A stretch of 64,000 nt of DNA from Roseomonas sp. (GTDB taxonomy: Bacteria > Pseudomonadota > Alphaproteobacteria > Acetobacterales > Acetobacteraceae): positions 1 through 64,000 of the forward strand of contig JADCFN010000037.1 in the NCBI GenBank assembly GCA_020249505.1. Direction: 5' to 3'. The position numbers and the translations under genes were made by a program. Positions 1 to 64,000 of the stretch are shown piece after piece. Each line of letters starts with the position of its first letter. Within the stretch, counting starts at the first letter, position 1. Below the pieces are notes generated by a model. It had not been told where the DNA came from. It saw only the letters and a list, made by a program, of their open reading frames with translations, and made no database searches.

Positions 1-130
1 GAACGGAAAACCTCGGCCACGCGGCTTTTGCGCCCCACGGTTGCCACAACGGCCCAGAGCGTATCCTCATCCCCGCGACTGACTGGAACAAGCGTCACCA
101 CGCCCTGCTCAGTGCCAAATCGCGGGGCCG

Positions 131-507
131 GGGGTCAATTTGAGCGTATGGGCTCACCCGAAGGCGAATTGGCGCTGGCGCAGCTTGTGGTGCATTTGGC
201 GACCGCGCCGAAATCCAACGCGGTTTATCTGGCCTTTGGGGAAGCAATGCGCGCCGCGCGGGAAACCGGCAGCCTGATGCCGCCGAAGCACATATTGAAT
301 GCGGCCCCGAAGCTGATGCAGGAAATTGGCTATGGCGCCGGCTATGCCTATGACCATGAGGCAGAGGGGGGCTTTTCCGGCCAGGATTACTTCCCCGAGG
401 AAATGGGCCGGCGCGTTTTCTATCGCCCGACCGATCGCGGGGCTGAGGCTGCGGTTGCCGAGCGCCTGGCGCGCTTCGCGGAACTGCGCCGCAAAAGGAA
501 GCGCTGA
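131..507 (+). CDS. rarA: RarA/MgsA C-terminal part (replication-associated recombination protein A), 5' end missing
   Basis: The last 125 or so residues match the C-terminal tetramerisation region of the RarA AAA+ ATPase, which acts at stalled replication forks. Recognisable stretches are SPEGELALAQ, APKSNAVYLAF, PPKHILNAAPKLM and FSGQDYFPEEM. The AAA+ ATPase domain is not in the window. The frame stays open to the left edge, but upstream of about base 131 its translation stops looking like RarA, so the true gene may be interrupted there rather than just cut by the window edge. The stop overlaps the fluC start (TGATG). The family call is firm; the integrity of the gene is not. Confidence 0.8.
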
Positions 508-881
508 TGGGCACAGCATTTTCGCCCCTGTCCTTACTGCTGGTGGCTTTGGGCGGTGCCGCGGGTTCCGTGCTGCGCTACCTGGTTTCCCACGCGGGTG
601 TGGTGCTGTTTGGCGCGGGCTTTCCCTGGGGGACGCTGGCGGTGAACATCATCGGCAGCGCGCTTATCGGCGTGTTTGGCGCGCTGGGTATTTCCGGTGA
701 GGCGCGGCTATTGCTGGTGACGGGCCTGCTTGGCGATTTCACGACCTTTTCCGCCTTTTCACTGGAAACCGGCGTGCTGTGGGAAAGGGCGCCGTGGTTG
801 GCGGTGGTTTATGTGGCGGCTTCAGTGCTGGGGGGCTTGGCGGTGTTTGGGGTTTGTTATTGGGGGGTGAGAAGGGGGTGA
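507..881 (+). CDS. crcB: Fluoride ion channel FluC (CrcB)
   Basis: A 124-residue membrane protein with four hydrophobic segments, the usual size of a Fluc/CrcB subunit; these form dual-topology dimers that export fluoride from the cytoplasm. Family signatures are GGAAGSVLRY near residue 16, FPWGTLAVNIIGS around 40-52 and GLLGDFTTFSAFS around 75. The ATG shares a base with the stop of rarA, so the two are translationally coupled. I see no fluoride riboswitch, as there is no separate leader. Confidence 0.93.
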   Translation: MGTAFSPLSLLLVALGGAAGSVLRYLVSHAGVVLFGAGFPWGTLAVNIIGSALIGVFGALGISGEARLLLVTGLLGDFTTFSAFSLETGVLWERAPWLAVVYVAASVLGGLAVFGVCYWGVRRG

Positions 882-1275
882 GGGGGGGCAGCAGGGGCGG
901 GCGGACGCCTCGCTGCGCCTTTACTGGGGGCATGCCGAAGCCCAACAAAAACAAAGTGATTACCCAGACAAAAAAGCCAAACCCAAAGCCGTCTGAGGCT
1001 TGGTTCACATGCGTTCACTGTCAGGGGAATGTCGTAGGTGTTCAATCCCCGTCTTGATGGTTTTCGGCGTGGCCTTGGTGAACGCACAGCCCCCATCTGC
1101 CGAGCCCGACGTACATGATGATAGATTGTAGGTGCGAAGCCATGGCAATTGGGTCTTTATGCTTGTAGCGGCTGAAGGGTACGGGCCTCGGCCCCTGAAT
1201 GTCCTTTTTTGGGCACCTGGACCCCCAGCACCTGGTGGCTCATATAAAGGGGAATGAAACCAGAACACCGCGCCC
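882..1275. other. Intergenic stretch, no convincing gene
   Basis: About 394 bases between fluC and the DNA ligase gene. It opens with G-rich runs, followed by an A-rich segment (about 945-985). The open frames here are short and of biased composition (Pro/Arg-rich or Gly-rich), and none resembles a known family. It could be a decayed mobile or duplicated segment, but I found no inverted-repeat pair or transposase motif to prove that. A weak A+T-rich patch just before 1276 may hold the ligase promoter. Confidence 0.5.
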
Positions 1276-2859
1276 ATGACTCTCCCGGCATTCGCTGAAT
1301 TGTTGGAAAGGCTAGTGTTTTCCCCTGGCCGTAACGCCAAGCTCGCGCTGCTTGGCCAATGGTTTGCCAGGCAGCCCGATCCCGAACGCGGCCTCGGCCT
1401 CGCCGCCATTACGGAAAGCCTGAAGCTCGCCACTGCCAAACCGGCGATGCTGCGAGAGATCACCATGGCGCGGGTCGACCCCGAGCTGTTCCGGCTTTCC
1501 TATGATTATGTCGGCGACCTCGCGGAAACCATTGCGCTGATCTGGCCGAAGCGTGCCGGCGTGAATGCGCCGCCGCCAACGCTTTCGGACATCATCGCTG
1601 CCTTGGAAAGCACGCCGAAAGCCGAGGTGCCGGCGCTGATCGCGGGCTGGCTCGATACACTCGATGCGAGTGGGCGTTTGGCCCTGATCAAGCTGCTGAC
1701 CGGCGGGCTGCGGGTCGGGGTTTCGGCGCGGCTGGCGCGCGTGGCGCTTGCTGAATGGTCCGGCACATCGGTGGAGGCGATTGAGGAAGCCTGGCACGCC
1801 ATCCCCGCGCCCTATGAACCGCTTTTCGCCTGGCTGGAGGGCCGCGCGCCGCAGCCTGACGCACGCACGGCGCCCATCTTCAGGCCCTTAATGCTGGCGC
1901 ATCCTCTGGAAGAAGCCGATCTCGCCGCGCTAGATGCCGCTGCCTATCGCGCGGAATGGAAATGGGATGGCATTCGCGTCCAAGTCACCTCAGGGCCGGG
2001 CGGTGCGCGGCTCTGGAGCCGGGGGGCCGAGGATATTTCCGCCAGCTTTCCTGAAATCATCGCAAGCCTGGATTTTCATGCTGTGCTGGATGGTGAATTG
2101 CTCGTGCTGCGGGATGGTGAAGTGGCACCCTTCGCTGATTTGCAGCAAAGGCTGAACCGTAAAAGCGTCACCGCCAAAATGCAGCGCGATTATCCGGTGG
2201 CAATCAGGCTTTACGATATGCTGTTCGATGGCACGGAAGATTTGCGCTCCCTGGCCTTTTCTGCACGTCGCGCGCGGCTGGAAGCCTGGCATCAGCGCCA
2301 GCAGCCGCAGCGCATGGATCTTTCCGCCATCATCCCCTTCAGCCAGATCAGCGATTTGCAAGCCTTACGCGATGGCGCGCGCGATGCGGCGATTGAAGGC
2401 CTGATGCTAAAGCGCGCCGATGGCCCCTATCTGCCCGGGCGCGTCAAAGGGCAGTGGTGGAAATGGAAGCGCGCGCCCCTCACGCTTGATACGGTGCTGA
2501 TGTATGCGCAGCGCGGCCATGGCAAGCGCAGCAGTTTCTATTCGGACTATACCTTTGGCGTTTGGCGCGAAGACGGCGAATTGGTGCCGATCGGCAAGGC
2601 CTATTCCGGCTATACGGATGAGGAATTGGCCTGGCTTGATCGCTGGATCAGGAACCACACGGTGGATCGCTTCGGCCCCGTGCGGGAAGTGGAAAAGGAA
2701 TTGGTGCTGGAAGTGGCTTTTGATGCCGCACAGCGCAGCACCCGGCATAAATCAGGCGTGGCGCTGCGCTTTCCGCGCATTGCGCGCATCAGGCGCGACA
2801 AGCCAGCCGAGGAGGCGGATCGGCTGGAAACCGCGCTCGCCCTGATCATGCAGGATTGA
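1276..2859 (+). CDS. ATP-dependent DNA ligase (bacterial LigB/PP_1105-like family)
   Basis: A 527-residue ligase with an N-terminal DNA-binding region (about 1-200), an adenylation domain and a C-terminal OB fold. The nucleotidyl-transfer motif KWDGIR places the AMP-accepting lysine at residue 229; further motifs are LDGELLV and EGLMLKR, and the C-terminal part has VLEVAFD. Families of this type often sit with a DEXH helicase, an exonuclease and a phosphoesterase as a ligase-associated repair set. None of those partners is in this window. It probably seals nicks in accessory repair, since replication in bacteria uses the NAD-dependent LigA. Confidence 0.9.
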   Translation: MTLPAFAELLERLVFSPGRNAKLALLGQWFARQPDPERGLGLAAITESLKLATAKPAMLREITMARVDPELFRLSYDYVGDLAETIALIWPKRAGVNAPPPTLSDIIAALESTPKAEVPALIAGWLDTLDASGRLALIKLLTGGLRVGVSARLARVALAEWSGTSVEAIEEAWHAIPAPYEPLFAWLEGRAPQPDARTAPIFRPLMLAHPLEEADLAALDAAAYRAEWKWDGIRVQVTSGPGGARLWSRGAEDISASFPEIIASLDFHAVLDGELLVLRDGEVAPFADLQQRLNRKSVTAKMQRDYPVAIRLYDMLFDGTEDLRSLAFSARRARLEAWHQRQQPQRMDLSAIIPFSQISDLQALRDGARDAAIEGLMLKRADGPYLPGRVKGQWWKWKRAPLTLDTVLMYAQRGHGKRSSFYSDYTFGVWREDGELVPIGKAYSGYTDEELAWLDRWIRNHTVDRFGPVREVEKELVLEVAFDAAQRSTRHKSGVALRFPRIARIRRDKPAEEADRLETALALIMQD

Positions 2860-2912
2860 CCCGCAGCATGGCGCATGCTGCGCTTAGCGACCAACTCTAA
2901 AGAGGAAACCCC

Positions 2913-3698
2913 ATGCCACTCGCTCCTAATTTCGCGCGCCGCCGCTTGGAAAAGGGCGAACTCGCCCTTGGCTTTGGCGTGCATCATTTGCGCACGCCGG
3001 CCGTTGGCATGATTGCCGCGGCATCGGGCTTTGATTGGCTGTTCATTGACATGGAACATGGCGCGATGAGCGTGGATGACGCGACGCGCATGGCCATGGC
3101 CGCGCTTTCGCAGGGCGTCACACCAATTGTTCGCTGCTGCAAGGATGCGCTGTTTGAAGGCACGCGCTGCCTGGATAATGGCGCCATGGGTGTGGTGGTG
3201 CCGCATATTGATAATGCTGATGAGGCCCGCGATGTGGTGCGCGCCTTCCGCTACCCGCCTTTGGGTGAGCGTTCCTGGGGCGGCCCGCCGGCGCAATATG
3301 CCTTCCAGGTTGCGGATACCGCGGCGGCGCAGAAGGAATTGAATGAACAGATCATGGTCACCGTTATGATCGAAACGCCGGAAGCGGTCGCCAATGCGGA
3401 TGCCATCGCCGCTGTGCCGGGGGTGGATTGCCTCATGATCGGCACCTCGGACCTCACGGCCTCCATGGGCATTGCCGGGCAGATCGGTCACCCCGATGTG
3501 CGTGCCGCCTATGCCAAGGTGGCGGCGGCCTGCAAGACACATGGCAAGGTCATGGGCATGGGCGGCGTTTATGATGAGAAGAATGCTTCGGAGTATATCG
3601 CCCTTGGCGCGCGCTTCTTGTTGAGCGGTTCAGACCACGCCTTCCTGATGGCGGGCGGCGGTGCGCGGGCGAAATTCCTCCGCGGCTTGCAGGGCTGA
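2913..3698 (+). CDS. HpcH/HpaI-family class II aldolase
   Basis: A 261-residue TIM-barrel aldolase/citrate-lyase-family enzyme. These are metal-dependent retro-aldol enzymes that split 4-hydroxy-2-oxo acids into pyruvate or a related oxoacid and an aldehyde. Visible signatures are FIDMEHGAMS (about residues 44-53), the VRCC segment, GAMGVVVPHI and the metal-binding MIETPEAVANAD near 150. AGAGGAAA sits seven bases or so before the ATG. Gene context does not reveal the physiological substrate, and I would not assign hpaI itself. Confidence 0.88.
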   Translation: MPLAPNFARRRLEKGELALGFGVHHLRTPAVGMIAAASGFDWLFIDMEHGAMSVDDATRMAMAALSQGVTPIVRCCKDALFEGTRCLDNGAMGVVVPHIDNADEARDVVRAFRYPPLGERSWGGPPAQYAFQVADTAAAQKELNEQIMVTVMIETPEAVANADAIAAVPGVDCLMIGTSDLTASMGIAGQIGHPDVRAAYAKVAAACKTHGKVMGMGGVYDEKNASEYIALGARFLLSGSDHAFLMAGGGARAKFLRGLQG

Positions 3699-3749
3699 CG
3701 TCAGCTGCGTGACCAAAGCCCCGCCGGCGCTGCCGCGCGGGGCATTTGT

Positions 3750-4007
3750 TCATGACGGATGCTGTTCGCCACAGCCGCAATCCGGCTGCACCAGCTTCGC
3801 ATCCTTGCGGATGATGTGAAAATCAATCCATTCCGCCACCAGGCGCCGCGCCTCACTGAGCGGCGCTTCGGGATGGTGGATGCGGTAGAGCGTTGTGCAG
3901 GCATTGAAGGCCTGAGGGTCATCGGCGCCAATGTCGCGCAGTTCCCGATAGGCGGTAATGACCGCGGCTTCACAACGGCGAATGGAAGGGGAGGTTTGTC
4001 GTACCAT
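3750..4007 (-). CDS. Small hypothetical protein with a C-terminal CGCGEQH motif
   Basis: An 85-residue protein I do not recognise. It is mostly helical in appearance, with no signal peptide or membrane segment, and ends in a Cys-Gly-Cys-Gly-Glu-Gln-His cluster that could bind a metal. GGAGAG precedes the ATG by about five bases. It lies just upstream of fur on the opposite side from the iron-binding protein, and both fur and this gene are on the minus strand. A link to metal homeostasis is only a guess from position and the cysteine/histidine tail. Confidence 0.6.
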   Translation of the reverse strand: MVRQTSPSIRRCEAAVITAYRELRDIGADDPQAFNACTTLYRIHHPEAPLSEARRLVAEWIDFHIIRKDAKLVQPDCGCGEQHPS

Positions 4008-4056
4008 TCAACTCTCCTGAGTTTATCTGGTGCTTTGCTTCACGAAGGGCGCCTGG

Positions 4057-4545
4057 CTAGCTGCTGCGCCGTTTTGGCTTTGCGGCCGGCGCGCGCCTTC
4101 GGCCGAATAATTCAAGCTTATGTCCCACAAGATCATAGCCAAGGCGTTCTGCGATGGCTTGCGCCAAGGCTTCATGCGCTTCATCGCCGAATTCAATGAC
4201 ATGGCCGGTTTCAACATCAATCAGATGATGATGATGGCCGCGATCCGCCAGATCATACCGCGCCCGCCCACCACCAAAATCGCGCCGTTCCAGAATGCCG
4301 CGTTCTTCAAGCAGGCGCACCGTGCGATAGACCGTGGCGATTGAAATCCGTCTGTCGCGCTGCAAGGCACGGCGATGCAATTCCTCAACATCCGGATGAT
4401 CTTCGGCTTCGCTCAAGATCTGCGCGATCAGGCGGCGCTGGCCGGTCATCTTCAGCCCTTGCGCCACGCACAGGGTTTCAATGCGCGAACCCGTCACGGA
4501 TTCGGCGGCTTTGGCTTGAGGGGCTGCCAAGGGCGTTTTGGGCAA
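4057..4545 (-). CDS. fur: Fur-family metal-responsive repressor
   Basis: A 162-residue Fur-family regulator. It has an N-terminal winged helix (GLKMTGQRRLIAQIL, then SIATVYRTVRLL as recognition helix region) and a metal-sensing dimerisation domain with RGHHHHLIDVETG. Length is normal for Fur. The first available start is TTG at 4545 with a weak ribosome site; internal GTG codons nearby are alternatives, so the N-terminus is uncertain. It is divergent from the ferric-binding protein gene, whose promoter carries a Fur-type palindrome. Fur rather than Zur or Irr is an inference from that target. Confidence 0.85.
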   Translation of the reverse strand: MPKTPLAAPQAKAAESVTGSRIETLCVAQGLKMTGQRRLIAQILSEAEDHPDVEELHRRALQRDRRISIATVYRTVRLLEERGILERRDFGGGRARYDLADRGHHHHLIDVETGHVIEFGDEAHEALAQAIAERLGYDLVGHKLELFGRRRAPAAKPKRRSS

Positions 4546-4675
4546 AGGGCAAACTCACTCTGGGCTTTGAAGATCAGCGCTATTCCCTGCCTTATGCGAC
4601 GCGGTCCGTGGCTTCTCAAGCCCTGGCATGGCCTTGGGCGCTGCGCCTGATCTTGGCGTGTTACATTTTTTGATA

Positions 4676-4692
4676 TTGCGACTAATTCGCAA
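4676..4692 (+). promoter_or_regulatory. Fur box over the promoter of the ferric-binding protein gene
   Basis: TTGCGA-CTAAT-TCGCAA is a perfect 6-base inverted repeat around a 5-base spacer, the form of Fur sites known in alphaproteobacteria, and a further AATTGCA half-site follows. It overlaps a possible -35 (TTGCGA, 4676-4681) set 17 bases from TATATG (4699-4704), so binding would block transcription. An AGGAGG ribosome site follows at 4711-4716. The site also lies upstream of the divergent fur gene and may autoregulate it. Confidence 0.75.
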
Positions 4693-4721
4693 TTGCAGTA
4701 TATGCCCCCCAGGAGGTCACC

Positions 4722-5753
4722 ATGCGCCGTCGTTCACTTCTTGCCCTGCCCTTTGCTGCCCCACTCGCCGCGCCTGCCCTGGTCGCGGCGCAGGAACGCG
4801 CGCTCAATCTCTATTCGTCGCGCCATTATGATACGGATCGCGCGCTGTATGAGGGCTTCACCGCGGAAACTGGCATTCGCATCCGACTGATTGAAGGTGA
4901 TGCGGATCAGTTGATCGCGCGCATTCAATCCGAAGGGGCGAATAGCCCCGCCGATGTGCTGATAACGGTGGATGCGGCGCGGCTTGCGCGGGCGGTGGAT
5001 GCCGGGGTTTTGGCTGAAACGGAAAGCGAGATCCTGAAATCGCGCATTCCGGAAAACATGCGCGCCCCGGATGGCAAATGGTATGGGCTTTCCAGCCGCG
5101 CACGCGTGATCATGTATGATCGCCAGCGCGGCGTGCCCGCAGGCCTGGCGCGCTATGAGGATCTGGCCCTGCCGGCACAACGCGCGCAGATCCTGATCCG
5201 CGCAGCCGCGCATCCTTACAATACTTCCCTGATGGCGAGCATTCTTTTGGCCAATGGCGCGGAAGCGGCAGAAGCCTGGGCGCGCGGCGTAGTGGCCAAT
5301 ATGGCGCGCCAGCCGCAGGGCGGTGACACGCCGCAATTTCAGGCGGTGGCCGCGGGCGTCGGGCGATTGGCAGTCGCCAATACCTATTACCTGGCGCGGT
5401 TTGGTGCCTCATCCAACCCACAGGAAAAGGCGCTGTTTGTCCGTATTGGGGTGATCTTCCCCAATCAGGCGCCGGGTGATCGCGGCACGCATGTGAATGT
5501 CTCGGGCGCTGGCGTGGTGCGGAGTTCTGCAAATAAGGCCGTGGCGCTGCGCTTCATTGAATATCTCAGCAGCCAGCGCGCGCAGGAATTATTCGCCAAT
5601 GGCAATTTCGAATATCCGGTGGTGGCGGGGGTCGCGCCACATCCCGCGCTGACAGCACTTGGCAGTTTCCGCGCTGATCAGTTGAACGCCCAACGCTACG
5701 GCGCGCTGGCGCCGGAAGCGCTGCGGATTATGCAAAGGGCAGGGTGGCGCTGA
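4722..5753 (+). CDS. Ferric iron ABC transporter, periplasmic substrate-binding protein
   Basis: A 343-residue FbpA/FutA-type binding protein. A Tat-like or Sec signal (MRRRS, then an Ala/Leu/Pro-rich core) ends near AAQE at about residue 25. The mature start, NLYSSRHYDTDRALYEGF, is typical of the family, as are ADVLITVDAARL and the C-terminal region with ANTYYLARF supplying tyrosines for iron binding. AGGAGG is six bases before the ATG. Its Fur box indicates iron-repressed expression. No permease or ATPase is adjacent; a candidate permease lies 22 kb away at 28081-29742. Confidence 0.9.
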   Translation: MRRRSLLALPFAAPLAAPALVAAQERALNLYSSRHYDTDRALYEGFTAETGIRIRLIEGDADQLIARIQSEGANSPADVLITVDAARLARAVDAGVLAETESEILKSRIPENMRAPDGKWYGLSSRARVIMYDRQRGVPAGLARYEDLALPAQRAQILIRAAAHPYNTSLMASILLANGAEAAEAWARGVVANMARQPQGGDTPQFQAVAAGVGRLAVANTYYLARFGASSNPQEKALFVRIGVIFPNQAPGDRGTHVNVSGAGVVRSSANKAVALRFIEYLSSQRAQELFANGNFEYPVVAGVAPHPALTALGSFRADQLNAQRYGALAPEALRIMQRAGWR

Positions 5754-6144
5754 AAGCCATCAGGCAAAGCGCCGCTTCCGGTTCAAGCACACTGGATGCG
5801 GGCGGCTTTTCATGGCTGCCAGACAGGATAGTGGTCCAAAGGCTAGCGTCGTTTCCTGTCATCAGTGTGCATCGGCTTGCCAGATCTGCAGCTCGTAGTC
5901 CGGTCGCTGCTGTCAGTTCCCAACAGCAGCGTGAATCGGCCACTAAATACAGAACGAGTGATGCACAGAGGCCGTTTTGGATTGGGAGAGATCACAATAC
6001 ATCATACCATTAGGCCGGCGAAAAAAATAAACCGCACCTGTTCAAAGGGCAGATCGCAAGGTTTGTTAAAGGGCTGGAGGCCAAAGGATGGTGCCAGCAA
6101 AGTCCAAGTTGTTTTGTCCGAAGCGTTCACGTTATACTGTGGTT
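5754..6144. other. A+T-richer intergenic stretch with a hairpin and a possible promoter
   Basis: Nearly 400 bases with no convincing gene. A 9-bp perfect stem, CGCTGCTGT/ACAGCAGCG with a 9-base loop, lies at 5905-5931. It lacks a following T-run, so it is not an obvious intrinsic terminator. TTGTTT (about 6109-6114) and TATACT (6133-6138) are 18 bases apart and could be a promoter ending at the glycosyltransferase start at 6145. Base composition is visibly poorer in G+C than the neighbours. Confidence 0.45.
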
Positions 6145-6828
6145 ATGATCAACGTCATCAGCGCGACCCGGCTTTCTCATGATGATTTTTTGGCGCAAGC
6201 GCCGCTTGGCGCGTCACTCAAGCGCCTTGCTTTCGATAAGCGTATTCATCCACGCTTGGCTTTTGAAAATCGGGCCGGCCTGCCAGTGATTTATAACGCG
6301 GCGATTGACGCGCCGCAGGCAGCCGAAATCCTAGTCTTCATTCACGATGATGTCTGGATTGATGATCATTTCTTTGCTGATCGCATCATCGCCGGGTTGC
6401 AATCTTTCGATGTTATTGGCCTTGCTGGCAATCGTCGGCGCGTGCCGCGCCAGCCTTCATGGGCCTTCATAAGGCTCATGGGGGATAAAGTTGTTTTGGA
6501 TACGAGGGAAAATCTCGCTGGTGCGGTTGCCCACGGGGAAGCACCGTTTGGAAAGGTAGCCTATTACGGATCTACACCGGCCGAGTGTGAGTTACTTGAT
6601 GGCGTCTTCCTGGCAGTCCGGCGAGACACCCTGCGCGCCAATTCCCTGCGTTTTGACCCGCGATTTGATTTTCATTTTTATGATCTGGATTTCTGCCGTA
6701 GCGCGCGGGTTGCAGGCCTTAAATTAGGATGCGAGGCCTTGGCACTTACCCACCGCAGCCGCGGAGATTTTACCTCGCCCCGATGGCTTGAAAGCTATGC
6801 TACCTACCTGGAAAAGTGGGGTGAATAG
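6145..6828 (+). CDS. StrF-like glycosyltransferase family 2 type protein
   Basis: A 227-residue protein from the ATG at 6145; an in-frame ATG at 6088 with GGAGG upstream would add 19 residues. The ILVFIHDDVWIDD segment gives the DD nucleotide-sugar/metal site of the StrF-like glycosyltransferases, followed by AECELLDGVFLAVRRDT and FHFYDLDFCRSAR, the usual acceptor-side acidic motif. No membrane segment. A possible promoter ends right at 6145, which would make the message leaderless. It stands alone in a region of lower G+C, suggesting acquisition. The sugar and acceptor are unknown. Confidence 0.72.
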   Translation: MINVISATRLSHDDFLAQAPLGASLKRLAFDKRIHPRLAFENRAGLPVIYNAAIDAPQAAEILVFIHDDVWIDDHFFADRIIAGLQSFDVIGLAGNRRRVPRQPSWAFIRLMGDKVVLDTRENLAGAVAHGEAPFGKVAYYGSTPAECELLDGVFLAVRRDTLRANSLRFDPRFDFHFYDLDFCRSARVAGLKLGCEALALTHRSRGDFTSPRWLESYATYLEKWGE

Positions 6829-6949
6829 AAACCGGGCCGCTCAATCTCATGGCCTTCTTCCCTTTTTCTGAGCCTCTTCACAAATGCGGCGAAGTCGGAA
6901 ACTATAGGATTTCCTAGGTGCTTGATTGCGCCTCTTTGGGGGTAATACC

Positions 6950-7810
6950 TTGAGTGTCTCAGAAAAGCTCCGCCAACGCCTGAAGGCTGGCGGCATCATC
7001 GCGGCCCCCGGCGCGCCCGATAGCCTGACCGCGCGGCTGATTGAGCAGGCGGGTTTTGAGGCGATTTACATGACCGGATTTGGCGCCACGGCGTCTCGGC
7101 TCGGGCGGCCCGATATCGGGCTGCTGACGCAGACGGAAATGACCGCCCATGCGCGGGATATGGCCCGCGCGGTGAGCATTCCGATCATCGCCGATGCGGA
7201 TACGGGCTATGGCGGCCCGGCCAATATCGCGCGTACCGTTGAAGAATATGCGCAGGCCGGCGTTGCTGCGATCCATCTGGAAGACCAGGTAGCGCCAAAG
7301 CGCTGCGGCCAATTGGCGGGCATCAGGCTCATCCCGGCGGAAGAAAATGTCCGGCGGCTGAAATGCGCCATCGCGTCCCGCCCTGCGAATGGGCCGCTGA
7401 TTATTGGCCGGACGGATGCCATGCCGGCGATTGGCCCGGAAGAAGCTGTGCGCCGCGCGCTGATGTATCAGGATGCCGGTGTTGATCTGGTATTCGTTGA
7501 TGGTCTCAAGAAAATCGCCGAGGTTGAGACTGTGGCGCGGCAAGTGCCAGGTCCCAAGGTGGTGAGCATAGTAGATGGCAATGAAACCACGGCGTTGACC
7601 ATGCGTGATCTGGAACAAATGGGCTTCGCTGTGGTGTTCTATGCGATGACGGCGCTATTCACCGCTGCACGCGCGGTGGCGGATGCCTTGGCCGTGCTGA
7701 AGCGTGATGGCACGCCAGCCAAGGCAGCGAGTGCCATGATGAGCTATGCGGAATTCAGCGCCCTGGTTGATCTGCCGCGCTTTCAGGCGCTTGATGAAAC
7801 CTACGGCTGA
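6950..7810 (+). CDS. Isocitrate lyase/PEP mutase family protein (oxaloacetate decarboxylase-like)
   Basis: A 286-residue alpha/beta barrel of the ICL/PEPM superfamily, which makes or breaks C-C or P-C bonds next to an oxoacid. Metal and substrate motifs are IIADADTGYGG (about residue 80-90) and AIHLEDQVAPKRCGQLAG; the catalytic-loop cysteine is present, but the family KKCGH is KRCGQ here. I chose the TTG at 6950 because GGGGG lies eight bases upstream; a TTG at 6926 would add eight residues. It precedes the F420 island on the same strand, with no proven link. 2-Methylisocitrate lyase activity is possible but less likely. Confidence 0.8.
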   Translation: MSVSEKLRQRLKAGGIIAAPGAPDSLTARLIEQAGFEAIYMTGFGATASRLGRPDIGLLTQTEMTAHARDMARAVSIPIIADADTGYGGPANIARTVEEYAQAGVAAIHLEDQVAPKRCGQLAGIRLIPAEENVRRLKCAIASRPANGPLIIGRTDAMPAIGPEEAVRRALMYQDAGVDLVFVDGLKKIAEVETVARQVPGPKVVSIVDGNETTALTMRDLEQMGFAVVFYAMTALFTAARAVADALAVLKRDGTPAKAASAMMSYAEFSALVDLPRFQALDETYG

Positions 7811-7839
7811 ACCAGGTTACGCGGAAAAGGATCACAATC

Positions 7840-8700
7840 ATGCAATTCGGTCGTTTGGGCGTTTGGTGTTCCACGGATCGGCTGGATGCGGCGGGTTTGC
7901 GCGCCTTGTTGAACCGCGTGGAAGATTTTGGCTATGGCAGCTTCTGGTATCCGGAATCACGTGGCTATGAATCCATGGCGCTGGCGGGGTTTCTGCTAGC
8001 GAATAGCAAGAAGCTGGTGGTCGGCAGCTCTATTGCGAATATTTATGGGCGGGATGCCTTCACCGCGCGCCGCGGCCTTGCCACGCTGAATGCGCTGCAC
8101 GGCGGGCGCTTCGCGCTTGGGCTTGGTGTCAGCCATATCCCGATGGTGGAAGGCTTGCGCGGCCATCGCTATGAAAAACCCATCCCGGCCATGCGCGGCT
8201 ATCTGGATGGGCTGCGCAAAGCGGGTGCTGATACGCTGGAAGGCCCGGTGTTGCTGGCGGCTCTTGGTCCGAAAATGTTGGCCCTTTCCGGCAGTGCAGC
8301 GGATGGTGCCGTGCCTTACAATGTGACACCGGAGCACACCGCGCAGGCCGCGGCTATTCTCGGCGCGGGCAAGGTGCTGGCGGTGGAACAGAAGGTCTGC
8401 ATTGAAACCGATCTGGCGCGCGCCCGCGCGCTCGGGCGGCGAGAGCTTGCCCGCTACATGGCGCTGCCGAATTACGTGAATAACTGGCTGCGGCTTGGTT
8501 TCAGCGAAGCGGAACTGGCCAATGGCGGCAGTGATCGTTTCATTGATGCTATGGTGCTGCATGGTGATGCCGCCAGCGTGAAGGCCGGACTGCGCGCGCA
8601 TTTCGCGGCGGGGGCAACGCATGTCTGCATCCAACCCGTCACGGATGATGGCGATACCGCGCATCGGGACGCCATGCTTGCCGCGCTGGCGGATACGTGA
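7840..8700 (+). CDS. LLM-class F420-dependent oxidoreductase (MSMEG_4141-like)
   Basis: A 286-residue luciferase-like TIM barrel of the type predicted to use reduced F420 rather than FMN. Characteristic pieces are [12 protein letters not shown] at the N-terminus, [15 protein letters not shown] (about 33-47), [17 protein letters not shown] and [11 protein letters not shown]. It begins the plus-strand run that continues without gaps into fgd, cofE, cofD and cofC, so it is probably part of the F420 operon. Its stop overlaps the start of the next gene (TGATG). The substrate is unknown; F420 use is inferred from subfamily and context. Confidence 0.85.
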
Positions 8701-9710
8701 TGGCCATGTTGAAGCTCGGCTATAAGGCATCCGCTGAACAATTCGCGCCGGCGCAATTGCTGGATTTCGGCGTGCTGGCCGAAGAGATGGGCTTCGATAG
8801 CTGCTTCATTTCAGACCACTTCCAGCCCTGGAAACACACGGGCGGCCATGCGCCGAATTCGCTGGTTTGGCTTGGCGCGCTTGGGGCGCGCACGCAGCGG
8901 CTTGTGATGGGCACCAGCGTGCTGACGCCAACCTTTCGCTATCATCCTTCGATTGTGGCGCAGGCTTTTGGTACGCTTGGTTCGATGTTTCCCGGTCGCG
9001 TCATTCTGGGCATCGGTACAGGTGAAGGCCTGAATGAGGTGCCTTCCACCGGTCAGCCCTGGCCGGAATTTAAGGAACGCTTCGCGCGTATGCGCGAAGC
9101 CGTGCAATTGATGCGCAAGCTTTGGACCGAAGATCGCGTGAGCTTTGAGGGGCAATATTACCGCACGGAACACGCCACCATTTATGATCGGCCCGAAACC
9201 CCTGTGCCGATTTATGTTGCGGCTGCCGGCGCCATGGTCGCGAAATATGCCGGGCGTGCCGGCGATGGCTTTATCTGCACCAGCGGCAAGAAGCCTGAGC
9301 TTTACACCGAAACGCTGCTGCCGAATGTAGTGGCGGGGCTGGAAGCAGCGGCGGCGCCGAAACCCGATTATGATCGCATGATTGAAGTGAAGGTTTCCTT
9401 CGATACGGACAAGCAGCGCGCCTTGGAAGATACGCGCCATTGGGCGGCGCTGGCGCTTTCCTCGGAAGAAAAAATGTCGGTGGAAGACCCGATGGAAATG
9501 GAACGGCTTGCCGATGCGCTGCCGCTTGAACGCGCGGCTAGCCGCTGGATTGTTTCCAATGATCCGGAAGAACATGTGGAGCGTATCGGCTATTACGTCG
9601 GCCTCGGCTTCCGGCATTTGGTGTTTCATGCGCCCGGGCCGGATCAGGCGCGGTTTTTGCGGCTGTATGGGGAGCAGGTGCTGCCACTGCTGCGCCGCCG
9701 CTTCGCTTGA
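8700..9710 (+). CDS. fgd: F420-dependent glucose-6-phosphate dehydrogenase homologue
   Basis: A 336-residue protein, the same length as mycobacterial FGD1 and alignable nearly end to end: [76 protein letters not shown]. Catalytic His40, Trp44 and Glu109 are all present. The three FGD1 phosphate ligands (Lys198, Lys259, Arg283) correspond to Lys197, Lys258 and Arg282, which argues for a sugar-phosphate substrate. The reaction would oxidise glucose 6-phosphate to the lactone and reduce F420. ATG 8700 gives the FGD1-like N-terminus; a GTG three bases upstream is an alternative. Confidence 0.93.
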
Positions 9711-10447
9711 AGCCGAGCCTTCAGCTTTTTGCGCTGCCTGGCCTGCCCATGGTGCGGGCGGGCGATGATCTTCCGCCGTTATTGGAAGACGCCATGACGC
9801 GCGCTGGCTTGATGCCAGAACCTGGCGATGTGCTGGCGGTTGCGCAGAAAATCGTGAGCAAGGCGGAAGGGCGAAGCATTGCGCTGGCGTCCGTTCAGCC
9901 ATCCCAAGCAGCGCGTGATTTGGCCGAGCAGACCGGCAAGGATGCGCGGTTGGTCGAGCTAATCCTTTGTGAATCGCAATACGTGGTGCGTGCGCGGCCC
10001 AACCTGATTATCGTGAAGCATCGGCTTGGTTTTGTGATGGCGAATGCAGGCATTGATCAATCCAATATCGGCGCTGATGGCCATGCGTTGCTTCTGCCGC
10101 GCGATCCTGACGGGAGTGCGGCAGCGCTTTCTGCGCGGCTTGGTCTGCCCGTGGTGATTACGGATAGTTTCGGCCGCGCCTGGCGACGCGGGACGGTGGG
10201 TGTTGCGATTGGCGCGGCGGGGTTGCCGGCACTGCGCGATTTGCGTGGCCAGCCCGATTTATTTGGCCGCACGCTGATGGTCAGCATCACCGGCTTCGCC
10301 GATGAAATCGCCGCCGCAGCAGGTTTGGTCATGGGGCAGGGTGCTGAGGGTCAGCCAGCCGTATTGTTGCGCGGTTTGTCCTGGTCTGGCGCCGTGAACC
10401 CCGCCGCCGAATTGCTCCGCCCCGCGCAGGAGGATCTATTCCAGTGA
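9707..10447 (+). CDS. cofE: Coenzyme F420-0:L-glutamate ligase CofE
   Basis: A 246-residue CofE-type enzyme that uses GTP to add L-glutamate residues to F420-0. Motifs include [13 protein letters not shown] at the start, [15 protein letters not shown], the [15 protein letters not shown] segment, [13 protein letters not shown] and [19 protein letters not shown]. It lacks the extra C-terminal nitroreductase-like domain of actinobacterial FbiB. The start is a TTG whose last two bases belong to the stop of fgd, and its end overlaps cofD by four bases (GTGA), so translation is coupled through the operon. Confidence 0.95.
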
Positions 10448-11364
10448 TCATCGCGCTGTCCGGTGGCATTGGCGGGGCGAAGTTGGCACTTGGCCTTTCG
10501 CGCATTTTGCCGCCGGAGGAGTTGCTGATCATCGCCAATACCGGCGATGATTTTGAACATTACGGGCTCACCATCTGCCCGGATACGGATACGCTACTCT
10601 ATACCCTGGCGGGGTTGGATAATCCCAAGCTTGGTTGGGGGCGGGTGGATGAAAGCTGGGCTTTCATGGAAACCCTCGCCACGCTTGGCGGGGCGGATTG
10701 GTTTCGCCTGGGTGATCGCGATCTGGCGTTGCATGTGCTGCGGAGCCATCGTCTCGCCGCCGGCGAAAGCCTCTCAGCCATTACGGATGATGTACGCCAG
10801 CGCTTCGGCATCGGCCCGCGCATCCTGCCGATGAGTGATGATCCGGTGCGCACGCAAATCAACACGGATCAAGGCTGGCTTGATTTTCAGGATTGGTTTG
10901 TGCGGCTGCGCGCTGAACCCTTGGCGCGCGCGGTGAACTTCGCTGGTGTTGAACAGGCGCGCCCGCAGCCCGTTTTGCTTGAAGCGCTGCGCGCAAAACC
11001 GCGCGGCATTGTGATTTGCCCAAGCAATCCCTTCATCAGCATCGAACCCATCCTGGCCGTGCCTGGTTTGCGTGATGCCATTGCCGCATCGGGCGCGCCG
11101 GTGGTGGCGGTATCGCCCATCATTGCCGGCCAGGCGGTGAAAGGACCAACCGCGCGCATGTTTGCAGCGCTTGGCATCCCTCCAAGTGCCGCCGCCGTTG
11201 CCGCGCGCTATGGCGATTTGCTGGATGGTTTCGTGATGGAACATGGCGATGATGATGCAGGCATCACGCCGCGCGTGTTCTATGCGGCGACGCTGATGCG
11301 CGATCTGGCGGACAAGATGGCCCTTGCGCGGCAGGTCTTGACGGCGATTGACTCGCTTAGATGA
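10444..11364 (+). CDS. cofD: 2-phospho-L-lactate transferase CofD (FbiA family)
   Basis: A 306-residue CofD. It transfers the phospholactyl, phosphoenolpyruvyl or equivalent group from the GDP-activated precursor onto the deazaflavin Fo, giving F420-0 or its dehydro form. The N-terminal SGGIGGAKLALGL loop, IIANTGDDFEHYGL, the CPDTDTLLY segment and ICPSNPFISIEPIL near 195-210 are family hallmarks. GTG start, overlapping cofE by four bases; the stop overlaps cofC by four bases. Confidence 0.96.
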   Translation: MIIALSGGIGGAKLALGLSRILPPEELLIIANTGDDFEHYGLTICPDTDTLLYTLAGLDNPKLGWGRVDESWAFMETLATLGGADWFRLGDRDLALHVLRSHRLAAGESLSAITDDVRQRFGIGPRILPMSDDPVRTQINTDQGWLDFQDWFVRLRAEPLARAVNFAGVEQARPQPVLLEALRAKPRGIVICPSNPFISIEPILAVPGLRDAIAASGAPVVAVSPIIAGQAVKGPTARMFAALGIPPSAAAVAARYGDLLDGFVMEHGDDDAGITPRVFYAATLMRDLADKMALARQVLTAIDSLR

Positions 11365-12020
11365 AGCCCTGGGCCATTTTGCCGGTGAAGGAGATGGTGG
11401 AGGCAAAGCAGCGCCTTGCGCCCTTGCTGTCCCCCGAAGAACGCTTGGCGCTGATGCAGATGATGTTGCGCGATGTGCTGACGGCACTATCGGCCGCGCA
11501 AGGTCTGGCAGGTATTGCGCTGGTGACGCTTGATCCTTGGGCGCAAGCACTGGCCGAGGCGCATGATGCGCGGATTATCACGGAAGGCGCACGGGAAGGG
11601 CATACCGGCGCGGTGACAGCGGCGGCATCGGTGTTACGGGCGGAGGGTATCGCCGCCATTCTGACGCTACCCGGCGATATTCCCGCGGTGAAAACGGCTG
11701 AGGTTGAGGCGCTGATTGCCGCAGCAAGCACCGCGCCCGCTTTCATCATCGCACCCGCGCATGATGAGCAGGGTTCGAACGCCATCCTGATGTCACCACC
11801 CGATGCGGTGCGGCTACGCTTTGGTGAGGATAGCTATTTCCCGCATCTGGCCGCAGCAGGCGCGGCGGGCATCACGCCGCAAATTCTACGCCTGCCGGGC
11901 ATTGCCATGGATATTGATCATCCCACTGATATCGCGCGCTTTGCACGCATTCCCGAAGCCGCGGACACGCAAACCCTGGCGTGGCTAGCGCAAAACGGTA
12001 TTCTCAGTCGCTTGGCTTAA
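11361..12020 (+). CDS. cofC: CofC-family guanylyltransferase (phospholactate/PEP/3-phosphoglycerate)
   Basis: A 219-residue nucleotidyltransferase of the MobA-like fold. It activates a three-carbon phosphate with GTP for use by CofD. Visible are ILPVKEMVEAKQRLAPLLSP at the N-terminus, ILTLPGDIPAVKTAEVEAL (metal-binding aspartate) around residue 95-110, GSNAILMSPP and the IDHPTDIARF tail. Which three-carbon acid it prefers cannot be read from the sequence. It ends the plus-strand operon; its last four bases overlap the end of the convergent fbiC. Confidence 0.93.
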   Translation: MKPWAILPVKEMVEAKQRLAPLLSPEERLALMQMMLRDVLTALSAAQGLAGIALVTLDPWAQALAEAHDARIITEGAREGHTGAVTAAASVLRAEGIAAILTLPGDIPAVKTAEVEALIAAASTAPAFIIAPAHDEQGSNAILMSPPDAVRLRFGEDSYFPHLAAAGAAGITPQILRLPGIAMDIDHPTDIARFARIPEAADTQTLAWLAQNGILSRLA

Positions 12021-14377
12021 TCCCCCGCCAATAACACACGCTTGCGCGGCGCGGTCTGCACCATGGGCAATAAAGGCTCGGCGCTGCGCGAAGCGTCTTC
12101 GCGTTCGCGCGTAACGGCGCCATAGATAGTGCTGCGCTGCATTGGCTGCCGCCCGGTGGAAAGGATCAGGCGTTCCATCGCCTCGGGCGGGAATTCCTGG
12201 CCGTGTTCAGTGCCGGCGGCGCGGCTGATACTCTCATTCATCAGCGTACCGCCCAAATCATTCGCCCCCGCTTGCAGGGCCACCGCCGCACCTTCTGGGC
12301 CCATCTTCACCCAGCTTGTCTGGATATTGGTGAAATGCGGATGGAGCACGAGCCGCGCAACGCTGTGCATCAACAGCGCCTCACGAAAGCTTGGCCCGCG
12401 GCGCGCCAGGCCGCGCAGATACATGGGCGCTTCCATATGCACGAAAGGCAGCGGCACGAATTCAGTGAAGCCGCCGGTTTCCGCTTGCAGATCGCGCAGC
12501 ACCAGCAAATGCCGCGCCCAATGCAAGGGCGCTTCCACATGGCCGAACATGATGGTCGCTGTACTGCGCAGGCCGAGCCCATGCGCAGCCCGCATCACGG
12601 CCTGCCATTCGGCTGTATTCACCTTATCCGCGCAGATGATGGCGCGCACCTCATCATCCAGAATCTCTGCTGCCGTACCGGGCAAAGTGCCAAGCCCGGC
12701 ATCGCGCAGCCGCGCCAGAAACGCAGAAAGCGAAAGCCCCAGCGTGCGCGCGCCCTGATGAATTTCAAGCGCCGAGAAGGCGTGGATATGCATACCCGGC
12801 ACGGCCTGCTTGATGGCGCGGCAAATCGCTTCATAGGTAGCGCCAGTATAATCCGGATGGATGCCGCCTTGCAGGCAGACTTCGGTCGCACCACGCGCCC
12901 AGGCTTCCTTGGCGCGGCGGGTGATTTCCGCGTGATCGAGATCATAGGCCGGGCCACGCAAGGCTTCATGAGTCTTGCCCTTGCTGAAGGCGCAGAAGCT
13001 GCAGCGATAGCTGCAGATATTGGTATAGTTGATGTTCCGATTGACGACATAGCGCACGGTATCGCCAGCAACCGCCTGGCGCAGCCGATCCGCAGCCGCC
13101 ATGATATGCGCCTGATCCGTATCCCGCGCGGCAAACAGCGTTTCAATTGCCGGCGCATCAAGCCTTTCGCCCTGCGCGGCGCGCTCCACCAACGCCGCCA
13201 GCCCTGCATCAGCCGCGTTCAATAGCGGCGCAGCAAGGCGCGGCAGAGTGAGCGCACCCGGAGACCAATCATCACCGCGCGCAAAGCCGGCTGCATCACT
13301 CGCACGCAGCAGCGCGGTTGCGATGCGCGGCGCAAACCATTCGCGCGGCGCACGCAGATAGGCGGGATAGGCCGGCAGGCGCTGCACCAGCACCTTGCCC
13401 ATGCTCGCGGTTTTCTCAGCCAATGTCGCAATCGCAGGCCAGGGCGCTTCAGGGTTCACATGATCCGGCGTCACCGGCGAAATGCCGCCCCAATCATTGA
13501 TGCCGGCCGCGATCAGGCGCGGATAGGTGCCAGGCGAAAGATTGGGTGGCGCTTGGATATTCGCCTGCGCGCCCAGAATGATGCGCGCGCAGGCAATGGT
13601 CCACAGTAGATCATCCAAATCGGGTTCATCCGCATCGGCGCGCTTGGTGCGGGGCTTGGCGCGGAAATTCTGAATGATGACTTCCTGCACATGCCCATAG
13701 CGGGCGTGGCTTTCGGATATGGCGCGCAAGGCTTCCAGACGTTCCGCGCGGGTTTCACCAATGCCGATCAGAATGCCGGTGGTGAAGGGAATCTGCGCCG
13801 CACCCGCTTCGTTCAATACCGCAAGCCTGATGGCCGGGTGCTTGTCGGGGCTGCCATGATGCACGCCGCCGGGCGCGCAAAGCCTTTCACTGGTACTTTC
13901 CAGCATGATGCCTTGGCTCGCGGTCACATCGCGCAACGCCAGCAGCTCTGCCCTATCCATGACGCCGGGATTGGCATGGGGCAGCAACCCGGTTTCACGT
14001 AGCACCAAATCACACATGGCCACCAGGTATTCGATGGTGCTTGCATGGCCCATTTCCGCCAAGGCGTCGCGCGCCTGGCGCCAGCGCAATTCGGGCTTAT
14101 CGCCAAGCGTAAACAGTGCTTCGGTGCAACCTGCCTTGGCGCCGGCGCGCGCAATTTCCAGCACTTCGTCGGGCGAAAGATACGCGGCCCGCCCCGCACG
14201 CGGCTTTTCGGCGAAGGTGCAATAATGGCAGACATCGCGGCAGAGCTTGGTCAGTGGGATGAAGACCTTGCGCGAATAGGACATGACGCGCCCATGGCCA
14301 GCATCGCGCAAAGCAGCCGCTTCTTCCATCAATTCCGCCAGTGGCGTTCGTTCCAGCCTGTCCTGCACCCTTGCCAT
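12017..14377 (-). CDS. fbiC: Bifunctional Fo synthase FbiC (CofG-CofH fusion)
   Basis: A 786-residue fusion of two radical-SAM halves that together build 7,8-didemethyl-8-hydroxy-5-deazariboflavin (Fo) from tyrosine and the flavin precursor 5-amino-6-ribitylaminouracil. The N-terminal CofG half has CRDVCHYCTFA (CxxxCxxC cluster site) near residue 45; the C-terminal CofH half has CSYRCSFCAFSKGK near 465. The ATG at 14377 sits directly against an AAGGAGG, too close for normal use; GTG at 14368 has nine-base spacing and may be the real start. It runs convergently to cofC and divergently from the next LLM gene, 70 bases away. Confidence 0.95.
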   Translation of the reverse strand: MARVQDRLERTPLAELMEEAAALRDAGHGRVMSYSRKVFIPLTKLCRDVCHYCTFAEKPRAGRAAYLSPDEVLEIARAGAKAGCTEALFTLGDKPELRWRQARDALAEMGHASTIEYLVAMCDLVLRETGLLPHANPGVMDRAELLALRDVTASQGIMLESTSERLCAPGGVHHGSPDKHPAIRLAVLNEAGAAQIPFTTGILIGIGETRAERLEALRAISESHARYGHVQEVIIQNFRAKPRTKRADADEPDLDDLLWTIACARIILGAQANIQAPPNLSPGTYPRLIAAGINDWGGISPVTPDHVNPEAPWPAIATLAEKTASMGKVLVQRLPAYPAYLRAPREWFAPRIATALLRASDAAGFARGDDWSPGALTLPRLAAPLLNAADAGLAALVERAAQGERLDAPAIETLFAARDTDQAHIMAAADRLRQAVAGDTVRYVVNRNINYTNICSYRCSFCAFSKGKTHEALRGPAYDLDHAEITRRAKEAWARGATEVCLQGGIHPDYTGATYEAICRAIKQAVPGMHIHAFSALEIHQGARTLGLSLSAFLARLRDAGLGTLPGTAAEILDDEVRAIICADKVNTAEWQAVMRAAHGLGLRSTATIMFGHVEAPLHWARHLLVLRDLQAETGGFTEFVPLPFVHMEAPMYLRGLARRGPSFREALLMHSVARLVLHPHFTNIQTSWVKMGPEGAAVALQAGANDLGGTLMNESISRAAGTEHGQEFPPEAMERLILSTGRQPMQRSTIYGAVTREREDASRSAEPLLPMVQTAPRKRVLLAGD

Positions 14378-14447
14378 CCTCCTTCCCCTGGCCCCATCGT
14401 GTGGGAAGGCCGCGCCAGATGCAATGCGCGGGGATGGGAGGCCCAAA

Positions 14448-15401
14448 ATGCAAATCGGTTTCAACGCCCCAACTGCCGGCCCGCTCGCCACGCCTGAGGC
14501 GATTACGCGGCTTCTCCAGGGCGGTGAGGCCATGGGCTATGCCTATGCCACCTTCAGCGACCATGTGGTGATCCCGACTGATATTCACGCCATCTACCCC
14601 TATTCGGATAATGGCGAATTTCCCGCCGGCGCGCGCGGTGGGCGGCATGAACAATTGACCGAGGTGATGTTCGCCGCCGCACGCACCAATACGCTGCGGC
14701 TTGTCACCTCCGTCATGGTGGTGCCGCATCGCCCGGCGGTGCTGACAGCGAAAATCCTGTCCACGATTGATATCTTTTCGAATGGTCGCCTTACGCTTGG
14801 CATCGGCGCGGGCTGGCTGAAGGAGGAATTCGAAGCACTCGACGCGCCAGATTTTGCCGCGCGTGGCAAGGTGACGGATGAATACATCCTGGCGGCGCGG
14901 GAATTATGGACGGCAGCCGATCCGCGCTTTCAGGGCGAGTATGTGAGCTTCGACAAGATCAGTTTTGAACCCAAGCCCGTGCAGCCAGGCGGCCCGCCGA
15001 TTTGGGTAGGGGGCGAAAGCGGCCCGGCGCTCAGGCGCACGGCGCGGTTGGGCGACGCCTGGTATCCCATCGGCACGAATCCGGCTTTCCCGCTGGATAG
15101 CCTGGCCCGCTACAAGGCAGCCGTTGCCAAGCTGCGCCGTTTGACCGCCGAGGCCGGGCGGGACCCTGCTGCGGTCGGGCTATCGCTCCGCGTGCAAAAA
15201 TTTGGTGCGGAATTGCCGGCCCTGGCCGGTGATGGGGAACGGCATTTGTTCTCAGGCAGTCCGGAGCAGATTGTGGAAGATATCCACGCGCTGCGCGCGC
15301 TGGGAGTCTCGGCGATTGATTTCAACTTCCTGGGTTCCACCGTTGAAAAAGTGCTGGGTCAGATGGAAAGCTTCCGCACTTCGGTGATGGCGAGGATCTG
15401 A
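14448..15401 (+). CDS. LLM-class F420-dependent oxidoreductase (TIGR03619-like)
   Basis: A 317-residue luciferase-like oxidoreductase. It has FNAPTAGPL, a FSDHVVIP metal-free active-site strand near residue 38, LVTSVMVVPHRPAVLTAK and GRLTLGIGAGW. These match the predicted F420-binding subfamilies rather than bacterial luciferase. GGGAGG lies six bases before the ATG; reading frames upstream of it run into fbiC antisense and are not used. It is divergent from fbiC and followed after three bases by another LLM gene. Substrate unknown. Confidence 0.87.
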   Translation: MQIGFNAPTAGPLATPEAITRLLQGGEAMGYAYATFSDHVVIPTDIHAIYPYSDNGEFPAGARGGRHEQLTEVMFAAARTNTLRLVTSVMVVPHRPAVLTAKILSTIDIFSNGRLTLGIGAGWLKEEFEALDAPDFAARGKVTDEYILAARELWTAADPRFQGEYVSFDKISFEPKPVQPGGPPIWVGGESGPALRRTARLGDAWYPIGTNPAFPLDSLARYKAAVAKLRRLTAEAGRDPAAVGLSLRVQKFGAELPALAGDGERHLFSGSPEQIVEDIHALRALGVSAIDFNFLGSTVEKVLGQMESFRTSVMARI

Positions 15402-15404
15402 CCC

Positions 15405-16433
15405 ATGCGCCTTGGCATGACGCTTGGCATGACCGGCACCGTTGATATGGCGCTGGTGCTGGAAGCCGAAAGGCTTGGCTTCACCATGGTGTGGTGCGGC
15501 GAAAGCTACGGGTCTGATGCCGTGACGCCGATCACCTGGGTGCTGGCACAAACCACAAAAATCAAGGCAGGCACAGGCATTATGCAAATGCCGGCGCGCA
15601 GCCCTGCTTGTGCGGCTTCCACGGCGATGACGCTGCAATCCCTTTCCGGGGATCGCTTCCTGTGCGGGGTAGGGCCTTCCGGGCCGCAGGTGGTGGAAGG
15701 CTGGCACGGGCAGGCATATGGCAGCCCGCTGGTGCGGACGCGTGAATATATTGACATCATGCGCGCCATCATCGCGCGCGAAAGGCCCTTGGAATATCAG
15801 GGCACGCATTATCGCATTCCCTATGACGGGCCGGACGCGACAGGGCTTGGCAAGCCGCTGAAGAGCATTCTGCATGGCAAGCCGATGCGCTTTTACTGCG
15901 CGTCCATCACGCCAGGTGGCATGCGGCTGGCGGGTGAAATCGCCGACGGCAATTTGCCGATTTTCATGTCGCCGGAAAAGGCTGACCTGGTGATAAAGCC
16001 AACGCTGGAAGGCATGGCGAAGGCCGCCACGCCACGCGCCTTAAGCGATTTTGATATCGCGCCCTATACGAAGATCAGGCTGGGCGATGATCTGCAAGCC
16101 TGTCGCGATGCGGTGAAGCCGGAATTGGCGCTTTACATCGGCGGCATGGGTGCTGTGGGCAAGAATTTCTACAATGATTACTGCAAGCGCCTTGGCTTTC
16201 CGGATGCGGCAGCGGCGATCCAAAAGGCATTTCTGGCCGGCCATCGCAAGGAAGCGATTGCCGCGGTGCCGGATGCGCTGGTGGATGAAATCGCGCTGGT
16301 TGGTCCCGCAGATCGCGTGCGCGCCCGCTTGCGCGATTGGCAGGCGGCGGCGCGTGAGGGCAAGCTGAATACGCTGGTGCTGACGGGTGCCACGCAAGAA
16401 GCACTGCGCTTGGCTGCGGAGACGGTGCTTTAG
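15405..16433 (+). CDS. LLM-class F420-dependent oxidoreductase (Rv3520c-like)
   Basis: A 342-residue member of the Rv3520c-like branch. Indicators are MVWCGESYGSDAVTP (about 29-43), PARSPACAASTAMTLQSLSG, CGVGPSGPQVVEGWHGQ and LVRTREYIDIMRAI, which carry the phosphate and isoalloxazine contacts of F420 LLM proteins. The C-terminus ends with a SAM-independent region DALVDEIALVGPADRVRARL typical of the group. It follows the previous LLM gene by three bases and is likely co-transcribed; it ends four bases into the convergent next gene. Confidence 0.87.
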   Translation: MRLGMTLGMTGTVDMALVLEAERLGFTMVWCGESYGSDAVTPITWVLAQTTKIKAGTGIMQMPARSPACAASTAMTLQSLSGDRFLCGVGPSGPQVVEGWHGQAYGSPLVRTREYIDIMRAIIARERPLEYQGTHYRIPYDGPDATGLGKPLKSILHGKPMRFYCASITPGGMRLAGEIADGNLPIFMSPEKADLVIKPTLEGMAKAATPRALSDFDIAPYTKIRLGDDLQACRDAVKPELALYIGGMGAVGKNFYNDYCKRLGFPDAAAAIQKAFLAGHRKEAIAAVPDALVDEIALVGPADRVRARLRDWQAAAREGKLNTLVLTGATQEALRLAAETVL

Positions 16434-17281
16434 CCGACGTCGCGGATCAGCGCGGCCCAGCGGTCTAATTCCGGCAAAATCTCATCACGCTTGGCGGAAG
16501 CAAGGCTCAGCACCACGCGCGCAACGCCAAGGTCTCGGTCCGCCAGTAGCGCGTCGCGGTCTTCCTTCACGCCCCAGATGGTGATGGGCAAATCTTCTTC
16601 GCGGCGCCCGGCTTCGGCCACCAATTGGCGGAATTGCGGAATCAGCGCACCCACATCGGCATAGTGCTTGCGCACACGATGCGGCATCCAGCCATCACCA
16701 TAGCGCACCGCGCGCTTCGCACCCCATGGAAAGGCGCCGCCAACGATGATCGGTGGATGTGGCTTTTGCAGCGGCTTCGGGCCGGTTTCCATCGGCGTGA
16801 AATTGACGAATTCGCCGGCATAGCTTGGCTGGGCTTCTGTCCAGATCGCCTTCATCGCCTCAATGCGTTCGCGGGCCAGCTTGTGACGCGAGGCGAAGAC
16901 GGTGCCGTGGTTTTCAATCTCATCCTGGTTCCAGCCATTGCCGACGCCGAACAGGAAGCGCCCGCAAGAGACTTGATCAATGGTCGCGACAGCCTTCGCG
17001 GTCTGGATCGGGTCGCGCTGCACCACCAGACAAATGCCAGTTCCCACCAGTAATGTCTTGGTAGCGGCTGCGGCGGCAGTCAGCGTCACGAAAGGGTCCA
17101 TCACCTCATAATACTCGCGCGGCAAGGCGCCGCCGCCCGGATAGGAAGCGGTGCGCGCCAGCGGAATATGGGAATGTTCCGGCGCCCAGAGGCTATCAAA
17201 ACCGCGCTCTTCCAAGGCCACGGCCAATTCGCCGGGCGTCATGGAATAATCGGTGAAGAACATGGCAGCGCCGATTTTCAT
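16430..17281 (-). CDS. LLM-class F420-dependent oxidoreductase (TIGR03619-like)
   Basis: A 283-residue luciferase-like oxidoreductase with SLWAPEHSHIPL near residue 30, VGTGICLVVQRDPIQTAKAVATIDQVSCGRFLFGVG in pieces through 80-115 and PPIIVGGAFPWGAKRA near 178. It is convergent with the preceding LLM gene and divergent from the deacetylase. With the LLM genes at 7840, 14448 and 15405 it makes four luciferase-like proteins besides Fgd around the F420 genes. F420 use is inferred, not proven. Confidence 0.86.
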   Translation of the reverse strand: MKIGAAMFFTDYSMTPGELAVALEERGFDSLWAPEHSHIPLARTASYPGGGALPREYYEVMDPFVTLTAAAAATKTLLVGTGICLVVQRDPIQTAKAVATIDQVSCGRFLFGVGNGWNQDEIENHGTVFASRHKLARERIEAMKAIWTEAQPSYAGEFVNFTPMETGPKPLQKPHPPIIVGGAFPWGAKRAVRYGDGWMPHRVRKHYADVGALIPQFRQLVAEAGRREEDLPITIWGVKEDRDALLADRDLGVARVVLSLASAKRDEILPELDRWAALIRDVG

Positions 17282-17399
17282 AAGATCCTTCCTCCCTGAT
17301 CAGATGGAAGGCTGGCCCGCTGCGGCGCGGCAGGCAAGCCCCGCACCCTTGCCGAAACTAATCCGCGCCCCCAAACAAGAACGCGAAAGGATCACCGCA

Positions 17400-18293
17400 A
17401 TGCTGCCGAGCCATGGACGCTATGACTATCACCCTTGGCGGGATCGCATGCCCTATGCCTGGCCGGGCGGGGCGAAGCTTGCAGTCTATCTCGGCCTAAA
17501 TCTTGAACATTTCGCCTTTGGTGAGGGGCTGGGGGCCGAGCTGGCGCCCGGCGGGCCGCAGCCCGATGTGTTGAATTACGCTTGGCGGGATTACGGCAAT
17601 CGCGTGGGCGCCTGGCGGCTGCTTGACCTTTTTGATGAAATGCAAATGCCCGCGACCGTGCTGCTGAACAGCGCCATGTATGATTACGCGCCCGCCCTAG
17701 TCGCAGCACATCGTGCGCGTGGCGATGAAATCGCGGGCCATGGTCGCACCAATTCGGAACGCCAATCCATCCTGCCGGAAGCCGAAGAAGCCGCGCTGAT
17801 CACTGAGAGTACCGCCGCCATCACCAAGCATGAAGGCAAGGCGCCGCGCGGCTGGCTTTCCCCCTGGATTGCGGAAAGCCGCACCACGCCTGATCTGCTG
17901 GTGGAAGCGGGCTATCGCTATACGCTCAATTGGTGCGCGGATGATGCGCCTATCTGGATGAGGACCCGCGCCGGCAAGCTGCTCGCCATCCCCTACCCGC
18001 AGGAGGTGAATGACATTCCCTCCATCATCGGGCGCAAGGATGGCGCGGCCTATTTCGCCGATATGGTGATTGATGATTTTGAGGAACGGCGCCGGCAGAT
18101 CGCCGATGGCACGCCGCAAGTGATGGGAATCGCGCTGCATCCTTATTTGGTGGGCCAACCCTATCGGCTGCGGCATTTGCGCCGCGCGCTGGAACATATC
18201 GCCGCGCGGCGCGGAGATATCTGGATCACGACTGCCGGGGTGATTTATGATCACGTGTTGTCGCTGCCCAAGGGCAGCATTCCGGGGGAATGA
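17400..18293 (+). CDS. Polysaccharide deacetylase family protein (allantoinase PuuE-like)
   Basis: A 297-residue NodB-homology enzyme. Metal-dependent members of this fold remove acyl or formyl groups or open hydantoin rings. Motifs seen are YHPWRDRMPYAWPGG, the DLFDEMQMPATVLLN strand, EIAGHGRTNSERQS (metal-binding His) and MGIALHPYLVGQPYRLRHL. It resembles the purine-catabolism PuuE allantoinase branch and related fungal-type chitin deacetylases, but no purine genes are nearby. AAAGGA nine bases upstream supports the ATG at 17400; longer in-frame starts would overlap the divergent LLM gene. Confidence 0.8.
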   Translation: MLPSHGRYDYHPWRDRMPYAWPGGAKLAVYLGLNLEHFAFGEGLGAELAPGGPQPDVLNYAWRDYGNRVGAWRLLDLFDEMQMPATVLLNSAMYDYAPALVAAHRARGDEIAGHGRTNSERQSILPEAEEAALITESTAAITKHEGKAPRGWLSPWIAESRTTPDLLVEAGYRYTLNWCADDAPIWMRTRAGKLLAIPYPQEVNDIPSIIGRKDGAAYFADMVIDDFEERRRQIADGTPQVMGIALHPYLVGQPYRLRHLRRALEHIAARRGDIWITTAGVIYDHVLSLPKGSIPGE

Positions 18294-18294
18294 G

Positions 18295-18822
18295 ATGCGC
18301 CATCTTTTGCTTGTTGCCTTATTGGCGCTTGGCGCCTGCGCGACCCAGCCTGGGCCGAATACGCCGGCCACCGTGGGGCAGGTTGATCTCGCGCGCTACG
18401 CCGGGCTTTGGCATGAAGCCGCGCGCTTCCCGACCAGTTTTCAGGATAGCAGTCGTGTGCGCTGTGAAGCGGTCACGGCACAATATACGCTCCGCCCCGA
18501 TGGTGCGGTGGATGTGCTCAATCGCTGCCGGAATGCCGCCGCCGATGGGGCGATGCGCAACGCAACCGCCATTGCGCGTAGTGCCAGCCCCGGAAATGAC
18601 CGGCTGCGCGTCAGCTTCTTCTGGCCCTTCTTTGGCGATTACTGGATTATTGGGCTTGATCCTGATTATCGCTGGGCCGTGGTGGGTGCGCCGCGGCGGG
18701 ATTACCTTTGGATCTTGTCGCGCGCGCCGGTGATGGCGGAAGCGGATTACGCGGCGGCGGTGGCGATTGCGCGGCGGGAAGGGTTTGTGGTGGAAAGGCT
18801 GCAGCGCACCGTGCAGCCGTGA
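18295..18822 (+). CDS. Lipocalin-family outer-membrane lipoprotein (Blc-like)
   Basis: A 175-residue protein with a short lipoprotein signal ending in the lipobox LGAC (cysteine 15), so it is probably acylated and membrane-anchored. The mature part has the lipocalin GxW region YAGLWHEAARFP and the expected strands such as LRVSFFWPFFGDYWII and YRWAVVGAP. Blc-type lipocalins bind lysophospholipids or other lipids in the envelope. The ATG starts one base after the stop of the deacetylase gene, so the two are probably one transcript. Confidence 0.9.
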   Translation: MRHLLLVALLALGACATQPGPNTPATVGQVDLARYAGLWHEAARFPTSFQDSSRVRCEAVTAQYTLRPDGAVDVLNRCRNAAADGAMRNATAIARSASPGNDRLRVSFFWPFFGDYWIIGLDPDYRWAVVGAPRRDYLWILSRAPVMAEADYAAAVAIARREGFVVERLQRTVQP

Positions 18823-18828
18823 AGCGCC

Positions 18829-19671
18829 TCAGCCCAATTCAAAACTGGTGATGCCGTAGATCTGCGCGAGCGGCAGCCCTGGTGCGGGCCCGGCATACAT
18901 GCGCGCGGTTTCAAAGGCGGGCGCCATGCCCGCATCCTGCGCTATCGCAATCGCTTCAGTATTCGGTTCAGGTATATCCAGAAAAACCGGACCAGCCGGC
19001 GCCTTGGCGAGCAGGGCTGCGAAAACCCTGCGTGCTGCTTCGGACGTTTCGGCGAAAAGCGGACCTATCTTCGAACCTTCACGGCAAGGGCGCAGTACAC
19101 CGAGCGCTTGCACACCCTCCGCATCCATAAGCGCAAGGGCGATATGCCCTGGCGCGGTCAGCCATTGGCGCAGAAATGCTTTTCGCTGCGCGGGAAAATA
19201 GCGGCGATCAAAGGCAGTAATTTGCGCGAAGTGCTGCGCAGTCACTTCCATGGGCTGAGGCCCCGGCTGTGGCGGCATGAACGGTGCCGCGGCGCCATAG
19301 CGGATATTCCGATGCAGCAAAGTGAAGCCGGATTTCCGATAATTCGCCTGCTGCGCCACCACGCCATCCAAGCCAATGACGCGGCCTTGCAGCCGTGCCA
19401 TGGCCACGCGCCACAAGGCCATGCCATAGCCCTTGCCGCGAAATTCAGGGCGCATGAGGTAGAAGCCGATAAAGCCAAAGGCAGCGCCGTAATCGGTCGC
19501 GGAAATGCAGCCAATCGGCACATCGTTCAAAACCGCCATAAGAAAGGCGCCTGGGTCCGCAGCGTGGAAGCAGGCGGCATCAGCAAGGCCAGGGTTCCAG
19601 CCCTCAGCGGCGGCCCAATCCAGCGCCAAGCCTATTTCGCCCTGCGTCATGCTGCGGATGGAAAGGCTCAT
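18829..19671 (-). CDS. GNAT-family N-acetyltransferase (two-domain)
   Basis: A 280-residue acetyltransferase. The N-terminal GNAT domain carries the acetyl-CoA loop RPEFRGKGYGMALW near residue 80 and the following IGLDGVVAQQANYRKSGF, which is typical of the branch with an appended YitH/HolE-type C-terminal domain. The C-terminal half ends with an EPNTEAIAIAQDAGM segment. The ATG at 19671 overlaps the stop of the upstream hotdog gene (ATGA). The acceptor is unknown. Confidence 0.85.
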   Translation of the reverse strand: MSLSIRSMTQGEIGLALDWAAAEGWNPGLADAACFHAADPGAFLMAVLNDVPIGCISATDYGAAFGFIGFYLMRPEFRGKGYGMALWRVAMARLQGRVIGLDGVVAQQANYRKSGFTLLHRNIRYGAAAPFMPPQPGPQPMEVTAQHFAQITAFDRRYFPAQRKAFLRQWLTAPGHIALALMDAEGVQALGVLRPCREGSKIGPLFAETSEAARRVFAALLAKAPAGPVFLDIPEPNTEAIAIAQDAGMAPAFETARMYAGPAPGLPLAQIYGITSFELG

Positions 19672-20468
19672 CCCCCGGCCTCCGCCACCTGACGCGGGCG
19701 CCAAATCGCGTCATGAGTCACGCGCGCCACGGGGCGTGCGCCATTCGCCAGCACCAGCGCATCAATCGTGACAATCCGGTGCCCCTTGCGGTCACTATTG
19801 GCGATGATGCGCCCGCGCGCGGTCATGCTTTCACCCAGCCGCGCTTCGCTATGAAAGCGCAACTTGCTGCCAATGTGAATCCAAGGCCCCAACACGACAT
19901 TTTGCGTGAGCAGCCAATTGCACATGCGAAGCACCAACCCAGGATGGGCAAGGCCCTGTTCCGCATAAAGCGGTGTGGTTTCACGCACATCGCGCAGATA
20001 ATCCGCCAGCACTTGCGGCGTCAGGTCCAGCACGCGCGCGCCAAGCCAAAGCCCAGGTGCCAGGCTTTCATCACTCGCCTTGGGGCGCGTGTCGGGCGGT
20101 GATGCCGCTGGCCAATCGGCCAGGGAAACGGCTTCCGGCGGCGTTTCCGGCACGCGCGCACAACCACTGGCGCAGGCAACACCTTCGCTTTCCACCGCTA
20201 GCGCCAGACCATCGGCTTCGGGCGTGGCCGTTACGGTCGCGATGCGCCCATCATAAACCGGCTTTTGGAAACCCGCTGCAATCTCTCCCGCACGCAGAAA
20301 ATCGCGCCCCCATTTTTCTACCGCCGGGTGGCAGCAATAAGCGAATACTTCCACCCCCGGCACCAGCCCGCCAGTGAAGCCAAAGCGCTGCGCCGTCGCA
20401 TCATCATGAATGCGATTTTCGGAAGCGTGAGAGAGGTTATAGGCCTCAACCCGATAGGTCATGGTCAT
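19668..20468 (-). CDS. Hotdog-fold (MaoC-like) hypothetical protein
   Basis: A 266-residue protein with the layout of a double hotdog. The N-terminal part has FGFTGGLVPGVEVFAY, reminiscent of the MaoC hydratase entry motif but without a clear catalytic Asp/His pair. The C-terminal part has GSKLRFHSEARLGESMTARGRI, typical of thioesterase/dehydratase strands. I start it at ATG 20468, eight bases after AGGA; ATGs at 20477 and 20462 are alternatives. It is coupled to the GNAT gene by a 4-base overlap. Function unknown; acyl-CoA or acyl-ester chemistry is possible. Confidence 0.68.
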   Translation of the reverse strand: MTMTYRVEAYNLSHASENRIHDDATAQRFGFTGGLVPGVEVFAYCCHPAVEKWGRDFLRAGEIAAGFQKPVYDGRIATVTATPEADGLALAVESEGVACASGCARVPETPPEAVSLADWPAASPPDTRPKASDESLAPGLWLGARVLDLTPQVLADYLRDVRETTPLYAEQGLAHPGLVLRMCNWLLTQNVVLGPWIHIGSKLRFHSEARLGESMTARGRIIANSDRKGHRIVTIDALVLANGARPVARVTHDAIWRPRQVAEAGG

Positions 20469-20508
20469 GACGTTCATCCTAAGGCGTGCTTTGCGGGTGG
20501 GCCACCCC

Positions 20509-21567
20509 TCAACAACTCGAAGGCGGCTGCGGCGCTGTGGCAAAACGCAAAAGACAGGCGCCGTAACGATCATTGAAGGGCGTACTGGCGCCCGCGCTAT
20601 GGCCGGTCATGCCCTCCGGCCGGTCAATCAGCAAAAACCCACCGAAGCGTTCACGTTGCCGCCGCAGCGCCTCGGCACGCTTGTCGGGTTCCGCCATGAA
20701 GGGATCATCGCGAAAATCCGCAATGGCAAGCCTTGTGCGGCGTGCATTGGCGGCCCCAGCCAACAACGCCTCCAATTCCGCGATTTGCGCATGCAGGCGG
20801 TTGTTGTCCTCACTCGGGCGGCCATGCGCGGCGGCGGCAATCGCAATCGCCACATCGGCAAGGCCTGCGCGGTTCAGCACCATCAGCGCATTCCAACCGC
20901 CGCGCGATTGCCCCGCCACAATCACCTGCCGATAGCCGCGCCCGCGCAGCTCCGCCAAATCATCGCGCAACCAGGCGGCCGCGCGGCGCGCGCTATCGGC
21001 ATTGGGTTCCCGGTCAAAACGCCAGACATCGAAGCCGGCATTGTTGAAATGCCGCGTCCAGCTTTGCGGCTGGCGCCCGCGTAAGTCGGTTACCGCTTCC
21101 TTCCCATGACCAAACACCAGCACGCCGCGCGCCTGTTCCGGCCCCCACCAAATGAAACGCTCATCCGGCAGCGTCGTGTGATGGGCAGAGGTGATGGCCA
21201 CCCCCTCGGGTGGCGGGCTCGGCGCCCATTCTCGCCCCGGCTTCACAATCGCAAGATCGCGCAGCGCGATGGTACAAGCGCCAGCGCCGGCGCGCCTTTC
21301 GCAATTGCTCAGCGCGGTTTGCTCAACAAAGGCCGCGTCGCCTCCGCCCGCCTGCCAGCCGAAGGCGCCATTCGGCCCAAAGGCCAGCACCCGCGGCGTA
21401 TTCAGGTTCAGAAAGCGACGGACACTCGCATGGCTGGTATCGGGCAACCCCAGAATGGCCGGCGCTTCCAGAATGGGCACCGCAGGCGCCTGGGCGTGGC
21501 TGAGCGGCGCCAGGACCAGCCCAAGCAGCCCCGCAACCGCCGCGATAAGGCCCTTCCAGGCTGCCAT
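20509..21567 (-). CDS. Secreted alpha/beta-hydrolase-like protein
   Basis: A 352-residue protein with a signal peptide (LLGLVLAPLSHAQA, cleavage near residue 26). The fold signature is GVLVFGHGKEAVTDL for the oxyanion strand, VIVAGQSRGGWNAL for the nucleophile elbow (GQSRG) and a terminal GHSAGASTPFNDRYGACLL that may give the catalytic histidine. GGGGAG eight bases upstream supports the ATG at 21567. It is divergent from argG. Likely periplasmic serine hydrolase of unknown substrate. Confidence 0.75.
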   Translation of the reverse strand: MAAWKGLIAAVAGLLGLVLAPLSHAQAPAVPILEAPAILGLPDTSHASVRRFLNLNTPRVLAFGPNGAFGWQAGGGDAAFVEQTALSNCERRAGAGACTIALRDLAIVKPGREWAPSPPPEGVAITSAHHTTLPDERFIWWGPEQARGVLVFGHGKEAVTDLRGRQPQSWTRHFNNAGFDVWRFDREPNADSARRAAAWLRDDLAELRGRGYRQVIVAGQSRGGWNALMVLNRAGLADVAIAIAAAAHGRPSEDNNRLHAQIAELEALLAGAANARRTRLAIADFRDDPFMAEPDKRAEALRRQRERFGGFLLIDRPEGMTGHSAGASTPFNDRYGACLLRFATAPQPPSSC

Positions 21568-21693
21568 GCCAGAACTCCCCGTAGCTGAAACCTCATTCTC
21601 CCCAGGCGGGGACGCCGCCGCAAGCCCCGCTTGCCCTGGCTGCGGGTGAGGGGCATACCGCCCCCTTATCTTGCACTTCCCAAGGGAAAAATC

Positions 21694-22929
21694 ATGCGCG
21701 TCAAAGATGTGAAGAAGGTCGTGCTCGCCTATTCTGGCGGCTTGGATACCAGCGTCATCCTGAAATGGCTGCAAACCACCTATCAATGCGAGGTCATCAC
21801 CTTTACCGCCGATCTCGGCCAGGGTGAGGAATTGGGGCCGGCGCGCGACAAGGCGCTGCTACTGGGCATCAAGCCCGAGAACATTTTCATGGATGACCTG
21901 CGGGAAGAATTCATCCGCGATTTCGTCTTCCCCATGTTCCGCGCCAATGCGCTGTATGAGGGCATGTATCTGCTCGGCACCTCCATCGCGCGCCCGCTGA
22001 TTGCCAAGCGCCAGATTGAAATCGCCGAAGCCATGGGTGCTGATGCGGTCGCGCATGGCGCAACCGGCAAAGGCAATGACCAGGTGCGATTTGAACTCAG
22101 CTATTACGCGCTGAAGCCGGATGTGAAGGTGATCGCCCCCTGGCGCGAATGGGACCTGACCAGCCGCACGCGCTTGATCCAATTTGCGGAAGAACACCAG
22201 ATCCCGATTGCCAAGGACAAGCGCGGCGAAGCACCCTTCAGCGTAGACGCCAATTTGTTGCACAGCAGCAGCGAAGGCAAGATTCTGGAAGAACCCTGGG
22301 ACGCGCCGGATGAAATGGTCTGGCAGCGCACCATCAGCCCGATGGATGCACCGGACCGCGCCACCGAAATCACCATTGAATTCGAACGCGGCGATGCGGT
22401 TGGCATCAATGGCGAGCGCCTGTCACCCGCAACCTTGCTCACGCGGTTGAATGCGCTTGGCAAGGAAAACGGCATTGGCCGGCTTGATCTGGTGGAAAAT
22501 CGCTTTGTCGGCATGAAGTCCCGCGGCTGCTATGAAACCCCGGGTGGCACCATCCTTTATGTCGCACACCGCGCCATGGAAAGCATCACGCTGGACCGCG
22601 AAGCGGCGCATCTGAAAGACAGCCTGATGCCGCGCTATGCGGAAATCATCTATAATGGTTTCTGGTTCGCGCCCGAACGGCGCATGCTTCAAGCGCTAAT
22701 TGATGAAAGCCAGCACAGCGTCTCAGGCACCGTGCGGCTCAAGCTCTATAAGGGCAATACCATCGTCACGGGGCGGCAATCGCCCAATAGCCTCTATTCC
22801 ATGAAGCATGTGACGTTTGAAGATGACCAGGGCGCTTATGACCAATTCGATGCGCAGGGCTTCATCAAGCTGAATGCGCTGCGCCTACGCCTTGGTGCCA
22901 TGGCGGGCCGCAAGGGCGGAAAATTATAA
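21694..22929 (+). CDS. argG: Argininosuccinate synthase
   Basis: A 411-residue enzyme joining citrulline and aspartate with ATP in arginine synthesis. The PP-loop ATP motif [14 protein letters not shown] is at residues 12-25, and [14 protein letters not shown] (citrulline/aspartate binding) around 117-130, followed by [12 protein letters not shown]. Length is normal. AAGGGAAAAATC precedes the ATG; 21 further in-frame residues upstream would run into the promoter. Stand-alone gene, with two strong hairpins after its stop. Confidence 0.97.
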
Positions 22930-22934
22930 GAAAA

Positions 22935-22957
22935 TTCAGGAGGCTCCGCCTCCTGAA
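22935..22957. terminator. Hairpin between convergent argG and hppA
   Basis: TTCAGGAGGC and GCCTCCTGAA form a perfect 10-bp stem with a TCC loop six bases after the argG stop. There is no clean T-run, so it may slow or protect transcript ends from both directions rather than act as a textbook intrinsic terminator. Confidence 0.6.
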
Positions 22958-22963
22958 CCTCCG

Positions 22964-22986
22964 CCGGGGTGGCCGTGCCACCCCGG
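22964..22986. terminator. Second hairpin between argG and hppA
   Basis: CCGGGGTGG and CCACCCCGG form a perfect 9-bp stem around CCGTG, right after the first hairpin and 15 bases from the hppA stop. Together they separate two convergent genes. Confidence 0.55.
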
Positions 22987-23000
22987 ACCCCGCCAAGACT

Positions 23001-25124
23001 TTAGCTATGCGCCAGCATCGCCAGCAACAGCAGTGCCACGATGTTGGTGATCTTGATCATCGGGTTCACCGCCGGGCCCGCCGTATCCTTGTATGGGTCG
23101 CCAACGGTATCGCCCGTCACAGCAGCCTTATGGGCTTCAGAGCCCTTGCCACCATGATGACCATCTTCAATGTACTTCTTCGCATTGTCCCAGGCGCCAC
23201 CACCGGTGGTCATGGAAACCGCAACGAAGAAGCCAGTCACAATCACACCCAGCAGCATCGCGCCCAGCGCTTCGAAGGCAGCAGCCTTACCGGCGATGGC
23301 ATTGATGCCGAAATACACCACCAGCGGGGACAAGACCGGCAGCATGGACGGGATGATCATTTCCTTGATCGCCGCCTTGGTCAGCATATCCACCGCGCGG
23401 CCGTAATCCGGCTTGTCGGTGCCCTGCATGATGCCCGGCTTTTCCTTGAACTGGCGCCGTACTTCTTCAACCACGCTCATCGCCGCGCGGCCAACCGCTG
23501 TCATGGCCATGCCGCCAAACAGATAAGGCAGCAACCCACCGAACAGCAGGCCAACCACAACGTAAGGGCTGGAAAGTGAGAAGGTCAGCGTACCAACGCC
23601 CTGGAAATACGGGTACTGCGCCGCATTCTGCACGAAGTAGTTCAGATCCTGCGTATAGGCGGCAAACAGCACCAGTGCACCAAGACCGGCTGAACCAATG
23701 GCATAGCCCTTGGTGACCGCCTTGGTCGTATTGCCAACCGCATCCAGCGCATCCGTGGTCTGGCGGATTTCCTTGGGCAGGCCAGCCATTTCGGCAATGC
23801 CACCCGCGTTATCCGTAACAGGACCGAAAGCGTCCAAGGCCACCACAAAACCGGCCAAGGCCAGCATGGTCGTGACCGCAATGGCAATGCCGTAAAGCCC
23901 CGCCAGCGCATAGGTGATCAACACACCCGCGATGATGATCAGCGCCGGCACCGCCGTGCTTTCCATCGAAACCGCAAGCCCGCGGATCACGTTCGTGCCA
24001 TGGCCCGTGACCGAGCTTTCGGCAATCGCCTGCACCGGGCGGTAGCCCGTGCCGGTGTAGTATTCCGTGATCCAGACAATCAGCCCGGTCACCGCCAACC
24101 CGACCACGCCACAAAGGAACAGGTCGAAAGAATTGAAGCTGGTACCAGCCGCAGTCATCGTGCCAAAGCCAAAGACCAGATAGGTCAGCGGCAGCAGCAC
24201 AATCAAGGACAAGATGCCGGTCACGATGAAGCCGCGATACATCGCGCCCATGATGGAATTATTCGCCGGCAGCTTCACGAAATAGGTGCCGATGATGGAA
24301 GTCACCACGCAAACCGCCCCAATCGCGAGCGGATAGATCATGCCACGCACCATATTGCCCGGATCGGCGAAGGCGATTGCCGCCAACACCATCGTGGCCA
24401 CCATGGTCACCGCATAGGTCTCAAAAAGGTCAGCGGCCATGCCGGCGCAATCGCCGACATTATCGCCAACGTTATCGGCGATGGTGGCGGGGTTGCGGGG
24501 ATCATCCTCAGGGATGCCGGCTTCAACCTTGCCCACCATGTCGCCGCCCACATCCGCACCCTTGGTGAAGATGCCGCCGCCCAAGCGCGCAAAAATCGAA
24601 ATCAGCGAAGCGCCAAAGCCAAGCGCAACCAGCGCATCAATCACCGTGCGGCTATTGGGGGCAAAGCCACCCAGCACGCTCAGGATGAAGAAGTAAACGG
24701 CCACGCCAAGCAGCGCGAGGCCCGCCACCAGCATCCCCGTAATGGCGCCGGATTTGAAGGCGACATCCAGCCCGGCGGAGAGCGATTGCATCGCGGCCTG
24801 GGCGGTGCGGAGATTGGCGCGCACCGAAACATTCATGCCGATGAAGCCAGCCACGCCAGACAGCACTGCACCAATGGCAAAGCCAATGGCCACGGCAATG
24901 CCAAGGCGCCAGGCAACAAGCGCGAAAAGCACCACGCCCACAATGGCGATGGTGCCGTATTGCCGCTTCAGATAGGCCGAGGCGCCTTCCTGAATGGCGA
25001 GAGCAATTTCCTGCATCCGCGGCGTACCGGGATCGCGCGAAAGCACATCCTTGGCAGTGATCACACCATAGGCGATGGACAACGCCCCAAGCGCGATCAC
25101 CAGGATCAGCGATAAGGTCAACAA
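23001..25124 (-). CDS. hppA: Proton-translocating membrane pyrophosphatase, K+-independent type
   Basis: A 707-residue integral membrane pump with about 16 hydrophobic segments that couples PPi hydrolysis to proton export. Substrate-site motifs are [21 protein letters not shown] in pieces (about 200-220) and [13 protein letters not shown] (about 440). The GNTTKA motif carries lysine where potassium-dependent enzymes have alanine, which predicts potassium independence. Start is TTG with GGGGGAG nine bases upstream. The soluble pyrophosphatase gene is 170 bases upstream on the same strand, so both PPi-disposal routes are clustered. Confidence 0.95.
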
Positions 25125-25292
25125 AGCTTAGACTCCCCCTTCGTGGCGCGGAACGGGCCGCCGCGCGCCGGCATGGCGACCGGCGCGGGGTATCCGCGCC
25201 GGACTCGTTGAACTTTCCTTAGAAGGGGAGAAGAAAGGGCGCAACGGGGGGAGGGGGCCTGCCCCCGAAAACCTTAACCCCCGGCTGGCTCC

Positions 25293-25823
25293 TCAGGCAG
25301 ATTTGGCCCGTTCAATCGCTTCCCGGATCAGGCGGCGGGCTTCCTCGGCGTCGCCCCAGCCGATGAATTTCACCCATTTGCCGGGCTCCAGGTCTTTGTA
25401 ATGCTCAAAGAAGTGCTGGATCTGCTCAATGGTGATCTTGGGCAGGTCGGTGTGGTTATGCACATGCACATAGCGCTGGGTCAGCTTGGGGGATGGCACG
25501 GCGATGATCTTCTCATCCCCGCCGCCATCATCTTCCATCTTCATCACGCCAACGGGGCGCACATTCAACACCGCACCCGGCACGATGGGCCGGGTATTGG
25601 CCACCAGCACGTCAATCGGGTCGCCATCTTCGGAAAGCGTGTGCGGCACAAAGCCGTAATTGCCCGGATAGCGCATGGGGGTATGGAGGAAGCGGTCCAC
25701 GAATAGCGTGCCGGCGGCCTTATCCATCTCGTATTTGATGGGCTCGCCACCGATCGGGACTTCAACGATCACATTCACATCATTCGGCGGGTCCTTGCCG
25801 ATGGGAATGGCATCTATGCGCAT
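25293..25823 (-). CDS. ppa: Inorganic pyrophosphatase, soluble family I
   Basis: A 176-residue cytoplasmic Mg-dependent enzyme hydrolysing PPi. Family motifs are [17 protein letters not shown] near 20-35, [23 protein letters not shown] (metal-binding aspartates of the DGDPIDVL core) and [10 protein letters not shown]. Size equals typical bacterial PPases. GGAGAG lies about six bases before the ATG; the reading frame continues upstream but belongs to the antisense of the M20 peptidase. A G5/C5 hairpin (25253-25266) follows the gene. Confidence 0.97.
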
Positions 25824-25959
25824 GGGGTCTCTCCAGGGGCGGCGGGGCGGCCACTGCGGCCGCCCGAATGCCCTTCCGGGGCGGATATGCCCGCATGCGC
25901 CAGGATTACAAGCCGCTTTCCGCTTGCCAGCTTTTACGCAGCCCCGCAGGGTAGCCCCT

Positions 25960-27231
25960 ATGAATGCCTCCATACGTGCCGCTTTCGCCACCGCCGCCGC
26001 CCGACGCGCGCCAGAGGTGGTTGCACTTACCCAGCGCCTGACCGCCATCGCCTCCCCCAACCCGCCAGGGGATGTGCGCGCCGCTGCCCGCGAAGCCGCC
26101 GAGATGCTGCGCGCCCTGGCGCCGGCGGCCGAGATATCCCTGCATGAAACCGACCCGCAGGTGACCAATCTGGTCGCGCGCATCAAAGGCGCTGGGCCGG
26201 GGCGGCTGCTGGCCTATAACGGCCATCTGGATACCTATCCGGTGAATGAGGCTTTGCCCTGGACCGTGCCCCCCTTGGGCGGGCTCCTGCGTGATGGCCG
26301 GCTTTACGGGCGCGGTGTCGCCGATATGAAGGGCGGCATCGCCGCTTCCATGCTGGCCTTTGCCTTGCTCGCTGAATATCGCACCGCCTGGCGCGGGGAA
26401 GCGCTGCTGACGCTGGCGGGCGATGAGGAAAGCATGGGCCCGCTTGGCACCAAATGGCTGCTGGACAATGTGCCGGGGCTTGCACAGGCTGATGGTGTGA
26501 TCATCGGCGATGCCGGCAGCCCACGCGTGCTGCGCTTCGGCGAAAAGGGCTTTGTCTGGATCGAGATTGAGGCCGCAGGCCGTGCCTCCCATGGCGCCCA
26601 TGTGCATTTGGGCGACAACGCCATTGACCGGCTGCGTGCTGCCCTGGATGCGGTAGCCGCGCTTCGCGCCATGGCGCCTGAAGCGCCGCCCGCTGTGACT
26701 GCCGCCATCGCCGCCGCGCGCGGCATCAGTGAGGCGCTATCAGGCGCCGGAGAAGCCGCGGTGCTTGGCAGTGTCACGGTGAATATCGGGCGGATCGAAG
26801 GCGGCGCCTCACCCAATCTGGTGCCGGCATCGGCCCGTGCGGCCTGTGATATCCGCCTGCCGGTCGGCGTGCCCAGCGCGCGACTGCTCGGCGAACTGCA
26901 TAAATCCTTGGATGCGCTGCCGGGCATCACCTGGCGCGTGCTGCGCTGCTTTGAACCCAACCACACCGACCCTGCCTTGCCCATCGTGCGCCATGTCCAT
27001 CAGGTGGCCGAGGAAGTGCTGCGTGAGCCTGTGGCCGTGAATATGCGCGTCGGCGGTTCCGATGCGCGCTGGTTCCGCATGGCCGGCCTGCCGACCGTGG
27101 TTTATGGACCAACCCCGCATAATATGGGCGGCGCGGATGAATGGGTCTCGGTCGCGGAATTGGAAGCCATCGCACAGGTGCATGCCCTTGCCGGGTTTGA
27201 TTTCTTGAGCGCGGAGGGAACCGCCCAATGA
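25960..27231 (+). CDS. M20-family metallopeptidase (ArgE/DapE/ACY1-like)
   Basis: A 423-residue zinc hydrolase. Metal and catalytic motifs: YNGHLDTYP (zinc His and catalytic Asp) near residue 86, [10 protein letters not shown] (bridging Asp), LAGDEESMG (catalytic/metal Glu) and the C-terminal [12 protein letters not shown] (zinc His). A dimerisation domain sits between. Substrates could be N-acyl amino acids or a dipeptide. It is close to argG but not linked in transcription; N-acetylornithine deacetylase activity would need testing. The ATG of the next gene overlaps its stop. Confidence 0.9.
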
Positions 27232-28032
27232 CCATCCTTGGTGAAATCCTGGCCTTCAGCCTGCTGGCCTTCTGGCTGCTTTTGTTCGGTATGCAATGGC
27301 TGGCTGAGCGGCTCGGCCTATGGCTCGGGCGGCGCGCTGCCGTTAAGGGGAGCGCCCCGGCGGAAGGCGTTGGCGTGGTGGTGGGCGGCATGCTTGGCCT
27401 GCTCGCCTTTGTGCTGGCGCTCACGCTCTCCTTCGCTACCTCGCGCTTTGAAGAACGCCGCCAGGGCACGCTCGCGGAAGCCAATGCGCTCGGCACCGCT
27501 TGGCTGCGCGCCAAGGCGATCGGCCATCCGCGCGGTGAGGAGGTGGCCAAGTTGCTTGAAGAATATACCAAGCTCCGCGCCGATTTCATCCGCGCGGATG
27601 GCCGATCGTGATGTGGTGCGCGCGATCAATGACCAGACCTCGGCGCTGCAAAACCGTATTTGGGAGCATATCACGGCCATCGTGCGCGAAAGGCCGGATG
27701 CGATTTCATCTTCGCTCATGGCCGCCACGAATGAGGTCTTTGACAGTTCAACGGCCGAACGCTTTGCCTTCAGCCAAACCATGCCGCAGCAATTGGTCTG
27801 GCTGCTGATGGGCATTGCGGTACTGAGCATCGGCGCGCTGGGCTATCAATTGGGGCTGCGCGGGCTTTCCCTGCCGTTCCTGTCCGTGCTGCTGATTGGC
27901 ATGTGGACATCGGTGATTGTGGTGATCCTGGATCTGAGCGCGCCGCGCATCGGCAGCCTGCGTTCCAGCGCCGCCGCCTATTACTGGACGCTGGATGGCT
28001 TCAACCCAGGCACCGCGCCGGTCCGAAGATAG
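27228..28032 (+). pseudogene. DUF4239-like membrane protein, broken by a one-base frameshift near 27600
   Basis: Two adjoining frames form one protein of about 268 residues. The first runs from ATG 27228 to a TGA at 27609 and contains two hydrophobic segments (ILAFSLLAFWLLLFG, GMLGLLAFVLALTLSF). The second continues from about 27599 as DRDVVRAINDQTSALQN with two more membrane segments. Removing one base near the GGCC at 27598-27601 would rejoin them, giving RADxDRDVVRAIN. The topology (two N-terminal, two C-terminal segments around a helical middle) is that of DUF4239 proteins. Sequencing error cannot be excluded. The start overlaps the M20 peptidase stop by four bases. Confidence 0.7.
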
Positions 28033-28080
28033 GGCGCGGCGCCTCGCCCCCCAGCCGCACCCGTGATAGGGGGCTTCGAA

Positions 28081-29742
28081 ATGTCCAGCGCCGCCACCGA
28101 AACCCCTGCCGCCATGCCCACCAGGCGCCGCAGCCCCGCCTGGGCCTGGGGGTCCTTGCTGGTCGCTTGCGCCATGGCAACGCCAATCCTGGCCGTGCTG
28201 GTGACCGCTGCCGCCCCCGGGGGGGAGGTCTGGCGGCATATCGTGGCCACCACCTTGCCCGAAATGCTGGGCAATTCCGCCCTGCTGGCCTTGCTCGTGG
28301 CGGCCATGGCTGGCTCTGCGGGCGCCGTTACCGCGTGGCTGGTGGTGGCCTGCGAATTCCGTGGCCGGCGCTTCCTGGAAGTGGCGCTGCTGCTGCCGAT
28401 TGCCATGCCCGCCTATCTTTGCGGCTATGTCTATACGTGGCTGTTGGATGTGGCCGGGCCGGTGCAAAGCACGCTCCGCACCGCCACCGGGCTTTCCTTC
28501 GGGCAATATTGGTTCCCGGAAATCCGCAGCCTGCCCGGCGCGGCGCTGATCCTTGCCATGGTGCTTTACCCTTACGTCTACATGCTCTGCCGCGCGGCCT
28601 TTTTGCAGCAAAGCGTCTGTCTGATTGAGGCATCGCGCACGCTGGGCCACGGGCTGGCGCGGAGTTTTCTGCATGTCGCCCTGCCGCTTGCGCGCCCTGC
28701 CTTGGCGGCTGGGATTGCGTTGGCGCTAATGGAAACACTGGCTGATTTCGGCACGGTGCAACATTTCGCGGTAAGAACCTTCACCACCGGCATTTATGAA
28801 GCCTGGTTCGGTATGGATAACCGCCCGGCCGCGGCGCAGCTTGCCGTTGCCCTGCTTGGCTGTGTCGGCCTGCTGCTGGCCTTGGAGCATTTTTCGCGCG
28901 GCGGGCGGCGCTTTCACCCCACCACCACGCGCCACCCGGCGCTTCGCCCCGTGCGGCTTTCCGGCTGGCGGGAAGGCCTGGTGCTATGTGCCTGCGCACT
29001 GCCCCTTGTGATCGGTTTTGTCATTCCGGCCGGTGCTTTGCTGTGGCTGATGGTGCAAGCGGGCGACCCCTTCAGCCCAGGGCGCTATCTGCCCTATGCG
29101 CGCAATTCCCTGGTCCTTTCTGGCGTGACTGCCCTACTGGCCGTAGTGTTGGCCGCCGGCATGGCCTGGGCGGCGCGGCTTTATCCATCGCCCGCGCGCA
29201 GCATTGCCAATCGGGTGGCATCGCTTGGCTACGCGCTGCCCGGTTCGGTGATTGCGGTTGGTGTGCTGGTGCCTTTTGGGTTGTTCGACAATGCGCTCGA
29301 TTCCTGGCTGCGCGCGCGGTTTGGCGTTTCATCCGGGCTGCTGTTGTCGGGCACCATGGCGGCGCTTGTATTCGCCTATCTGGTGCGCTTTCTGGCGGTG
29401 GCGCTTTCCACGGTGGAATCGGGCCTCGCGCGGCTCAAGCCATCCTACACCGATGCGGCGCGGGTCTTGGGCCGGCGGCCTGGCCAGGCAGTGCGCGAAG
29501 TGGAAGTGCCGCTGGCGCGTGGCGCGCTGCTGACCGCTGGGCTTTTGGTATTTGTTGACACCATGAAGGAATTGCCGGCAACGCTGATCGTGCGGCCCTT
29601 TGACCTCGATACGCTCGCGGTGCGTGTCTATAATCTGGCGTCTGATGAAAGACTGGCCGAGGCATCAACCGCGGCTGTGCTGATTGTCCTGGTGGGGCTG
29701 CTGCCAGTGGCGGCGCTTACGCGCATGATGCGGCGCGATTAG
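28081..29742 (+). CDS. Iron ABC transporter permease, two fused domains (FbpB/AfuB-like)
   Basis: A 553-residue protein with about 12 membrane segments in two homologous halves. The cytoplasmic EAA loops that dock on the ATPase are EASRTLGHGLARSFLHVALP (about residue 180) and DAARVLGRRPGQAVREVEVP (about 455). This two-domain plan is typical of ferric-iron FbpB permeases. AGGGGG seven bases upstream supports the ATG at 28081. No Fur-type palindrome was found upstream. It may partner the binding protein at 4722-5753, but neither neighbour is an ATPase. Confidence 0.88.
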   Translation: MSSAATETPAAMPTRRRSPAWAWGSLLVACAMATPILAVLVTAAAPGGEVWRHIVATTLPEMLGNSALLALLVAAMAGSAGAVTAWLVVACEFRGRRFLEVALLLPIAMPAYLCGYVYTWLLDVAGPVQSTLRTATGLSFGQYWFPEIRSLPGAALILAMVLYPYVYMLCRAAFLQQSVCLIEASRTLGHGLARSFLHVALPLARPALAAGIALALMETLADFGTVQHFAVRTFTTGIYEAWFGMDNRPAAAQLAVALLGCVGLLLALEHFSRGGRRFHPTTTRHPALRPVRLSGWREGLVLCACALPLVIGFVIPAGALLWLMVQAGDPFSPGRYLPYARNSLVLSGVTALLAVVLAAGMAWAARLYPSPARSIANRVASLGYALPGSVIAVGVLVPFGLFDNALDSWLRARFGVSSGLLLSGTMAALVFAYLVRFLAVALSTVESGLARLKPSYTDAARVLGRRPGQAVREVEVPLARGALLTAGLLVFVDTMKELPATLIVRPFDLDTLAVRVYNLASDERLAEASTAAVLIVLVGLLPVAALTRMMRRD

Positions 29743-29754
29743 GCGCGCATGCGC

Positions 29755-30846
29755 CTACCGCGACCCTGGCCTGAGTGATTTCTCGAGCGATTGCGAATAA
29801 CGGCTCATGGCAAAGCATAGCACGAAATAGACGAAAGCGGCGAAAAGATACGCCTCGGTCGGGAAGCCGAGCCAATTCGGATCGCCCAACGCGGCGCGGA
29901 GCGTGGTGAAGAAATCAAACACGCCAATCACCACGACCAGGGTCGTATCCTTGAACAGGCCGATAAAGGTGTTGACCTGGGATGGAATGGTAATTGTCAG
30001 CGCCTGCGGCAGAATAATAAGGCGCATCTTCTGCCAGAAGCTCAGCCCAATCGCATCAGCCGCTTCATATTGCCCGCGGGGCATGGCTTGCAGCCCGCCG
30101 CGCACAACTTCCGCCATATAGGCCGCGGTAAACAGCGTATAGGCCACCAGCACGCGCATCAGCCGATCAATGGTCACGCCCTGCGGCATGAATAGTGGCA
30201 GCATGATCGCTGCCATGAACAGAAGCGAAATCAGCGGCACGCCGCGCACGCATTCAATGACGGCGGTGGAAAACCAACGCACCAGCTTCAATTCACTGCG
30301 CCGTCCAAGCGCCAGCAGGATGGCCAGCGGATAGCCAAGCGCGACGCCATAGACGGCGATGATGCCGGTGATGGCAAGCCCGCCCCATTGACGCGTCTGC
30401 ACGAAGGGCAGCCCGAATACGCCGCCCTGCATCAGCAGCCACATGGTGGGCGCGGCAATAGCCCAGCCCAATAGCAGCCAGCGCCCCCAGAAGCGCCGGA
30501 TGGTGGAAAGCAGCACCATGGCGACCAGGATCACGATCATGGTCGCGGGGCGCCAGCGTTCTTCAAACGGATAAAGGCCGAAGATCGAGAACCAGAACTT
30601 CTCCCGCACAAAGGCCCAGCAGGCACCACCGGCAGCGCGACAGGCCTGCGCATTGCCATCCCAGGTCGCATTAGTCACAGCCCAGGACCAGAAGGGCGGC
30701 ACCGCGAAATAGAGCACGGCCATACAGGCCAGCGTGATCAGCGTATTGAGCGGCCCGGCAAAGCAGGCCTTCAGGAAAGCCTGAAGCCGTTCCGGGAAGC
30801 TTGGCCCGCGCGGCGCGGCTTGCGCGCTTGTGGTTGTCGCCTGCAT
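29755..30846 (-). CDS. aapM: General L-amino acid ABC transporter permease AapM-like
   Basis: A 363-residue inner-membrane protein of the polar amino acid uptake family. After an N-terminal hydrophobic segment and a periplasmic cysteine-containing loop (ACRAAGGACWAF) comes the HisM-like core with IECVRGVPLISLLFMAAIMLP and the EAA loop EAADAIGLSFWQKMRLIILP in parts near 280. It is four bases downstream of aapQ and ends the operon; an aapP ATPase gene, usual at this position, is absent. Confidence 0.93.
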   Translation of the reverse strand: MQATTTSAQAAPRGPSFPERLQAFLKACFAGPLNTLITLACMAVLYFAVPPFWSWAVTNATWDGNAQACRAAGGACWAFVREKFWFSIFGLYPFEERWRPATMIVILVAMVLLSTIRRFWGRWLLLGWAIAAPTMWLLMQGGVFGLPFVQTRQWGGLAITGIIAVYGVALGYPLAILLALGRRSELKLVRWFSTAVIECVRGVPLISLLFMAAIMLPLFMPQGVTIDRLMRVLVAYTLFTAAYMAEVVRGGLQAMPRGQYEAADAIGLSFWQKMRLIILPQALTITIPSQVNTFIGLFKDTTLVVVIGVFDFFTTLRAALGDPNWLGFPTEAYLFAAFVYFVLCFAMSRYSQSLEKSLRPGSR

Positions 30847-30850
30847 CGGA

Positions 30851-32029
30851 TCAACGCTCCTTCAACAGGGCGACTTTGGCGTTATACCAATTCATCAGTG
30901 CCGAGGTGATCAGGCTGATGATCAGATAAACCGCCATGAAGATCGTAATAACCTCAATCGCCTGTCCAGTCTGATTGATCGAGGTATTGGCGACACTCAC
31001 CAGATCCGGATAGCCGATGACGATGGCGAGCGAGGAATTCTTCGTGAGGTTCAGGTATTGCGAAGTCAGCGGCGGGATAATGACGCGCAGCGCCTGCGGC
31101 AGGATGACAAGCCGCATGACACGCCCGGGCGGCAGGCCAAGGGCGCGCGCCGCTTCCCATTGCCCCTTATGGACACTTTGAATGCCTGAACGCACAATCT
31201 CAGCAATGAAGGCCGAGGTATAGACCACCAGCCCAATCAGTAGCACGAAGAATTCCGGCGATAGCGCCAGCCCGCCTTCGAAATTAAAGCCGGCCAATTC
31301 CGGCCATTCCACGATGGGTACGAAGCCAACCGCCAAGGCCAAGCCCGGCAGGCCGATCAGCATGGCAAGCCCTGGCAGCAGGGTGGAACGTCGATCCCCG
31401 GTCGCGATCTGGCGCGCGCGTTCGCGCCGCAGCAGCAGCCACCAGCCAATGGCGCCAATCAAGGCGGCCAACAGAAACACCAGCAGCGCGGTATCCGCCA
31501 TCAATCCGGGAATCTTCATGCCGCGCTGGGACAGAAACACCCCCGGCAGCGGATTAAGCGCCTGGCGCACGGAGGGAAGCTGCAACAACACCGCGTGCCA
31601 AAAGACAAGTTGGAGCACGAGCGGCGTATTGCGAATGACCTCAATATACCCACCGACCAGGCCACGCAGTAGCGGGTTGGATGAAAGCCGTGCGAGGCCC
31701 AGCAAAATACCAAACACGGTACAGAGCGCGATGCCGACAATGGCGACACGCAGCGTATTCAACAGCCCGACCGTGAGCGCCCGGCGATAGGTATCGGCCG
31801 GCGCATATGGGATCAGATGTTCGCCAATAGGGATGCCGGCGGAACGATCCAGAAAACCGAAGCCGAATTGCACGCCGCGCGCGGCCATATTCGCCTGCGC
31901 ATTGGACCAGAACCACCAGCCGAGAAAGACCACCGCAAAAAGCAGCCCCGCCTGGATCAGCAAACCCCTGCGCGACCCAGCCGAGGGGATGAAACCGCGC
32001 GAAGGTGGTGTGGACATGGAGGAACTCAT
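30851..32029 (-). CDS. aapQ: General L-amino acid ABC transporter permease AapQ-like
   Basis: A 392-residue permease. The long periplasmic insertion between the first segments (ANMAARGVQFGFGFL onwards) is characteristic of AapQ/BztB. The core has YIEVIRNTPLVLQLVFWH and the EAA loop EAARALGLPPGRVMRLVILP near residue 320. I start it at ATG 32029; ATG 32017 is possible and neither has a strong ribosome site. It is followed by aapM and preceded by aapJ after about 118 bases. Confidence 0.92.
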   Translation of the reverse strand: MSSSMSTPPSRGFIPSAGSRRGLLIQAGLLFAVVFLGWWFWSNAQANMAARGVQFGFGFLDRSAGIPIGEHLIPYAPADTYRRALTVGLLNTLRVAIVGIALCTVFGILLGLARLSSNPLLRGLVGGYIEVIRNTPLVLQLVFWHAVLLQLPSVRQALNPLPGVFLSQRGMKIPGLMADTALLVFLLAALIGAIGWWLLLRRERARQIATGDRRSTLLPGLAMLIGLPGLALAVGFVPIVEWPELAGFNFEGGLALSPEFFVLLIGLVVYTSAFIAEIVRSGIQSVHKGQWEAARALGLPPGRVMRLVILPQALRVIIPPLTSQYLNLTKNSSLAIVIGYPDLVSVANTSINQTGQAIEVITIFMAVYLIISLITSALMNWYNAKVALLKER

Positions 32030-32147
32030 GCAGCGGATTCCATCGGCGACATAAGGCAGGAAAGGGTGGCGGCCAGTTGCATTGTCCGCCACCCCGCAAA
32101 ATGGCCACGCGCCATGACAGCGCGCGTCATTATGTCACGCCCAAAAA

Positions 32148-33179
32148 TCAGCGCGCCGGCGGCGCATAGAGCAGGCCACCGCGAGTCCAGATATTGTTCA
32201 TCCCGCGCTCGAGGCCGAGCGGCGTACTGGTGCCGAGGTGACGTTCAAAGATTTCACCATAATTGCCGAAGGTGCGGATGATGGTGCGCGCAAAGTCAGG
32301 ACGCGCAGCGCCAATGCTCTCACCCATATTGCCTTCAACGCCGAGCAGACGGCGGATCACCGGGTTGGTCGCGGTGGTGGCGATCTGTTCGACATTGGCC
32401 TGGGTAATGCCCATTTCTTCGGCATCAATCAGGGCGAAGGTGGTCCAGGCAACGATATTCGTCAGCTCCTCATCGCCCTGACGGACGGTGACGGCCAGCG
32501 GTTCCTTGGACAGACGCTCGGGCAGGATCACGTGATCCGCCGGGCGCGTCAGCAAGGTGCGCTGCGCGGCAAGGGCGGCGAAGTCATTGGTGAAAACATC
32601 GCAGCGGCCGCTATCATAGGCGCGGCGAATTTCATCCAGATCAGCGATCACCACCGGGGTGAAGCGCAGATTATTGGCGCGGAAGTAATCGGCGATATTC
32701 AGTTCCGTGGTCGTGCCCGGCTGCACGCAAACCGTGGCGCCGTTCAATTGGCGCGCGCTGGTCACGTTCAGGCGGCGCGGCACCATAATGGCCTGACCGT
32801 CATAAAAGGTGATGGCCGGGAAGTTGAAGCGGTTCACATTGGAATCGCGCGTCAGCGTCCAGGTGGTGTTGTTGGACAGCACATCCACTTCACCGGACGA
32901 CAAAGCCGGGAAGCGGCTTTGCGTGGTGACGGGGACAAATTCCACCTTGCTCGGGTCATTCAAGATAGTGATGGCGATGGCGCGGCAGACTTCAACATTG
33001 AAGCCGCCCCAGCGGCCCTGGCTATCCGGCACCCCAAAGCCCGGGTTGGACGGACCCTGCACGCCGCAGCGGAGCGTGCCGCGCTGGCGGATCTGGTCCA
33101 AATCGCGGCCGGCAAGGGCCTCGCCCACGCCAAAAGCCATGAAGGCCGCCGCGGCGGCCGCAATAAACTTGAACTTCAT
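32148..33179 (-). CDS. aapJ: General L-amino acid binding protein AapJ-like
   Basis: A 343-residue periplasmic receptor. The signal peptide (MKFKFIAAAAAAFMAFG, cleaved near ALAGRDL) is followed by RQRGTLRCGVQGPSNPGFG, GFNVEVCRAIA and VLSNNTTWTLTRD, all typical of AapJ/BztA. GGGAG seven bases upstream fixes the ATG at 33179. It heads the aapJ-Q-M operon for broad-range amino acid uptake. Confidence 0.94.
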   Translation of the reverse strand: MKFKFIAAAAAAFMAFGVGEALAGRDLDQIRQRGTLRCGVQGPSNPGFGVPDSQGRWGGFNVEVCRAIAITILNDPSKVEFVPVTTQSRFPALSSGEVDVLSNNTTWTLTRDSNVNRFNFPAITFYDGQAIMVPRRLNVTSARQLNGATVCVQPGTTTELNIADYFRANNLRFTPVVIADLDEIRRAYDSGRCDVFTNDFAALAAQRTLLTRPADHVILPERLSKEPLAVTVRQGDEELTNIVAWTTFALIDAEEMGITQANVEQIATTATNPVIRRLLGVEGNMGESIGAARPDFARTIIRTFGNYGEIFERHLGTSTPLGLERGMNNIWTRGGLLYAPPAR

Positions 33180-33416
33180 TCGTGACTCCCTGTTCTCCCG
33201 TAGATCGGCCAGAGCACCGATCCAGGAGGCCAAATTGCCCAGGGGCGATTGAATTACAAGGGCGCAATACTTCCGAAAAATATGCAAATGCCGCGGCCTT
33301 GGCCGGAAATGATCAAATTCCACGCAAATCAGGCCCTTGGAGGTGCATTTTGCGCCAGGAACAGACCAGAAAGCCTATTCTGGAGCCCTGGCCGCTGGGA
33401 TCACTTGGCGCCGCCG

Positions 33417-35072
33417 CTACTTCACAATCGCGACACGCAACGCATTGGTCGTCCCCGGCGTGCCAAAGGGCACCCCGGCCGTCACCACCACCTCATCCCC
33501 GCTTTTGGCGAAGCCTTCATGCTGCGCGGCGCGGGTCGCGCGTGCCACCATTTCCGTCATGGAATGGATTTCATTCACCTCCAGCGGATGCACGCCCCAG
33601 ATCAGCGCCATGCGTCGCGCGACACCCGCGCTGGTGGTCAGCCCCAGGATCGGGCAATGCGGCCTTTCGCGCGCGACCCGCAACGTGGTGGACCCGGTGG
33701 AACTGAAGGTCGCAATCACCTCCGCCTCGATTGTCTCGGCCACCTGGCGCGCGGCGGTGGCGATGGCGCCGGCGCTGGAATGTTCGGGCGGCGGGCGCGC
33801 GGCATCGGTCAGGCGGCGCCAGTCTGTGTCTTGTTCCACGCGTGCCACAATGCGGTCCATCATATTCACCGCTTCATAGGGGTATTGCCCGGCGGCGGTC
33901 TCAGCCGAAAGCATGACCGCATCCGCACCATCAAATACCGCCGTGCCAACATCGGAAACCTCGGCGCGCGTTGGGCTTGGTGCGGTGATCATGCTTTCCA
34001 GCATTTGGGTTGCCACCACAACCGGTTTGCCGAGGGCGCGGGCGGCGCGCACGATGCGTTTTTGCGCGAGCGGCACTTCTTCCGGCGGCAGTTCCACGCC
34101 CAAATCACCGCGCGCGACCATGACGCAATCGGTCAGCGCCATGATGGCGTCCAGATTTTCGAGCGCCTGGGGTTTTTCCATTTTCACCATGATCCAGGCG
34201 CGCCCGGCGGCGATTTCCTTGGCCTCCGCCACATCCTCCGGGCGCTGCACAAAAGAAAGGCCGATATACTCCACGCCCTGGTCCAGCACGAAGGCAAGGT
34301 CCGCGCGGTCCTTTTCCGTCAGCGCCGGGATGGGCAGGGCCACATCGGGCACATTCACGCCTTTGCGGTCAGATAGCGGGCCGCCCACCACCACCTGGGT
34401 TTCCAGATGATCGGGGCGCTTGTGCGTGACACGCAGCCGGAGCTTGCCATCATCCAATAGAAGCGTGGTGCCGATTTGCGCTGCGGCGATGATTTCTGGA
34501 TGCGGCAGATTGACGCGCCTCGCGTCGCCAGGGGTGGGGTTCAGATCAAGCTTGAAGCTCTGGCCTGATTGCAGCTGCACCCGCCCGGCTTGGAAGCGCC
34601 CGACGCGAAGCTTCGGCCCCTGCACATCGGCGAGAATGCCGATGGGGCGGCCCACCTTGGCCTCCACGGCGCGGATGGTGGCGATGCGGGCGGCGTGATC
34701 CTCATGGCTGCCATGGGAAAAATTAAGCCGGAAGATATCGGCGCCGGCGCGGTGGAGCTTTTCGATCATCTCAGCGCTGCTGCTGGCGGGGCCCAGCGTT
34801 GCGATGATTTTGGTGCGGCGCCGGCGGCGCAGAACGGGGCGGGCCACCATGCGGGGCGCTCCTATCATTGGTTCAGAATGGGGTGGGGTGGGCGCCAAAT
34901 CGGGCCGCAGGCTTTCCGGTGGTAAGTTCAACGCCTTGGCGATGTCCGGAACACGATCCTCCGGAATACGCTTCCATTGGGAGACGGCGGCGGTGGAAAT
35001 GCCCAAGGCGGCGGCGATCTGCTTGACCGTGCCACGACGGGCGAGAAGAGCTTCAAGATTTGGGTCGCGCAT
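33417..35072 (-). CDS. pyk: Pyruvate kinase with N-terminal helix-turn-helix (YdaS/Cro-like) domain
   Basis: A 551-residue open frame. Residues about 10-58 read as a YdaS/Cro-like DNA-binding fold (VKQIAAALGISTAAVSQWKR, then RVPDIAKALNLPPESLRPDL). From about residue 82 it is a full pyruvate kinase: RRTKIIATLGPAS, FRLNFSHGSHEDH, VKMEKPQALENLD, ARGDLGVELPPEEVP and TQMLESM. It converts phosphoenolpyruvate and ADP to pyruvate and ATP. An internal ATG at 34850 follows AGGAG (34859-34863) by eight bases and would give a conventional kinase of about 477 residues. It is downstream of glycerate kinase, behind a 20-bp palindrome, and lacks the usual PK start directly at RRTK. Confidence 0.9.
   Translation of the reverse strand: MRDPNLEALLARRGTVKQIAAALGISTAAVSQWKRIPEDRVPDIAKALNLPPESLRPDLAPTPPHSEPMIGAPRMVARPVLRRRRRTKIIATLGPASSSAEMIEKLHRAGADIFRLNFSHGSHEDHAARIATIRAVEAKVGRPIGILADVQGPKLRVGRFQAGRVQLQSGQSFKLDLNPTPGDARRVNLPHPEIIAAAQIGTTLLLDDGKLRLRVTHKRPDHLETQVVVGGPLSDRKGVNVPDVALPIPALTEKDRADLAFVLDQGVEYIGLSFVQRPEDVAEAKEIAAGRAWIMVKMEKPQALENLDAIMALTDCVMVARGDLGVELPPEEVPLAQKRIVRAARALGKPVVVATQMLESMITAPSPTRAEVSDVGTAVFDGADAVMLSAETAAGQYPYEAVNMMDRIVARVEQDTDWRRLTDAARPPPEHSSAGAIATAARQVAETIEAEVIATFSSTGSTTLRVARERPHCPILGLTTSAGVARRMALIWGVHPLEVNEIHSMTEMVARATRAAQHEGFAKSGDEVVVTAGVPFGTPGTTNALRVAIVK
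34859..34863 (-). promoter_or_regulatory. Internal ribosome binding site before a second pyruvate kinase start
   Basis: On the minus strand AGGAG is followed after eight bases by the in-frame ATG at 34850, where the canonical pyruvate kinase begins. It could allow a second, shorter product without the helix-turn-helix domain. Inferred only from spacing. Confidence 0.45.
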
Positions 35073-35122
35073 GGCGGTATCTTAGCAAAATTAAGTTGAA
35101 ATACCACCCAAAACCCGCGTGA

Positions 35123-35142
35123 CTTAACTTTTAAAAGTTAAG
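35123..35142 (-). promoter_or_regulatory. 20-bp perfect palindrome, candidate operator of the HTH-pyruvate kinase
   Basis: CTTAACTTTT and its exact reverse complement AAAAGTTAAG abut with no spacer. The site starts 51 bases before the pyruvate kinase ATG and overlaps the stop codon of glycerate kinase. A further half-site, AATTAAGTTG, lies at 35089-35098 in the same interval. Two copies of a TTAAGTT-type half-site upstream of a gene encoding a Cro-like domain suggest autoregulation. An intrinsic terminator is a weaker alternative, as the stem is A/T only with no loop. Confidence 0.5.
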
Positions 35143-36418
35143 CTATCAGCAAGGCCCGAAAATCATTCACATTGGTCAGAGTCGGCCCCGTCATCACCAA
35201 ATCGCCCAGGGTCTGAAACAGCCGGTAGCTGTCATGCCCAGCGAGCAGCGCACGGGGATCAAGCCCGGCGGCGCGGGCGCGGACCAGCGTATCCGGGGTG
35301 GCGATGGCGCCGGCATTGTCTTCCGACCCATCAATGCCATCCGTGTCGCCCATTAAGGCCCAGATGTTGGGCGCCCCGGCCAAAGCAAGCGCGCAGCCGA
35401 GCAAGCATTCCCCATTCCGCCCGCCTCGGCCGGGCTTGGGGTTGCGGATAGTGACCGTGGTCTCCCCACCTGAAAGCAGGATGGCCGGGCCGGGCAGGGG
35501 GTGGCCATGTGTTGCGGCGGAACGCGCAATGCCGGCGAGTGCGGTGCCCAATTCGCGCGCCTCGCCTTCCAAAGCATCACCCAGGACCAGCGGCGTCAGG
35601 CCCAGCCCGCGCGCGGCGGTGGCCGCAGCTTCCAAGGCCATGGCGGGGGTCGCGATGAAGCGGTAATCCGGCGTGCCAAGGCGCGGGTCGCCGGGTTTCG
35701 GGCTTTCCTCCGCCCCTGCTTCCAGATGCGCCATCACTGCTGAAGGTAGCTGCATCCCGTAATGCGCCACCAAGGCACGCGCATCGGCGAAGCTGGACGG
35801 GTCCGGCACCGTGGGGCCGGAGGCAATCACGCTCGAGTCATCCCCCGGCACATCGGAAATGGCGAGTGTGACGACGCGTGCCGGATGTGCGGCGGTGGCC
35901 AAGCGCCCCCCGGAAAAGGCGGAAAGATGCCGGCGGATGCAGTTCATTTCATGGATCGTGGCGCCGGAAGCCAGCAGCGCCTTATTCACCGCAATCAGGT
36001 CATCCAATGTCAGGCCGGGGGCCGGCAGGGTGGTCAGCGAAGACCCGCCGCCCGAGACCAGAAACAACACCAGATCATCCGCGCCCGCGCCGCGCGCCAC
36101 TTCCAGCAATTCTGCCGCTGCTTTGGCCCCTGCGGCATCGGGTACGGGGTGGGAGGCTTCCAGCACCCTGATCCGCCGCGTTGGGTAGCCATGGGCATAG
36201 CGGGTCACGACCAAGCCTTCGATCGGGGCATCGGGCCAGGCGACCTCCACCGCCGCAGCCATGACGGCAGCGGATTTCCCGGCGCCGAGCACTATCACCC
36301 GCCCGCGCGGGCGTTCCGGCAAATGCCGCGCCAGCACCTGGCGCGGATCGGCGCTGGCTATGGCTGCGTCGAACACTTGGCGGAGCGCGGCGCGGGCGGA
36401 TGCATCGGTAAAGGCCAT
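35138..36418 (-). CDS. Glycerate 2-kinase, MOFRL family
   Basis: A 426-residue GckA/TtuD-type kinase phosphorylating D-glycerate to 2-phosphoglycerate. Seen are VLGAGKSAAVMAAAVE (about 44-59), SHPVPDAAGAKAA, FLVSGGGSSL (about 115-124), ISDVPGDDSSVIASGP and the C-terminal MOFRL segment with LLSGGETTVTI and GGRNGECLLGCAL. AAAGGAAA before the ATG at 36418 sets the start. It and the following pyruvate kinase would carry glycerate to pyruvate, apart from enolase; this pair is known from tartrate/glycerate utilisation operons (older annotation: hydroxypyruvate reductase TtuD). Confidence 0.93.
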   Translation of the reverse strand: MAFTDASARAALRQVFDAAIASADPRQVLARHLPERPRGRVIVLGAGKSAAVMAAAVEVAWPDAPIEGLVVTRYAHGYPTRRIRVLEASHPVPDAAGAKAAAELLEVARGAGADDLVLFLVSGGGSSLTTLPAPGLTLDDLIAVNKALLASGATIHEMNCIRRHLSAFSGGRLATAAHPARVVTLAISDVPGDDSSVIASGPTVPDPSSFADARALVAHYGMQLPSAVMAHLEAGAEESPKPGDPRLGTPDYRFIATPAMALEAAATAARGLGLTPLVLGDALEGEARELGTALAGIARSAATHGHPLPGPAILLSGGETTVTIRNPKPGRGGRNGECLLGCALALAGAPNIWALMGDTDGIDGSEDNAGAIATPDTLVRARAAGLDPRALLAGHDSYRLFQTLGDLVMTGPTLTNVNDFRALLIA

Positions 36419-36498
36419 GGCGAATTTCCTTTGTAAGACCAGTATGGCGAAGTCGCGCCGGATGGGCCATCTATGGTGCGATGGATCAGGAGGCCCCC

Positions 36499-36807
36499 AT
36501 GCCCGAATTCGACAAGGCAACCCAGACAGAGCTTGAAGCCGCTGCCTTCCGCCGGCTGGTGGAACATCTGCGCGGGCGCAATGACGTGCAGAATATCGAC
36601 ATGATGAACCTGGCCGGCTTCTGCCGGAATTGCCTGAGCAAGTGGTATCGCGCTGCGGCTGAGGAAAAGGGCCTACCGCTGACCGACCCGGAAGCGCGGG
36701 AGATCATCTACGGCATGCCGTATAAGGAATGGCAGGCGCAGTATCAGAAGGAAGCGAGCGCCGAACAGAAGGCGAAATTCGCATCTTCCGGGCAGGGGCA
36801 ACATTGA
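36499..36807 (+). CDS. DUF1244 protein
   Basis: A 102-residue cytoplasmic protein of the DUF1244 (SMc04008-like) family, common in alpha- and gammaproteobacteria. The core FRRLVEHLRGRNDVQNIDMMN and FCRNCLSKWYRAAAEEKG (CxxC-like pair) is fully present. AGGAGG is at 36488-36493. Biochemical role unknown. Its stop shares a base with a possible start of the following GapR-like gene, so the two are probably co-transcribed. Confidence 0.92.
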   Translation: MPEFDKATQTELEAAAFRRLVEHLRGRNDVQNIDMMNLAGFCRNCLSKWYRAAAEEKGLPLTDPEAREIIYGMPYKEWQAQYQKEASAEQKAKFASSGQGQH

Positions 36808-36860
36808 TGGCACGCGCACCCAAGGCTAAAGCGTCCGGCCTTCACACTGAGGAACGCAGA

Positions 36861-37130
36861 ATGGCCCAGGCGCCGAGCAAGCAAGAGAATACGGAAGTCG
36901 GCGGCATTGCCGGCGAAAGGCTGCGGTCCATCGTGGAGCGCATTGAACGCCTGGAAGAAGAAAAAAAGGCGCTGTCGAGCGACATCAAGGATATTTTCGC
37001 CGAAGCGAAATCAGCCGGCTTTGATGTGAAGGTGCTGCGCGCGGTGATCCGGCTGCGGAAGCAGGAACCGGCGGAAGTGGAAGAACAGGAAACGCTGCTC
37101 GATCTCTATCGCCGCGCGCTGGGCATGTGA
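36861..37130 (+). CDS. GapR-like (DUF2312) nucleoid-associated DNA-binding protein
   Basis: An 89-residue protein matching GapR/DUF2312: VGGIAGERLRSIVERIERLEEEKKAL forms the N-terminal coiled coil (in pieces), then DIKDIFAEAKSAGFDVKVLRAVIRLRKQEP and LLDLYRRALGM. In Caulobacter GapR binds overtwisted DNA ahead of replication and transcription forks. I prefer ATG 36861 because GAGGAA lies about seven bases upstream; ATG 36807 overlaps the DUF1244 stop and would add 18 basic residues. Confidence 0.9.
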   Translation: MAQAPSKQENTEVGGIAGERLRSIVERIERLEEEKKALSSDIKDIFAEAKSAGFDVKVLRAVIRLRKQEPAEVEEQETLLDLYRRALGM

Positions 37131-37249
37131 TGGGCCGGCGCGACGTGTCGGTTTAACCATAGCGCGACATTAATATCATTCCGCGACAGAATGATTGCTC
37201 TGGATCTCCGTTGTCGGGCATATTTTGAAAACTGCGGGAGGAGAGAATC

Positions 37250-37929
37250 GTGAAGATTATTAAGACCATCCTCAAGGGCGTCGTCGGCCTTTTGGCCTTT
37301 TTTTCATCGTCGGGTTGTTTCTCGGCGAACCGTCGGAACAGCGTTCGGCATCTAATCCGGCTCCCACTGCCCGCCAAGTCGCATCCATCACCTCAGAGCA
37401 GCAGGCAGCCCAGGAAGATGCGCGTAAGAGGCGCGAGGAGCTGCTGCGGCGGCCTGATCTTCAGACGCAGTTTATCTCCGTGGTTAACAGCGCCACGGCC
37501 ACCTTTAGCGCGGCAGGACGCGACGAGTTCGCGCAGGGTGCCACCCGTCCGGCGCGCCGTCAGGCCATCTGCGCGACCGCGCTGGGGCGTGAACCGGTCG
37601 TGCAAGATTGGGTGGGCCAAGTCAGCACCCGGTCGACTAACAATGAGGGCAAAGGAGTCCTCAGGATCAGCATCGGCCCGGACGTCGCGGTGAAAACGTG
37701 GAACAACGCGCTGTCCGACATCGGCGATCGGACCCTCATCGAGCCCGGCTCCCCTGCCTTCAATGTCATGGGTACGCTACGCAACGGCGACTGGGTCCGG
37801 TTCTCCGGCCGCTTCTTTCCCGATCAGACCGACTGCGTTCGCGAACCGAGCATGACCATCCGCGGCACCATGACCTCCCCGGAGTTCATTTTCCGGTTCG
37901 ATGACATTCGGCGCATTGAGCTGCCTTGA
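37250..37929 (+). pseudogene. Exported protein of unknown function, frameshifted in a T7 run
   Basis: GGAGG followed after eight bases by GTG 37250 opens a frame starting MKIIKTILKGVVGLLAFF. At the run of seven T (about 37308-37314) it leaves the coding frame. With eight T it would read AFFFIVGLFLGEPSEQ and continue through the downstream frame to 37929, giving about 226 residues: one N-terminal membrane segment and a periplasmic part with GRDEFAQGATRPARRQAICA, ALSDIGDRTLIEPGSPAF and GDWVRFSGRFFPDQ. I do not recognise the family. Polymerase slippage or a sequencing indel could restore it. Confidence 0.65.
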
Positions 37930-37947
37930 GGCCAGGAAGGACACGTT

Positions 37948-38427
37948 ATGTTCAAGCAGTTTTCCGCCGCGATCACCGTTCTCCTGGCATCGGGCATCGC
38001 CCACGCCCAGGACCGCCCACGGCCTCAGCCAGCACCCCAACCGAGCGCACTGGCCGAGTGCGTGCATATCGAGGAAGGGGAGCGCCGCCTCGCATGCTAC
38101 GACCGGATCGCGCGTCGTGAGGCCCCAGCGCCTGCCCCACAACAAGCGCCTGCGGGTGATCTGGCCCAATGGTCAGGGAATGGGATGACCACGACCCGTC
38201 CCTTTCGGGCAGATGGCCCGTGGGAGCTCAAGTGGGAAGCCTCGGGCAACATCTTCCAAGTTTTCCTGTACCGGGCGGGCGAGGTGCACGGGCAAGCGAT
38301 GCCCAACATCGTCGCGAACCAGATGGGAAGCGGCCCCGGCTCATCCTACGTCCCCCGCGGCGGCGAATACTATCTTGTCGTCAATGCCATGGGACGATGG
38401 AACATGAGGGCCACCCGGGTAGAGTAG
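37948..38427 (+). CDS. Secreted protein with an ECxxxxxxxxRLxCYD motif
   Basis: A 159-residue protein with a signal peptide ending at AHAQ (about residue 21), a proline-rich linker and the motif ECVHIEEGERRLACYDRIA, seen in many small proteobacterial exported proteins with a disulfide-capable cysteine pair. The C-terminal part (WELKWEASGNIFQVFLY, YYLVVNAMGRW) looks like a beta-sandwich. It follows the frameshifted gene by 18 bases and is probably co-transcribed with it. Function unknown. Confidence 0.7.
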   Translation: MFKQFSAAITVLLASGIAHAQDRPRPQPAPQPSALAECVHIEEGERRLACYDRIARREAPAPAPQQAPAGDLAQWSGNGMTTTRPFRADGPWELKWEASGNIFQVFLYRAGEVHGQAMPNIVANQMGSGPGSSYVPRGGEYYLVVNAMGRWNMRATRVE

Positions 38428-38641
38428 GCAGCACCGTAATTTGGCTTACCCGATAATTAGCGACAGACGTCACGACCGCCCTCTAAGAAGATACGCACTC
38501 GGATGACAGGCTATGCTAGAAAAAACTTAAATGATGACACGTTACGCTCACACTGATCACAAGCGATGTTCCAGGAGCTAATGGAAAAGTGCGGATGTTT
38601 GAGAGGTGCGATGACGTGGGTTGGTAGACCCGACAGCAGCG

Positions 38642-40906
38642 CTACCGCGCATCCGCTCGGCGCTGGCCCGCTCCGTTTCGGCTGCGCACATAATAATCCG
38701 TGCCCTGGCCAGGATTATTGATGTAGAATTCATCGCGCGGGAAAACATCCGTGAGTGGTGCCTCTTCCCGCTTCTGTCCTGGCAGCCATTGCAGGGGCGT
38801 GCCGGCGAAAAGGCTTGGCCAATCGCTGAACTCCCGATTGCCGGCAAGCAGATGCGCGATATGCGCGGGCTTGGCGAATTCCGCCGCAAGCTTTGCCGGG
38901 TCGAAGGGAATCGGCTCATTCGATCCGATCATGACCCCCGCTGGCATCAGCAATAGCGCATGGGGAAAGACGGCAGCGAAGGTCTGCACCGCGCGCTGCG
39001 TTGGGGTCCATTGAATGTAAAGGCCGCCCGGCGCCAAACGCCGCCGCGCCTGTTCGATAAACTCCGCGCTATAGAGCAAGCCGGAATGTGAGCCCTGCGG
39101 CAGAATCGCATCGGCTTCAATAATGTCGTAGCGCTGGTCTTCCTTGGCCAGCGTGCGCCGCCCATCGCCATATTCCATCTGCCAACGCGGGTCCTTGAAC
39201 ATGCGCGCGATGGGGCCATCCGGGTAATGCTGGCCGATTTCTTCCAGCGCCGTCAGCACCGGCGCCACCAATTCAATGGCACGAATCTGGCTTTCCGGGC
39301 GAATGCCCGCAGCCCAGGGCGTCCCGCCGCTGCCGATCCCAATGACCAGCACATTTTTCGGATCAGGATGGATCAGCGGCCCAACCGCGCCCAGGAATTG
39401 ATGAATGGACAGGAAGGGAATGCGCCCCTGGCTGAAGCCCTGAATGAAGAAGGGGCCTTCCGCCACACCATCCGCGCCCTTGCTGTCGCGGAAAAACGCC
39501 ACACCCGAACGATCTTCCGCCCAGGCCACCATATGGCCCGGCCCTTCCGCATGCATGCGCGACCAAAGCCCAGCATTGCCTGGCATGAGCATGAGCGCGA
39601 GCGCGGAGGCAATGGCAAGGCCGCCTTCGACAGGCCGCCGCCACCCCCCATGCCAAAGCCAGCCCAGCAGCAGCAACAGCGAAAGTGCCGCCAGTAGTTT
39701 TAGCGTGCCCGCCGTACCCAGAAAATGCAGCGTAATCAGCCCAGTGAAAATGGACCCCGCCGCATTGCCGGCGATATTGGCCAATTGCACCCAACCAACC
39801 CGCGTGCCGACACTCGCCAAATCCTGCTGCACCGCGCGCTGCACAAAGGCGAAGGTCATGCCAATCAGGAAGGAAGGCGGCCCCACCACGACCACGGCCA
39901 AGAAGATCATCATGGCGAGCGCCCCGCCATGCAGGCGCGAATGATCCACCGCCATCAGATCGGCAATGGGCCAAAGCGGCAGGGCAATCCAAAGCGCGGC
40001 CAGCAACACCACCGCCAGGACAAAGCCGGCACCCTGGGTGATGAAAAAGGCCGGGCGAGGGTCCTTCAAGTGGCGCACCATGCGGGCTGCGAAGGCCATG
40101 CCAAGCCCATCGGCCAACAGGAAAATCCCAAGCACTGTCGGGAAAAGATAGGCGTGGTATTGCCCGACCTGGCCCATGATGCGGACCCAAAGGATTTCCA
40201 GCGCCACAATCACATAGCCGGACAGGAACACCAGAAAGCACCAGAGCGGCAGGCTGCCAAAGGGCGCATCGCCGGCCTTGGCGGCGGGGCTCGGCGCGGG
40301 CAGGGGCACGCCACGAAGCTGCGGGAGCAGCGACAGCGCCAGGACAGCGGCGAAAATCTCAAGCCCCGCGGCCAGCCAAAGCGCGCCGACAAAGCCCAGA
40401 TTGCCGACCAGCACCCAGCCACCGAGCAGCGCACCAAGCCCGGCGCCAAAGGTGTTCAGCCCGTAGAGCAGGCCAATCCGTTCCGCCACCGTGTCCAAAG
40501 CGGTTGAAACCGCGCGCGCCAAAAGTGGCAGGGAAGCGCCCATCAGCGTGGTTGGCAGCACAAGCCCCGCGAAGCAGAGCGCGAAGATCATCGCCGGGTC
40601 ATCCACCACCCCGGCCAGATCCGTCGCCAGCCAATCATAAAGAAAAGCCTTGGACAGGACGGCGAAAATGCCGACCCCGGTTTCTGCCAGCGCGAAGCCG
40701 ATCAGCGCGCGCGCCGGTGTGATGCGATCGGCGATTTTGGCGCCAATGATCGAACCAATGCCAAGCCCGGCGAGGAAAGCACCCACCACAAGCGCGGCGG
40801 AAATCGTGTCAGAGCCGGCAAAAATGCCGAGCATCCGCTGCCAGACAATCTGGCACAGCAGCGCAGCAAAGCCCGACGCAAAAAAGGCAACGGCCAAACG
40901 AGGCAT
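38642..40906 (-). CDS. Membrane-fused spermidine-synthase-like protein
   Basis: A 754-residue protein. About residues 1-460 are membrane segments of the MFS-like type often fused to polyamine synthases (LLCQIVWQRMLGIFAGSD at the start, ILWVRIMGQVGQYHAYLF midway). The last 260 residues hold an aminopropyltransferase/SAM fold with VLVIGIGSGGTPWAAG, IRAIELVAPVLTALEEI, YGDGRRTLAKED and YDIIEADAILP. Canonical aspartates of spermidine synthases are only partly recognisable, so the reaction is uncertain. GGGGGAG ten bases upstream marks the ATG at 40906. Confidence 0.85.
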   Translation of the reverse strand: MPRLAVAFFASGFAALLCQIVWQRMLGIFAGSDTISAALVVGAFLAGLGIGSIIGAKIADRITPARALIGFALAETGVGIFAVLSKAFLYDWLATDLAGVVDDPAMIFALCFAGLVLPTTLMGASLPLLARAVSTALDTVAERIGLLYGLNTFGAGLGALLGGWVLVGNLGFVGALWLAAGLEIFAAVLALSLLPQLRGVPLPAPSPAAKAGDAPFGSLPLWCFLVFLSGYVIVALEILWVRIMGQVGQYHAYLFPTVLGIFLLADGLGMAFAARMVRHLKDPRPAFFITQGAGFVLAVVLLAALWIALPLWPIADLMAVDHSRLHGGALAMMIFLAVVVVGPPSFLIGMTFAFVQRAVQQDLASVGTRVGWVQLANIAGNAAGSIFTGLITLHFLGTAGTLKLLAALSLLLLLGWLWHGGWRRPVEGGLAIASALALMLMPGNAGLWSRMHAEGPGHMVAWAEDRSGVAFFRDSKGADGVAEGPFFIQGFSQGRIPFLSIHQFLGAVGPLIHPDPKNVLVIGIGSGGTPWAAGIRPESQIRAIELVAPVLTALEEIGQHYPDGPIARMFKDPRWQMEYGDGRRTLAKEDQRYDIIEADAILPQGSHSGLLYSAEFIEQARRRLAPGGLYIQWTPTQRAVQTFAAVFPHALLLMPAGVMIGSNEPIPFDPAKLAAEFAKPAHIAHLLAGNREFSDWPSLFAGTPLQWLPGQKREEAPLTDVFPRDEFYINNPGQGTDYYVRSRNGAGQRRADAR

Positions 40907-41060
40907 GACCGAAAAGCTCCCCCAGAGGCGGCTTTCTTTCACCGCTTTGTGTTTCTGAAGGCAAATTACGGCGAAATTACCGCATGGCAAGTGCCCCATC
41001 TTGCCCGAAGCCGCCCCTCGGCGCAGGCTACGCCCCATAACGCCAAGTGGAGAGTCGGCA

Positions 41061-42599
41061 ATGAATGGTGCGGAAAGCCTGGTCCATACACTCATAGGTA
41101 GCGGGGTTGATGTGTGTTTCTCCAACCCTGGCACGAGTGAGATGCATTTCGTGGCGGCGCTGGACCGGATTCCGGGGATGCGCTGCGTGCTGGGCTTGCA
41201 GGAAAATGTCGTGACCGGGATGGCGGATGGCTATTGGCGCATGGCGGAAAAGCCGGCCTGCACCTTGCTGCATTGCGGCCCCGGCCTGGCCAATGGTTTG
41301 GCTAATTTGCATAATGCGCGCCGGGCGCGGTCCGGCATTGTGAATATCACGGGCGACCACGCCACCTATCACCGCCCCTATGACGCGCCGCTGACCGCCG
41401 ATACCGAAGGCTTCGCCCGCGGCGTTTCCGCCTGGGTGAGGACTTCAACCGATTCAACCAAGGTGGGCGCTGATGCCGCCGTGGCGGTGCAAGCGGCGCG
41501 CACCTCCCCAGGGCAGATCGCGACCCTGATCCTGCCCGCCGATACCGCCTGGAATGATGGCGGCGTGGTGGCGCCAGCCCTGCCGGTGCCCGCCGTGCCG
41601 GAAGCGGACCCGCATGCCATCCGCAACGCCGCGCGCATCCTGCGCGAGAAGAAAAATGTGCTGATCCTGCTGGGCGGCCCGAGCCTACGTGAAGGCGCGC
41701 AGCTTCACGCCTATCGCATCGCTGAGGCAACCGGCGCGCGGCTGCTGGCCGAGGGCTCAAACGGCCGCACCCAGCGTGGGCGTGGGCGCATCGCCCTCGA
41801 ACGCGTGCCCTATTACGTGGACCAGGCGATTGATGCGCTGAAATGGGTGGAGCATCTGATCCTGGTGAATGCCAAGGCGCCGGTCGGCTTTTTCGGCTAT
41901 CCGGGCAAGCCTTCACTGCATTACCCGCCCAATGCTGAAGTGCATGTGCTGACGCGTTATGAACAGAATGCCGAAGTCGCTTTGGCCGCGCTGGCGGTAG
42001 AATTGAACGCGCCCGCCATCGCCATCCCGGATCGCGGCCCGCGGCCGGAAGTGGTGCGCGGCGCGCCAACGCCGGAAGGGCTTGCGCGTGTATTGGGCGC
42101 GCTGATGCCTGAAGATGCGATCATTGCGGATGAAAGTGTCTCCTACGGTCGCGGCTTCTTCCCCGAAACCCATAACGCGCCGCCACATGATTGGTTGCAG
42201 ATCACGGGCGGCGCCATTGGCTGCGGCATGCCCTTGGCAACCGGCGCCGCGGTTGGTGGTGGTGGTCGGCGCGTGATCAATATGCAGGCCGATGGTTCGG
42301 CCATGTATACGGTGCAATCGCTTTGGACCCAGGCGCGTGAAAAGTTGCCGGTGACCACCGTGATCATTTCCAACCGCAAATACGCGATCCTGCTTGGCGA
42401 ATACCGCAATGTCGGCGCCAATCCGGGCCGCACGGCGATGGATATGATGGATCTCGGTAATCCTGATATCGGCTGGGTGAAAATGGCCGAGAGCATGGGC
42501 GTGGAGGCGGCGCAGGCCACCACGCTTGATCAGGTGGCAGACCTGATGAGCCAAAGCTTTGCCCGTCCGGGCCCCTTCCTCATTGAATTGGTGGTGTGA
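41061..42599 (+). CDS. Thiamine-diphosphate enzyme, acetolactate synthase large-subunit homologue
   Basis: A 512-residue ThDP enzyme. The cofactor-activating glutamate is in LGLQENVVTGMADGYWRM (about residue 48); the central domain has VLILLGGPSLREGAQLHA; the pyrophosphate/metal motif is QADGSAMYTVQSLW with SNRKY taking the place of the second asparagine. No regulatory subunit gene follows and it is not near ilv genes, so biosynthetic AHAS is unlikely; decarboxylase or oxoacid ligase roles are open. GGAGAG precedes ATG 41061. It is coupled to the SDR gene. Confidence 0.82.
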   Translation: MNGAESLVHTLIGSGVDVCFSNPGTSEMHFVAALDRIPGMRCVLGLQENVVTGMADGYWRMAEKPACTLLHCGPGLANGLANLHNARRARSGIVNITGDHATYHRPYDAPLTADTEGFARGVSAWVRTSTDSTKVGADAAVAVQAARTSPGQIATLILPADTAWNDGGVVAPALPVPAVPEADPHAIRNAARILREKKNVLILLGGPSLREGAQLHAYRIAEATGARLLAEGSNGRTQRGRGRIALERVPYYVDQAIDALKWVEHLILVNAKAPVGFFGYPGKPSLHYPPNAEVHVLTRYEQNAEVALAALAVELNAPAIAIPDRGPRPEVVRGAPTPEGLARVLGALMPEDAIIADESVSYGRGFFPETHNAPPHDWLQITGGAIGCGMPLATGAAVGGGGRRVINMQADGSAMYTVQSLWTQAREKLPVTTVIISNRKYAILLGEYRNVGANPGRTAMDMMDLGNPDIGWVKMAESMGVEAAQATTLDQVADLMSQSFARPGPFLIELVV

Positions 42600-42601
42600 A
42601 C

Positions 42602-43375
42602 ATGGATATGCAACTTGCCGGCAAGCGCGTGCTTGTCACGGGTGGATCAAAAGGCATTGGGCTCGCTTGCGCGGAAGCCTTCGCGCGGGAGGGCTGCGAC
42701 ATTGTGCTTTCGGCGCGCGATGCGGCGGCACTCGCGACCGCTGCCGATAAGGTGCGCGCTTTGGCACAGGTGCGGGTTGAAACACTCGCCGCTGATCTTT
42801 CGAAGGTGGAAGAACGCGAAAGGCTACACGCCGCCTTTCCGGATATTGATGTGCTGGTGAATAATGCCGGCGCCATTCCATCCGGGCGCTTGCAGGATAT
42901 TTCCATCCAGCGCTGGCAGGAAGCCTGGAGCCTAAAGGTATTTGGCTACATTCATCTGTGCCAGCTCTATCTGCCGGCGATGGAAGCGCGCAAGGCCGGC
43001 GCGGTGGTGAACATCATCGGCATGGCCGGGCGTTCACCAAAAGCCGGCTATATTTGCGGTGGCGCGGGCAATGCATCCCTGATTGCCTTCACCCAGGCTT
43101 TGGGTGCGGCAACGCAGGCCAATGGCGTGAAGGTTGTTGGCATCAATCCAGCGGTGACCAAGACAGATCGCATGATCACCCAGGCGCGCGTCAATGCGAA
43201 GCTGAAATTCGGCGATGAGGAACGCTGGGCGGAAACCATCACCGGCCTGCCCTTCAATCGCCCGATTGAATCAGCCGAAATCGCCGATCTGGCGGTGTTC
43301 CTGGCGAGCCCACGTGGCGTTTATGTGAATGGCACGGTGGTGGATGTGGATGGTGGGGGGATGTGGCGCGCCTGA
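42602..43375 (+). CDS. SDR-family protein with substituted catalytic Tyr and Lys
   Basis: A 257-residue Rossmann-fold SDR: LVTGGSKGIGLACAEAF binds the dinucleotide, VLVNNAGAIPSG follows, and the C-terminus has VVDVDGGGMW. Where classical enzymes have YxxxK, this one reads GGAGNASLIAF, so the Tyr and Lys align with Gly and Asn. The upstream Ser site (NIIGMAGR) is also altered. It may bind NAD(P) without classical reductase chemistry or use different residues. ATG 42602 is chosen; GTG 42596 overlapping the previous stop is an alternative. It is probably in one operon with the ThDP enzyme. Confidence 0.82.
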   Translation: MDMQLAGKRVLVTGGSKGIGLACAEAFAREGCDIVLSARDAAALATAADKVRALAQVRVETLAADLSKVEERERLHAAFPDIDVLVNNAGAIPSGRLQDISIQRWQEAWSLKVFGYIHLCQLYLPAMEARKAGAVVNIIGMAGRSPKAGYICGGAGNASLIAFTQALGAATQANGVKVVGINPAVTKTDRMITQARVNAKLKFGDEERWAETITGLPFNRPIESAEIADLAVFLASPRGVYVNGTVVDVDGGGMWRA

Positions 43376-43379
43376 CGCG

Positions 43380-45299
43380 TCACGCCCGCGCGGGCAAGTG
43401 CATTTCTGCCTTGCCGAGTGCCGCCAGCGCCGTCGCCACGATATGCGGCGCATTGAGCCCCGCCTGATCATATTGCTTGCGCGGCGCTTCGTGATCAATG
43501 AAGACATCCGGCAGGCACATGGGGCGGATTTTCAGCCCGCGATCCATCAGCCCGCGCGTCGCCAAATGATGCATGACAAGCCCGCTGAAGCCGAGCATGG
43601 AACCTTCCTCAATCGTGATCAGGACTTCATGCTCACGCGCAAGCCGTTCCACCAAGGCGGTATCAAGCGGCTTGGCAAAGCGCGCATCGGCAACCGTGCA
43701 GGAAAGCCCATGGGTTGCCAATTCATCAGCCGCCTTCAGGCATTCCTGCAAGCGCGCCCCATAAGACAGGATCGCAATCGCATTGCCTTCGCGCAGCACG
43801 CGCCCCTTGCCGAGTTCCAGCACTGAACCGCGCTTGGGCAATTCAAGACCAAAACCCTCACCACGCGGATAGCGAAAGGCGGAAGGCCGATCATCAATCG
43901 CGGCAGAGGTCGCGACCATATGCATCAGCTCCACCTCATCAGCGGCGGCCATCAGCACCATATTGGGCAGGCAGCCGAGATAGGCGATATCGAAAGACCC
44001 CGCATGGGTTGCGCCATCCGCGCCGACCAGCCCGGCGCGGTCCATGGCGAAGCGCACGGGCAGGGATTGTAGCGCTACATCATGCATGATCTGGTCATAG
44101 GCGCGCTGCAAAAAGGTGGAATAGATCGCGCAAAAGGGCTTGAGCCCTTCAGTGGCGAGCCCCGCTGCGAAAGTCACCGCATGCTGTTCGGCGATACCGA
44201 CATCAAAGCTCCGACGCGGGAATTTCTTGGCGAATGAATCAAGCCCCGTGCCGGATGGCATGGCGGCATTGATGGCGACAATGCGCTCATCAGCTTCCGC
44301 TTCAGCGATCAGCGCATTGGCGAAGACCTTGGTGAAGGAAGGCGGACCGGGCGGTGCCTTGGCCTGTTCACCGGTGACGACATTGAATTTCACCACGCCA
44401 TGATATTTGTCGGGCGCGGATTCCGCCGGCGCATAACCCTTGCCCTTTTGCGTCACCACATGCAGCAGGATTGGGCCTTGCTGATCCCGATCACGCAGAT
44501 TGCGCAGAATGGGCAGCAAATGGTCCAGATCATGCCCATCCACGGGACCGACGTAATAGAAACCCAATTCTTCGAACAGCGTGCCACCGGTCAGCAGCCC
44601 GCGCGCGTATTCATCGGCGCGCCGTGCGGCGCGTTCCAAAGGTGCGGGGAAGCGCTTGGCCAGCCGCGCCATCATATCGCGCAAGGAAAGGAAGGGGCGC
44701 GATGAAATCAGCTTGGACAAATAGGCACTCATCGCGCCCACAGGCGGTGCGATGGACATGTCATTGTCGTTCAGAATGACAATCAGATTGGCCTTGGAAG
44801 CGCCGGCATTGTTCATGGCTTCGTAAGCCATGCCGGCACTCATGGACCCATCGCCAATCACGGAAATCACATGGCGATCCTTGCCCTGCAATTGGCTGCC
44901 AATCGCCATGCCAAGGCCGGCGGAAATGCTGGTCGAAGAATGCGCCGCACCGAAGGGGTCGTATTCGCTTTCACTCCGTTTGGTGAAGCCGGAAAGCCCG
45001 CCGCCTTGGCGCAGCGTGCGGATGCGATCGCGCCGCCCGGTCAGGATTTTGTGCGGATAGGCCTGGTGCCCGACATCCCAGATCAGCCGGTCATGCGGTG
45101 TGTCGAAAATCGCATGTACGGCGACGGTCAATTCCACAACGCCAAGTGATGCACCAAGATGCCCGCCGGTGACGGAAACCGCGTCAATGGTCTCGGCGCG
45201 CAATTCCTCGGCCAGGCGTTTGAGTTGTTCGCCGGAGTAGTTCCGCAAATCGCTTGGGATCGAAACGCGATCGAGCAGCGGTGTGACAGGACGGTTCAT
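43380..45299 (-). CDS. dxs: 1-deoxy-D-xylulose-5-phosphate synthase
   Basis: A 639-residue ThDP enzyme making DXP from pyruvate and glyceraldehyde 3-phosphate, the first step of the MEP isoprenoid route. Motifs: [34 protein letters not shown] (ThDP), [14 protein letters not shown] and [13 protein letters not shown] with the catalytic glutamate region. Standard length. It lies three bases from ispA, completing the xseB-ispA-dxs order also known from E. coli. Confidence 0.97.
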
Positions 45300-45302
45300 T
45301 CT

Positions 45303-46220
45303 TTAGCTTCTCCGCGCGATTGTGTAATCGGCCAGCGCGCGCAAATGCGCCGCTGCTTCCCCAAAAGCATCCAGATGATCTTGCGCCTGGGCAGCAAGCC
45401 GTTCCGCTTGCAGCCTGGCGCGTTCCAGCCCCAAAAGCCCAACGAGTGTGGCCTTGCCTGCATCGGCATCCTTGCCGGTGCGCTTGCCGGTTTCCTCGGC
45501 TGATGCGGTCGCATCCAGCACGTCATCGGCAATCTGAAAGGCAGCGCCCAGATCGCGGCCATAGGCGGAAAGCGCATGGCGCAACTGGATGGGTGCCTTG
45601 CCAAGAATGGCGCCAGCTTCAGCAGAAAATTCAATCAGCTTGCCGGTCTTCAGCAATTGCAGCCGGCCGATTTCTGCTTCTTCCAAGGGGCGTCCGGCTT
45701 CTTCCGCCAGCATATCCAGCATTTGCCCCCCACACATGCCGCGCGCACCGGCCGCGCGCGCCAAGGCACGGCAAAGCTCCGCCCGTACGGCTGGGTCGGC
45801 ATGGGTTTCGGGTTCGCTCAAGACCAGAAAAGCCTGGGTTTGCAGCGCATCACCCGCCAGCACGGCGGTTGACTCATCAAAGGCGCGATGCACGGTCGGT
45901 TTGCCGCGGCGCAGATCATCATCATCCATGCAGGGCAGATCATCATGCACCAACGAATAGGCATGCAGCATTTCAATGGCCGAGGCGACACGCAGCGCTG
46001 CTTCGCGTGCGACGCCAAATTGCGCGGCACCTTCCAGCACCAGAAAACCGCGCAACCTTTTCCCACCGCCCATGCTGGCATAGCGCATGGCTTCAAAGAG
46101 CCGCGCCTCATCGCCTTCCGGTGGTGGGATCAGCGCATCAAGCGCGCGATCAATTTCGGCAGCCGCCGCCGCCATGGCGGAAGCAAGGGCCTTGGCGGAA
46201 TCGGGCGGGGCAGCGGACAT
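45303..46220 (-). CDS. ispA: Farnesyl diphosphate synthase (polyprenyl synthetase)
   Basis: A 305-residue all-alpha prenyltransferase condensing IPP with DMAPP/GPP. First aspartate-rich motif DDLPCMDDDDLRRGKPT (about 93-109), second motif QIADDVLDATAS (about 235), and GGGKRLRGFLVL for IPP binding. Four bases upstream of dxs and eight downstream of xseB. Product length (FPP versus GPP) is inferred from family and position. Confidence 0.95.
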   Translation of the reverse strand: MSAAPPDSAKALASAMAAAAAEIDRALDALIPPPEGDEARLFEAMRYASMGGGKRLRGFLVLEGAAQFGVAREAALRVASAIEMLHAYSLVHDDLPCMDDDDLRRGKPTVHRAFDESTAVLAGDALQTQAFLVLSEPETHADPAVRAELCRALARAAGARGMCGGQMLDMLAEEAGRPLEEAEIGRLQLLKTGKLIEFSAEAGAILGKAPIQLRHALSAYGRDLGAAFQIADDVLDATASAEETGKRTGKDADAGKATLVGLLGLERARLQAERLAAQAQDHLDAFGEAAAHLRALADYTIARRS

Positions 46221-46228
46221 GCGGCGCT

Positions 46229-46489
46229 CTATTCCACGTCTCGCAAGGATGGTCCGGCTGGGCCATCCACAATCGCTTGGATTTTCTGCTCCGCTTCCGC
46301 GAGCTTCGCCTCACAATGGCGCTTCAGCGCCGCACCGCGTTGATAAGCGGTGACCGAGGCTTCAAGTGCGCCCTTGCCGCTTTCCAATTCCCGCACAATC
46401 CCCTCAAGCTCTGCGAGCGCTTGCTCGAAGGAAAGGGCGGCGATGTCGGACGGCGGCGGCCCTGCCGTCTCATTGGGTGTACGTGCCAT
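46229..46489 (-). CDS. xseB: Exodeoxyribonuclease VII small subunit
   Basis: An 86-residue XseB with the family core LSFEQALAELEGIVRELESG and LEASVTAYQRGAALKRHCEAKL, forming helical hairpins that bundle on the XseA large subunit (not in the window). It leads the xseB-ispA-dxs operon. Confidence 0.95.
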   Translation of the reverse strand: MARTPNETAGPPPSDIAALSFEQALAELEGIVRELESGKGALEASVTAYQRGAALKRHCEAKLAEAEQKIQAIVDGPAGPSLRDVE

Positions 46490-46522
46490 ACTGTCAGCCT
46501 AGCCTGACATTTATCGGAATGT

Positions 46523-47491
46523 CTATTCCGGTTCGATGCCCGCGGTGCGAATCGCCGAGGTCCAGCGCTGGGTCTCGGATTTGACGAAAGCCGCAGCCTC
46601 TTCCGGGGTGGAGGTAGAAACAACCATCCCGAAGCCGGAAGACAGTCTTTCGCGCAAATCGGCCTGCTCCCCGGCGCGGCGCACGGCCGCATTCAGGCGG
46701 GAAACCGCAATGGCCGGCGTGCCGGCGGGCACGAAAAGCCCGAACCAGGCGGTGATCTGATAGCCCGGCAGGTTCCCGGCTTCGGCCACCGTTGGGATCT
46801 CCGGCAGCATGGCGGACCTTTGGGGCGAGGTGATGCCGAGGATGCGCAGCTTCCCTTCGCGCGCTTGCGGCAGGATAACTAATTGATCGGCCACGAAAAA
46901 ATCAACCCGCCCCGCCAGCAAATCCTGCACCGCCAAGGGTGAGGACCGATAGGGCACGCGGAGCATCTTCACCCCCGCCATATGCGCCATCAGCTCGGTC
47001 GAAACCTGCTGGGACGACGAGGCTGAGGCATAGGTGATGCCCTCGGGCTTGGTTTTCGCCTCGGCCAGCAATTCAGCCAGATTCTGCCAGCGCGATTCGG
47101 CCCGTACCGCGACCAACAGGGGGACGGAACCGAGTGTCGAGACCGGGATAAAGGCAGTGTCCACATCAAAGGGCACTCGCTTGAAGAGTGCCCCTGCGGC
47201 GGCATTGGTGGAATTGGTACCGATCAGCACGGTCAGGCCATCGGGCGTGGCGCGGGCCACGGCCTCGGCCCCGATCAGCCCATTGGCGCCGGCGCGGTTT
47301 TCGACCACCACATTCTGGCCGAGCGTGTCGCGCATTTTCTCGGTAAAGACGCGCGCCACCGTATCGGTGGCGGATCCTGGGGCGAAGGGCACAATGGCGC
47401 GCACGGGGCCGGGCGGCCATTCCTGCGCGGCGGCAAGGCGTGGCGCTAAAGCCGCGGCGGGCAGGGCTACGAGAAGATGACGACGGCGCAT
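46523..47491 (-). CDS. Bug-family periplasmic binding protein (tripartite tricarboxylate transporter receptor)
   Basis: A 322-residue TctC/Bug protein. The signal peptide (RRRHLLVALPAAALAPRLAAAQ) is followed by VRAIVPFAPGSATDTVAR, NVVVENRAGANGLIGAEAVA and TVLIGTNSTNA, the ligand-binding loops of the family. AGAGG seven bases upstream sets ATG 47491. No TctA/TctB membrane genes are near, as is common for Bug proteins. Ligand unknown, probably a carboxylate. Confidence 0.92.
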   Translation of the reverse strand: MRRRHLLVALPAAALAPRLAAAQEWPPGPVRAIVPFAPGSATDTVARVFTEKMRDTLGQNVVVENRAGANGLIGAEAVARATPDGLTVLIGTNSTNAAAGALFKRVPFDVDTAFIPVSTLGSVPLLVAVRAESRWQNLAELLAEAKTKPEGITYASASSSQQVSTELMAHMAGVKMLRVPYRSSPLAVQDLLAGRVDFFVADQLVILPQAREGKLRILGITSPQRSAMLPEIPTVAEAGNLPGYQITAWFGLFVPAGTPAIAVSRLNAAVRRAGEQADLRERLSSGFGMVVSTSTPEEAAAFVKSETQRWTSAIRTAGIEPE

Positions 47492-47551
47492 GGCGAACCT
47501 CTTTGTTTTGTAATGTGAGATTTGGGGGCGCTGGGCGGCGCTCTGCAAGGG

Positions 47552-48481
47552 TTAATTGAGCATCAGCGCGCGAACATGGGCGGCAACAGACGAACCAAGC
47601 GCATCCAGATCATAGCCGCCTTCCAGCACTGAAACGACGCGCCCTTCGGCATGGCGCGCGGCCAAGGCGCAAAGTTCTTCCGTGATCCAGGTGAAATCCG
47701 CCTCCGTCAGCCGCAACTGCGCCAGCGGGTCCGCCACATGCGCGTCAAACCCGGCCGAGATGATCAGCAATTCAGGCGCGAAAGCATCCAAGGCTGGCAG
47801 CAAAAGCCTTTCCCATACGGCGCGAAACGCGGCGCCATCGGCGCCCGGCGGCAGCGTCGCGTTGAAGATGTTGCCGACACCCCGTTCCTGCGGCGCACCG
47901 GTGCCGGGATAGAGCGGCCATTGGTGGGATGAAGCGAGCATCAGCGACGCATCCGCTTCAAAACAGGCTTGCGTGCCATTGCCGTGATGCACATCGAAAT
48001 CAGCAACCGCGACGCGCTTCAGGCGATGGGCGGCCTGGGCATGGCGCGCGGCAATGGCGGCATTGGCGAATAGGCAAAACCCCATGGGGCGGGCGGGCTC
48101 TGCGTGATGGCCAGGCGGGCGCATGGCGCAAAAGGCATGGCGGATCGGCCCGGTGCAAACCGCATCCACCGCCGCCACTGCCGCGCCAGCGCTCCGCAAG
48201 GCGGCTTCAATGCTGCCATGGGAGAGGATGGTATCGGCATCCAAAGCTACGCGATCACCCTCGGCCGGTGCCGATTCACGAATCGCTTGCAAATAGGCTT
48301 CTGGGTGCACGCGAAGGATCTGTTCATGCGTTGCGCGCGGTGCTTCGGCGCGCGGCAGGGTGCTGAAGGCTTCCGCTTCCAGGGCGCGCGTCACCGCACG
48401 CCATCGGTCCGGGCATTCCGGGTGATGCGGCCCCGGATCATGCGCCACACAGGCAGCATGGGTCAGGATCAGTACGCTCAT
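47552..48481 (-). CDS. Histone-deacetylase-family amidohydrolase (AcuC/APAH-like)
   Basis: A 309-residue zinc amidohydrolase of the class II HDAC/acetylpolyamine fold. Motifs: HHPECPDRWRAV, AMRPPGHHAEPARPMGFCLFAN (proton-transfer histidines, split), VAVADFDVHHGNGTQ (zinc Asp/His) and ISAGFDAHVADP (zinc Asp), ending LEGGYDLDALG. Likely deacetylates an amine or protein lysine. ATG 48481 overlaps the stop of tusA, so the two are translationally coupled. Confidence 0.93.
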   Translation of the reverse strand: MSVLILTHAACVAHDPGPHHPECPDRWRAVTRALEAEAFSTLPRAEAPRATHEQILRVHPEAYLQAIRESAPAEGDRVALDADTILSHGSIEAALRSAGAAVAAVDAVCTGPIRHAFCAMRPPGHHAEPARPMGFCLFANAAIAARHAQAAHRLKRVAVADFDVHHGNGTQACFEADASLMLASSHQWPLYPGTGAPQERGVGNIFNATLPPGADGAAFRAVWERLLLPALDAFAPELLIISAGFDAHVADPLAQLRLTEADFTWITEELCALAARHAEGRVVSVLEGGYDLDALGSSVAAHVRALMLN

Positions 48482-48717
48482 GCCGGCGTGTCGTCCCGCT
48501 TGCGGATGACGAAGCGATAGCTGCCCTGATCTTCGGAAAACGCCACCAGCGCGTGGCCGGTTTCCCGGCAAAAGGCGTTGAAATCGGGCACCGAAGCCGG
48601 GTCGGTGGCCAGCACGGTCAGCCGCGCCCCGGCCGCCATGCCGCGCAAGGCCTTATTCGCCTTCAGCACCGGCAAGGGGCAGGTCAGGCCCTTCACATCC
48701 AGAATCGTCTCATTCAT
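48478..48717 (-). CDS. TusA-family sulfurtransferase
   Basis: A 79-residue SirA/TusA protein. The LDVKGLTCPLPVLKANKAL helix carries the persulfide cysteine at about residue 13, in the CPxP motif, and VLATDPASVPDFNAFCRETGH follows. Such proteins relay sulfur for thiouridine or other thiolation. It is coupled by four bases to the HDAC-like gene, an unexpected partner. Confidence 0.92.
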   Translation of the reverse strand: MNETILDVKGLTCPLPVLKANKALRGMAAGARLTVLATDPASVPDFNAFCRETGHALVAFSEDQGSYRFVIRKRDDTPA

Positions 48718-48797
48718 GCGTTCTCTTCCACCATGGCTTGCGTATCGCCGCCAGTTCAGGCTTGCGGCGCTGCCTTGCCTTGACCAAGACTATTAGC

Positions 48798-49688
48798 ATG
48801 AAACTCGGCATTGATCTGGGCGGCACCAAGACAGAAATCGTGGCCCTTGGCGATGATGGCGCCGTGCTGCTGCGCGAACGCCGCGCGAGCCCTGCGGATT
48901 ATGAGGGCGTTTTGGCGACCATCGCCGCGCTGGTGCGCGATGCCGAGGCGCGGCTTGGCGCCCAGGGCAGCATTGGCATCGGCATTCCGGGCAGCCTGAG
49001 CCCAGTTTCTGGCCTGGTCCGCAATGCCAATTCCCAGGCCTTGAATGGCCGCGCCTTGAAGCAGGATCTGGAAGCTTTGCTTGGGCGCGCGGTGCGCATC
49101 AGCAATGACGCGAATTGCCTGGCGATGAGTGAGGCCGCCGATGGCGCCGGTGCTGGCTACACTACGGTTTTCGCGGTGATCATCGGCACCGGGACAGGTG
49201 CCGGCATTGTCTCGGGCGGGCGGATTCTGGATGGGCCAAATGGCACGGGCGGCGAATGGGGCCATGTGCCCCTGCCCTGGATGCAGCCTAAGGAATTTCC
49301 AGGCCCGCGCTGTTGGTGCGGCCAACTCGGCTGCCTGGAAACCTTCCTGTCCGGCCCTGCCTTGGCAGCAGATTGTGATGGGCCGGGGGCGCGCGATGCC
49401 TCTGGCCTGCCGGTGCGGGCGGCGGCGAGGGATCAGCGCGCGCAAGCGGCGCTGGCGCGGCATGCGGATCGGCTGGCGCGGGCCTTGGCGATGATTGCCA
49501 ATATCCTTGACCCGGATGTGATCGTGCTGGGCGGTGGCTTGTCCAATATGGCGCATCTTTATCGCGATGTGCCGGGGCTGATGGCGCGGCATGGCTTTGG
49601 CGATGTGGCGCGCACGCCCGTTGTGCAGGCGAAGCATGGCGATTCCTCGGGCGTTTTTGGCGCTGCGCGGCTTTGGGATGCGGCGTGA
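48798..49688 (+). CDS. ROK-family sugar kinase
   Basis: A 296-residue ROK kinase: GIDLGGTKTEIVAL (phosphate loop, residues 4-17), ISNDANCLAMSEAADGAG (catalytic Asp region), TGTGAGIVSGG, GEWGHVPLPW and the zinc motif CWCGQLGCLETFLSG near 170. The preference (fructose, N-acetylglucosamine or glucose) is not clear. The next gene starts on GTGA overlapping its stop. Confidence 0.92.
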   Translation: MKLGIDLGGTKTEIVALGDDGAVLLRERRASPADYEGVLATIAALVRDAEARLGAQGSIGIGIPGSLSPVSGLVRNANSQALNGRALKQDLEALLGRAVRISNDANCLAMSEAADGAGAGYTTVFAVIIGTGTGAGIVSGGRILDGPNGTGGEWGHVPLPWMQPKEFPGPRCWCGQLGCLETFLSGPALAADCDGPGARDASGLPVRAAARDQRAQAALARHADRLARALAMIANILDPDVIVLGGGLSNMAHLYRDVPGLMARHGFGDVARTPVVQAKHGDSSGVFGAARLWDAA

Positions 49689-50074
49689 TCGGGCGCGCTT
49701 TCAAGGCGGGGGCGGTCTATCTTCTCCTGCTTTATGTGGTGGGCTTTTTGCTTGGCGCGACGCGGGAATTGCTGCTGGCGCCGCGCCTTGGTGTGGCGGT
49801 GGCGAGTGCGATTGAGGCGATCCCGATGTTCGCCGCCATTTTCCATTTCGCGCCGCTCATCGCGCGCCGCTTTGGCATTCCGCCGAAATCGGGCGAGCGC
49901 ATGCTGATGGGCCTCTTTGGGCTCACGCTGCTGATCGGCGCGGAAATCGCCATGACCCGCGCCATGCGCGGCCTTTCGCCGGAGCAATGGCTGGCGCATT
50001 TCGCGTCCATCGAAGGCGCGATCTATGCCATACTGCTGGCGTGTTTTGCCGCCATGCCTTGGGTGAGGCGCTAG
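49685..50074 (+). CDS. Small four-helix membrane protein
   Basis: A 129-residue protein starting at the GTG that overlaps the ROK stop. Four hydrophobic stretches are visible: VYLLLLYVVGFLLGA, IEAIPMFAAIFHFAPLI, MLMGLFGLTLLIGAEI and IYAILLACFAAMPW. A short loop carries RRFGIPPKSGERM. Its family is not known to me. Co-expressed with the ROK kinase and probably dinB, three bases downstream. Confidence 0.75.
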   Translation: MIGRAFKAGAVYLLLLYVVGFLLGATRELLLAPRLGVAVASAIEAIPMFAAIFHFAPLIARRFGIPPKSGERMLMGLFGLTLLIGAEIAMTRAMRGLSPEQWLAHFASIEGAIYAILLACFAAMPWVRR

Positions 50075-50077
50075 ACC

Positions 50078-51364
50078 ATGCCCGCACTTTGCCGCGATTG
50101 CTTCCATCACGCGGCTGAGCATTTCACGCGCTGCCCATCTTGCGGGTCGCGTCGCGTGGTGGCCCACCCGGACCTGTTCCGCCTGAACGTCGCGCATATT
50201 GATTGCGATGCCTTCTATGCCAGCGTGGAAAAGCGCGACCAGCCGGAATTGGCAACGCGCCCGGTGATTGTGGGTGGCGGCACGCGCGGCGTGGTCGCTG
50301 CCTGTTGCTATATCGCGCGGCTATCGGGCGTGCGCAGCGCCATGCCCATGTTCAAGGCGCGCGCTGCCTGCCCTGATGTGGTAGTGATCAAGCCCGATAT
50401 GGCGAAATACGCCCGCGAAGGTGCGCGCATCCGCGCGATGATGGAATCGCTCACGCCACTCGTGCAGCCGCTCTCAATAGATGAGGCAGTGCTTGATCTG
50501 CGGGGCACCGAGGCTTTGCACAATGCGCCGCCCGCCGCAGTGCTGGCGCGCTTCGCCCTGGCGGTGGAGCGAGAGGTGGGGGTGACGGTCTCGGTTGGTT
50601 TGGCGGCCAATCGGCTCATGGCGAAGCTCGCCGCCGAACGCGACAAGCCACGGGGCTTTGCCGTGATCGGGGCAGGGGAGGCCGCTGGCTGGCTCGCGCC
50701 GCAATCGGTCGCGGTGCTGCCTGGCGTGGGGCCGGCTATGGCGAAGCGGCTTTCGGCGGCGGGCTTTGTGCGCCTTGGGCAATTGGCCGCGCTTGATGCC
50801 CGTGCTGCCTTGGTCCGCTTCGGTGCGGACGGCCCGGCGCTGGTGGCGCGCGCGCGGGGCGAGGATGACCGCCCCGTCAACCCGATGCGAGAGACCAAAA
50901 GCATCAGCGCCGAGACCACTTTTGATGCCGATATGGCGGCGCTGGCCGCGCTTGAGGCACCGCTTTGGCGGCTATGCGAAAAACTCGCGCGACGGCTCAA
51001 GGAAAAGGGGCTGGCGGCGGGTGGCGTCGTGCTGAAGCTGAAAACCGCTGATTTCGCGCTGCGTACCCGGTCTCAGCGCCTTGCGGAGCCAAGCCTATTG
51101 CCGGAGGTGATTTTCGCCGCCGCCCGGCCAATGTTGCAAAAGGAAGCCGATGGCACGGCGTTTCGGCTGATTGGCATCGGCGCCCAGCCCTTGGCGCCGG
51201 CGGATCAGGCCGATCGCGGCGATCTGGCGGATCCGGAGGCCCCCCGCCGGGCCGCGCGCTGGAAGGCGATGGAAGCCTTGCGCGCGCGCTTTGGGGAGGA
51301 TGCTGTGATGGCCGGGCGCGGTTTTAGGGCAAAACCAGCGCCGGCCAAGTGCGATGACAATTAG
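50078..51364 (+). CDS. dinB: DNA polymerase IV with N-terminal zinc-ribbon extension
   Basis: A 428-residue Y-family translesion polymerase. Before the catalytic core lies a 35-residue extension with paired cysteines at 5/8 and 19/22 and histidines at 10, 11 and 15, likely binding zinc. The polymerase begins at NVAHIDCDAFYASVEKRD (first metal Asp), then VIVGGGTRGVVAACCYIAR and PLSIDEAVLDL (SIDE metal site); helix-hairpin-helix AVLPGVGPAMAKRLSAAG follows. No C-terminal clamp motif is obvious. Confidence 0.94.
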   Translation: MPALCRDCFHHAAEHFTRCPSCGSRRVVAHPDLFRLNVAHIDCDAFYASVEKRDQPELATRPVIVGGGTRGVVAACCYIARLSGVRSAMPMFKARAACPDVVVIKPDMAKYAREGARIRAMMESLTPLVQPLSIDEAVLDLRGTEALHNAPPAAVLARFALAVEREVGVTVSVGLAANRLMAKLAAERDKPRGFAVIGAGEAAGWLAPQSVAVLPGVGPAMAKRLSAAGFVRLGQLAALDARAALVRFGADGPALVARARGEDDRPVNPMRETKSISAETTFDADMAALAALEAPLWRLCEKLARRLKEKGLAAGGVVLKLKTADFALRTRSQRLAEPSLLPEVIFAAARPMLQKEADGTAFRLIGIGAQPLAPADQADRGDLADPEAPRRAARWKAMEALRARFGEDAVMAGRGFRAKPAPAKCDDN

Positions 51365-51367
51365 GCG

Positions 51368-52159
51368 TCAGCGGCGCGCCGGCGCCTGCGCCACTTCTTC
51401 AAAGCCGCGCACATCATCGGGGCGGAGCGAACGCGCATTGGCCATAAGCTGACCGCCGGGCCGCGGGGTCGAAGCGGTGCGGACATAGCCATTATCCGGG
51501 CGGTCATAAATGAAGCCCTGGATTGGGTAGATGCGCCCCAGGCTTTCCTGATCGCGCCCGACCTGCACCCGGACCGCAGACCAGTCATTGTTCAGGGACA
51601 CGTCAATCACCGACACATCCTGCATGATCGTCCCGCGACGAATGCCCGGGCCGGCCCAATTCGCGTGATGGATCAACACCTCACGCGCGCTGATCACTTC
51701 CTGCACCACCGCCACATGGCCGGAGCGCATCTGGCCCGTGCGCGCAAAGGCCATGATGGCGCCGGGTTCTGGCGTATGTCCGCGCGCATAGAGACCCGCC
51801 GCGTTATGCCACCAATCGCCACCATTGCCACGAATCGCCATGCCGGTGGCTTGGCGAACATAGGGCACGCAGGAAATGCCGCCCGGATTGGCATGGGCTA
51901 TGCGTTGGGCTTGCGTCTGTGGCCGACGCGCGGCCTGGGCCGCCTGATTGGTGCTGACGCGCTGCGCCTGAACGGCGGATGGGCTAGGGGACTGACGATT
52001 GGGTTGCGCCTGATTGGCGGGCCGCGCCGTGGCGGGCTTGGCGGCCTGCTGACGCTGGGCGGCAGGTTGCGCATTCGGTTGGCTGGCGCCGGCATGGCTG
52101 GACACCAACACGGCACCAAGGGCGACAAAAGCGGTCGCGACAAGCCTGCTTGTCCTCAT
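51368..52159 (-). CDS. Secreted CHAP-domain protein (peptidoglycan amidase-like)
   Basis: A 263-residue protein. Signal peptide to about residue 26 (LGAVLVSSHAGASQ), then a low-complexity Gln/Ala/Pro-rich linker to about 90, then a CHAP/NlpC-type papain fold: GGISCVPYVRQATGMAIRG has the nucleophilic Cys, RSGHVAVVQEVISAREVLIHHANW the catalytic His, in parts. Such enzymes cut peptidoglycan cross-links or stem peptides. Confidence 0.88.
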   Translation of the reverse strand: MRTSRLVATAFVALGAVLVSSHAGASQPNAQPAAQRQQAAKPATARPANQAQPNRQSPSPSAVQAQRVSTNQAAQAARRPQTQAQRIAHANPGGISCVPYVRQATGMAIRGNGGDWWHNAAGLYARGHTPEPGAIMAFARTGQMRSGHVAVVQEVISAREVLIHHANWAGPGIRRGTIMQDVSVIDVSLNNDWSAVRVQVGRDQESLGRIYPIQGFIYDRPDNGYVRTASTPRPGGQLMANARSLRPDDVRGFEEVAQAPARR

Positions 52160-52517
52160 TTCCGGTAAAAGCCCCCTGTTAGACGTGACGCTCTTGCGTT
52201 CTGTTTGGGGAGGTAAGCTTCCGACGCGCTCGGGAACAAGTGAGATGGCTGTAACTTGGTGAAATCTGGCGTGATTTGCTCAAAGGGGCTGTTGAGGAAG
52301 AAGGATTATAGGAATACAAACTGTTACTTTCGGCGAAAATGGGGCAGGGCCACAGTGTGGTGACTTTCGTGCCACAGTCATCGTAAGGATTCGTTCATCC
52401 CCAGCCTGATCCGACCCCGCCTCATTCTGCTGCATGCGGAAGCGCTGAGGGTTTCGGATATAGGAAAATTAGCTTAATGCCACCAGAGGGGGGCGTTGCA
52501 GCCCCTGGGCGCGGACG
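52160..52517. other. Intergenic stretch with a spaced GCCACAGT repeat
   Basis: About 360 bases without a gene, between the CHAP gene and the chemoreceptor. GCCACAGT occurs at 52349-52356 and 52371-52378, 22 bases apart (two helix turns), the first being part of the perfect inverted repeat CCACA-G-TGTGG (52350-52360). This could be a regulator site for the CHAP gene promoter. No RNA gene or tRNA was seen. Confidence 0.35.
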
Positions 52518-52550
52518 AAAAAAAAGCGGCGGCCCTGGCAGGACCGCCGC
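52518..52550 (-). terminator. Intrinsic terminator of the chemoreceptor gene
   Basis: On the minus strand, GCGGCGGTCC and its partner GGGCCGCCGC form a strong near-perfect G+C stem (52526-52550) followed by eight U. It lies about 26 bases after the stop of the gene at 52576-54252. Confidence 0.85.
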
Positions 52551-52575
52551 CCTTGGTTTGACCGGAAAGGCCTGA

Positions 52576-54252
52576 TCAGGCCGCTTGCAGCCGCTTGATC
52601 AGCGCCTGGGTCGCTTCACGCAGCTGTACCGCCTCATCCGCCACGGTACGGCTGGCGACTGTAATGCTGCCCATGGCCTTGCCGGCATCTTCCGCCATGC
52701 CGGAGACGCGGCCGATGGAGCCTTCCAGCCCATCCACTGCCTTGGCGGCATTGCGCAGGCTTGTGGCGATTTCCGCCGTGGTGGCGGATTGTTCTTCGAC
52801 CGCTGCGGCAATGGCGGTGTTTTCGCCATCCAACTGGCTGATGCGCGCGACGATATCGCCAATCACACCCACCACATCGCCGATGATATTCTGCATCGCG
52901 CCAATTTCGGTCTGGATGCTCTCGGTCGCCTTGGCCGATTGCGCGGCCAGGTTCTTAACTTCCGAGGCCACCACCGCGAAGCCCTTGCCAGCCTCACCGG
53001 CGCGGGCCGATTCGATTGTGGCATTAAGCGCCAGCAGATTGGTCTGCGCGGCGATGGTGCCGATCAGCCCCGTGACATCATTGATGCGCACGGATGCCGC
53101 ATTCAGCCCATCCACCAGGCTGCTCACGCGATCTGCCTGTTCCGCCGCACCGCGCGCGGTTTGCGCCACGGCGGTCACGCGGTTGGAGACTTCGGAAATC
53201 GCGACCGTCAGTTCCTCAGCCGCAGCCGAGACGGATTGGATGCCGTGATTGGCTTCAGTCCCCTCATGCGCGGCAGAGCGTGCCTGGGCCAGGGTGGCAT
53301 CAGTGACGGAAGCAACCTTAGTGCCTTCCTGCACCAGCATGGCGGAGCTTTCGGATAGCGTGCCGACGGACTGGCCAAGGGCGCGATCCAGATCGCCCGC
53401 GATGCTTTGGATGGCAGCGCGGCGCGCGGCTTCCATTTCCGCCCCGCGTGTCGCTTCCGCGGCACGCAGTTTTTCGGCTTCAACTAGGCCTTCGCGGAAG
53501 ACAGTCGCGGCACGCGCCATCTCACCCACTTCATCCTGACGTTCCGTACCCTGGAATTCCTTGGAAAGATCGCCCTTCGACATGTTTTCCATGCCAGAGG
53601 CCAGCGTCCCAAGCGGACGGGTAACACGGGCAACCACAACCCAGCCGGCAGCGATCAACGCGGCGAGTGAGAAAAGCCCCAGCAGCGCGATGATCAGCGT
53701 TGCCTGGGTGACGGAAGTCACTTCTTGCACAACCTTGTCATTCGTTTCGGCCACGATGGTGTCCATCATGCCGCCGATCGATTCCGTGAAGGGGTCAATC
53801 GCCTGATAGAGCCGTTCCTTGATCAGCTGTTCAAGCTGCGCGCTGTTCTTGGCAGCCGTGATGCGCACAAGGTCTTGCGTTACCTGTTCAGCCGGGGCGC
53901 GGCGTTCACGCGCTTCGGCAAAGGCTTGCTGCACGGAAGGCGGCAATTCTGCCTGAGTCAGGGCAGACCAAGCGCGATTGATGTTCTTGACCGCATCGGC
54001 AAGGCTGGTTGCGCCCTCTTCCCAGGTGAAATTGCCATTACGCATCTTGTGCGACGCGTCCACCACGAATACCGCATAGGCATCGGACAAGGCCTTGAGG
54101 TCAATCAGCGGTGCTACGGCATTCACCTTGATTGCGGTGAAGCTCTGCGCGTTATGGCGCATGGACACCCAGGCATAGATGGCCGAGCCTGCATTGACCG
54201 CGCCAATCATCGCAAGGATGGTGAGCAATAGGGGGGCAATTCTGATACGCAT
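52576..54252 (-). CDS. Methyl-accepting chemotaxis protein
   Basis: A 558-residue receptor. Residues 7-29 are the first membrane helix, followed by a periplasmic helical sensor domain of about 150 residues. A second membrane helix ([20 protein letters not shown]) and a HAMP domain ([19 protein letters not shown]) come next. The signalling tip reads [20 protein letters not shown] and [16 protein letters not shown]. Ligand unknown. AGGAG about ten bases before ATG. It has its own terminator and stands alone. Confidence 0.95.
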
Positions 54253-54524
54253 CTTCCGGCGTGCTCCTTTCGTGGACCTGCCGCATTGTGCAGGCAGGGT
54301 CCTTGCTGAAAGGTGACCAAGGCTATTGATGCACCAAAAATATTTTCTGCCTCAGATTAATGGGCGGCATGATACTGCGCGAAGTTGCCCGCTACTTGCT
54401 GAATTTTTATGCGGCATAGTGTTACCGAAGCCTTAATCCAAGGATGAAGCCACAGGCGATGACCCTTCGCGCGAACAAGCTTAAGCGTTCAATCGGTTCA
54501 AGAATTCAGTGAAATTACTGTCAT

Positions 54525-55424
54525 TCAAAAGAAATGGGGATTGGACCAGGCGCGCTTGCCCGCCGCATCCGCCACCACAATACGCGCAAAGCCGCCATCG
54601 CGCAGCTTCGCAAGCGGTAGCACCGCCCTGGTCTGCAAGGGCGCCACGGATTGCGCGGCGCTCGATCCACGCCCCAGCACCATGATGCTGGCAGCGGGGC
54701 TGCAATGTATTTCAACCTGATCGTCACCCCAGATCACACCATCAATCCGCGGGCCTTGGCTGGCGTAAAAATGCCCTGCCTTGAGCGCGGCCAGCAGTGC
54801 TTCCGGTTCATTCTCCGCAGCCTTCACCATCACCCAGCCGCCGAACCAATCCTCGCAGGCGAAATGCGCGTCATCCACGGCAATCAGGGACACGCGCCGA
54901 CCATCCGTTAGCAGCCGATCCGCAAGGAAAGCTCCGCCACCGCGATCGGTACGCACCTGGCTGGTGTGGTTGTAGATCTCAACAGCGTGCGCGGCCGCGA
55001 TGCTATGCCCGTCCGCCGCTGTCAGCCCGTACCAGCCGGGATGCGCGATGGCTACGAAGGCGCCGGCATCGGCACAACGCGCAGCCAGCGCCGCGCCATT
55101 TTCCTCAGGCGGGGTTGGCGCGAAATCGAGCGGCAGGCCAACCGCCAGGATATGCCAAATCTCCCCGAGAGCGGTTGCCGGCGCATGAACCTCAGCACCC
55201 AGCAGGGTGGTGAAGCCAGACGCGCGAAAGCGACGCGTATCGGCGATGGGGAAATTGTAGCGCGCCATGAAATGGTCTGTCAGCGCCATGAAGTCATAGC
55301 CGCCGCGGCGATAGGTCTCCACCACATCCTCCGGCGTGCGCTTGCCGTCAGAAAGGGTGGAATGGGTATGGATATTGCCCTTCAGGAAGCGCCCCGGCGC
55401 CGCAAAGACGGGATCAAGCTGCAT
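54525..55424 (-). CDS. PHP-domain metal-dependent phosphoesterase-like protein
   Basis: A 299-residue PHP protein. Metal motifs in order: GNIHTHSTLSDG (about 16-27), MALTDHF (about 46), GAEVHAPATALGEIWH (about 76-91), FVAIAHPGWYGL (about 125) and IAVDDAHFACED (about 187). Related to CehA-like and YciV-like hydrolases; substrate unknown (phosphoester or other ester). The C-terminal 70 residues form a beta-rich appendage. GGAGG seven bases upstream. Confidence 0.87.
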   Translation of the reverse strand: MQLDPVFAAPGRFLKGNIHTHSTLSDGKRTPEDVVETYRRGGYDFMALTDHFMARYNFPIADTRRFRASGFTTLLGAEVHAPATALGEIWHILAVGLPLDFAPTPPEENGAALAARCADAGAFVAIAHPGWYGLTAADGHSIAAAHAVEIYNHTSQVRTDRGGGAFLADRLLTDGRRVSLIAVDDAHFACEDWFGGWVMVKAAENEPEALLAALKAGHFYASQGPRIDGVIWGDDQVEIHCSPAASIMVLGRGSSAAQSVAPLQTRAVLPLAKLRDGGFARIVVADAAGKRAWSNPHFF

Positions 55425-55570
55425 CGGGGGGCCTCCGCACCAGTGGGTTTTCTTCCTGGCCTTCCTAAAGCCTAAATCCCGGTCGTGGAATTGCGGCGGC
55501 GGCTTGGGGGCAGGACATCTCCCTCGCGGTCAGTCCGGGGCAGGAAATTTCGCCGAATAATCGCCAGAGG

Positions 55571-55589
55571 AAAAGAAAATCTTTCTTTT
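55571..55589 (+). promoter_or_regulatory. A/T inverted repeat upstream of the ATP-grasp gene
   Basis: AAAAGAAA-ATC... pairs with TTTCTTTT as an 8-bp inverted repeat with a three-base spacer, 60 bases before the start at 55650, in an unusually A+T-rich patch of leader. It might be an operator or an mRNA hairpin; no regulator is known. Confidence 0.35.
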
Positions 55590-55649
55590 TTAGGCCCTTG
55601 CATTGGCTTCTGGGCAGGCTTTTTTCTTGTGAAACTTTGGAGAAGCCGC

Positions 55650-56606
55650 ATGTCGAAGGTCTTTGTCATTCACGAAAATGATGCCTGGGTGGAACCGCTA
55701 CGCGCGGCCTTCGCCCGGATTGGGACGCCCTTTGAGGAATGGTTCCTGGATGAAGGCGTGCTTGACTTGACCACGCCGCCGCCCGAGGGCGTTTTCTATA
55801 ATCGCATGAGTGCGTCATCGCATACGCGCGGTCATACCTATGCGCCGGAATATGCCGGCGCGGTGATCGAACATTTGGAACGCCATGGCAGGCCGGTGGT
55901 GAATGGTCGGCGTGCCTTGCAATTGGAAGTCTCCAAGGTTGCGCAATATGCGGCGCTGGCCGGTTTCGATATTCCAACGCCGCCGACGATTGCCGTGGTG
56001 GGCACGCAGCATTTGGAAGCGGCGGCGGAAAAGCTCGGCTTTCCGGTGATCCTGAAGCATAACCGCGCCGGCAAGGGCTTGGGCGTGCAGTTGATTCTGA
56101 GCAAGGCGGCATTGCGTGAAGCAGTCGCGAAAATCACCGCCGACCCCGATCCCTTCGCCGCGCCGCGCGATGGGGTGTGGCTGGTGCAGCGCTACATCGA
56201 AGCGCCGGAGCCCTTCATCACGCGGGCCGAATTCATCAATGGCAAATTCCTCTATGCCGTGCGCGTGGATACGTCTGAAGGGTTTGAGCTTTGCCCGGCG
56301 GATGTCTGCGCCATTGAACCCGGCGCGGTATGCCCCGCCGTGGCGCCGGGGGAGAAGTTCCGCATCATTGAAGGTTTCACCCACCCCTTGCTGGCGCGCA
56401 TGGAAGCGTTTTTACGCGCCAATGGCGTTGGCGTCGGCGCGATTGAATTCATCACGGATCGTGCGGGTAACACTTTCGCCTATGACGTGAACACCAATAC
56501 CAATTACAACAGCGATGCCGAAGCCCGCGCCGGGCAATCAGGCATGGGCACCATTGCGCAATTCCTGACGGGTTTGCTGCAACAACAACAAGCCAAGGCA
56601 GCCTGA
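55650..56606 (+). CDS. ATP-grasp ligase-like protein
   Basis: A 318-residue ATP-grasp enzyme. The ATP-binding lysine-rich strand is GFPVILKHNRAGKGLGVQLI (about 128-147), the hinge DGVWLVQRYIEAPEP and the catalytic metal site EFITDRAGNTFAYDVNTNTNYN near 275-295. These enzymes couple a carboxylate to an amine or thiol using ATP. RimK/D-Ala-D-Ala-like by length, but no partner gene hints at the product. TTGGAGAAG precedes ATG 55650; a long upstream in-frame extension is not credible. Confidence 0.85.
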   Translation: MSKVFVIHENDAWVEPLRAAFARIGTPFEEWFLDEGVLDLTTPPPEGVFYNRMSASSHTRGHTYAPEYAGAVIEHLERHGRPVVNGRRALQLEVSKVAQYAALAGFDIPTPPTIAVVGTQHLEAAAEKLGFPVILKHNRAGKGLGVQLILSKAALREAVAKITADPDPFAAPRDGVWLVQRYIEAPEPFITRAEFINGKFLYAVRVDTSEGFELCPADVCAIEPGAVCPAVAPGEKFRIIEGFTHPLLARMEAFLRANGVGVGAIEFITDRAGNTFAYDVNTNTNYNSDAEARAGQSGMGTIAQFLTGLLQQQQAKAA

Positions 56607-56619
56607 AGGCATATTTGAT

Positions 56620-56650
56620 TTACCCTGGCGGGATTTCCGCCAGGGTAAAG
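56620..56650 (+). terminator. 13-bp hairpin after the ATP-grasp gene
   Basis: TTTACCCTGGCGG and CCGCCAGGGTAAA form a perfect 13-bp stem with a GATTT loop, 14 bases after the stop. No T-run follows. The same bases on the minus strand encode the end of a pseudogene remnant, so the symmetry may be partly fortuitous. Confidence 0.45.
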
Positions 56651-56698
56651 GGTTGTGTCCTTCCCACCCGCATGAAGCGCGCGCGGTTCTGATCGGCA
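56621..56698 (-). pseudogene. Remnant 3' end of a DUF4406-like gene (copy of the end of 57467-57802)
   Basis: Read on the minus strand this stretch gives ADQNRARFMRVGRTQP then FTLAEIPPG and a TAA stop. The intact gene 770 bases to the right ends ADQEVARFRQAGKPVY then LALADIPPK and a TAA. About 26 codons align with roughly two thirds identity at the DNA level by eye, and nothing longer remains. The Doc toxin-antitoxin pair lies between the two copies. Confidence 0.7.
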
Positions 56699-56831
56699 AG
56701 GAAGTTTCGAGACGCCCTTTCGCCATCTGCGAAGTTTACGAAACCGCCCAGGCAAAGGCGCCGGTCGTCATGACAAAACTTGATGGATCATGACGCATCA
56801 TGATATCTACGAGCGGTCATCAAGGTGAACC

Positions 56832-57062
56832 ATGCCCAATCCAACCCGCGAAAAATTTGCAACCCAGGTGAAGTCCGAAACCCTCGCCACACTCCGCAGC
56901 CTGGCCAAGACCGAAGGGCGGCAATTGCAGGCGCTGGTTGACGAAGCGCTTTCCGATCTCATTGACAAGCGCCAGCGCGCCCGCCCGCGCGCGCATGTCA
57001 TGGCGGCCTATGAGGCGACCCATGAGAAATATGCGGAGCTTTACGCGAAGCTCGCTGAATGA
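56832..57062 (+). CDS. Antitoxin of a Doc-type toxin-antitoxin pair
   Basis: A 76-residue protein. The N-terminal half (KFATQVKSETLATLRSLAKT then EGRQLQALVDEALSDLID) looks like a ribbon-helix-helix DNA-binding domain; the C-terminus (YEATHEKYAELYAKLAE) is an amphipathic helix suited to cap the toxin. It is coupled to the following Fic/Doc gene by a 4-base overlap (ATGA), as is usual for type II antitoxins. Confidence 0.85.
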   Translation: MPNPTREKFATQVKSETLATLRSLAKTEGRQLQALVDEALSDLIDKRQRARPRAHVMAAYEATHEKYAELYAKLAE

Positions 57063-57460
57063 CGGATTACCTGACCATCATTGAGGTCTTGGCAATCCAT
57101 CACGACCAGATCAAACGCTATGGCGGTGCTGATGGCGTTCGCGATTTTGGGCTTCTTGAGGCCGCTCTTTATCGCCCACAGACGGGCTACTACGAGGACG
57201 TGATCGAGGAAGCTGCGGCTCTTTGGGAGAGCCTTGCCATGAACCATCCCTTTGTTGACGGGAATAAGCGTGTCGCAGCAGCGGCCATGATCACCTTTCT
57301 GGCGATCAACGGCTACGCGATCAGGCAAGATGCCCAGACGCTCTATCGCTTTATCATCGAAAACCTGGAAGGCAGGTCATTCCGCCATGACCGCCTTGCG
57401 GCATGGTTGCGCGCGAACACGGTGGGCGTGGATCATCAGACGGGAGATAAGGGGCGGTGA
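57059..57460 (+). CDS. doc: Doc-family toxin (Fic fold kinase)
   Basis: A 133-residue death-on-curing family toxin. The Fic motif is HPFVDGNKRVAAAAM (about 62-76), with the Doc-type FVDGNK core rather than the AMPylating FxxGNGR form. Doc toxins phosphorylate EF-Tu and stop translation. N-terminal LTIIEVLAIHHDQI and RDFGLLEAALYRPQ are typical. Size is standard and no residues look lost, so it is probably active. Confidence 0.93.
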   Translation: MTDYLTIIEVLAIHHDQIKRYGGADGVRDFGLLEAALYRPQTGYYEDVIEEAAALWESLAMNHPFVDGNKRVAAAAMITFLAINGYAIRQDAQTLYRFIIENLEGRSFRHDRLAAWLRANTVGVDHQTGDKGR

Positions 57461-57466
57461 TGTCCG

Positions 57467-57802
57467 TTACTTTGGCGGGATATCCGCCAGCGCAAGATAC
57501 ACGGGCTTACCCGCCTGCCTGAAGCGCGCGACTTCCTGATCCGCGCCCTGGCTTGGCCCACCAATCCGCAACACGGCATCGCAGCGTTCCGCCAAGGCGA
57601 GTGAGACGGGCATCATCACTTCGTCAAACACATCGCCCTCAGCCGTCGCAATGATGGGCAGCGCCATATTCACGCCAATCACCGGCACATGACCAAGCCT
57701 GAGGATGGCGAGCGCGGCCTGGTTCATCTCAGCAAGGCGCGCGGCGCGCAAAGCAGCATCGGCACCGCCGCTGGTATAGGGCGCGGCAATCATGATCCAC
57801 AT
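57467..57802 (-). CDS. DUF4406-like protein (nucleoside deoxyribosyltransferase fold)
   Basis: A 111-residue small Rossmann-type protein beginning MIAAPYTSGG and containing RLGHVPVIGVNMALPII and ERCDAVLRIGGPSQGADQEV, which match the DUF4406 branch of the nucleoside 2-deoxyribosyltransferase-like fold. The catalytic Glu/Asp pair is not certain. It follows otnC by three bases and ends the long minus-strand train. A decayed copy of its 3' end lies on the other side of the Doc module. Confidence 0.72.
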   Translation of the reverse strand: MWIMIAAPYTSGGADAALRAARLAEMNQAALAILRLGHVPVIGVNMALPIIATAEGDVFDEVMMPVSLALAERCDAVLRIGGPSQGADQEVARFRQAGKPVYLALADIPPK

Positions 57803-57805
57803 GGG

Positions 57806-58438
57806 TCAGCCGAAGGTGTTGAGCAGATCATCAACCTGCGCCGGCGTCAGGCTGCGCGCGCCGGCACCGCGTAGCAGCAGCGCAAGGCGCGCGGCTTCTT
57901 CCAATTCCTCGGCCGCATGCAGGGCATCTTCCAAGGTGCGGCCTGAAACGACGGGGCCGTGATTGGCCAGCAGCACGGCCTTGGCGGTTTTGGCTGCCTC
58001 GTGAATGTCGTTTTCCATCGCGCCATCGCCCGGGCGGTAATAGCGGATCACCGGCAAAAGCCGCCCGACCCGCATCACGAAATAGGGTGTGAGCGGCGGG
58101 ATGGGCGCGACCTCTCCGGGTTCGGCCAGACAGGCAATGGCGGTGGCGTGCGTCGAATGCAAATGCACCACCGCGCCCGCATCGGGCCGCGCCATCAGCA
58201 CCGCGCGGTGCATGAAGACTTCCTTGGATGGCTTGTCGCCCGACACATACGAAAAATCCGGCGCGAGCTTGGATATGCGCGCGGGATCCAGCCGGCCGAG
58301 GCAGGAATTGGTCGGCGTCATCAGAAACCCATCCGGCAGGCGCACGCTGATATTGCCTGCGGTCCCCACCGAATAGCCGCGCACAAAAAGCGAGGCGCCA
58401 AGTGCGGCAAGCTGTGTGCGCAGCGCAGCCTCATCCAT
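57806..58438 (-). CDS. otnC: 3-oxo-tetronate 4-phosphate decarboxylase-like (class II aldolase/adducin family)
   Basis: A 210-residue class II aldolase fold. GTAGNISVRLPDGFLMTP (about 28-45) binds phosphate, VVHLHSTHATAIA (about 90) has zinc histidines and VLLANHGPVV (about 153) the third. Overlaps otnK by eight bases, the known OtnK-OtnC partnership: kinase product 3-oxo-tetronate 4-phosphate is decarboxylated to dihydroxyacetone phosphate. The dehydrogenase and isomerase of the C4 acid-sugar route are not here. Confidence 0.9.
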   Translation of the reverse strand: MDEAALRTQLAALGASLFVRGYSVGTAGNISVRLPDGFLMTPTNSCLGRLDPARISKLAPDFSYVSGDKPSKEVFMHRAVLMARPDAGAVVHLHSTHATAIACLAEPGEVAPIPPLTPYFVMRVGRLLPVIRYYRPGDGAMENDIHEAAKTAKAVLLANHGPVVSGRTLEDALHAAEELEEAARLALLLRGAGARSLTPAQVDDLLNTFG

Positions 58439-59690
58439 GATCGAACGCCTTCAGGAAGAAATCACGCGCACCGAAATTGCCGGACTTCAAGGCAAGATGC
58501 AGCCCGCGCGGTACGGCGAAAGTCCAGGGCACGCCTGGATCAATTTCGGGACCGATACGGAGCGCCGTGACACCCAGGCGCTGCACTACGGCGCCGGAAG
58601 TCTCGCCGCCTGCAACGACCAAGCGCCCCACACCGCGTGCGACCAGCCCCTCGGCAATCGCGGCCATGGCGGCTTCAATCAAGGCGCCGGCAGCATCGCG
58701 GCCAAGCTTTGCTTGCAATGCAGCGACCTTTTCAGGCGGCGCGCTGGCGGCAATCACCACCGGGCGATCAGCGGCCAATTTGCCTGTCACCCAATCCAAA
58801 GCCTGCGAAGCGAGCATCGCCGCATCAGGTGTTGCCAGCGCATCCAATTCCAAGACTGGCACGTGATCGCGCGCGAGGCCGATTTGCCCGAGTGTCGCCC
58901 GCGAACAGGAACCCGCCACCACTGCCGCCATACCCTGCATGGGCGGCAGGCTTGCGGCATCACCACGCGCGGGCAGCAAGCCAGCGCGACGGAAATTTTC
59001 AGGCAGGCCCATCGCCACGCCGGAACCGCCGGTAATCAGCGCGTGCTGCGCCGCCGCTTCGCCAATCGCGAGCAAATGCTGATCCGTCACCGCGTCAACA
59101 ATCGCGTAGCGCCGGCCCTGTTCGGCAAGACGCATCATGGCCTGGCGCGTGGCGGCGGCACCTTGTTCGACGATGGTGAAGGGCACCAGCCCCACCGCGC
59201 CATCGGTTTGCCGCCCAAGCACGCGTACAAGATTCGCATCCGTCATTGGCGTCAGCGGATGGTTTTCCATGCCGCTTTCATTCAGCAACGCATTGCCGAC
59301 AAAAAGATGGCCAAGATAGATCGTGCGCCCATTGGTCGGGAAAGCCGGGCAGGCGAGTGCAAAGCCCGAACCCAGGCGCTTCAGCAGCGCATCCGCGACC
59401 GGTCCGATATTACCCTGATCCGTGCTGTCAAAGGTCGAGCAATACTTCCAGAAAATCTGCTTCGCACCCGCGGCAAGCAAAGCATCACAAGCGGCGAGCG
59501 ATTGCGCCACGGCTTCCCCGACCGGCGCAGTGCGCGATTTCAGCGCGATGATGATGGCATCCGCTTCCGGCAAGGGTCCGGTCGGCACGCCAATCACCTG
59601 CACGGCAGTCATGCCGCCTTTGACCAACGTATTGGCGAGGTCCGTCGCCCCCGTGAAATCATCCGCGATGCAGCCAAGCAAAAGGGGCAT
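58431..59690 (-). CDS. otnK: 3-oxo-tetronate kinase (four-carbon acid sugar kinase, DUF1537)
   Basis: A 419-residue OtnK. The N-terminal domain starts LLLGCIADDFTGATDLANTL with the substrate-binding aspartates, KYCSTFDSTDQGNIGPVADA (about 85-104) follows, and the C-terminal nucleotide domain has VVAGGETSGAVVQRLG near 385. It phosphorylates 3-oxo-tetronates derived from threonate or erythronate. Coupled to otnC; the methyltransferase gene ends six bases upstream. Confidence 0.93.
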   Translation of the reverse strand: MPLLLGCIADDFTGATDLANTLVKGGMTAVQVIGVPTGPLPEADAIIIALKSRTAPVGEAVAQSLAACDALLAAGAKQIFWKYCSTFDSTDQGNIGPVADALLKRLGSGFALACPAFPTNGRTIYLGHLFVGNALLNESGMENHPLTPMTDANLVRVLGRQTDGAVGLVPFTIVEQGAAATRQAMMRLAEQGRRYAIVDAVTDQHLLAIGEAAAQHALITGGSGVAMGLPENFRRAGLLPARGDAASLPPMQGMAAVVAGSCSRATLGQIGLARDHVPVLELDALATPDAAMLASQALDWVTGKLAADRPVVIAASAPPEKVAALQAKLGRDAAGALIEAAMAAIAEGLVARGVGRLVVAGGETSGAVVQRLGVTALRIGPEIDPGVPWTFAVPRGLHLALKSGNFGARDFFLKAFDHG

Positions 59691-59696
59691 AATCGT

Positions 59697-60572
59697 CTAC
59701 CTAGCAGGAGGAAGGGCCAAGAAATCCTGATGACCGATGCGCACGGCAAGCTGCCCGGCATCGGCTTGATCGCGGCGCGTTTCAAGCCAATCCAGAATGG
59801 CTTCCGCACCGCGCCTTTCCCAGCTGAGTGCGGCCATGCCATGGCCATCGGCAATGGCGCGGGTGAAGGCGCGGGCGCGGCGATCTACCACCCAATCACT
59901 CGGCGCGCGATGAATGGCATAGCCATGCGCGGCGAAGGCTTCAGCCATCACGGCGGGAGCCTGCGGCCCAAGTGATGGACCACCAAAACCCTTGTCGCGC
60001 GCCTGATCACGGCGAAAGCCGCGCGCCACCAGCGCATCGGCGGGGTGGGGCGGGCTGAAGCCTTCGCGCCCTGTCACATTTAGCGCAGCATAGAAGGGCA
60101 GGCGCCGTGCGGCGCAGGCAGCGGCCATGGTTTCCACCCAACCGCGCGAAACCAGATCACAAAGTGCGGTGCTGACCACCGCATCCACGCGTTCCAAGGG
60201 CAGATTGGCGGGCGCCGCGGCAAGGTCAGCCAGGATCGCTTCAATGCGCCAGGCGCCATGCGGCGCATGCACCAAAAGCGCACTGCGCCCCGGCTGCGTC
60301 ACGGGCCAATCCACTGCCTCGGCCCTTTCGGCAATGGTATCAAAAGCCCGCGAGATCAATTCAGCGTCGCTATCCACCAGGGTCCAGCTTTGCGCGCGGC
60401 CAATGAAATGGCCAAGCCAGCGGAGTAGGCTGCCGGTGCCCGCACCAAGATCAAGCAGGCGCGGCCGCGCGGGTAGGGATGCCGCGAGCATCTCAGCCAA
60501 TTCAGCATTGCGCGCCGCAGCGTCATAGGGCTCCCGCAGATCGAGCCAATCACCATCAAAGCTTTCAGCCAT
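59697..60572 (-). CDS. Class I SAM-dependent methyltransferase
   Basis: A 291-residue methyltransferase. SAM motif I is RLLDLGAGTGSLLRWLGHF (about 40-57), the acidic loop is WTLVDSDAELI, and VDAVVSTALCDLV is the post-I region. The C-terminal half carries FYAALNVTGREGFSPPHP and a lid segment. It overlaps the glycosyltransferase gene by eight bases. The acceptor is unknown; neighbours hint at a small glycosylated metabolite. Confidence 0.87.
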   Translation of the reverse strand: MAESFDGDWLDLREPYDAAARNAELAEMLAASLPARPRLLDLGAGTGSLLRWLGHFIGRAQSWTLVDSDAELISRAFDTIAERAEAVDWPVTQPGRSALLVHAPHGAWRIEAILADLAAAPANLPLERVDAVVSTALCDLVSRGWVETMAAACAARRLPFYAALNVTGREGFSPPHPADALVARGFRRDQARDKGFGGPSLGPQAPAVMAEAFAAHGYAIHRAPSDWVVDRRARAFTRAIADGHGMAALSWERRGAEAILDWLETRRDQADAGQLAVRIGHQDFLALPPAR

Positions 60573-61611
60573 GGTCGAGTGCTTTCAGAAAAGCGGCGGC
60601 GCGGTCCGGCCAGCGCGGCAAGGCCTGCCCCGCGCGCCAGGAAGCTGCGGCCATCGCGGCGCGCAAGCCTGTATCGAAAATCGGCCGGCGCATGGCGCGG
60701 GAGAGTGCGTTGTGGTCATCCACCGCCGCAACCACGCCGGCATCTTCCGGCACAATTTCGGCAATCGCGCCACCGGCGGTGATCGCCATGGGCAGGCCGC
60801 GCGCCATCGCCTCAGCCGCCGCCATGCCATAGCCTTCATAGCGCGTGGCGAGGGCGAAAAGATCAGCGCGCGCATATTCTGCCTCCAAAGCGGCATCGGG
60901 GAGCGCGCCCAGGAAGCGCACGCGCTGCGCAATGCCAAGCTCGGCGGCCAGCGCGCGCAGCCCATCGGCATGCACAGGATCACGCGTGGCATCGCCGGCG
61001 ATGGCGAGTGACCATTCAAGATCAGTGAGCCGCGCGAGTGCGCGGAGCAGCACATCATGCCCCTTGCGCGGCACGAGCATGCCAACACTCAGAATGGCGC
61101 AGCCGGGGCCGGCGGAACCCACCGCGCGCGGCGCGGCATCCGTGCCTGGTTCGACCACGGTGATACGCGCGGGGTCCACGCCAAAGGCTTCCGGCAAATC
61201 CCGCGAGGTTGGGGTGGATGTGGTGATGATGCGCGCACAAGCGCTGAACAAGATGCGTTCGGCGGCCTTCAGGGCCTCGCGCTGGCCTTCCGGGGCACCG
61301 GTTTCAAGCGCGGTTGGATGATGGATCAGCGCTGTTGCACCGCGGCGGGTCAGTTCATCGGCAAGCGGCAAGAAACTTGGCAGGCCGAGCCCATCAATCA
61401 CAATGCGCGCATCAGCGGGGATTTCGAACAAGGCAGTGCGCGCCGCTTCGGTCGCGGTGTCATCCGGGAAGGGATGGCGCCCGGCCAATTCCACCACGCG
61501 CACATCCTGCCCCAGCGCGCGCAGCCCTTCGACCATGCGGCGATCATAGATATAGCCGCCGGAAATCGCGCTGAAGGGCGCGGGGACGAGAAGGTGGATG
61601 GCGCCGGTCAT
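60565..61611 (-). CDS. Glycosyltransferase family 4
   Basis: A 348-residue GT-B enzyme. VSISGGYIYDRRMVEGLR (here AISGG-YIYDRR) is the N-terminal acceptor loop, ILSVGMLVPRKGHDVLLRAL (about 195) the start of the nucleotide-sugar domain, and ADLFALATRYEGYGMAAAEAMARG (in parts, near 275) holds the EX7E-type donor glutamates. The start ATG overlaps the fitB stop by four bases; donor and acceptor are unknown. Confidence 0.9.
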   Translation of the reverse strand: MTGAIHLLVPAPFSAISGGYIYDRRMVEGLRALGQDVRVVELAGRHPFPDDTATEAARTALFEIPADARIVIDGLGLPSFLPLADELTRRGATALIHHPTALETGAPEGQREALKAAERILFSACARIITTSTPTSRDLPEAFGVDPARITVVEPGTDAAPRAVGSAGPGCAILSVGMLVPRKGHDVLLRALARLTDLEWSLAIAGDATRDPVHADGLRALAAELGIAQRVRFLGALPDAALEAEYARADLFALATRYEGYGMAAAEAMARGLPMAITAGGAIAEIVPEDAGVVAAVDDHNALSRAMRRPIFDTGLRAAMAAASWRAGQALPRWPDRAAAFLKALDHG

Positions 61612-62051
61612 GGGGTGCTTTGGGTACCTTGCTGATGCGCCCAAGGGTCTATCACCGCTATGCCGCAACCGGCAAAATCGGCGGTATTGCGCGTGGCAAT
61701 GGCGGCACCCCGGGCGCGGGCCGTGGCGGCGATCTGGCCATCGGCGAAGCTGATCGGGCGGCCCGCAGCGCGACGTTCTAGAAACACCAGCACGAAGGCT
61801 TGGGCAGCGGCGCTGTCAAAGGGAAGGATACGGCCCGCGAAATCCTCGGCGATCATGGCATCAATCGCGGCCATCAATTGGGCACGCCGCTTGCCGGCGG
61901 GAAGCATGGCGGCACCACGGCGCAATTCCGCCTCCCCAATCGCGCTCAGGTATAAATCGGCGGCGTCCTGCGCGGCGAACCAAGCCAGCACGGCCTCGGA
62001 TGGTGCGGGGCGCATGAGTTCGGAAACGACATTGGTATCCAGCAAGATCAT
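61608..62051 (-). CDS. VapC/FitB-type PIN-domain toxin
   Basis: A 147-residue PIN ribonuclease. Acidic residues of the active site appear in MILLDTNVVSELMRP (Asp5), GEAELRRGAAMLP (Glu about 41) and ISFADGQIAATARARG (Asp about 103), with ATRNTADFAG completing the set. It follows its antitoxin gene by nine bases and overlaps the glycosyltransferase start by four. The toxin is intact by inspection. Confidence 0.92.
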   Translation of the reverse strand: MILLDTNVVSELMRPAPSEAVLAWFAAQDAADLYLSAIGEAELRRGAAMLPAGKRRAQLMAAIDAMIAEDFAGRILPFDSAAAQAFVLVFLERRAAGRPISFADGQIAATARARGAAIATRNTADFAGCGIAVIDPWAHQQGTQSTP

Positions 62052-62060
62052 GGAGGCCCT

Positions 62061-62303
62061 TTAATCGAGGCGCGGTGGTGGCGGCATTGCCTCTCGCGGC
62101 GGCAGGTCCAGTTCAACGCCGCCAAGTGCGGCGAAGCGGCGATGGATCGCCTCGCCCAGGTTTGGTGTGGGGGCGGGGCGGCTCATGGCCTGGCGGAGGA
62201 TATCGCGCGCCTCCTCTTCCATGGAATGCCCATGCTCGGCGGCGCGGATGCGCAGGCTCCGCTTCAGCGCCTCATCAAGATTTCGGATGGTGATGCTGGC
62301 CAT
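62061..62303 (-). CDS. FitA/VapB-type ribbon-helix-helix antitoxin
   Basis: An 80-residue antitoxin. ASITIRNLDEALKRSLRIRA is the ribbon and first helix, EHGHSMEEEARDILRQAM the second helix, exactly the FitA form; the rest (PPREAMPPPPRLD) is a proline-rich toxin-binding tail. The frame is open further upstream, but ATG 62303 gives the classical start and leaves the palindromic operator outside. Confidence 0.9.
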   Translation of the reverse strand: MASITIRNLDEALKRSLRIRAAEHGHSMEEEARDILRQAMSRPAPTPNLGEAIHRRFAALGGVELDLPPREAMPPPPRLD

Positions 62304-62337
62304 GGTGGCGCCCTTTCTTGTGCAATCATTGTAATCA

Positions 62338-62356
62338 TTGATTGCATTGCAATCAA
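62338..62356 (-). promoter_or_regulatory. Palindromic operator of the FitAB-like toxin-antitoxin pair
   Basis: TTGATTGCA-T-TGCAATCAA is a perfect 9-base inverted repeat around one base, 35 bases before the antitoxin ATG. Further half-sites TGCAATCA (62321-62328) and TAATCATTG follow toward the gene. Ribbon-helix-helix antitoxins bind such repeats to repress their own promoter. Confidence 0.7.
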
Positions 62357-62379
62357 GCGAGGCGTTGGCAGCGATCAGC

Positions 62380-62796
62380 TCAAGCCGCCGGCTCCTCACC
62401 CGGTGCGGCTTCATAGGCGGCCCAAGCGATATGGCTTTCGCGCAAAAGCACCTTGAGGCCTGTCACAGCCTGGCCGCCCGCGCCGAGCTTGCCATCGGCC
62501 AGCGCGGCAGACAGGCAGCGATGGATATGCAGGCAGAGATGTTCAGTCGTGGTGTTCTGCCCGGCAAAGACCGGTTCCGCATCCAGATTGCGATAATCGA
62601 ACCCGTCCAGAATGTGGCGGAGTTCCACCTTGGCCGCCGCGATATCCACCAGCAGGTTGAGTGGGTCGAGCTTTGGCGCGCGAAACTCCGCCTCCACAAT
62701 GAAGGTGGCGCCATGCAGGCGCTGGGCGGGGCCGAATTCCGCACCGCGGAAGGAATGGGCGATCATGACGTGATCAACGACGGTCAGGCTGAACAT
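62380..62796 (-). CDS. PTPS/QueD-like protein lacking canonical catalytic residues
   Basis: A 138-residue T-fold protein of the 6-pyruvoyltetrahydropterin/6-carboxytetrahydropterin synthase family. One zinc histidine (MIAHSF, His14) and another (RLHGATF, His28) remain. The catalytic Cys of QueD aligns with Ala24, the second His of the HGH motif is Ala30, and the Asp-His dyad is Asp67-Tyr68. The purine-binding Glu is present in LRESHIAWAAYE. So neither classical QueD nor PTPS chemistry is assured. It lies 31 bases downstream of the MDR dehydrogenase gene. Confidence 0.82.
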   Translation of the reverse strand: MFSLTVVDHVMIAHSFRGAEFGPAQRLHGATFIVEAEFRAPKLDPLNLLVDIAAAKVELRHILDGFDYRNLDAEPVFAGQNTTTEHLCLHIHRCLSAALADGKLGAGGQAVTGLKVLLRESHIAWAAYEAAPGEEPAA

Positions 62797-62827
62797 GGGC
62801 GGGGTTTATCCTGTGCGGTTCGGCGCT

Positions 62828-63811
62828 TCATGCACCATAGGTCACCAGCGGGCAAAGCGGCGCGGGCTGGCCGGGGGCGGGGTTGAGTAGGTCAGGCAGG
62901 GCTTGGGGCAAATCCTGAAATGGCGTGGCGGGGCCGACCAGCGCTTCAAGCGCCGGGTCCGCCAGCAGGCCTAGCGCTTGGGCCATGCGTTCGCCGTAGC
63001 TGCGGCGCCCGCGCATGGTGGAGGCGACGGCGCCGACCTGGCTTGAAATCAGGCGCAGGCGGCGGGAATGGAATGCCTCGCCCAATGGCAGCGCCACTTC
63101 CTGCGCGCCGAACCATGATGCTTCGATGATCCGCGCCTCAAACGCCGCGCATTGCAAGGCCTGGCGCAGCCCGGCGGGATTGGCGCTGGCATGGATGATC
63201 AGTTCTTGCTCCGCCGGTGCGGCTTCCGGGGCGGCGAAAGCGACGCCGAATTGTTCCGCAATGGCGCGGCGTGATGCATCGGGGTCAATGATTGTCACCG
63301 CCATGGCAGGGATACGCGCCAGCAGATAGGCAACCAGCAGCCCAACCACGCCCGCGCCGATTACGAGCGCACGCTCTCCGGCCAGAGGCTCAGCGTCCCA
63401 CAGAATATTCAGCGCGGTTTCCATATTCGCGCCAAGCACGGCGCGGGTATCGGGCACCGCATCCGGGATCGCGATGCACATGGCAGCAGGGGCAAGGAAA
63501 AAATCCTGATGCGGATGCAGGCAAAATACGCGCCGGCCTTGCAGATCGGCGGGGCCTTCAATCACACGGGCCACGCCGCTGTAGCCATATTTTACCGGGA
63601 AGGGGAAATCGCCGGCCTGCAAGGGGCAGCGCATCGCGCCCCATTGGTTCTCCGGCACCTTACCCGCCAGCACCAGCCGTTCCGTGCCGCGCGAAATGCC
63701 CGACGCCAGCATGCGCGCCAGCACCTGATCCGGCGCGCGCGCGGGCAGGGTTTCGGTGCGGAGTTCCGCCACCCCCGGCGCAGTGGTCCATAAGGCGCGC
63801 GCTTTGGTCAT
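62828..63811 (-). CDS. Medium-chain dehydrogenase/reductase-like protein, zinc ligands altered
   Basis: A 327-residue MDR protein. The NAD(P) loop is ALVIGAGVVGLLVAYLLARI (about 143-162) and the GroES-like N-terminal domain has ASGISRGTERLVLAG where alcohol dehydrogenases have a Cys-Gly-Thr-Asp zinc ligand; here it is Ser-Arg-Gly-Thr. YGYSGVARVIEGP and VFCLHPHQDFF follow. It resembles the BchC-like/zinc-independent branch. It overlaps the RibD-like gene by four bases, so the reductase pair is translated together. Confidence 0.82.
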   Translation of the reverse strand: MTKARALWTTAPGVAELRTETLPARAPDQVLARMLASGISRGTERLVLAGKVPENQWGAMRCPLQAGDFPFPVKYGYSGVARVIEGPADLQGRRVFCLHPHQDFFLAPAAMCIAIPDAVPDTRAVLGANMETALNILWDAEPLAGERALVIGAGVVGLLVAYLLARIPAMAVTIIDPDASRRAIAEQFGVAFAAPEAAPAEQELIIHASANPAGLRQALQCAAFEARIIEASWFGAQEVALPLGEAFHSRRLRLISSQVGAVASTMRGRRSYGERMAQALGLLADPALEALVGPATPFQDLPQALPDLLNPAPGQPAPLCPLVTYGA

Positions 63812-64000
63812 CCATGGCCCCCAGGCTTGGCGCGATCCAGCGCGGCATCAATCAGGATATCGGGCGCGATATCATGCACGCGCCAGGCAAAGCGCAGCCC
63901 ATCGGCAATGCGCGCCACTTCCGGCAAAGTAAAGGCGGGAATGCCGGAACCAAGCAGCACGGGCGCCACGGTGACATGCAGCCGATCAAGACAGCCGGCC
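63808..64000 (-). CDS. RibD C-terminal domain reductase, partial at the window edge
   Basis: The last 64 or so codons of a DHFR-like RibD C-terminal family reductase: DRLHVTVAPVLLGSGIPAF, then LPEVARIADGLRFAWRVHD and a short IAPDILIDAALDR end. Enzymes of this type reduce the ribosylamino side chain of riboflavin/pterin-type intermediates with NADPH. The 5' part lies beyond base 64000. Whether it carries a deaminase domain cannot be seen. Confidence 0.8.
   Translation of the reverse strand, partial: AGCLDRLHVTVAPVLLGSGIPAFTLPEVARIADGLRFAWRVHDIAPDILIDAALDRAKPGGHG

Follow-up and report, generated by a model that had tools for sequence, protein, structure and literature searches.

A putative resident F420 locus on the chromosome of a Roseomonas-related lake bacterium

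Results

A block of F420 genes lies at positions 7840 to 17281 of the window (the whole 64-kb stretch of DNA that was analyzed), whose host is a lake bacterium related to Roseomonas. We consider it probable that this block is a resident chromosomal locus that would support synthesis of F420, its charging by Fgd, and its use by LLM-family enzymes. The arrangement itself is common and belongs to an already known type; what is new here is a gap at the reductase step of the side chain, Fgd as the sole recognized glucose-6-phosphate (G6P) dehydrogenase, and an empty site in the relative G013.

Organization of the Locus

Open-reading-frame analysis and scoring against curated-family profiles bore out the genes and coordinates given in a preliminary description of this DNA, as well as its account of a cofE-cofD-cofC operon with 4-base overlaps that includes fgd and an LLM gene and is faced by fbiC. 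On the plus strand, the operon runs from a predicted LLM-class oxidoreductase gene of the TIGR03620 family (LLM_4141, 7840 to 8700) through fgd (8697 to 9710), cofE, for a predicted F420-0:glutamate ligase (9707 to 10447), and cofD, for a putative enzyme that transfers the phospho-acid unit onto FO (10444 to 11364), to cofC, for a putative guanylyltransferase of the 2-phospholactate (2-PL)/PEP type by its diagnostic residue (11361 to 12020). With the longest frames read, each of the four junctions is a 4-base overlap (GTGA, TTGA, GTGA, and ATGA, in order); gene starts here are longest frames or inferred from sequence, and the overlaps depend on them, an alternative fgd start (ATG at 8700) shrinking the LLM/fgd overlap to 1 base. 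On the minus strand, fbiC, for a predicted FO synthase (CofG-CofH fusion; 12017 to 14377), converges with cofC, again with a 4-base overlap. Its start is probably 14377 rather than 14533, with a Shine-Dalgarno-like GGAAGGAGG preceding the ATG, and the LLM gene facing it (LLM_2161a, TIGR03619 family, 14448 to 15401, plus strand) probably starts at 14448; from these two inferred starts, the genes diverge from an intergenic region of 70 bp (14378 to 14447). Two further LLM-class genes follow, the Mer-like LLM_3520 of the TIGR03559 (Rv3520c) family (15405 to 16433, plus strand) and LLM_2161b, of the TIGR03619 family (16430 to 17281, minus strand). The proposed linkage of synthesis, reduction, and use of F420 in one locus was thus supported. 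Since gene order is kept in genus loci reaching that far and the block proteins are 74–99% identical, the locus is not a chance assembly.

Biosynthetic Proteins

In profile scoring, the NCBIfam cut-offs for CofC, CofD, CofE, FO synthase, and Fgd were all passed. CofE (TIGR01916, 257.1 bits vs. a cut-off of 180.65; PRK13293, 231.9 vs. 274, below the cut-off) is a single-domain protein of 246 aa without a nitroreductase domain, and aligns to solved CofE structures almost end to end. CofD (TIGR01819, 302.6 vs. 257.45 bits) matched PDB entries 3c3d and 6uvx, and CofC (TIGR03552, 135.8 vs. 105 bits) conserves three metal-binding Asp. FbiC, scored on the 838-aa frame at 12020 to 14533, reached 1121.2 bits with PRK09234 (cut-off 1018) and has a radical-SAM CxxxCxxC motif in each half (CRDVCHYC and CSYRCSFC). 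Among CofC rows (not deduplicated), the His of the His-Thr-Gly pocket motif occurs in 62 of 65 where the locus is of the fgd type and in 0 of 8 where it is of the fno type; the motif follows the fgd-type loci but equally the clade, and we draw no function from it.

Fgd and Glucose-6-Phosphate Oxidation

Fgd scored 494.8 bits with the TIGR03554 equivalog model (cut-off 420) and 467.6 bits against Rhodococcus jostii FGD1 (5lxe) by phmmer. Positions aligned with E13, H40, W44, E109, T195, K198, K259, and R283 were kept in all 77 Fgd rows (not deduplicated). Glu13, His40, Trp44, Glu109, and Thr195 are active-site positions. Lys198, Lys259, and Arg283 make up the Fgd phosphate pocket (PMC5352752). 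No zwf was found in any of 35 genus members by a search that was positive in 9 of 14 control genomes, and fno had no match in the host genome at E ≤ 1e-3 (weak matches, far under the cut-off, occurred in 5 of 20 genus members). Because neither gene was found, Fgd seems to be the only recognized G6P dehydrogenase as well as the only recognized F420 reductase in the genome, within a search that covered zwf and fno.

Downstream of this step, gnd is present, followed by gntK. Among the eight genus genomes tested, Pgl had no match and Edd just 31–38% matches, which we took for IlvD-type dehydratases; an Entner-Doudoroff route was rejected on these grounds. Eda-like matches in the same eight genomes were confined to the noncarriers G003, G004, and G010. 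As 17 of the 35 genus members have neither the locus nor zwf, the genus can dispense with the Fgd route. Fgd in alphaproteobacterial F420 producers was noted earlier in a review (PMC8498797).

LLM-Class Genes

The preliminary description listed a reductase and four further LLM-class candidates; besides Fgd there are four LLM genes in all, each of which passes the cut-off of one TIGR “F420” LLM subfamily. LLM_4141, whose position is kept in genus loci reaching that far, scored 283.4 bits (TIGR03620, cut-off 219.8); LLM_2161a, scored on the frame from 14283, and LLM_2161b reached 224.2 and 256.9 bits, respectively (TIGR03619, cut-off 166.9); and LLM_3520, whose top PDB matches are methylene-H4MPT reductases, scored 351.5 bits (TIGR03559, cut-off 335). 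Among solved structures, an FMNH2-dependent monooxygenase is closest to LLM_2161a; that LLM proteins can use FMN counts against F420 use by the LLM genes of the block. F420-dependent split-barrel enzymes were rejected as further users, none of six PNPOx-like genome proteins lying above an F420-type cut-off (PF04075 was outside the search).

Scoring five candidate places per genome located the block, complete or split between contigs and with all four of its LLM genes, in 18 of the 35 genus members; it was not found in the other 17. The LLM genes are thus present or absent together with the block, which argues that they travel with the F420 genes. We rejected G009 as a cofD-less case: its fbiC and LLM genes lie at a contig end, making it a carrier with an assembly gap.

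Distribution among Relatives

An alphaproteobacterial host, as first proposed, was supported and is Roseomonadaceae-like. The rarity that had been implied for proteobacterial F420 loci was not supported: at least 507 loci with a CofD relative, not all of them alphaproteobacterial, appeared in one species-genome scan. Among the matches listed, the nearest named loci are those of freshwater MAGs labeled Roseomonas sp., then Dankookia, Paracraurococcus, and Belnapia. Gene order was counted in 93 of 112 loci, leaving out 6 same-contig duplicates and all 13 plasmid loci; many of the 93 are from one genus, and the counts are of nonindependent events. In this set, the position just upstream of cofE is taken by fgd in 67 loci and by npdG/fno in 8, while fgd and fno occur together in none of the 93 locus stretches. 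LLM_2161a is the gene diverging from fbiC in 29 of the 34 loci with fbiC opposite to cofD.

Residence, Loss, and Transfer

The suggestion of a transferable module fared unevenly: signs of recent transfer are absent, whereas the same gene order recurs beside other neighbors (in Dankookia and Crenalkalicoccus) and the block is missing as a unit from G013. There, blastn aligns contig position 5956 with window position 7811 and position 6000 with 17374, a clean 9.56-kb empty site that defines the unit as 7812 to 17373, near the borders given earlier; no block DNA was found elsewhere in G013. The rpoB tree and the flank tree both group G013 with carriers, although at different places and with support (91/91 and 89/97) that is starred in neither, so the empty site is best read as a loss rather than an insertion.

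These data bear on whether the block is instead a mobile island, recently gained in one piece from Actinobacteria or Chloroflexota and still moving. The conserved order beside other neighbors and the clean empty site would fit such an island, as would plasmid-borne F420 clusters in Sinorhizobium, Leisingera, Paracoccus, Agrobacterium, Paraburkholderia, and Novosphingobium (mostly with npdG) and the match of Fgd, at up to 61.9%, to plasmid actinobacterial Fgd (CofD, at most 46.2% to plasmid actinobacterial CofD). However, block GC (61.8%) resembles that of the flanks (60.3% and 62.8%), no tRNA was found in the 64-kb window, no direct repeat pairs the two block borders, no transposase or integrase occurs among the 30 scanned window ORFs outside the block, and G013 points to loss. 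The phylogenies proposed as a check by the preliminary description, as carried out for CofD and Fgd, also speak against it: window CofD groups with the rows of Dankookia, Paracraurococcus, Belnapia, and Siccirubricoccus (98–100, starred), and the three actinobacterial Fgd rows stand apart as a clade of their own (100). In favor of the island, an alphaproteobacterial Fgd row (L127) branches outside these three (80), so that transfer may have run either way. These trees used 92 of 112 CofD rows (the 20 left out being near-duplicates, copies from the genus, and a single short locus) and 68 of 79 Fgd rows, with SH-aLRT support only, and in the CofD tree the deep branches that include plasmid rows are long and uncertain. 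On GC, tRNA, repeats, and ORF families, we rejected the recent island, which we hold to be quite improbable. Bradyrhizobium and Reyranella CofD rows fall inside a starred 33-row set that holds the Roseomonadaceae rows, and this placement suggests old transfers between orders.

Discussion

From the families, active-site residues, gene order, and distribution observed, we infer F420 production and all enzyme activities of a resident locus. FbiC would convert tyrosine and a ribityl-uracil precursor to FO, CofC would activate a three-carbon phospho-acid with GTP (2-phospholactate or PEP, not 3-phosphoglycerate), CofD would join the activated unit to FO, and CofE would add glutamates; if PEP is used, a further, as yet unrecognized enzyme would reduce dehydro-F420. 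Fgd would pass hydride from G6P to F420, the resulting 6-phosphogluconolactone would yield 6-phosphogluconate spontaneously or via an unrecognized lactonase and then enter Gnd, and the F420H2 would be spent by the four adjoining LLM-family enzymes.

All enzymes from FO to F420 had been thought present. FbiC, CofC, CofD, and CofE are, but a PEP-route reductase was not recognized: the host genome yielded neither an FbiB C-terminal domain nor an FbiE reductase, with no TIGR03553 (FbiE/FbiB-C) match at E ≤ 1e-3 (above the cut-off in 0/59), and an FbiE/FbiB-C bait found none in 99 nonplasmid loci, which are stretches in which outlying genes go unseen. The side-chain route may thus be a different one, or the step may fall to an enzyme that is as yet unrecognized. 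A missing dehydro-F420 reductase is a gap also left open for archaea (PMC6450877). The gap counts against the proposed resident pathway, as do the mere traces of F420 in two other Alphaproteobacteria (PMC8498797).

No such reductase would be needed if the locus made 3PG-F420 as in Mycetohabitans, and the failure to recognize one in the genome or loci would then be expected; the top PDB match of CofC is, moreover, the 3-PG enzyme 7p97 (73.1 bits vs. 59.3 for FbiD). Yet the Ser/Thr described as diagnostic of 3-PG enzymes (PMC8764529), at the position of Mrhiz-CofC S162, is Gly in 94 of 94 CofC rows, window included (not deduplicated). Since CofC keeps this 2-PL/PEP-type glycine, a 3PG-F420 product appears unlikely; on this residue we rejected it as an account of the gap, for which it is very improbable indeed. 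A PEP-derived side chain whose double bond is reduced by a nitroreductase of broad specificity, encoded away from the locus, is possible if doubtful. The genome has four PF00881 proteins, two with weak FbiB-C likeness (22.4 and 22.6 bits in a single-protein scan), but the control, a Thermomicrobium roseum protein, reached 163.4 bits with that model, itself under the cut-off of 249.55. In addition, all four are encoded outside the locus; one clears a malonic semialdehyde reductase cut-off (307.8 vs. 152), and two match an NADPH nitroreductase under its cut-off. An FbiE among these four was rejected, as G004, a relative without the locus, has an equal number of PF00881 matches. Rather unlikely in our judgment is a joint reading in which G6P is oxidized only via F420 in a zwf-less lineage, as a deazaflavin-linked oxidative pentose phosphate branch, and a third, non-nitroreductase route completes the side chain, for example, through a co-inherited LLM protein using F420H2 (the best candidate being the LLM divergent from fbiC) or a CofC taking a saturated substrate via its altered His-Thr-Gly motif.

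For the resident locus that we favor, the compact cluster makes the four LLM genes linked candidates for the missing reductase, besides unlinked ones. F420 physiology is nearly untested outside Actinobacteria and archaea, and 18 carriers vs. 17 noncarriers, the exact absence of the block in G013, and the failure to find zwf in any of the 35 offer a ready comparison for the purpose of F420.

Among known systems, the mycobacterial and Rhodococcus one (FbiA-D, Fgd1) shares the FbiC fusion and the G6P pocket residues of Fgd, but FbiB carries a reductase domain there, whereas CofE stands alone here; mycobacteria hold both Fgd and Zwf (PMC8498797), while Fgd here is without Zwf. T. roseum likewise has cofD directly followed by cofC, but differs in an FbiB-C-like nitroreductase gene near cofC, taken as FbiE, and its searched plasmid yields only a TIGR03557-type Fgd relative (39.9%). 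The CofC of the Mycetohabitans 3PG-F420 system is homologous but has Ser where CofC here has Gly. The npdG/fno loci of Azospirillum, Leisingera, Paracoccus, and a Sinorhizobium plasmid also cluster CofC, CofD, CofE, and FO synthase and, as here, have no FbiE-like gene in their stretches; they differ in having an NADPH:F420 reductase and no Fgd in the stretch, some lie on plasmids, and cofG and cofH are split in Leisingera and Paracoccus. The alphaproteobacterial fgd loci of Bradyrhizobium, Reyranella, and Acetobacterales may differ in zwf and fno, the searches for which covered the present host genus or genome. They share the order fgd-cofE-cofD-cofC, and many likewise have a converging fbiC with an LLM gene divergent from it; in the present locus, by contrast, LLM_4141 overlaps fgd and LLM_3520 directly follows LLM_2161a, where the Bradyrhizobium locus L086 has intervening sequence.

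Gene Organization of the F420 Locus

Ten ORFs, comprising the F420 block and its left neighbor, were scanned with NCBIfam and Pfam models. An LLM (luciferase-like oxidoreductase-type) gene, fgd, cofE, cofD, and cofC follow one another on the forward strand within window positions 7840–17281, fbiC converges on cofC from the reverse strand, two adjoining LLM genes are divergent from it, and the right end is formed by a fourth LLM gene, again on the reverse strand. Every biosynthetic protein, as well as Fgd, passed its curated cut-off in the NCBIfam scan. Direct sequence reading confirmed what the preliminary description had reported, i.e., 4-base overlaps at cofE/cofD and cofD/cofC, an operon with fgd and an LLM gene, and fbiC facing it, and the same overlap was read at LLM/fgd and fgd/cofE (fgd start at 8697 or 8700). 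The fbiC frame starts at 14533, but a ribosome-binding-like sequence favors a start at 14377, which would free a divergent region of 70 bp.

All four LLM genes are inside the block, whose DNA was found within the genus in carriers only. For the LLM proteins encoded at 15405–16433 and 7840–8700, the nearest structures were methylene-H4MPT reductase (Mer), while the protein at 14448–15401 best matched an FMNH2-dependent monooxygenase and that at 16430–17281 matched FMN and F420 enzymes alike. The LLM gene divergent from fbiC (14448–15401) holds this position in 29 of the 34 loci with fbiC opposite to cofD (of the other 5, 2 stop at a contig edge) and in 0/25 loci with both on the same strand. 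Outside the block, the genome encodes six PNPOx-like proteins, none of which reached any F420-type cut-off.

Elsewhere in the window, the N-terminal part of a pyruvate kinase frame (33417–35072) matches the P22 Cro family slightly above cut-off (31.9/30.2 bits), and the adjacent 35138–36520 matches glycerate 2-kinase models below their cut-offs. Among 30 window ORFs scanned against Pfam at 1e-5, those at 19668–20573, 54525–55424, 55485–56606, and 59697–60572 (291–373 aa) gave no match.

Distribution within the Genus and an Empty Site

cofD was found in 17/35 genus members, including the window genome (4.06 Mb, 99.3% complete; window on contig C31). With the block as a DNA query and five candidate places scored per genome, it was found whole or in contig pieces in 18/35, the extra carrier being G009, in which a contig end breaks the locus. 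Carrier genomes measured 2.6–4.2 Mb, and the 17 noncarriers 4.2–6.4 Mb, apart from G013 (3.2 Mb). In genus member G029 (L037:15624–16470), the final LLM gene of the block appeared as two separate tblastn pieces, perhaps a broken or gapped copy.

In an rpoB tree covering 19 members of the genus plus four outgroup rows, in which G009 was labeled negative, seven carriers together with G013 (99, starred as supported) separated from 11 noncarriers (81, not starred). The block neighbor pdaA was found at ≥78% identity in 19 of 20 genus members searched, the sole exception without a match being G018 (85% complete). In G013, pdaA comes immediately after the PEP-mutase-like gene: window positions 7811 and 17374 align with G013 positions 5956 and 6000, and 9,562 bases are absent as one block. 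The block DNA search found no island DNA elsewhere in this genome (89% complete). The placement of G013 differs between trees, with G000 (the window genome), G015, G008, and G009 in the rpoB DNA tree (91/91, not starred) and with carrier G002 in the flank DNA tree (89/97, not starred). Since both keep it among carriers, the simplest reading of the empty site is loss of the unit, and an assembly error in this MAG may also account for it.

Fgd and Fno as Alternatives Upstream of cofE

A species-genome scan with a CofD alignment yielded at least 507 confirmed relatives. Eighty of these loci were kept and joined by 19 from whole genomes and 13 from plasmids, giving 112, of which 93 were counted after dropping duplicates and plasmids. 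The gene directly upstream of cofE was fgd in 67, fno in 8 (L134, L135, L137, L138, L140, L142, L144, and L023, with npdG/fno in the slot occupied by fgd in most of the other alphaproteobacterial loci), fbiC in 4, another gene in 7, and a contig end in 6; cofE was unrecognized in 1. In L121, fno lies close by, beyond the counted slot. No stretch (0/93) held both fgd (≥65%) and fno (the fno bait scores 211.9/149.8 bits with TIGR01915), and Fno had no match in the window genome. Fgd and fno are alternatives in these stretches. In the CofD tree, the 57 fgd rows fell inside one 64-row set containing no fno row (SH-aLRT 91, not starred), a pattern that would fit a single exchange of Fno for Fgd.

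Among the matches listed, the closest named loci were freshwater MAGs labeled Roseomonas sp., the first with 94% CofD identity, followed by Dankookia, Paracraurococcus, and Belnapia. The CofD tree likewise grouped the window with Roseomonas sp. MAGs, next with Dankookia and Paracraurococcus, and further out with Belnapia and Siccirubricoccus (100, 99, and 98, all starred), with Crenalkalicoccus, Caldovatus, and Roseomonas acroporae rows standing apart. A starred 33-row set joined those Roseomonadaceae rows to Bradyrhizobium, Reyranella, and Vineibacter rows, and this mixture of orders makes older transfers between orders likely.

Plasmid F420 clusters occurred in Sinorhizobium, Leisingera, Paracoccus, Novosphingobium, Paraburkholderia, and Agrobacterium (L234, L235, L237, L239, L240, and L244); transposase and recombinase genes flank that of Novosphingobium. 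For four proteobacterial F420 loci (L143, L066, L073, and L095), the MAG records give the organism as Klebsiella pneumoniae or Asaia bogorensis, names that are probably wrong.

CofC Type and the Search for a Dehydro-F420 Reductase

CofC has Gly in 94/94 rows where 3-PG enzymes have Ser, the diagnostic residue being defined in PMC8764529; the same paper reports that CofC assays cannot decide whether 2-PL or PEP is the natural substrate. CofC residues 81–83 (window 11601–11609) are His-Thr-Gly, aligned with the FbiD Leu92/Mrhiz Met91 region, and this His occurs in 62/65 fgd-type versus 0/8 fno-type rows.

According to PMC8498797 and PMC6450877, the PEP route requires reduction of dehydro-F420-0 by FbiB-C or FbiE. 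CofE of the block is single-domain. The earlier claim that all FO-to-F420 enzymes are present is supported for the biosynthetic proteins passing their cut-offs but unproven for a PEP-route reductase: none was recognized with the FbiB-C model (no match at E ≤ 1e-3 in the window genome). When the four nitroreductase-fold proteins of this genome were scanned one at a time, two scored 22.4 and 22.6 bits; the best score among other cofD carriers searched was 26.5 bits (G041), and genomes without cofD reached 57.5 bits. PF00881 matches numbered four in G004, which has no locus, as in the window genome. The T. roseum nitroreductase near cofC, which we take to be its FbiE, scored 163.4 bits, below the model's cut-off; used as bait, it recovered Nonomuraea and Nocardia genes at 39–41% and nothing in 99 nonplasmid loci.

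Glucose-6-Phosphate Oxidation and Comparison with Known Fgd

No zwf was found in any of the 35 genus members (0/35), carriers or not, with the search control positive in 9/14 genomes, Caulobacter among them; this leaves Fgd, with its predicted function, as the only recognized G6P dehydrogenase. The genus can do without a recognized one, as noncarriers show. Gnd was present in 8/8 genomes of the genus in which it was sought, half of them carriers and half lacking the locus; in the same eight, Pgl was not seen and Edd matched only at 31–38%, matches that we take for IlvD-type enzymes. In the window genome, gnd is followed by a gluconokinase gene, suggesting that 6-phosphogluconate can also come from gluconate.

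Our search of the open literature found no paper on this case by title, and prior mention in the Ney et al. 2017 survey or the Thermomicrobium paper is possible; Fgd-bearing F420 loci in Alphaproteobacteria are already known. The window Fgd is 56.8–61.9% identical to Rhodococcus and Nocardia plasmid records (best 17 of the list). In the Fgd tree, the three actinobacterial rows form one clade (100, starred), outside which the alphaproteobacterial row L127 branches (80). Residues aligned with the G6P phosphate pocket (Lys198, Lys259, and Arg283) and with five further positions occur in 77/77 Fgd rows, whereas the more remote Thermomicrobium and Sphingobium proteins of TIGR03557 type lack Lys198.
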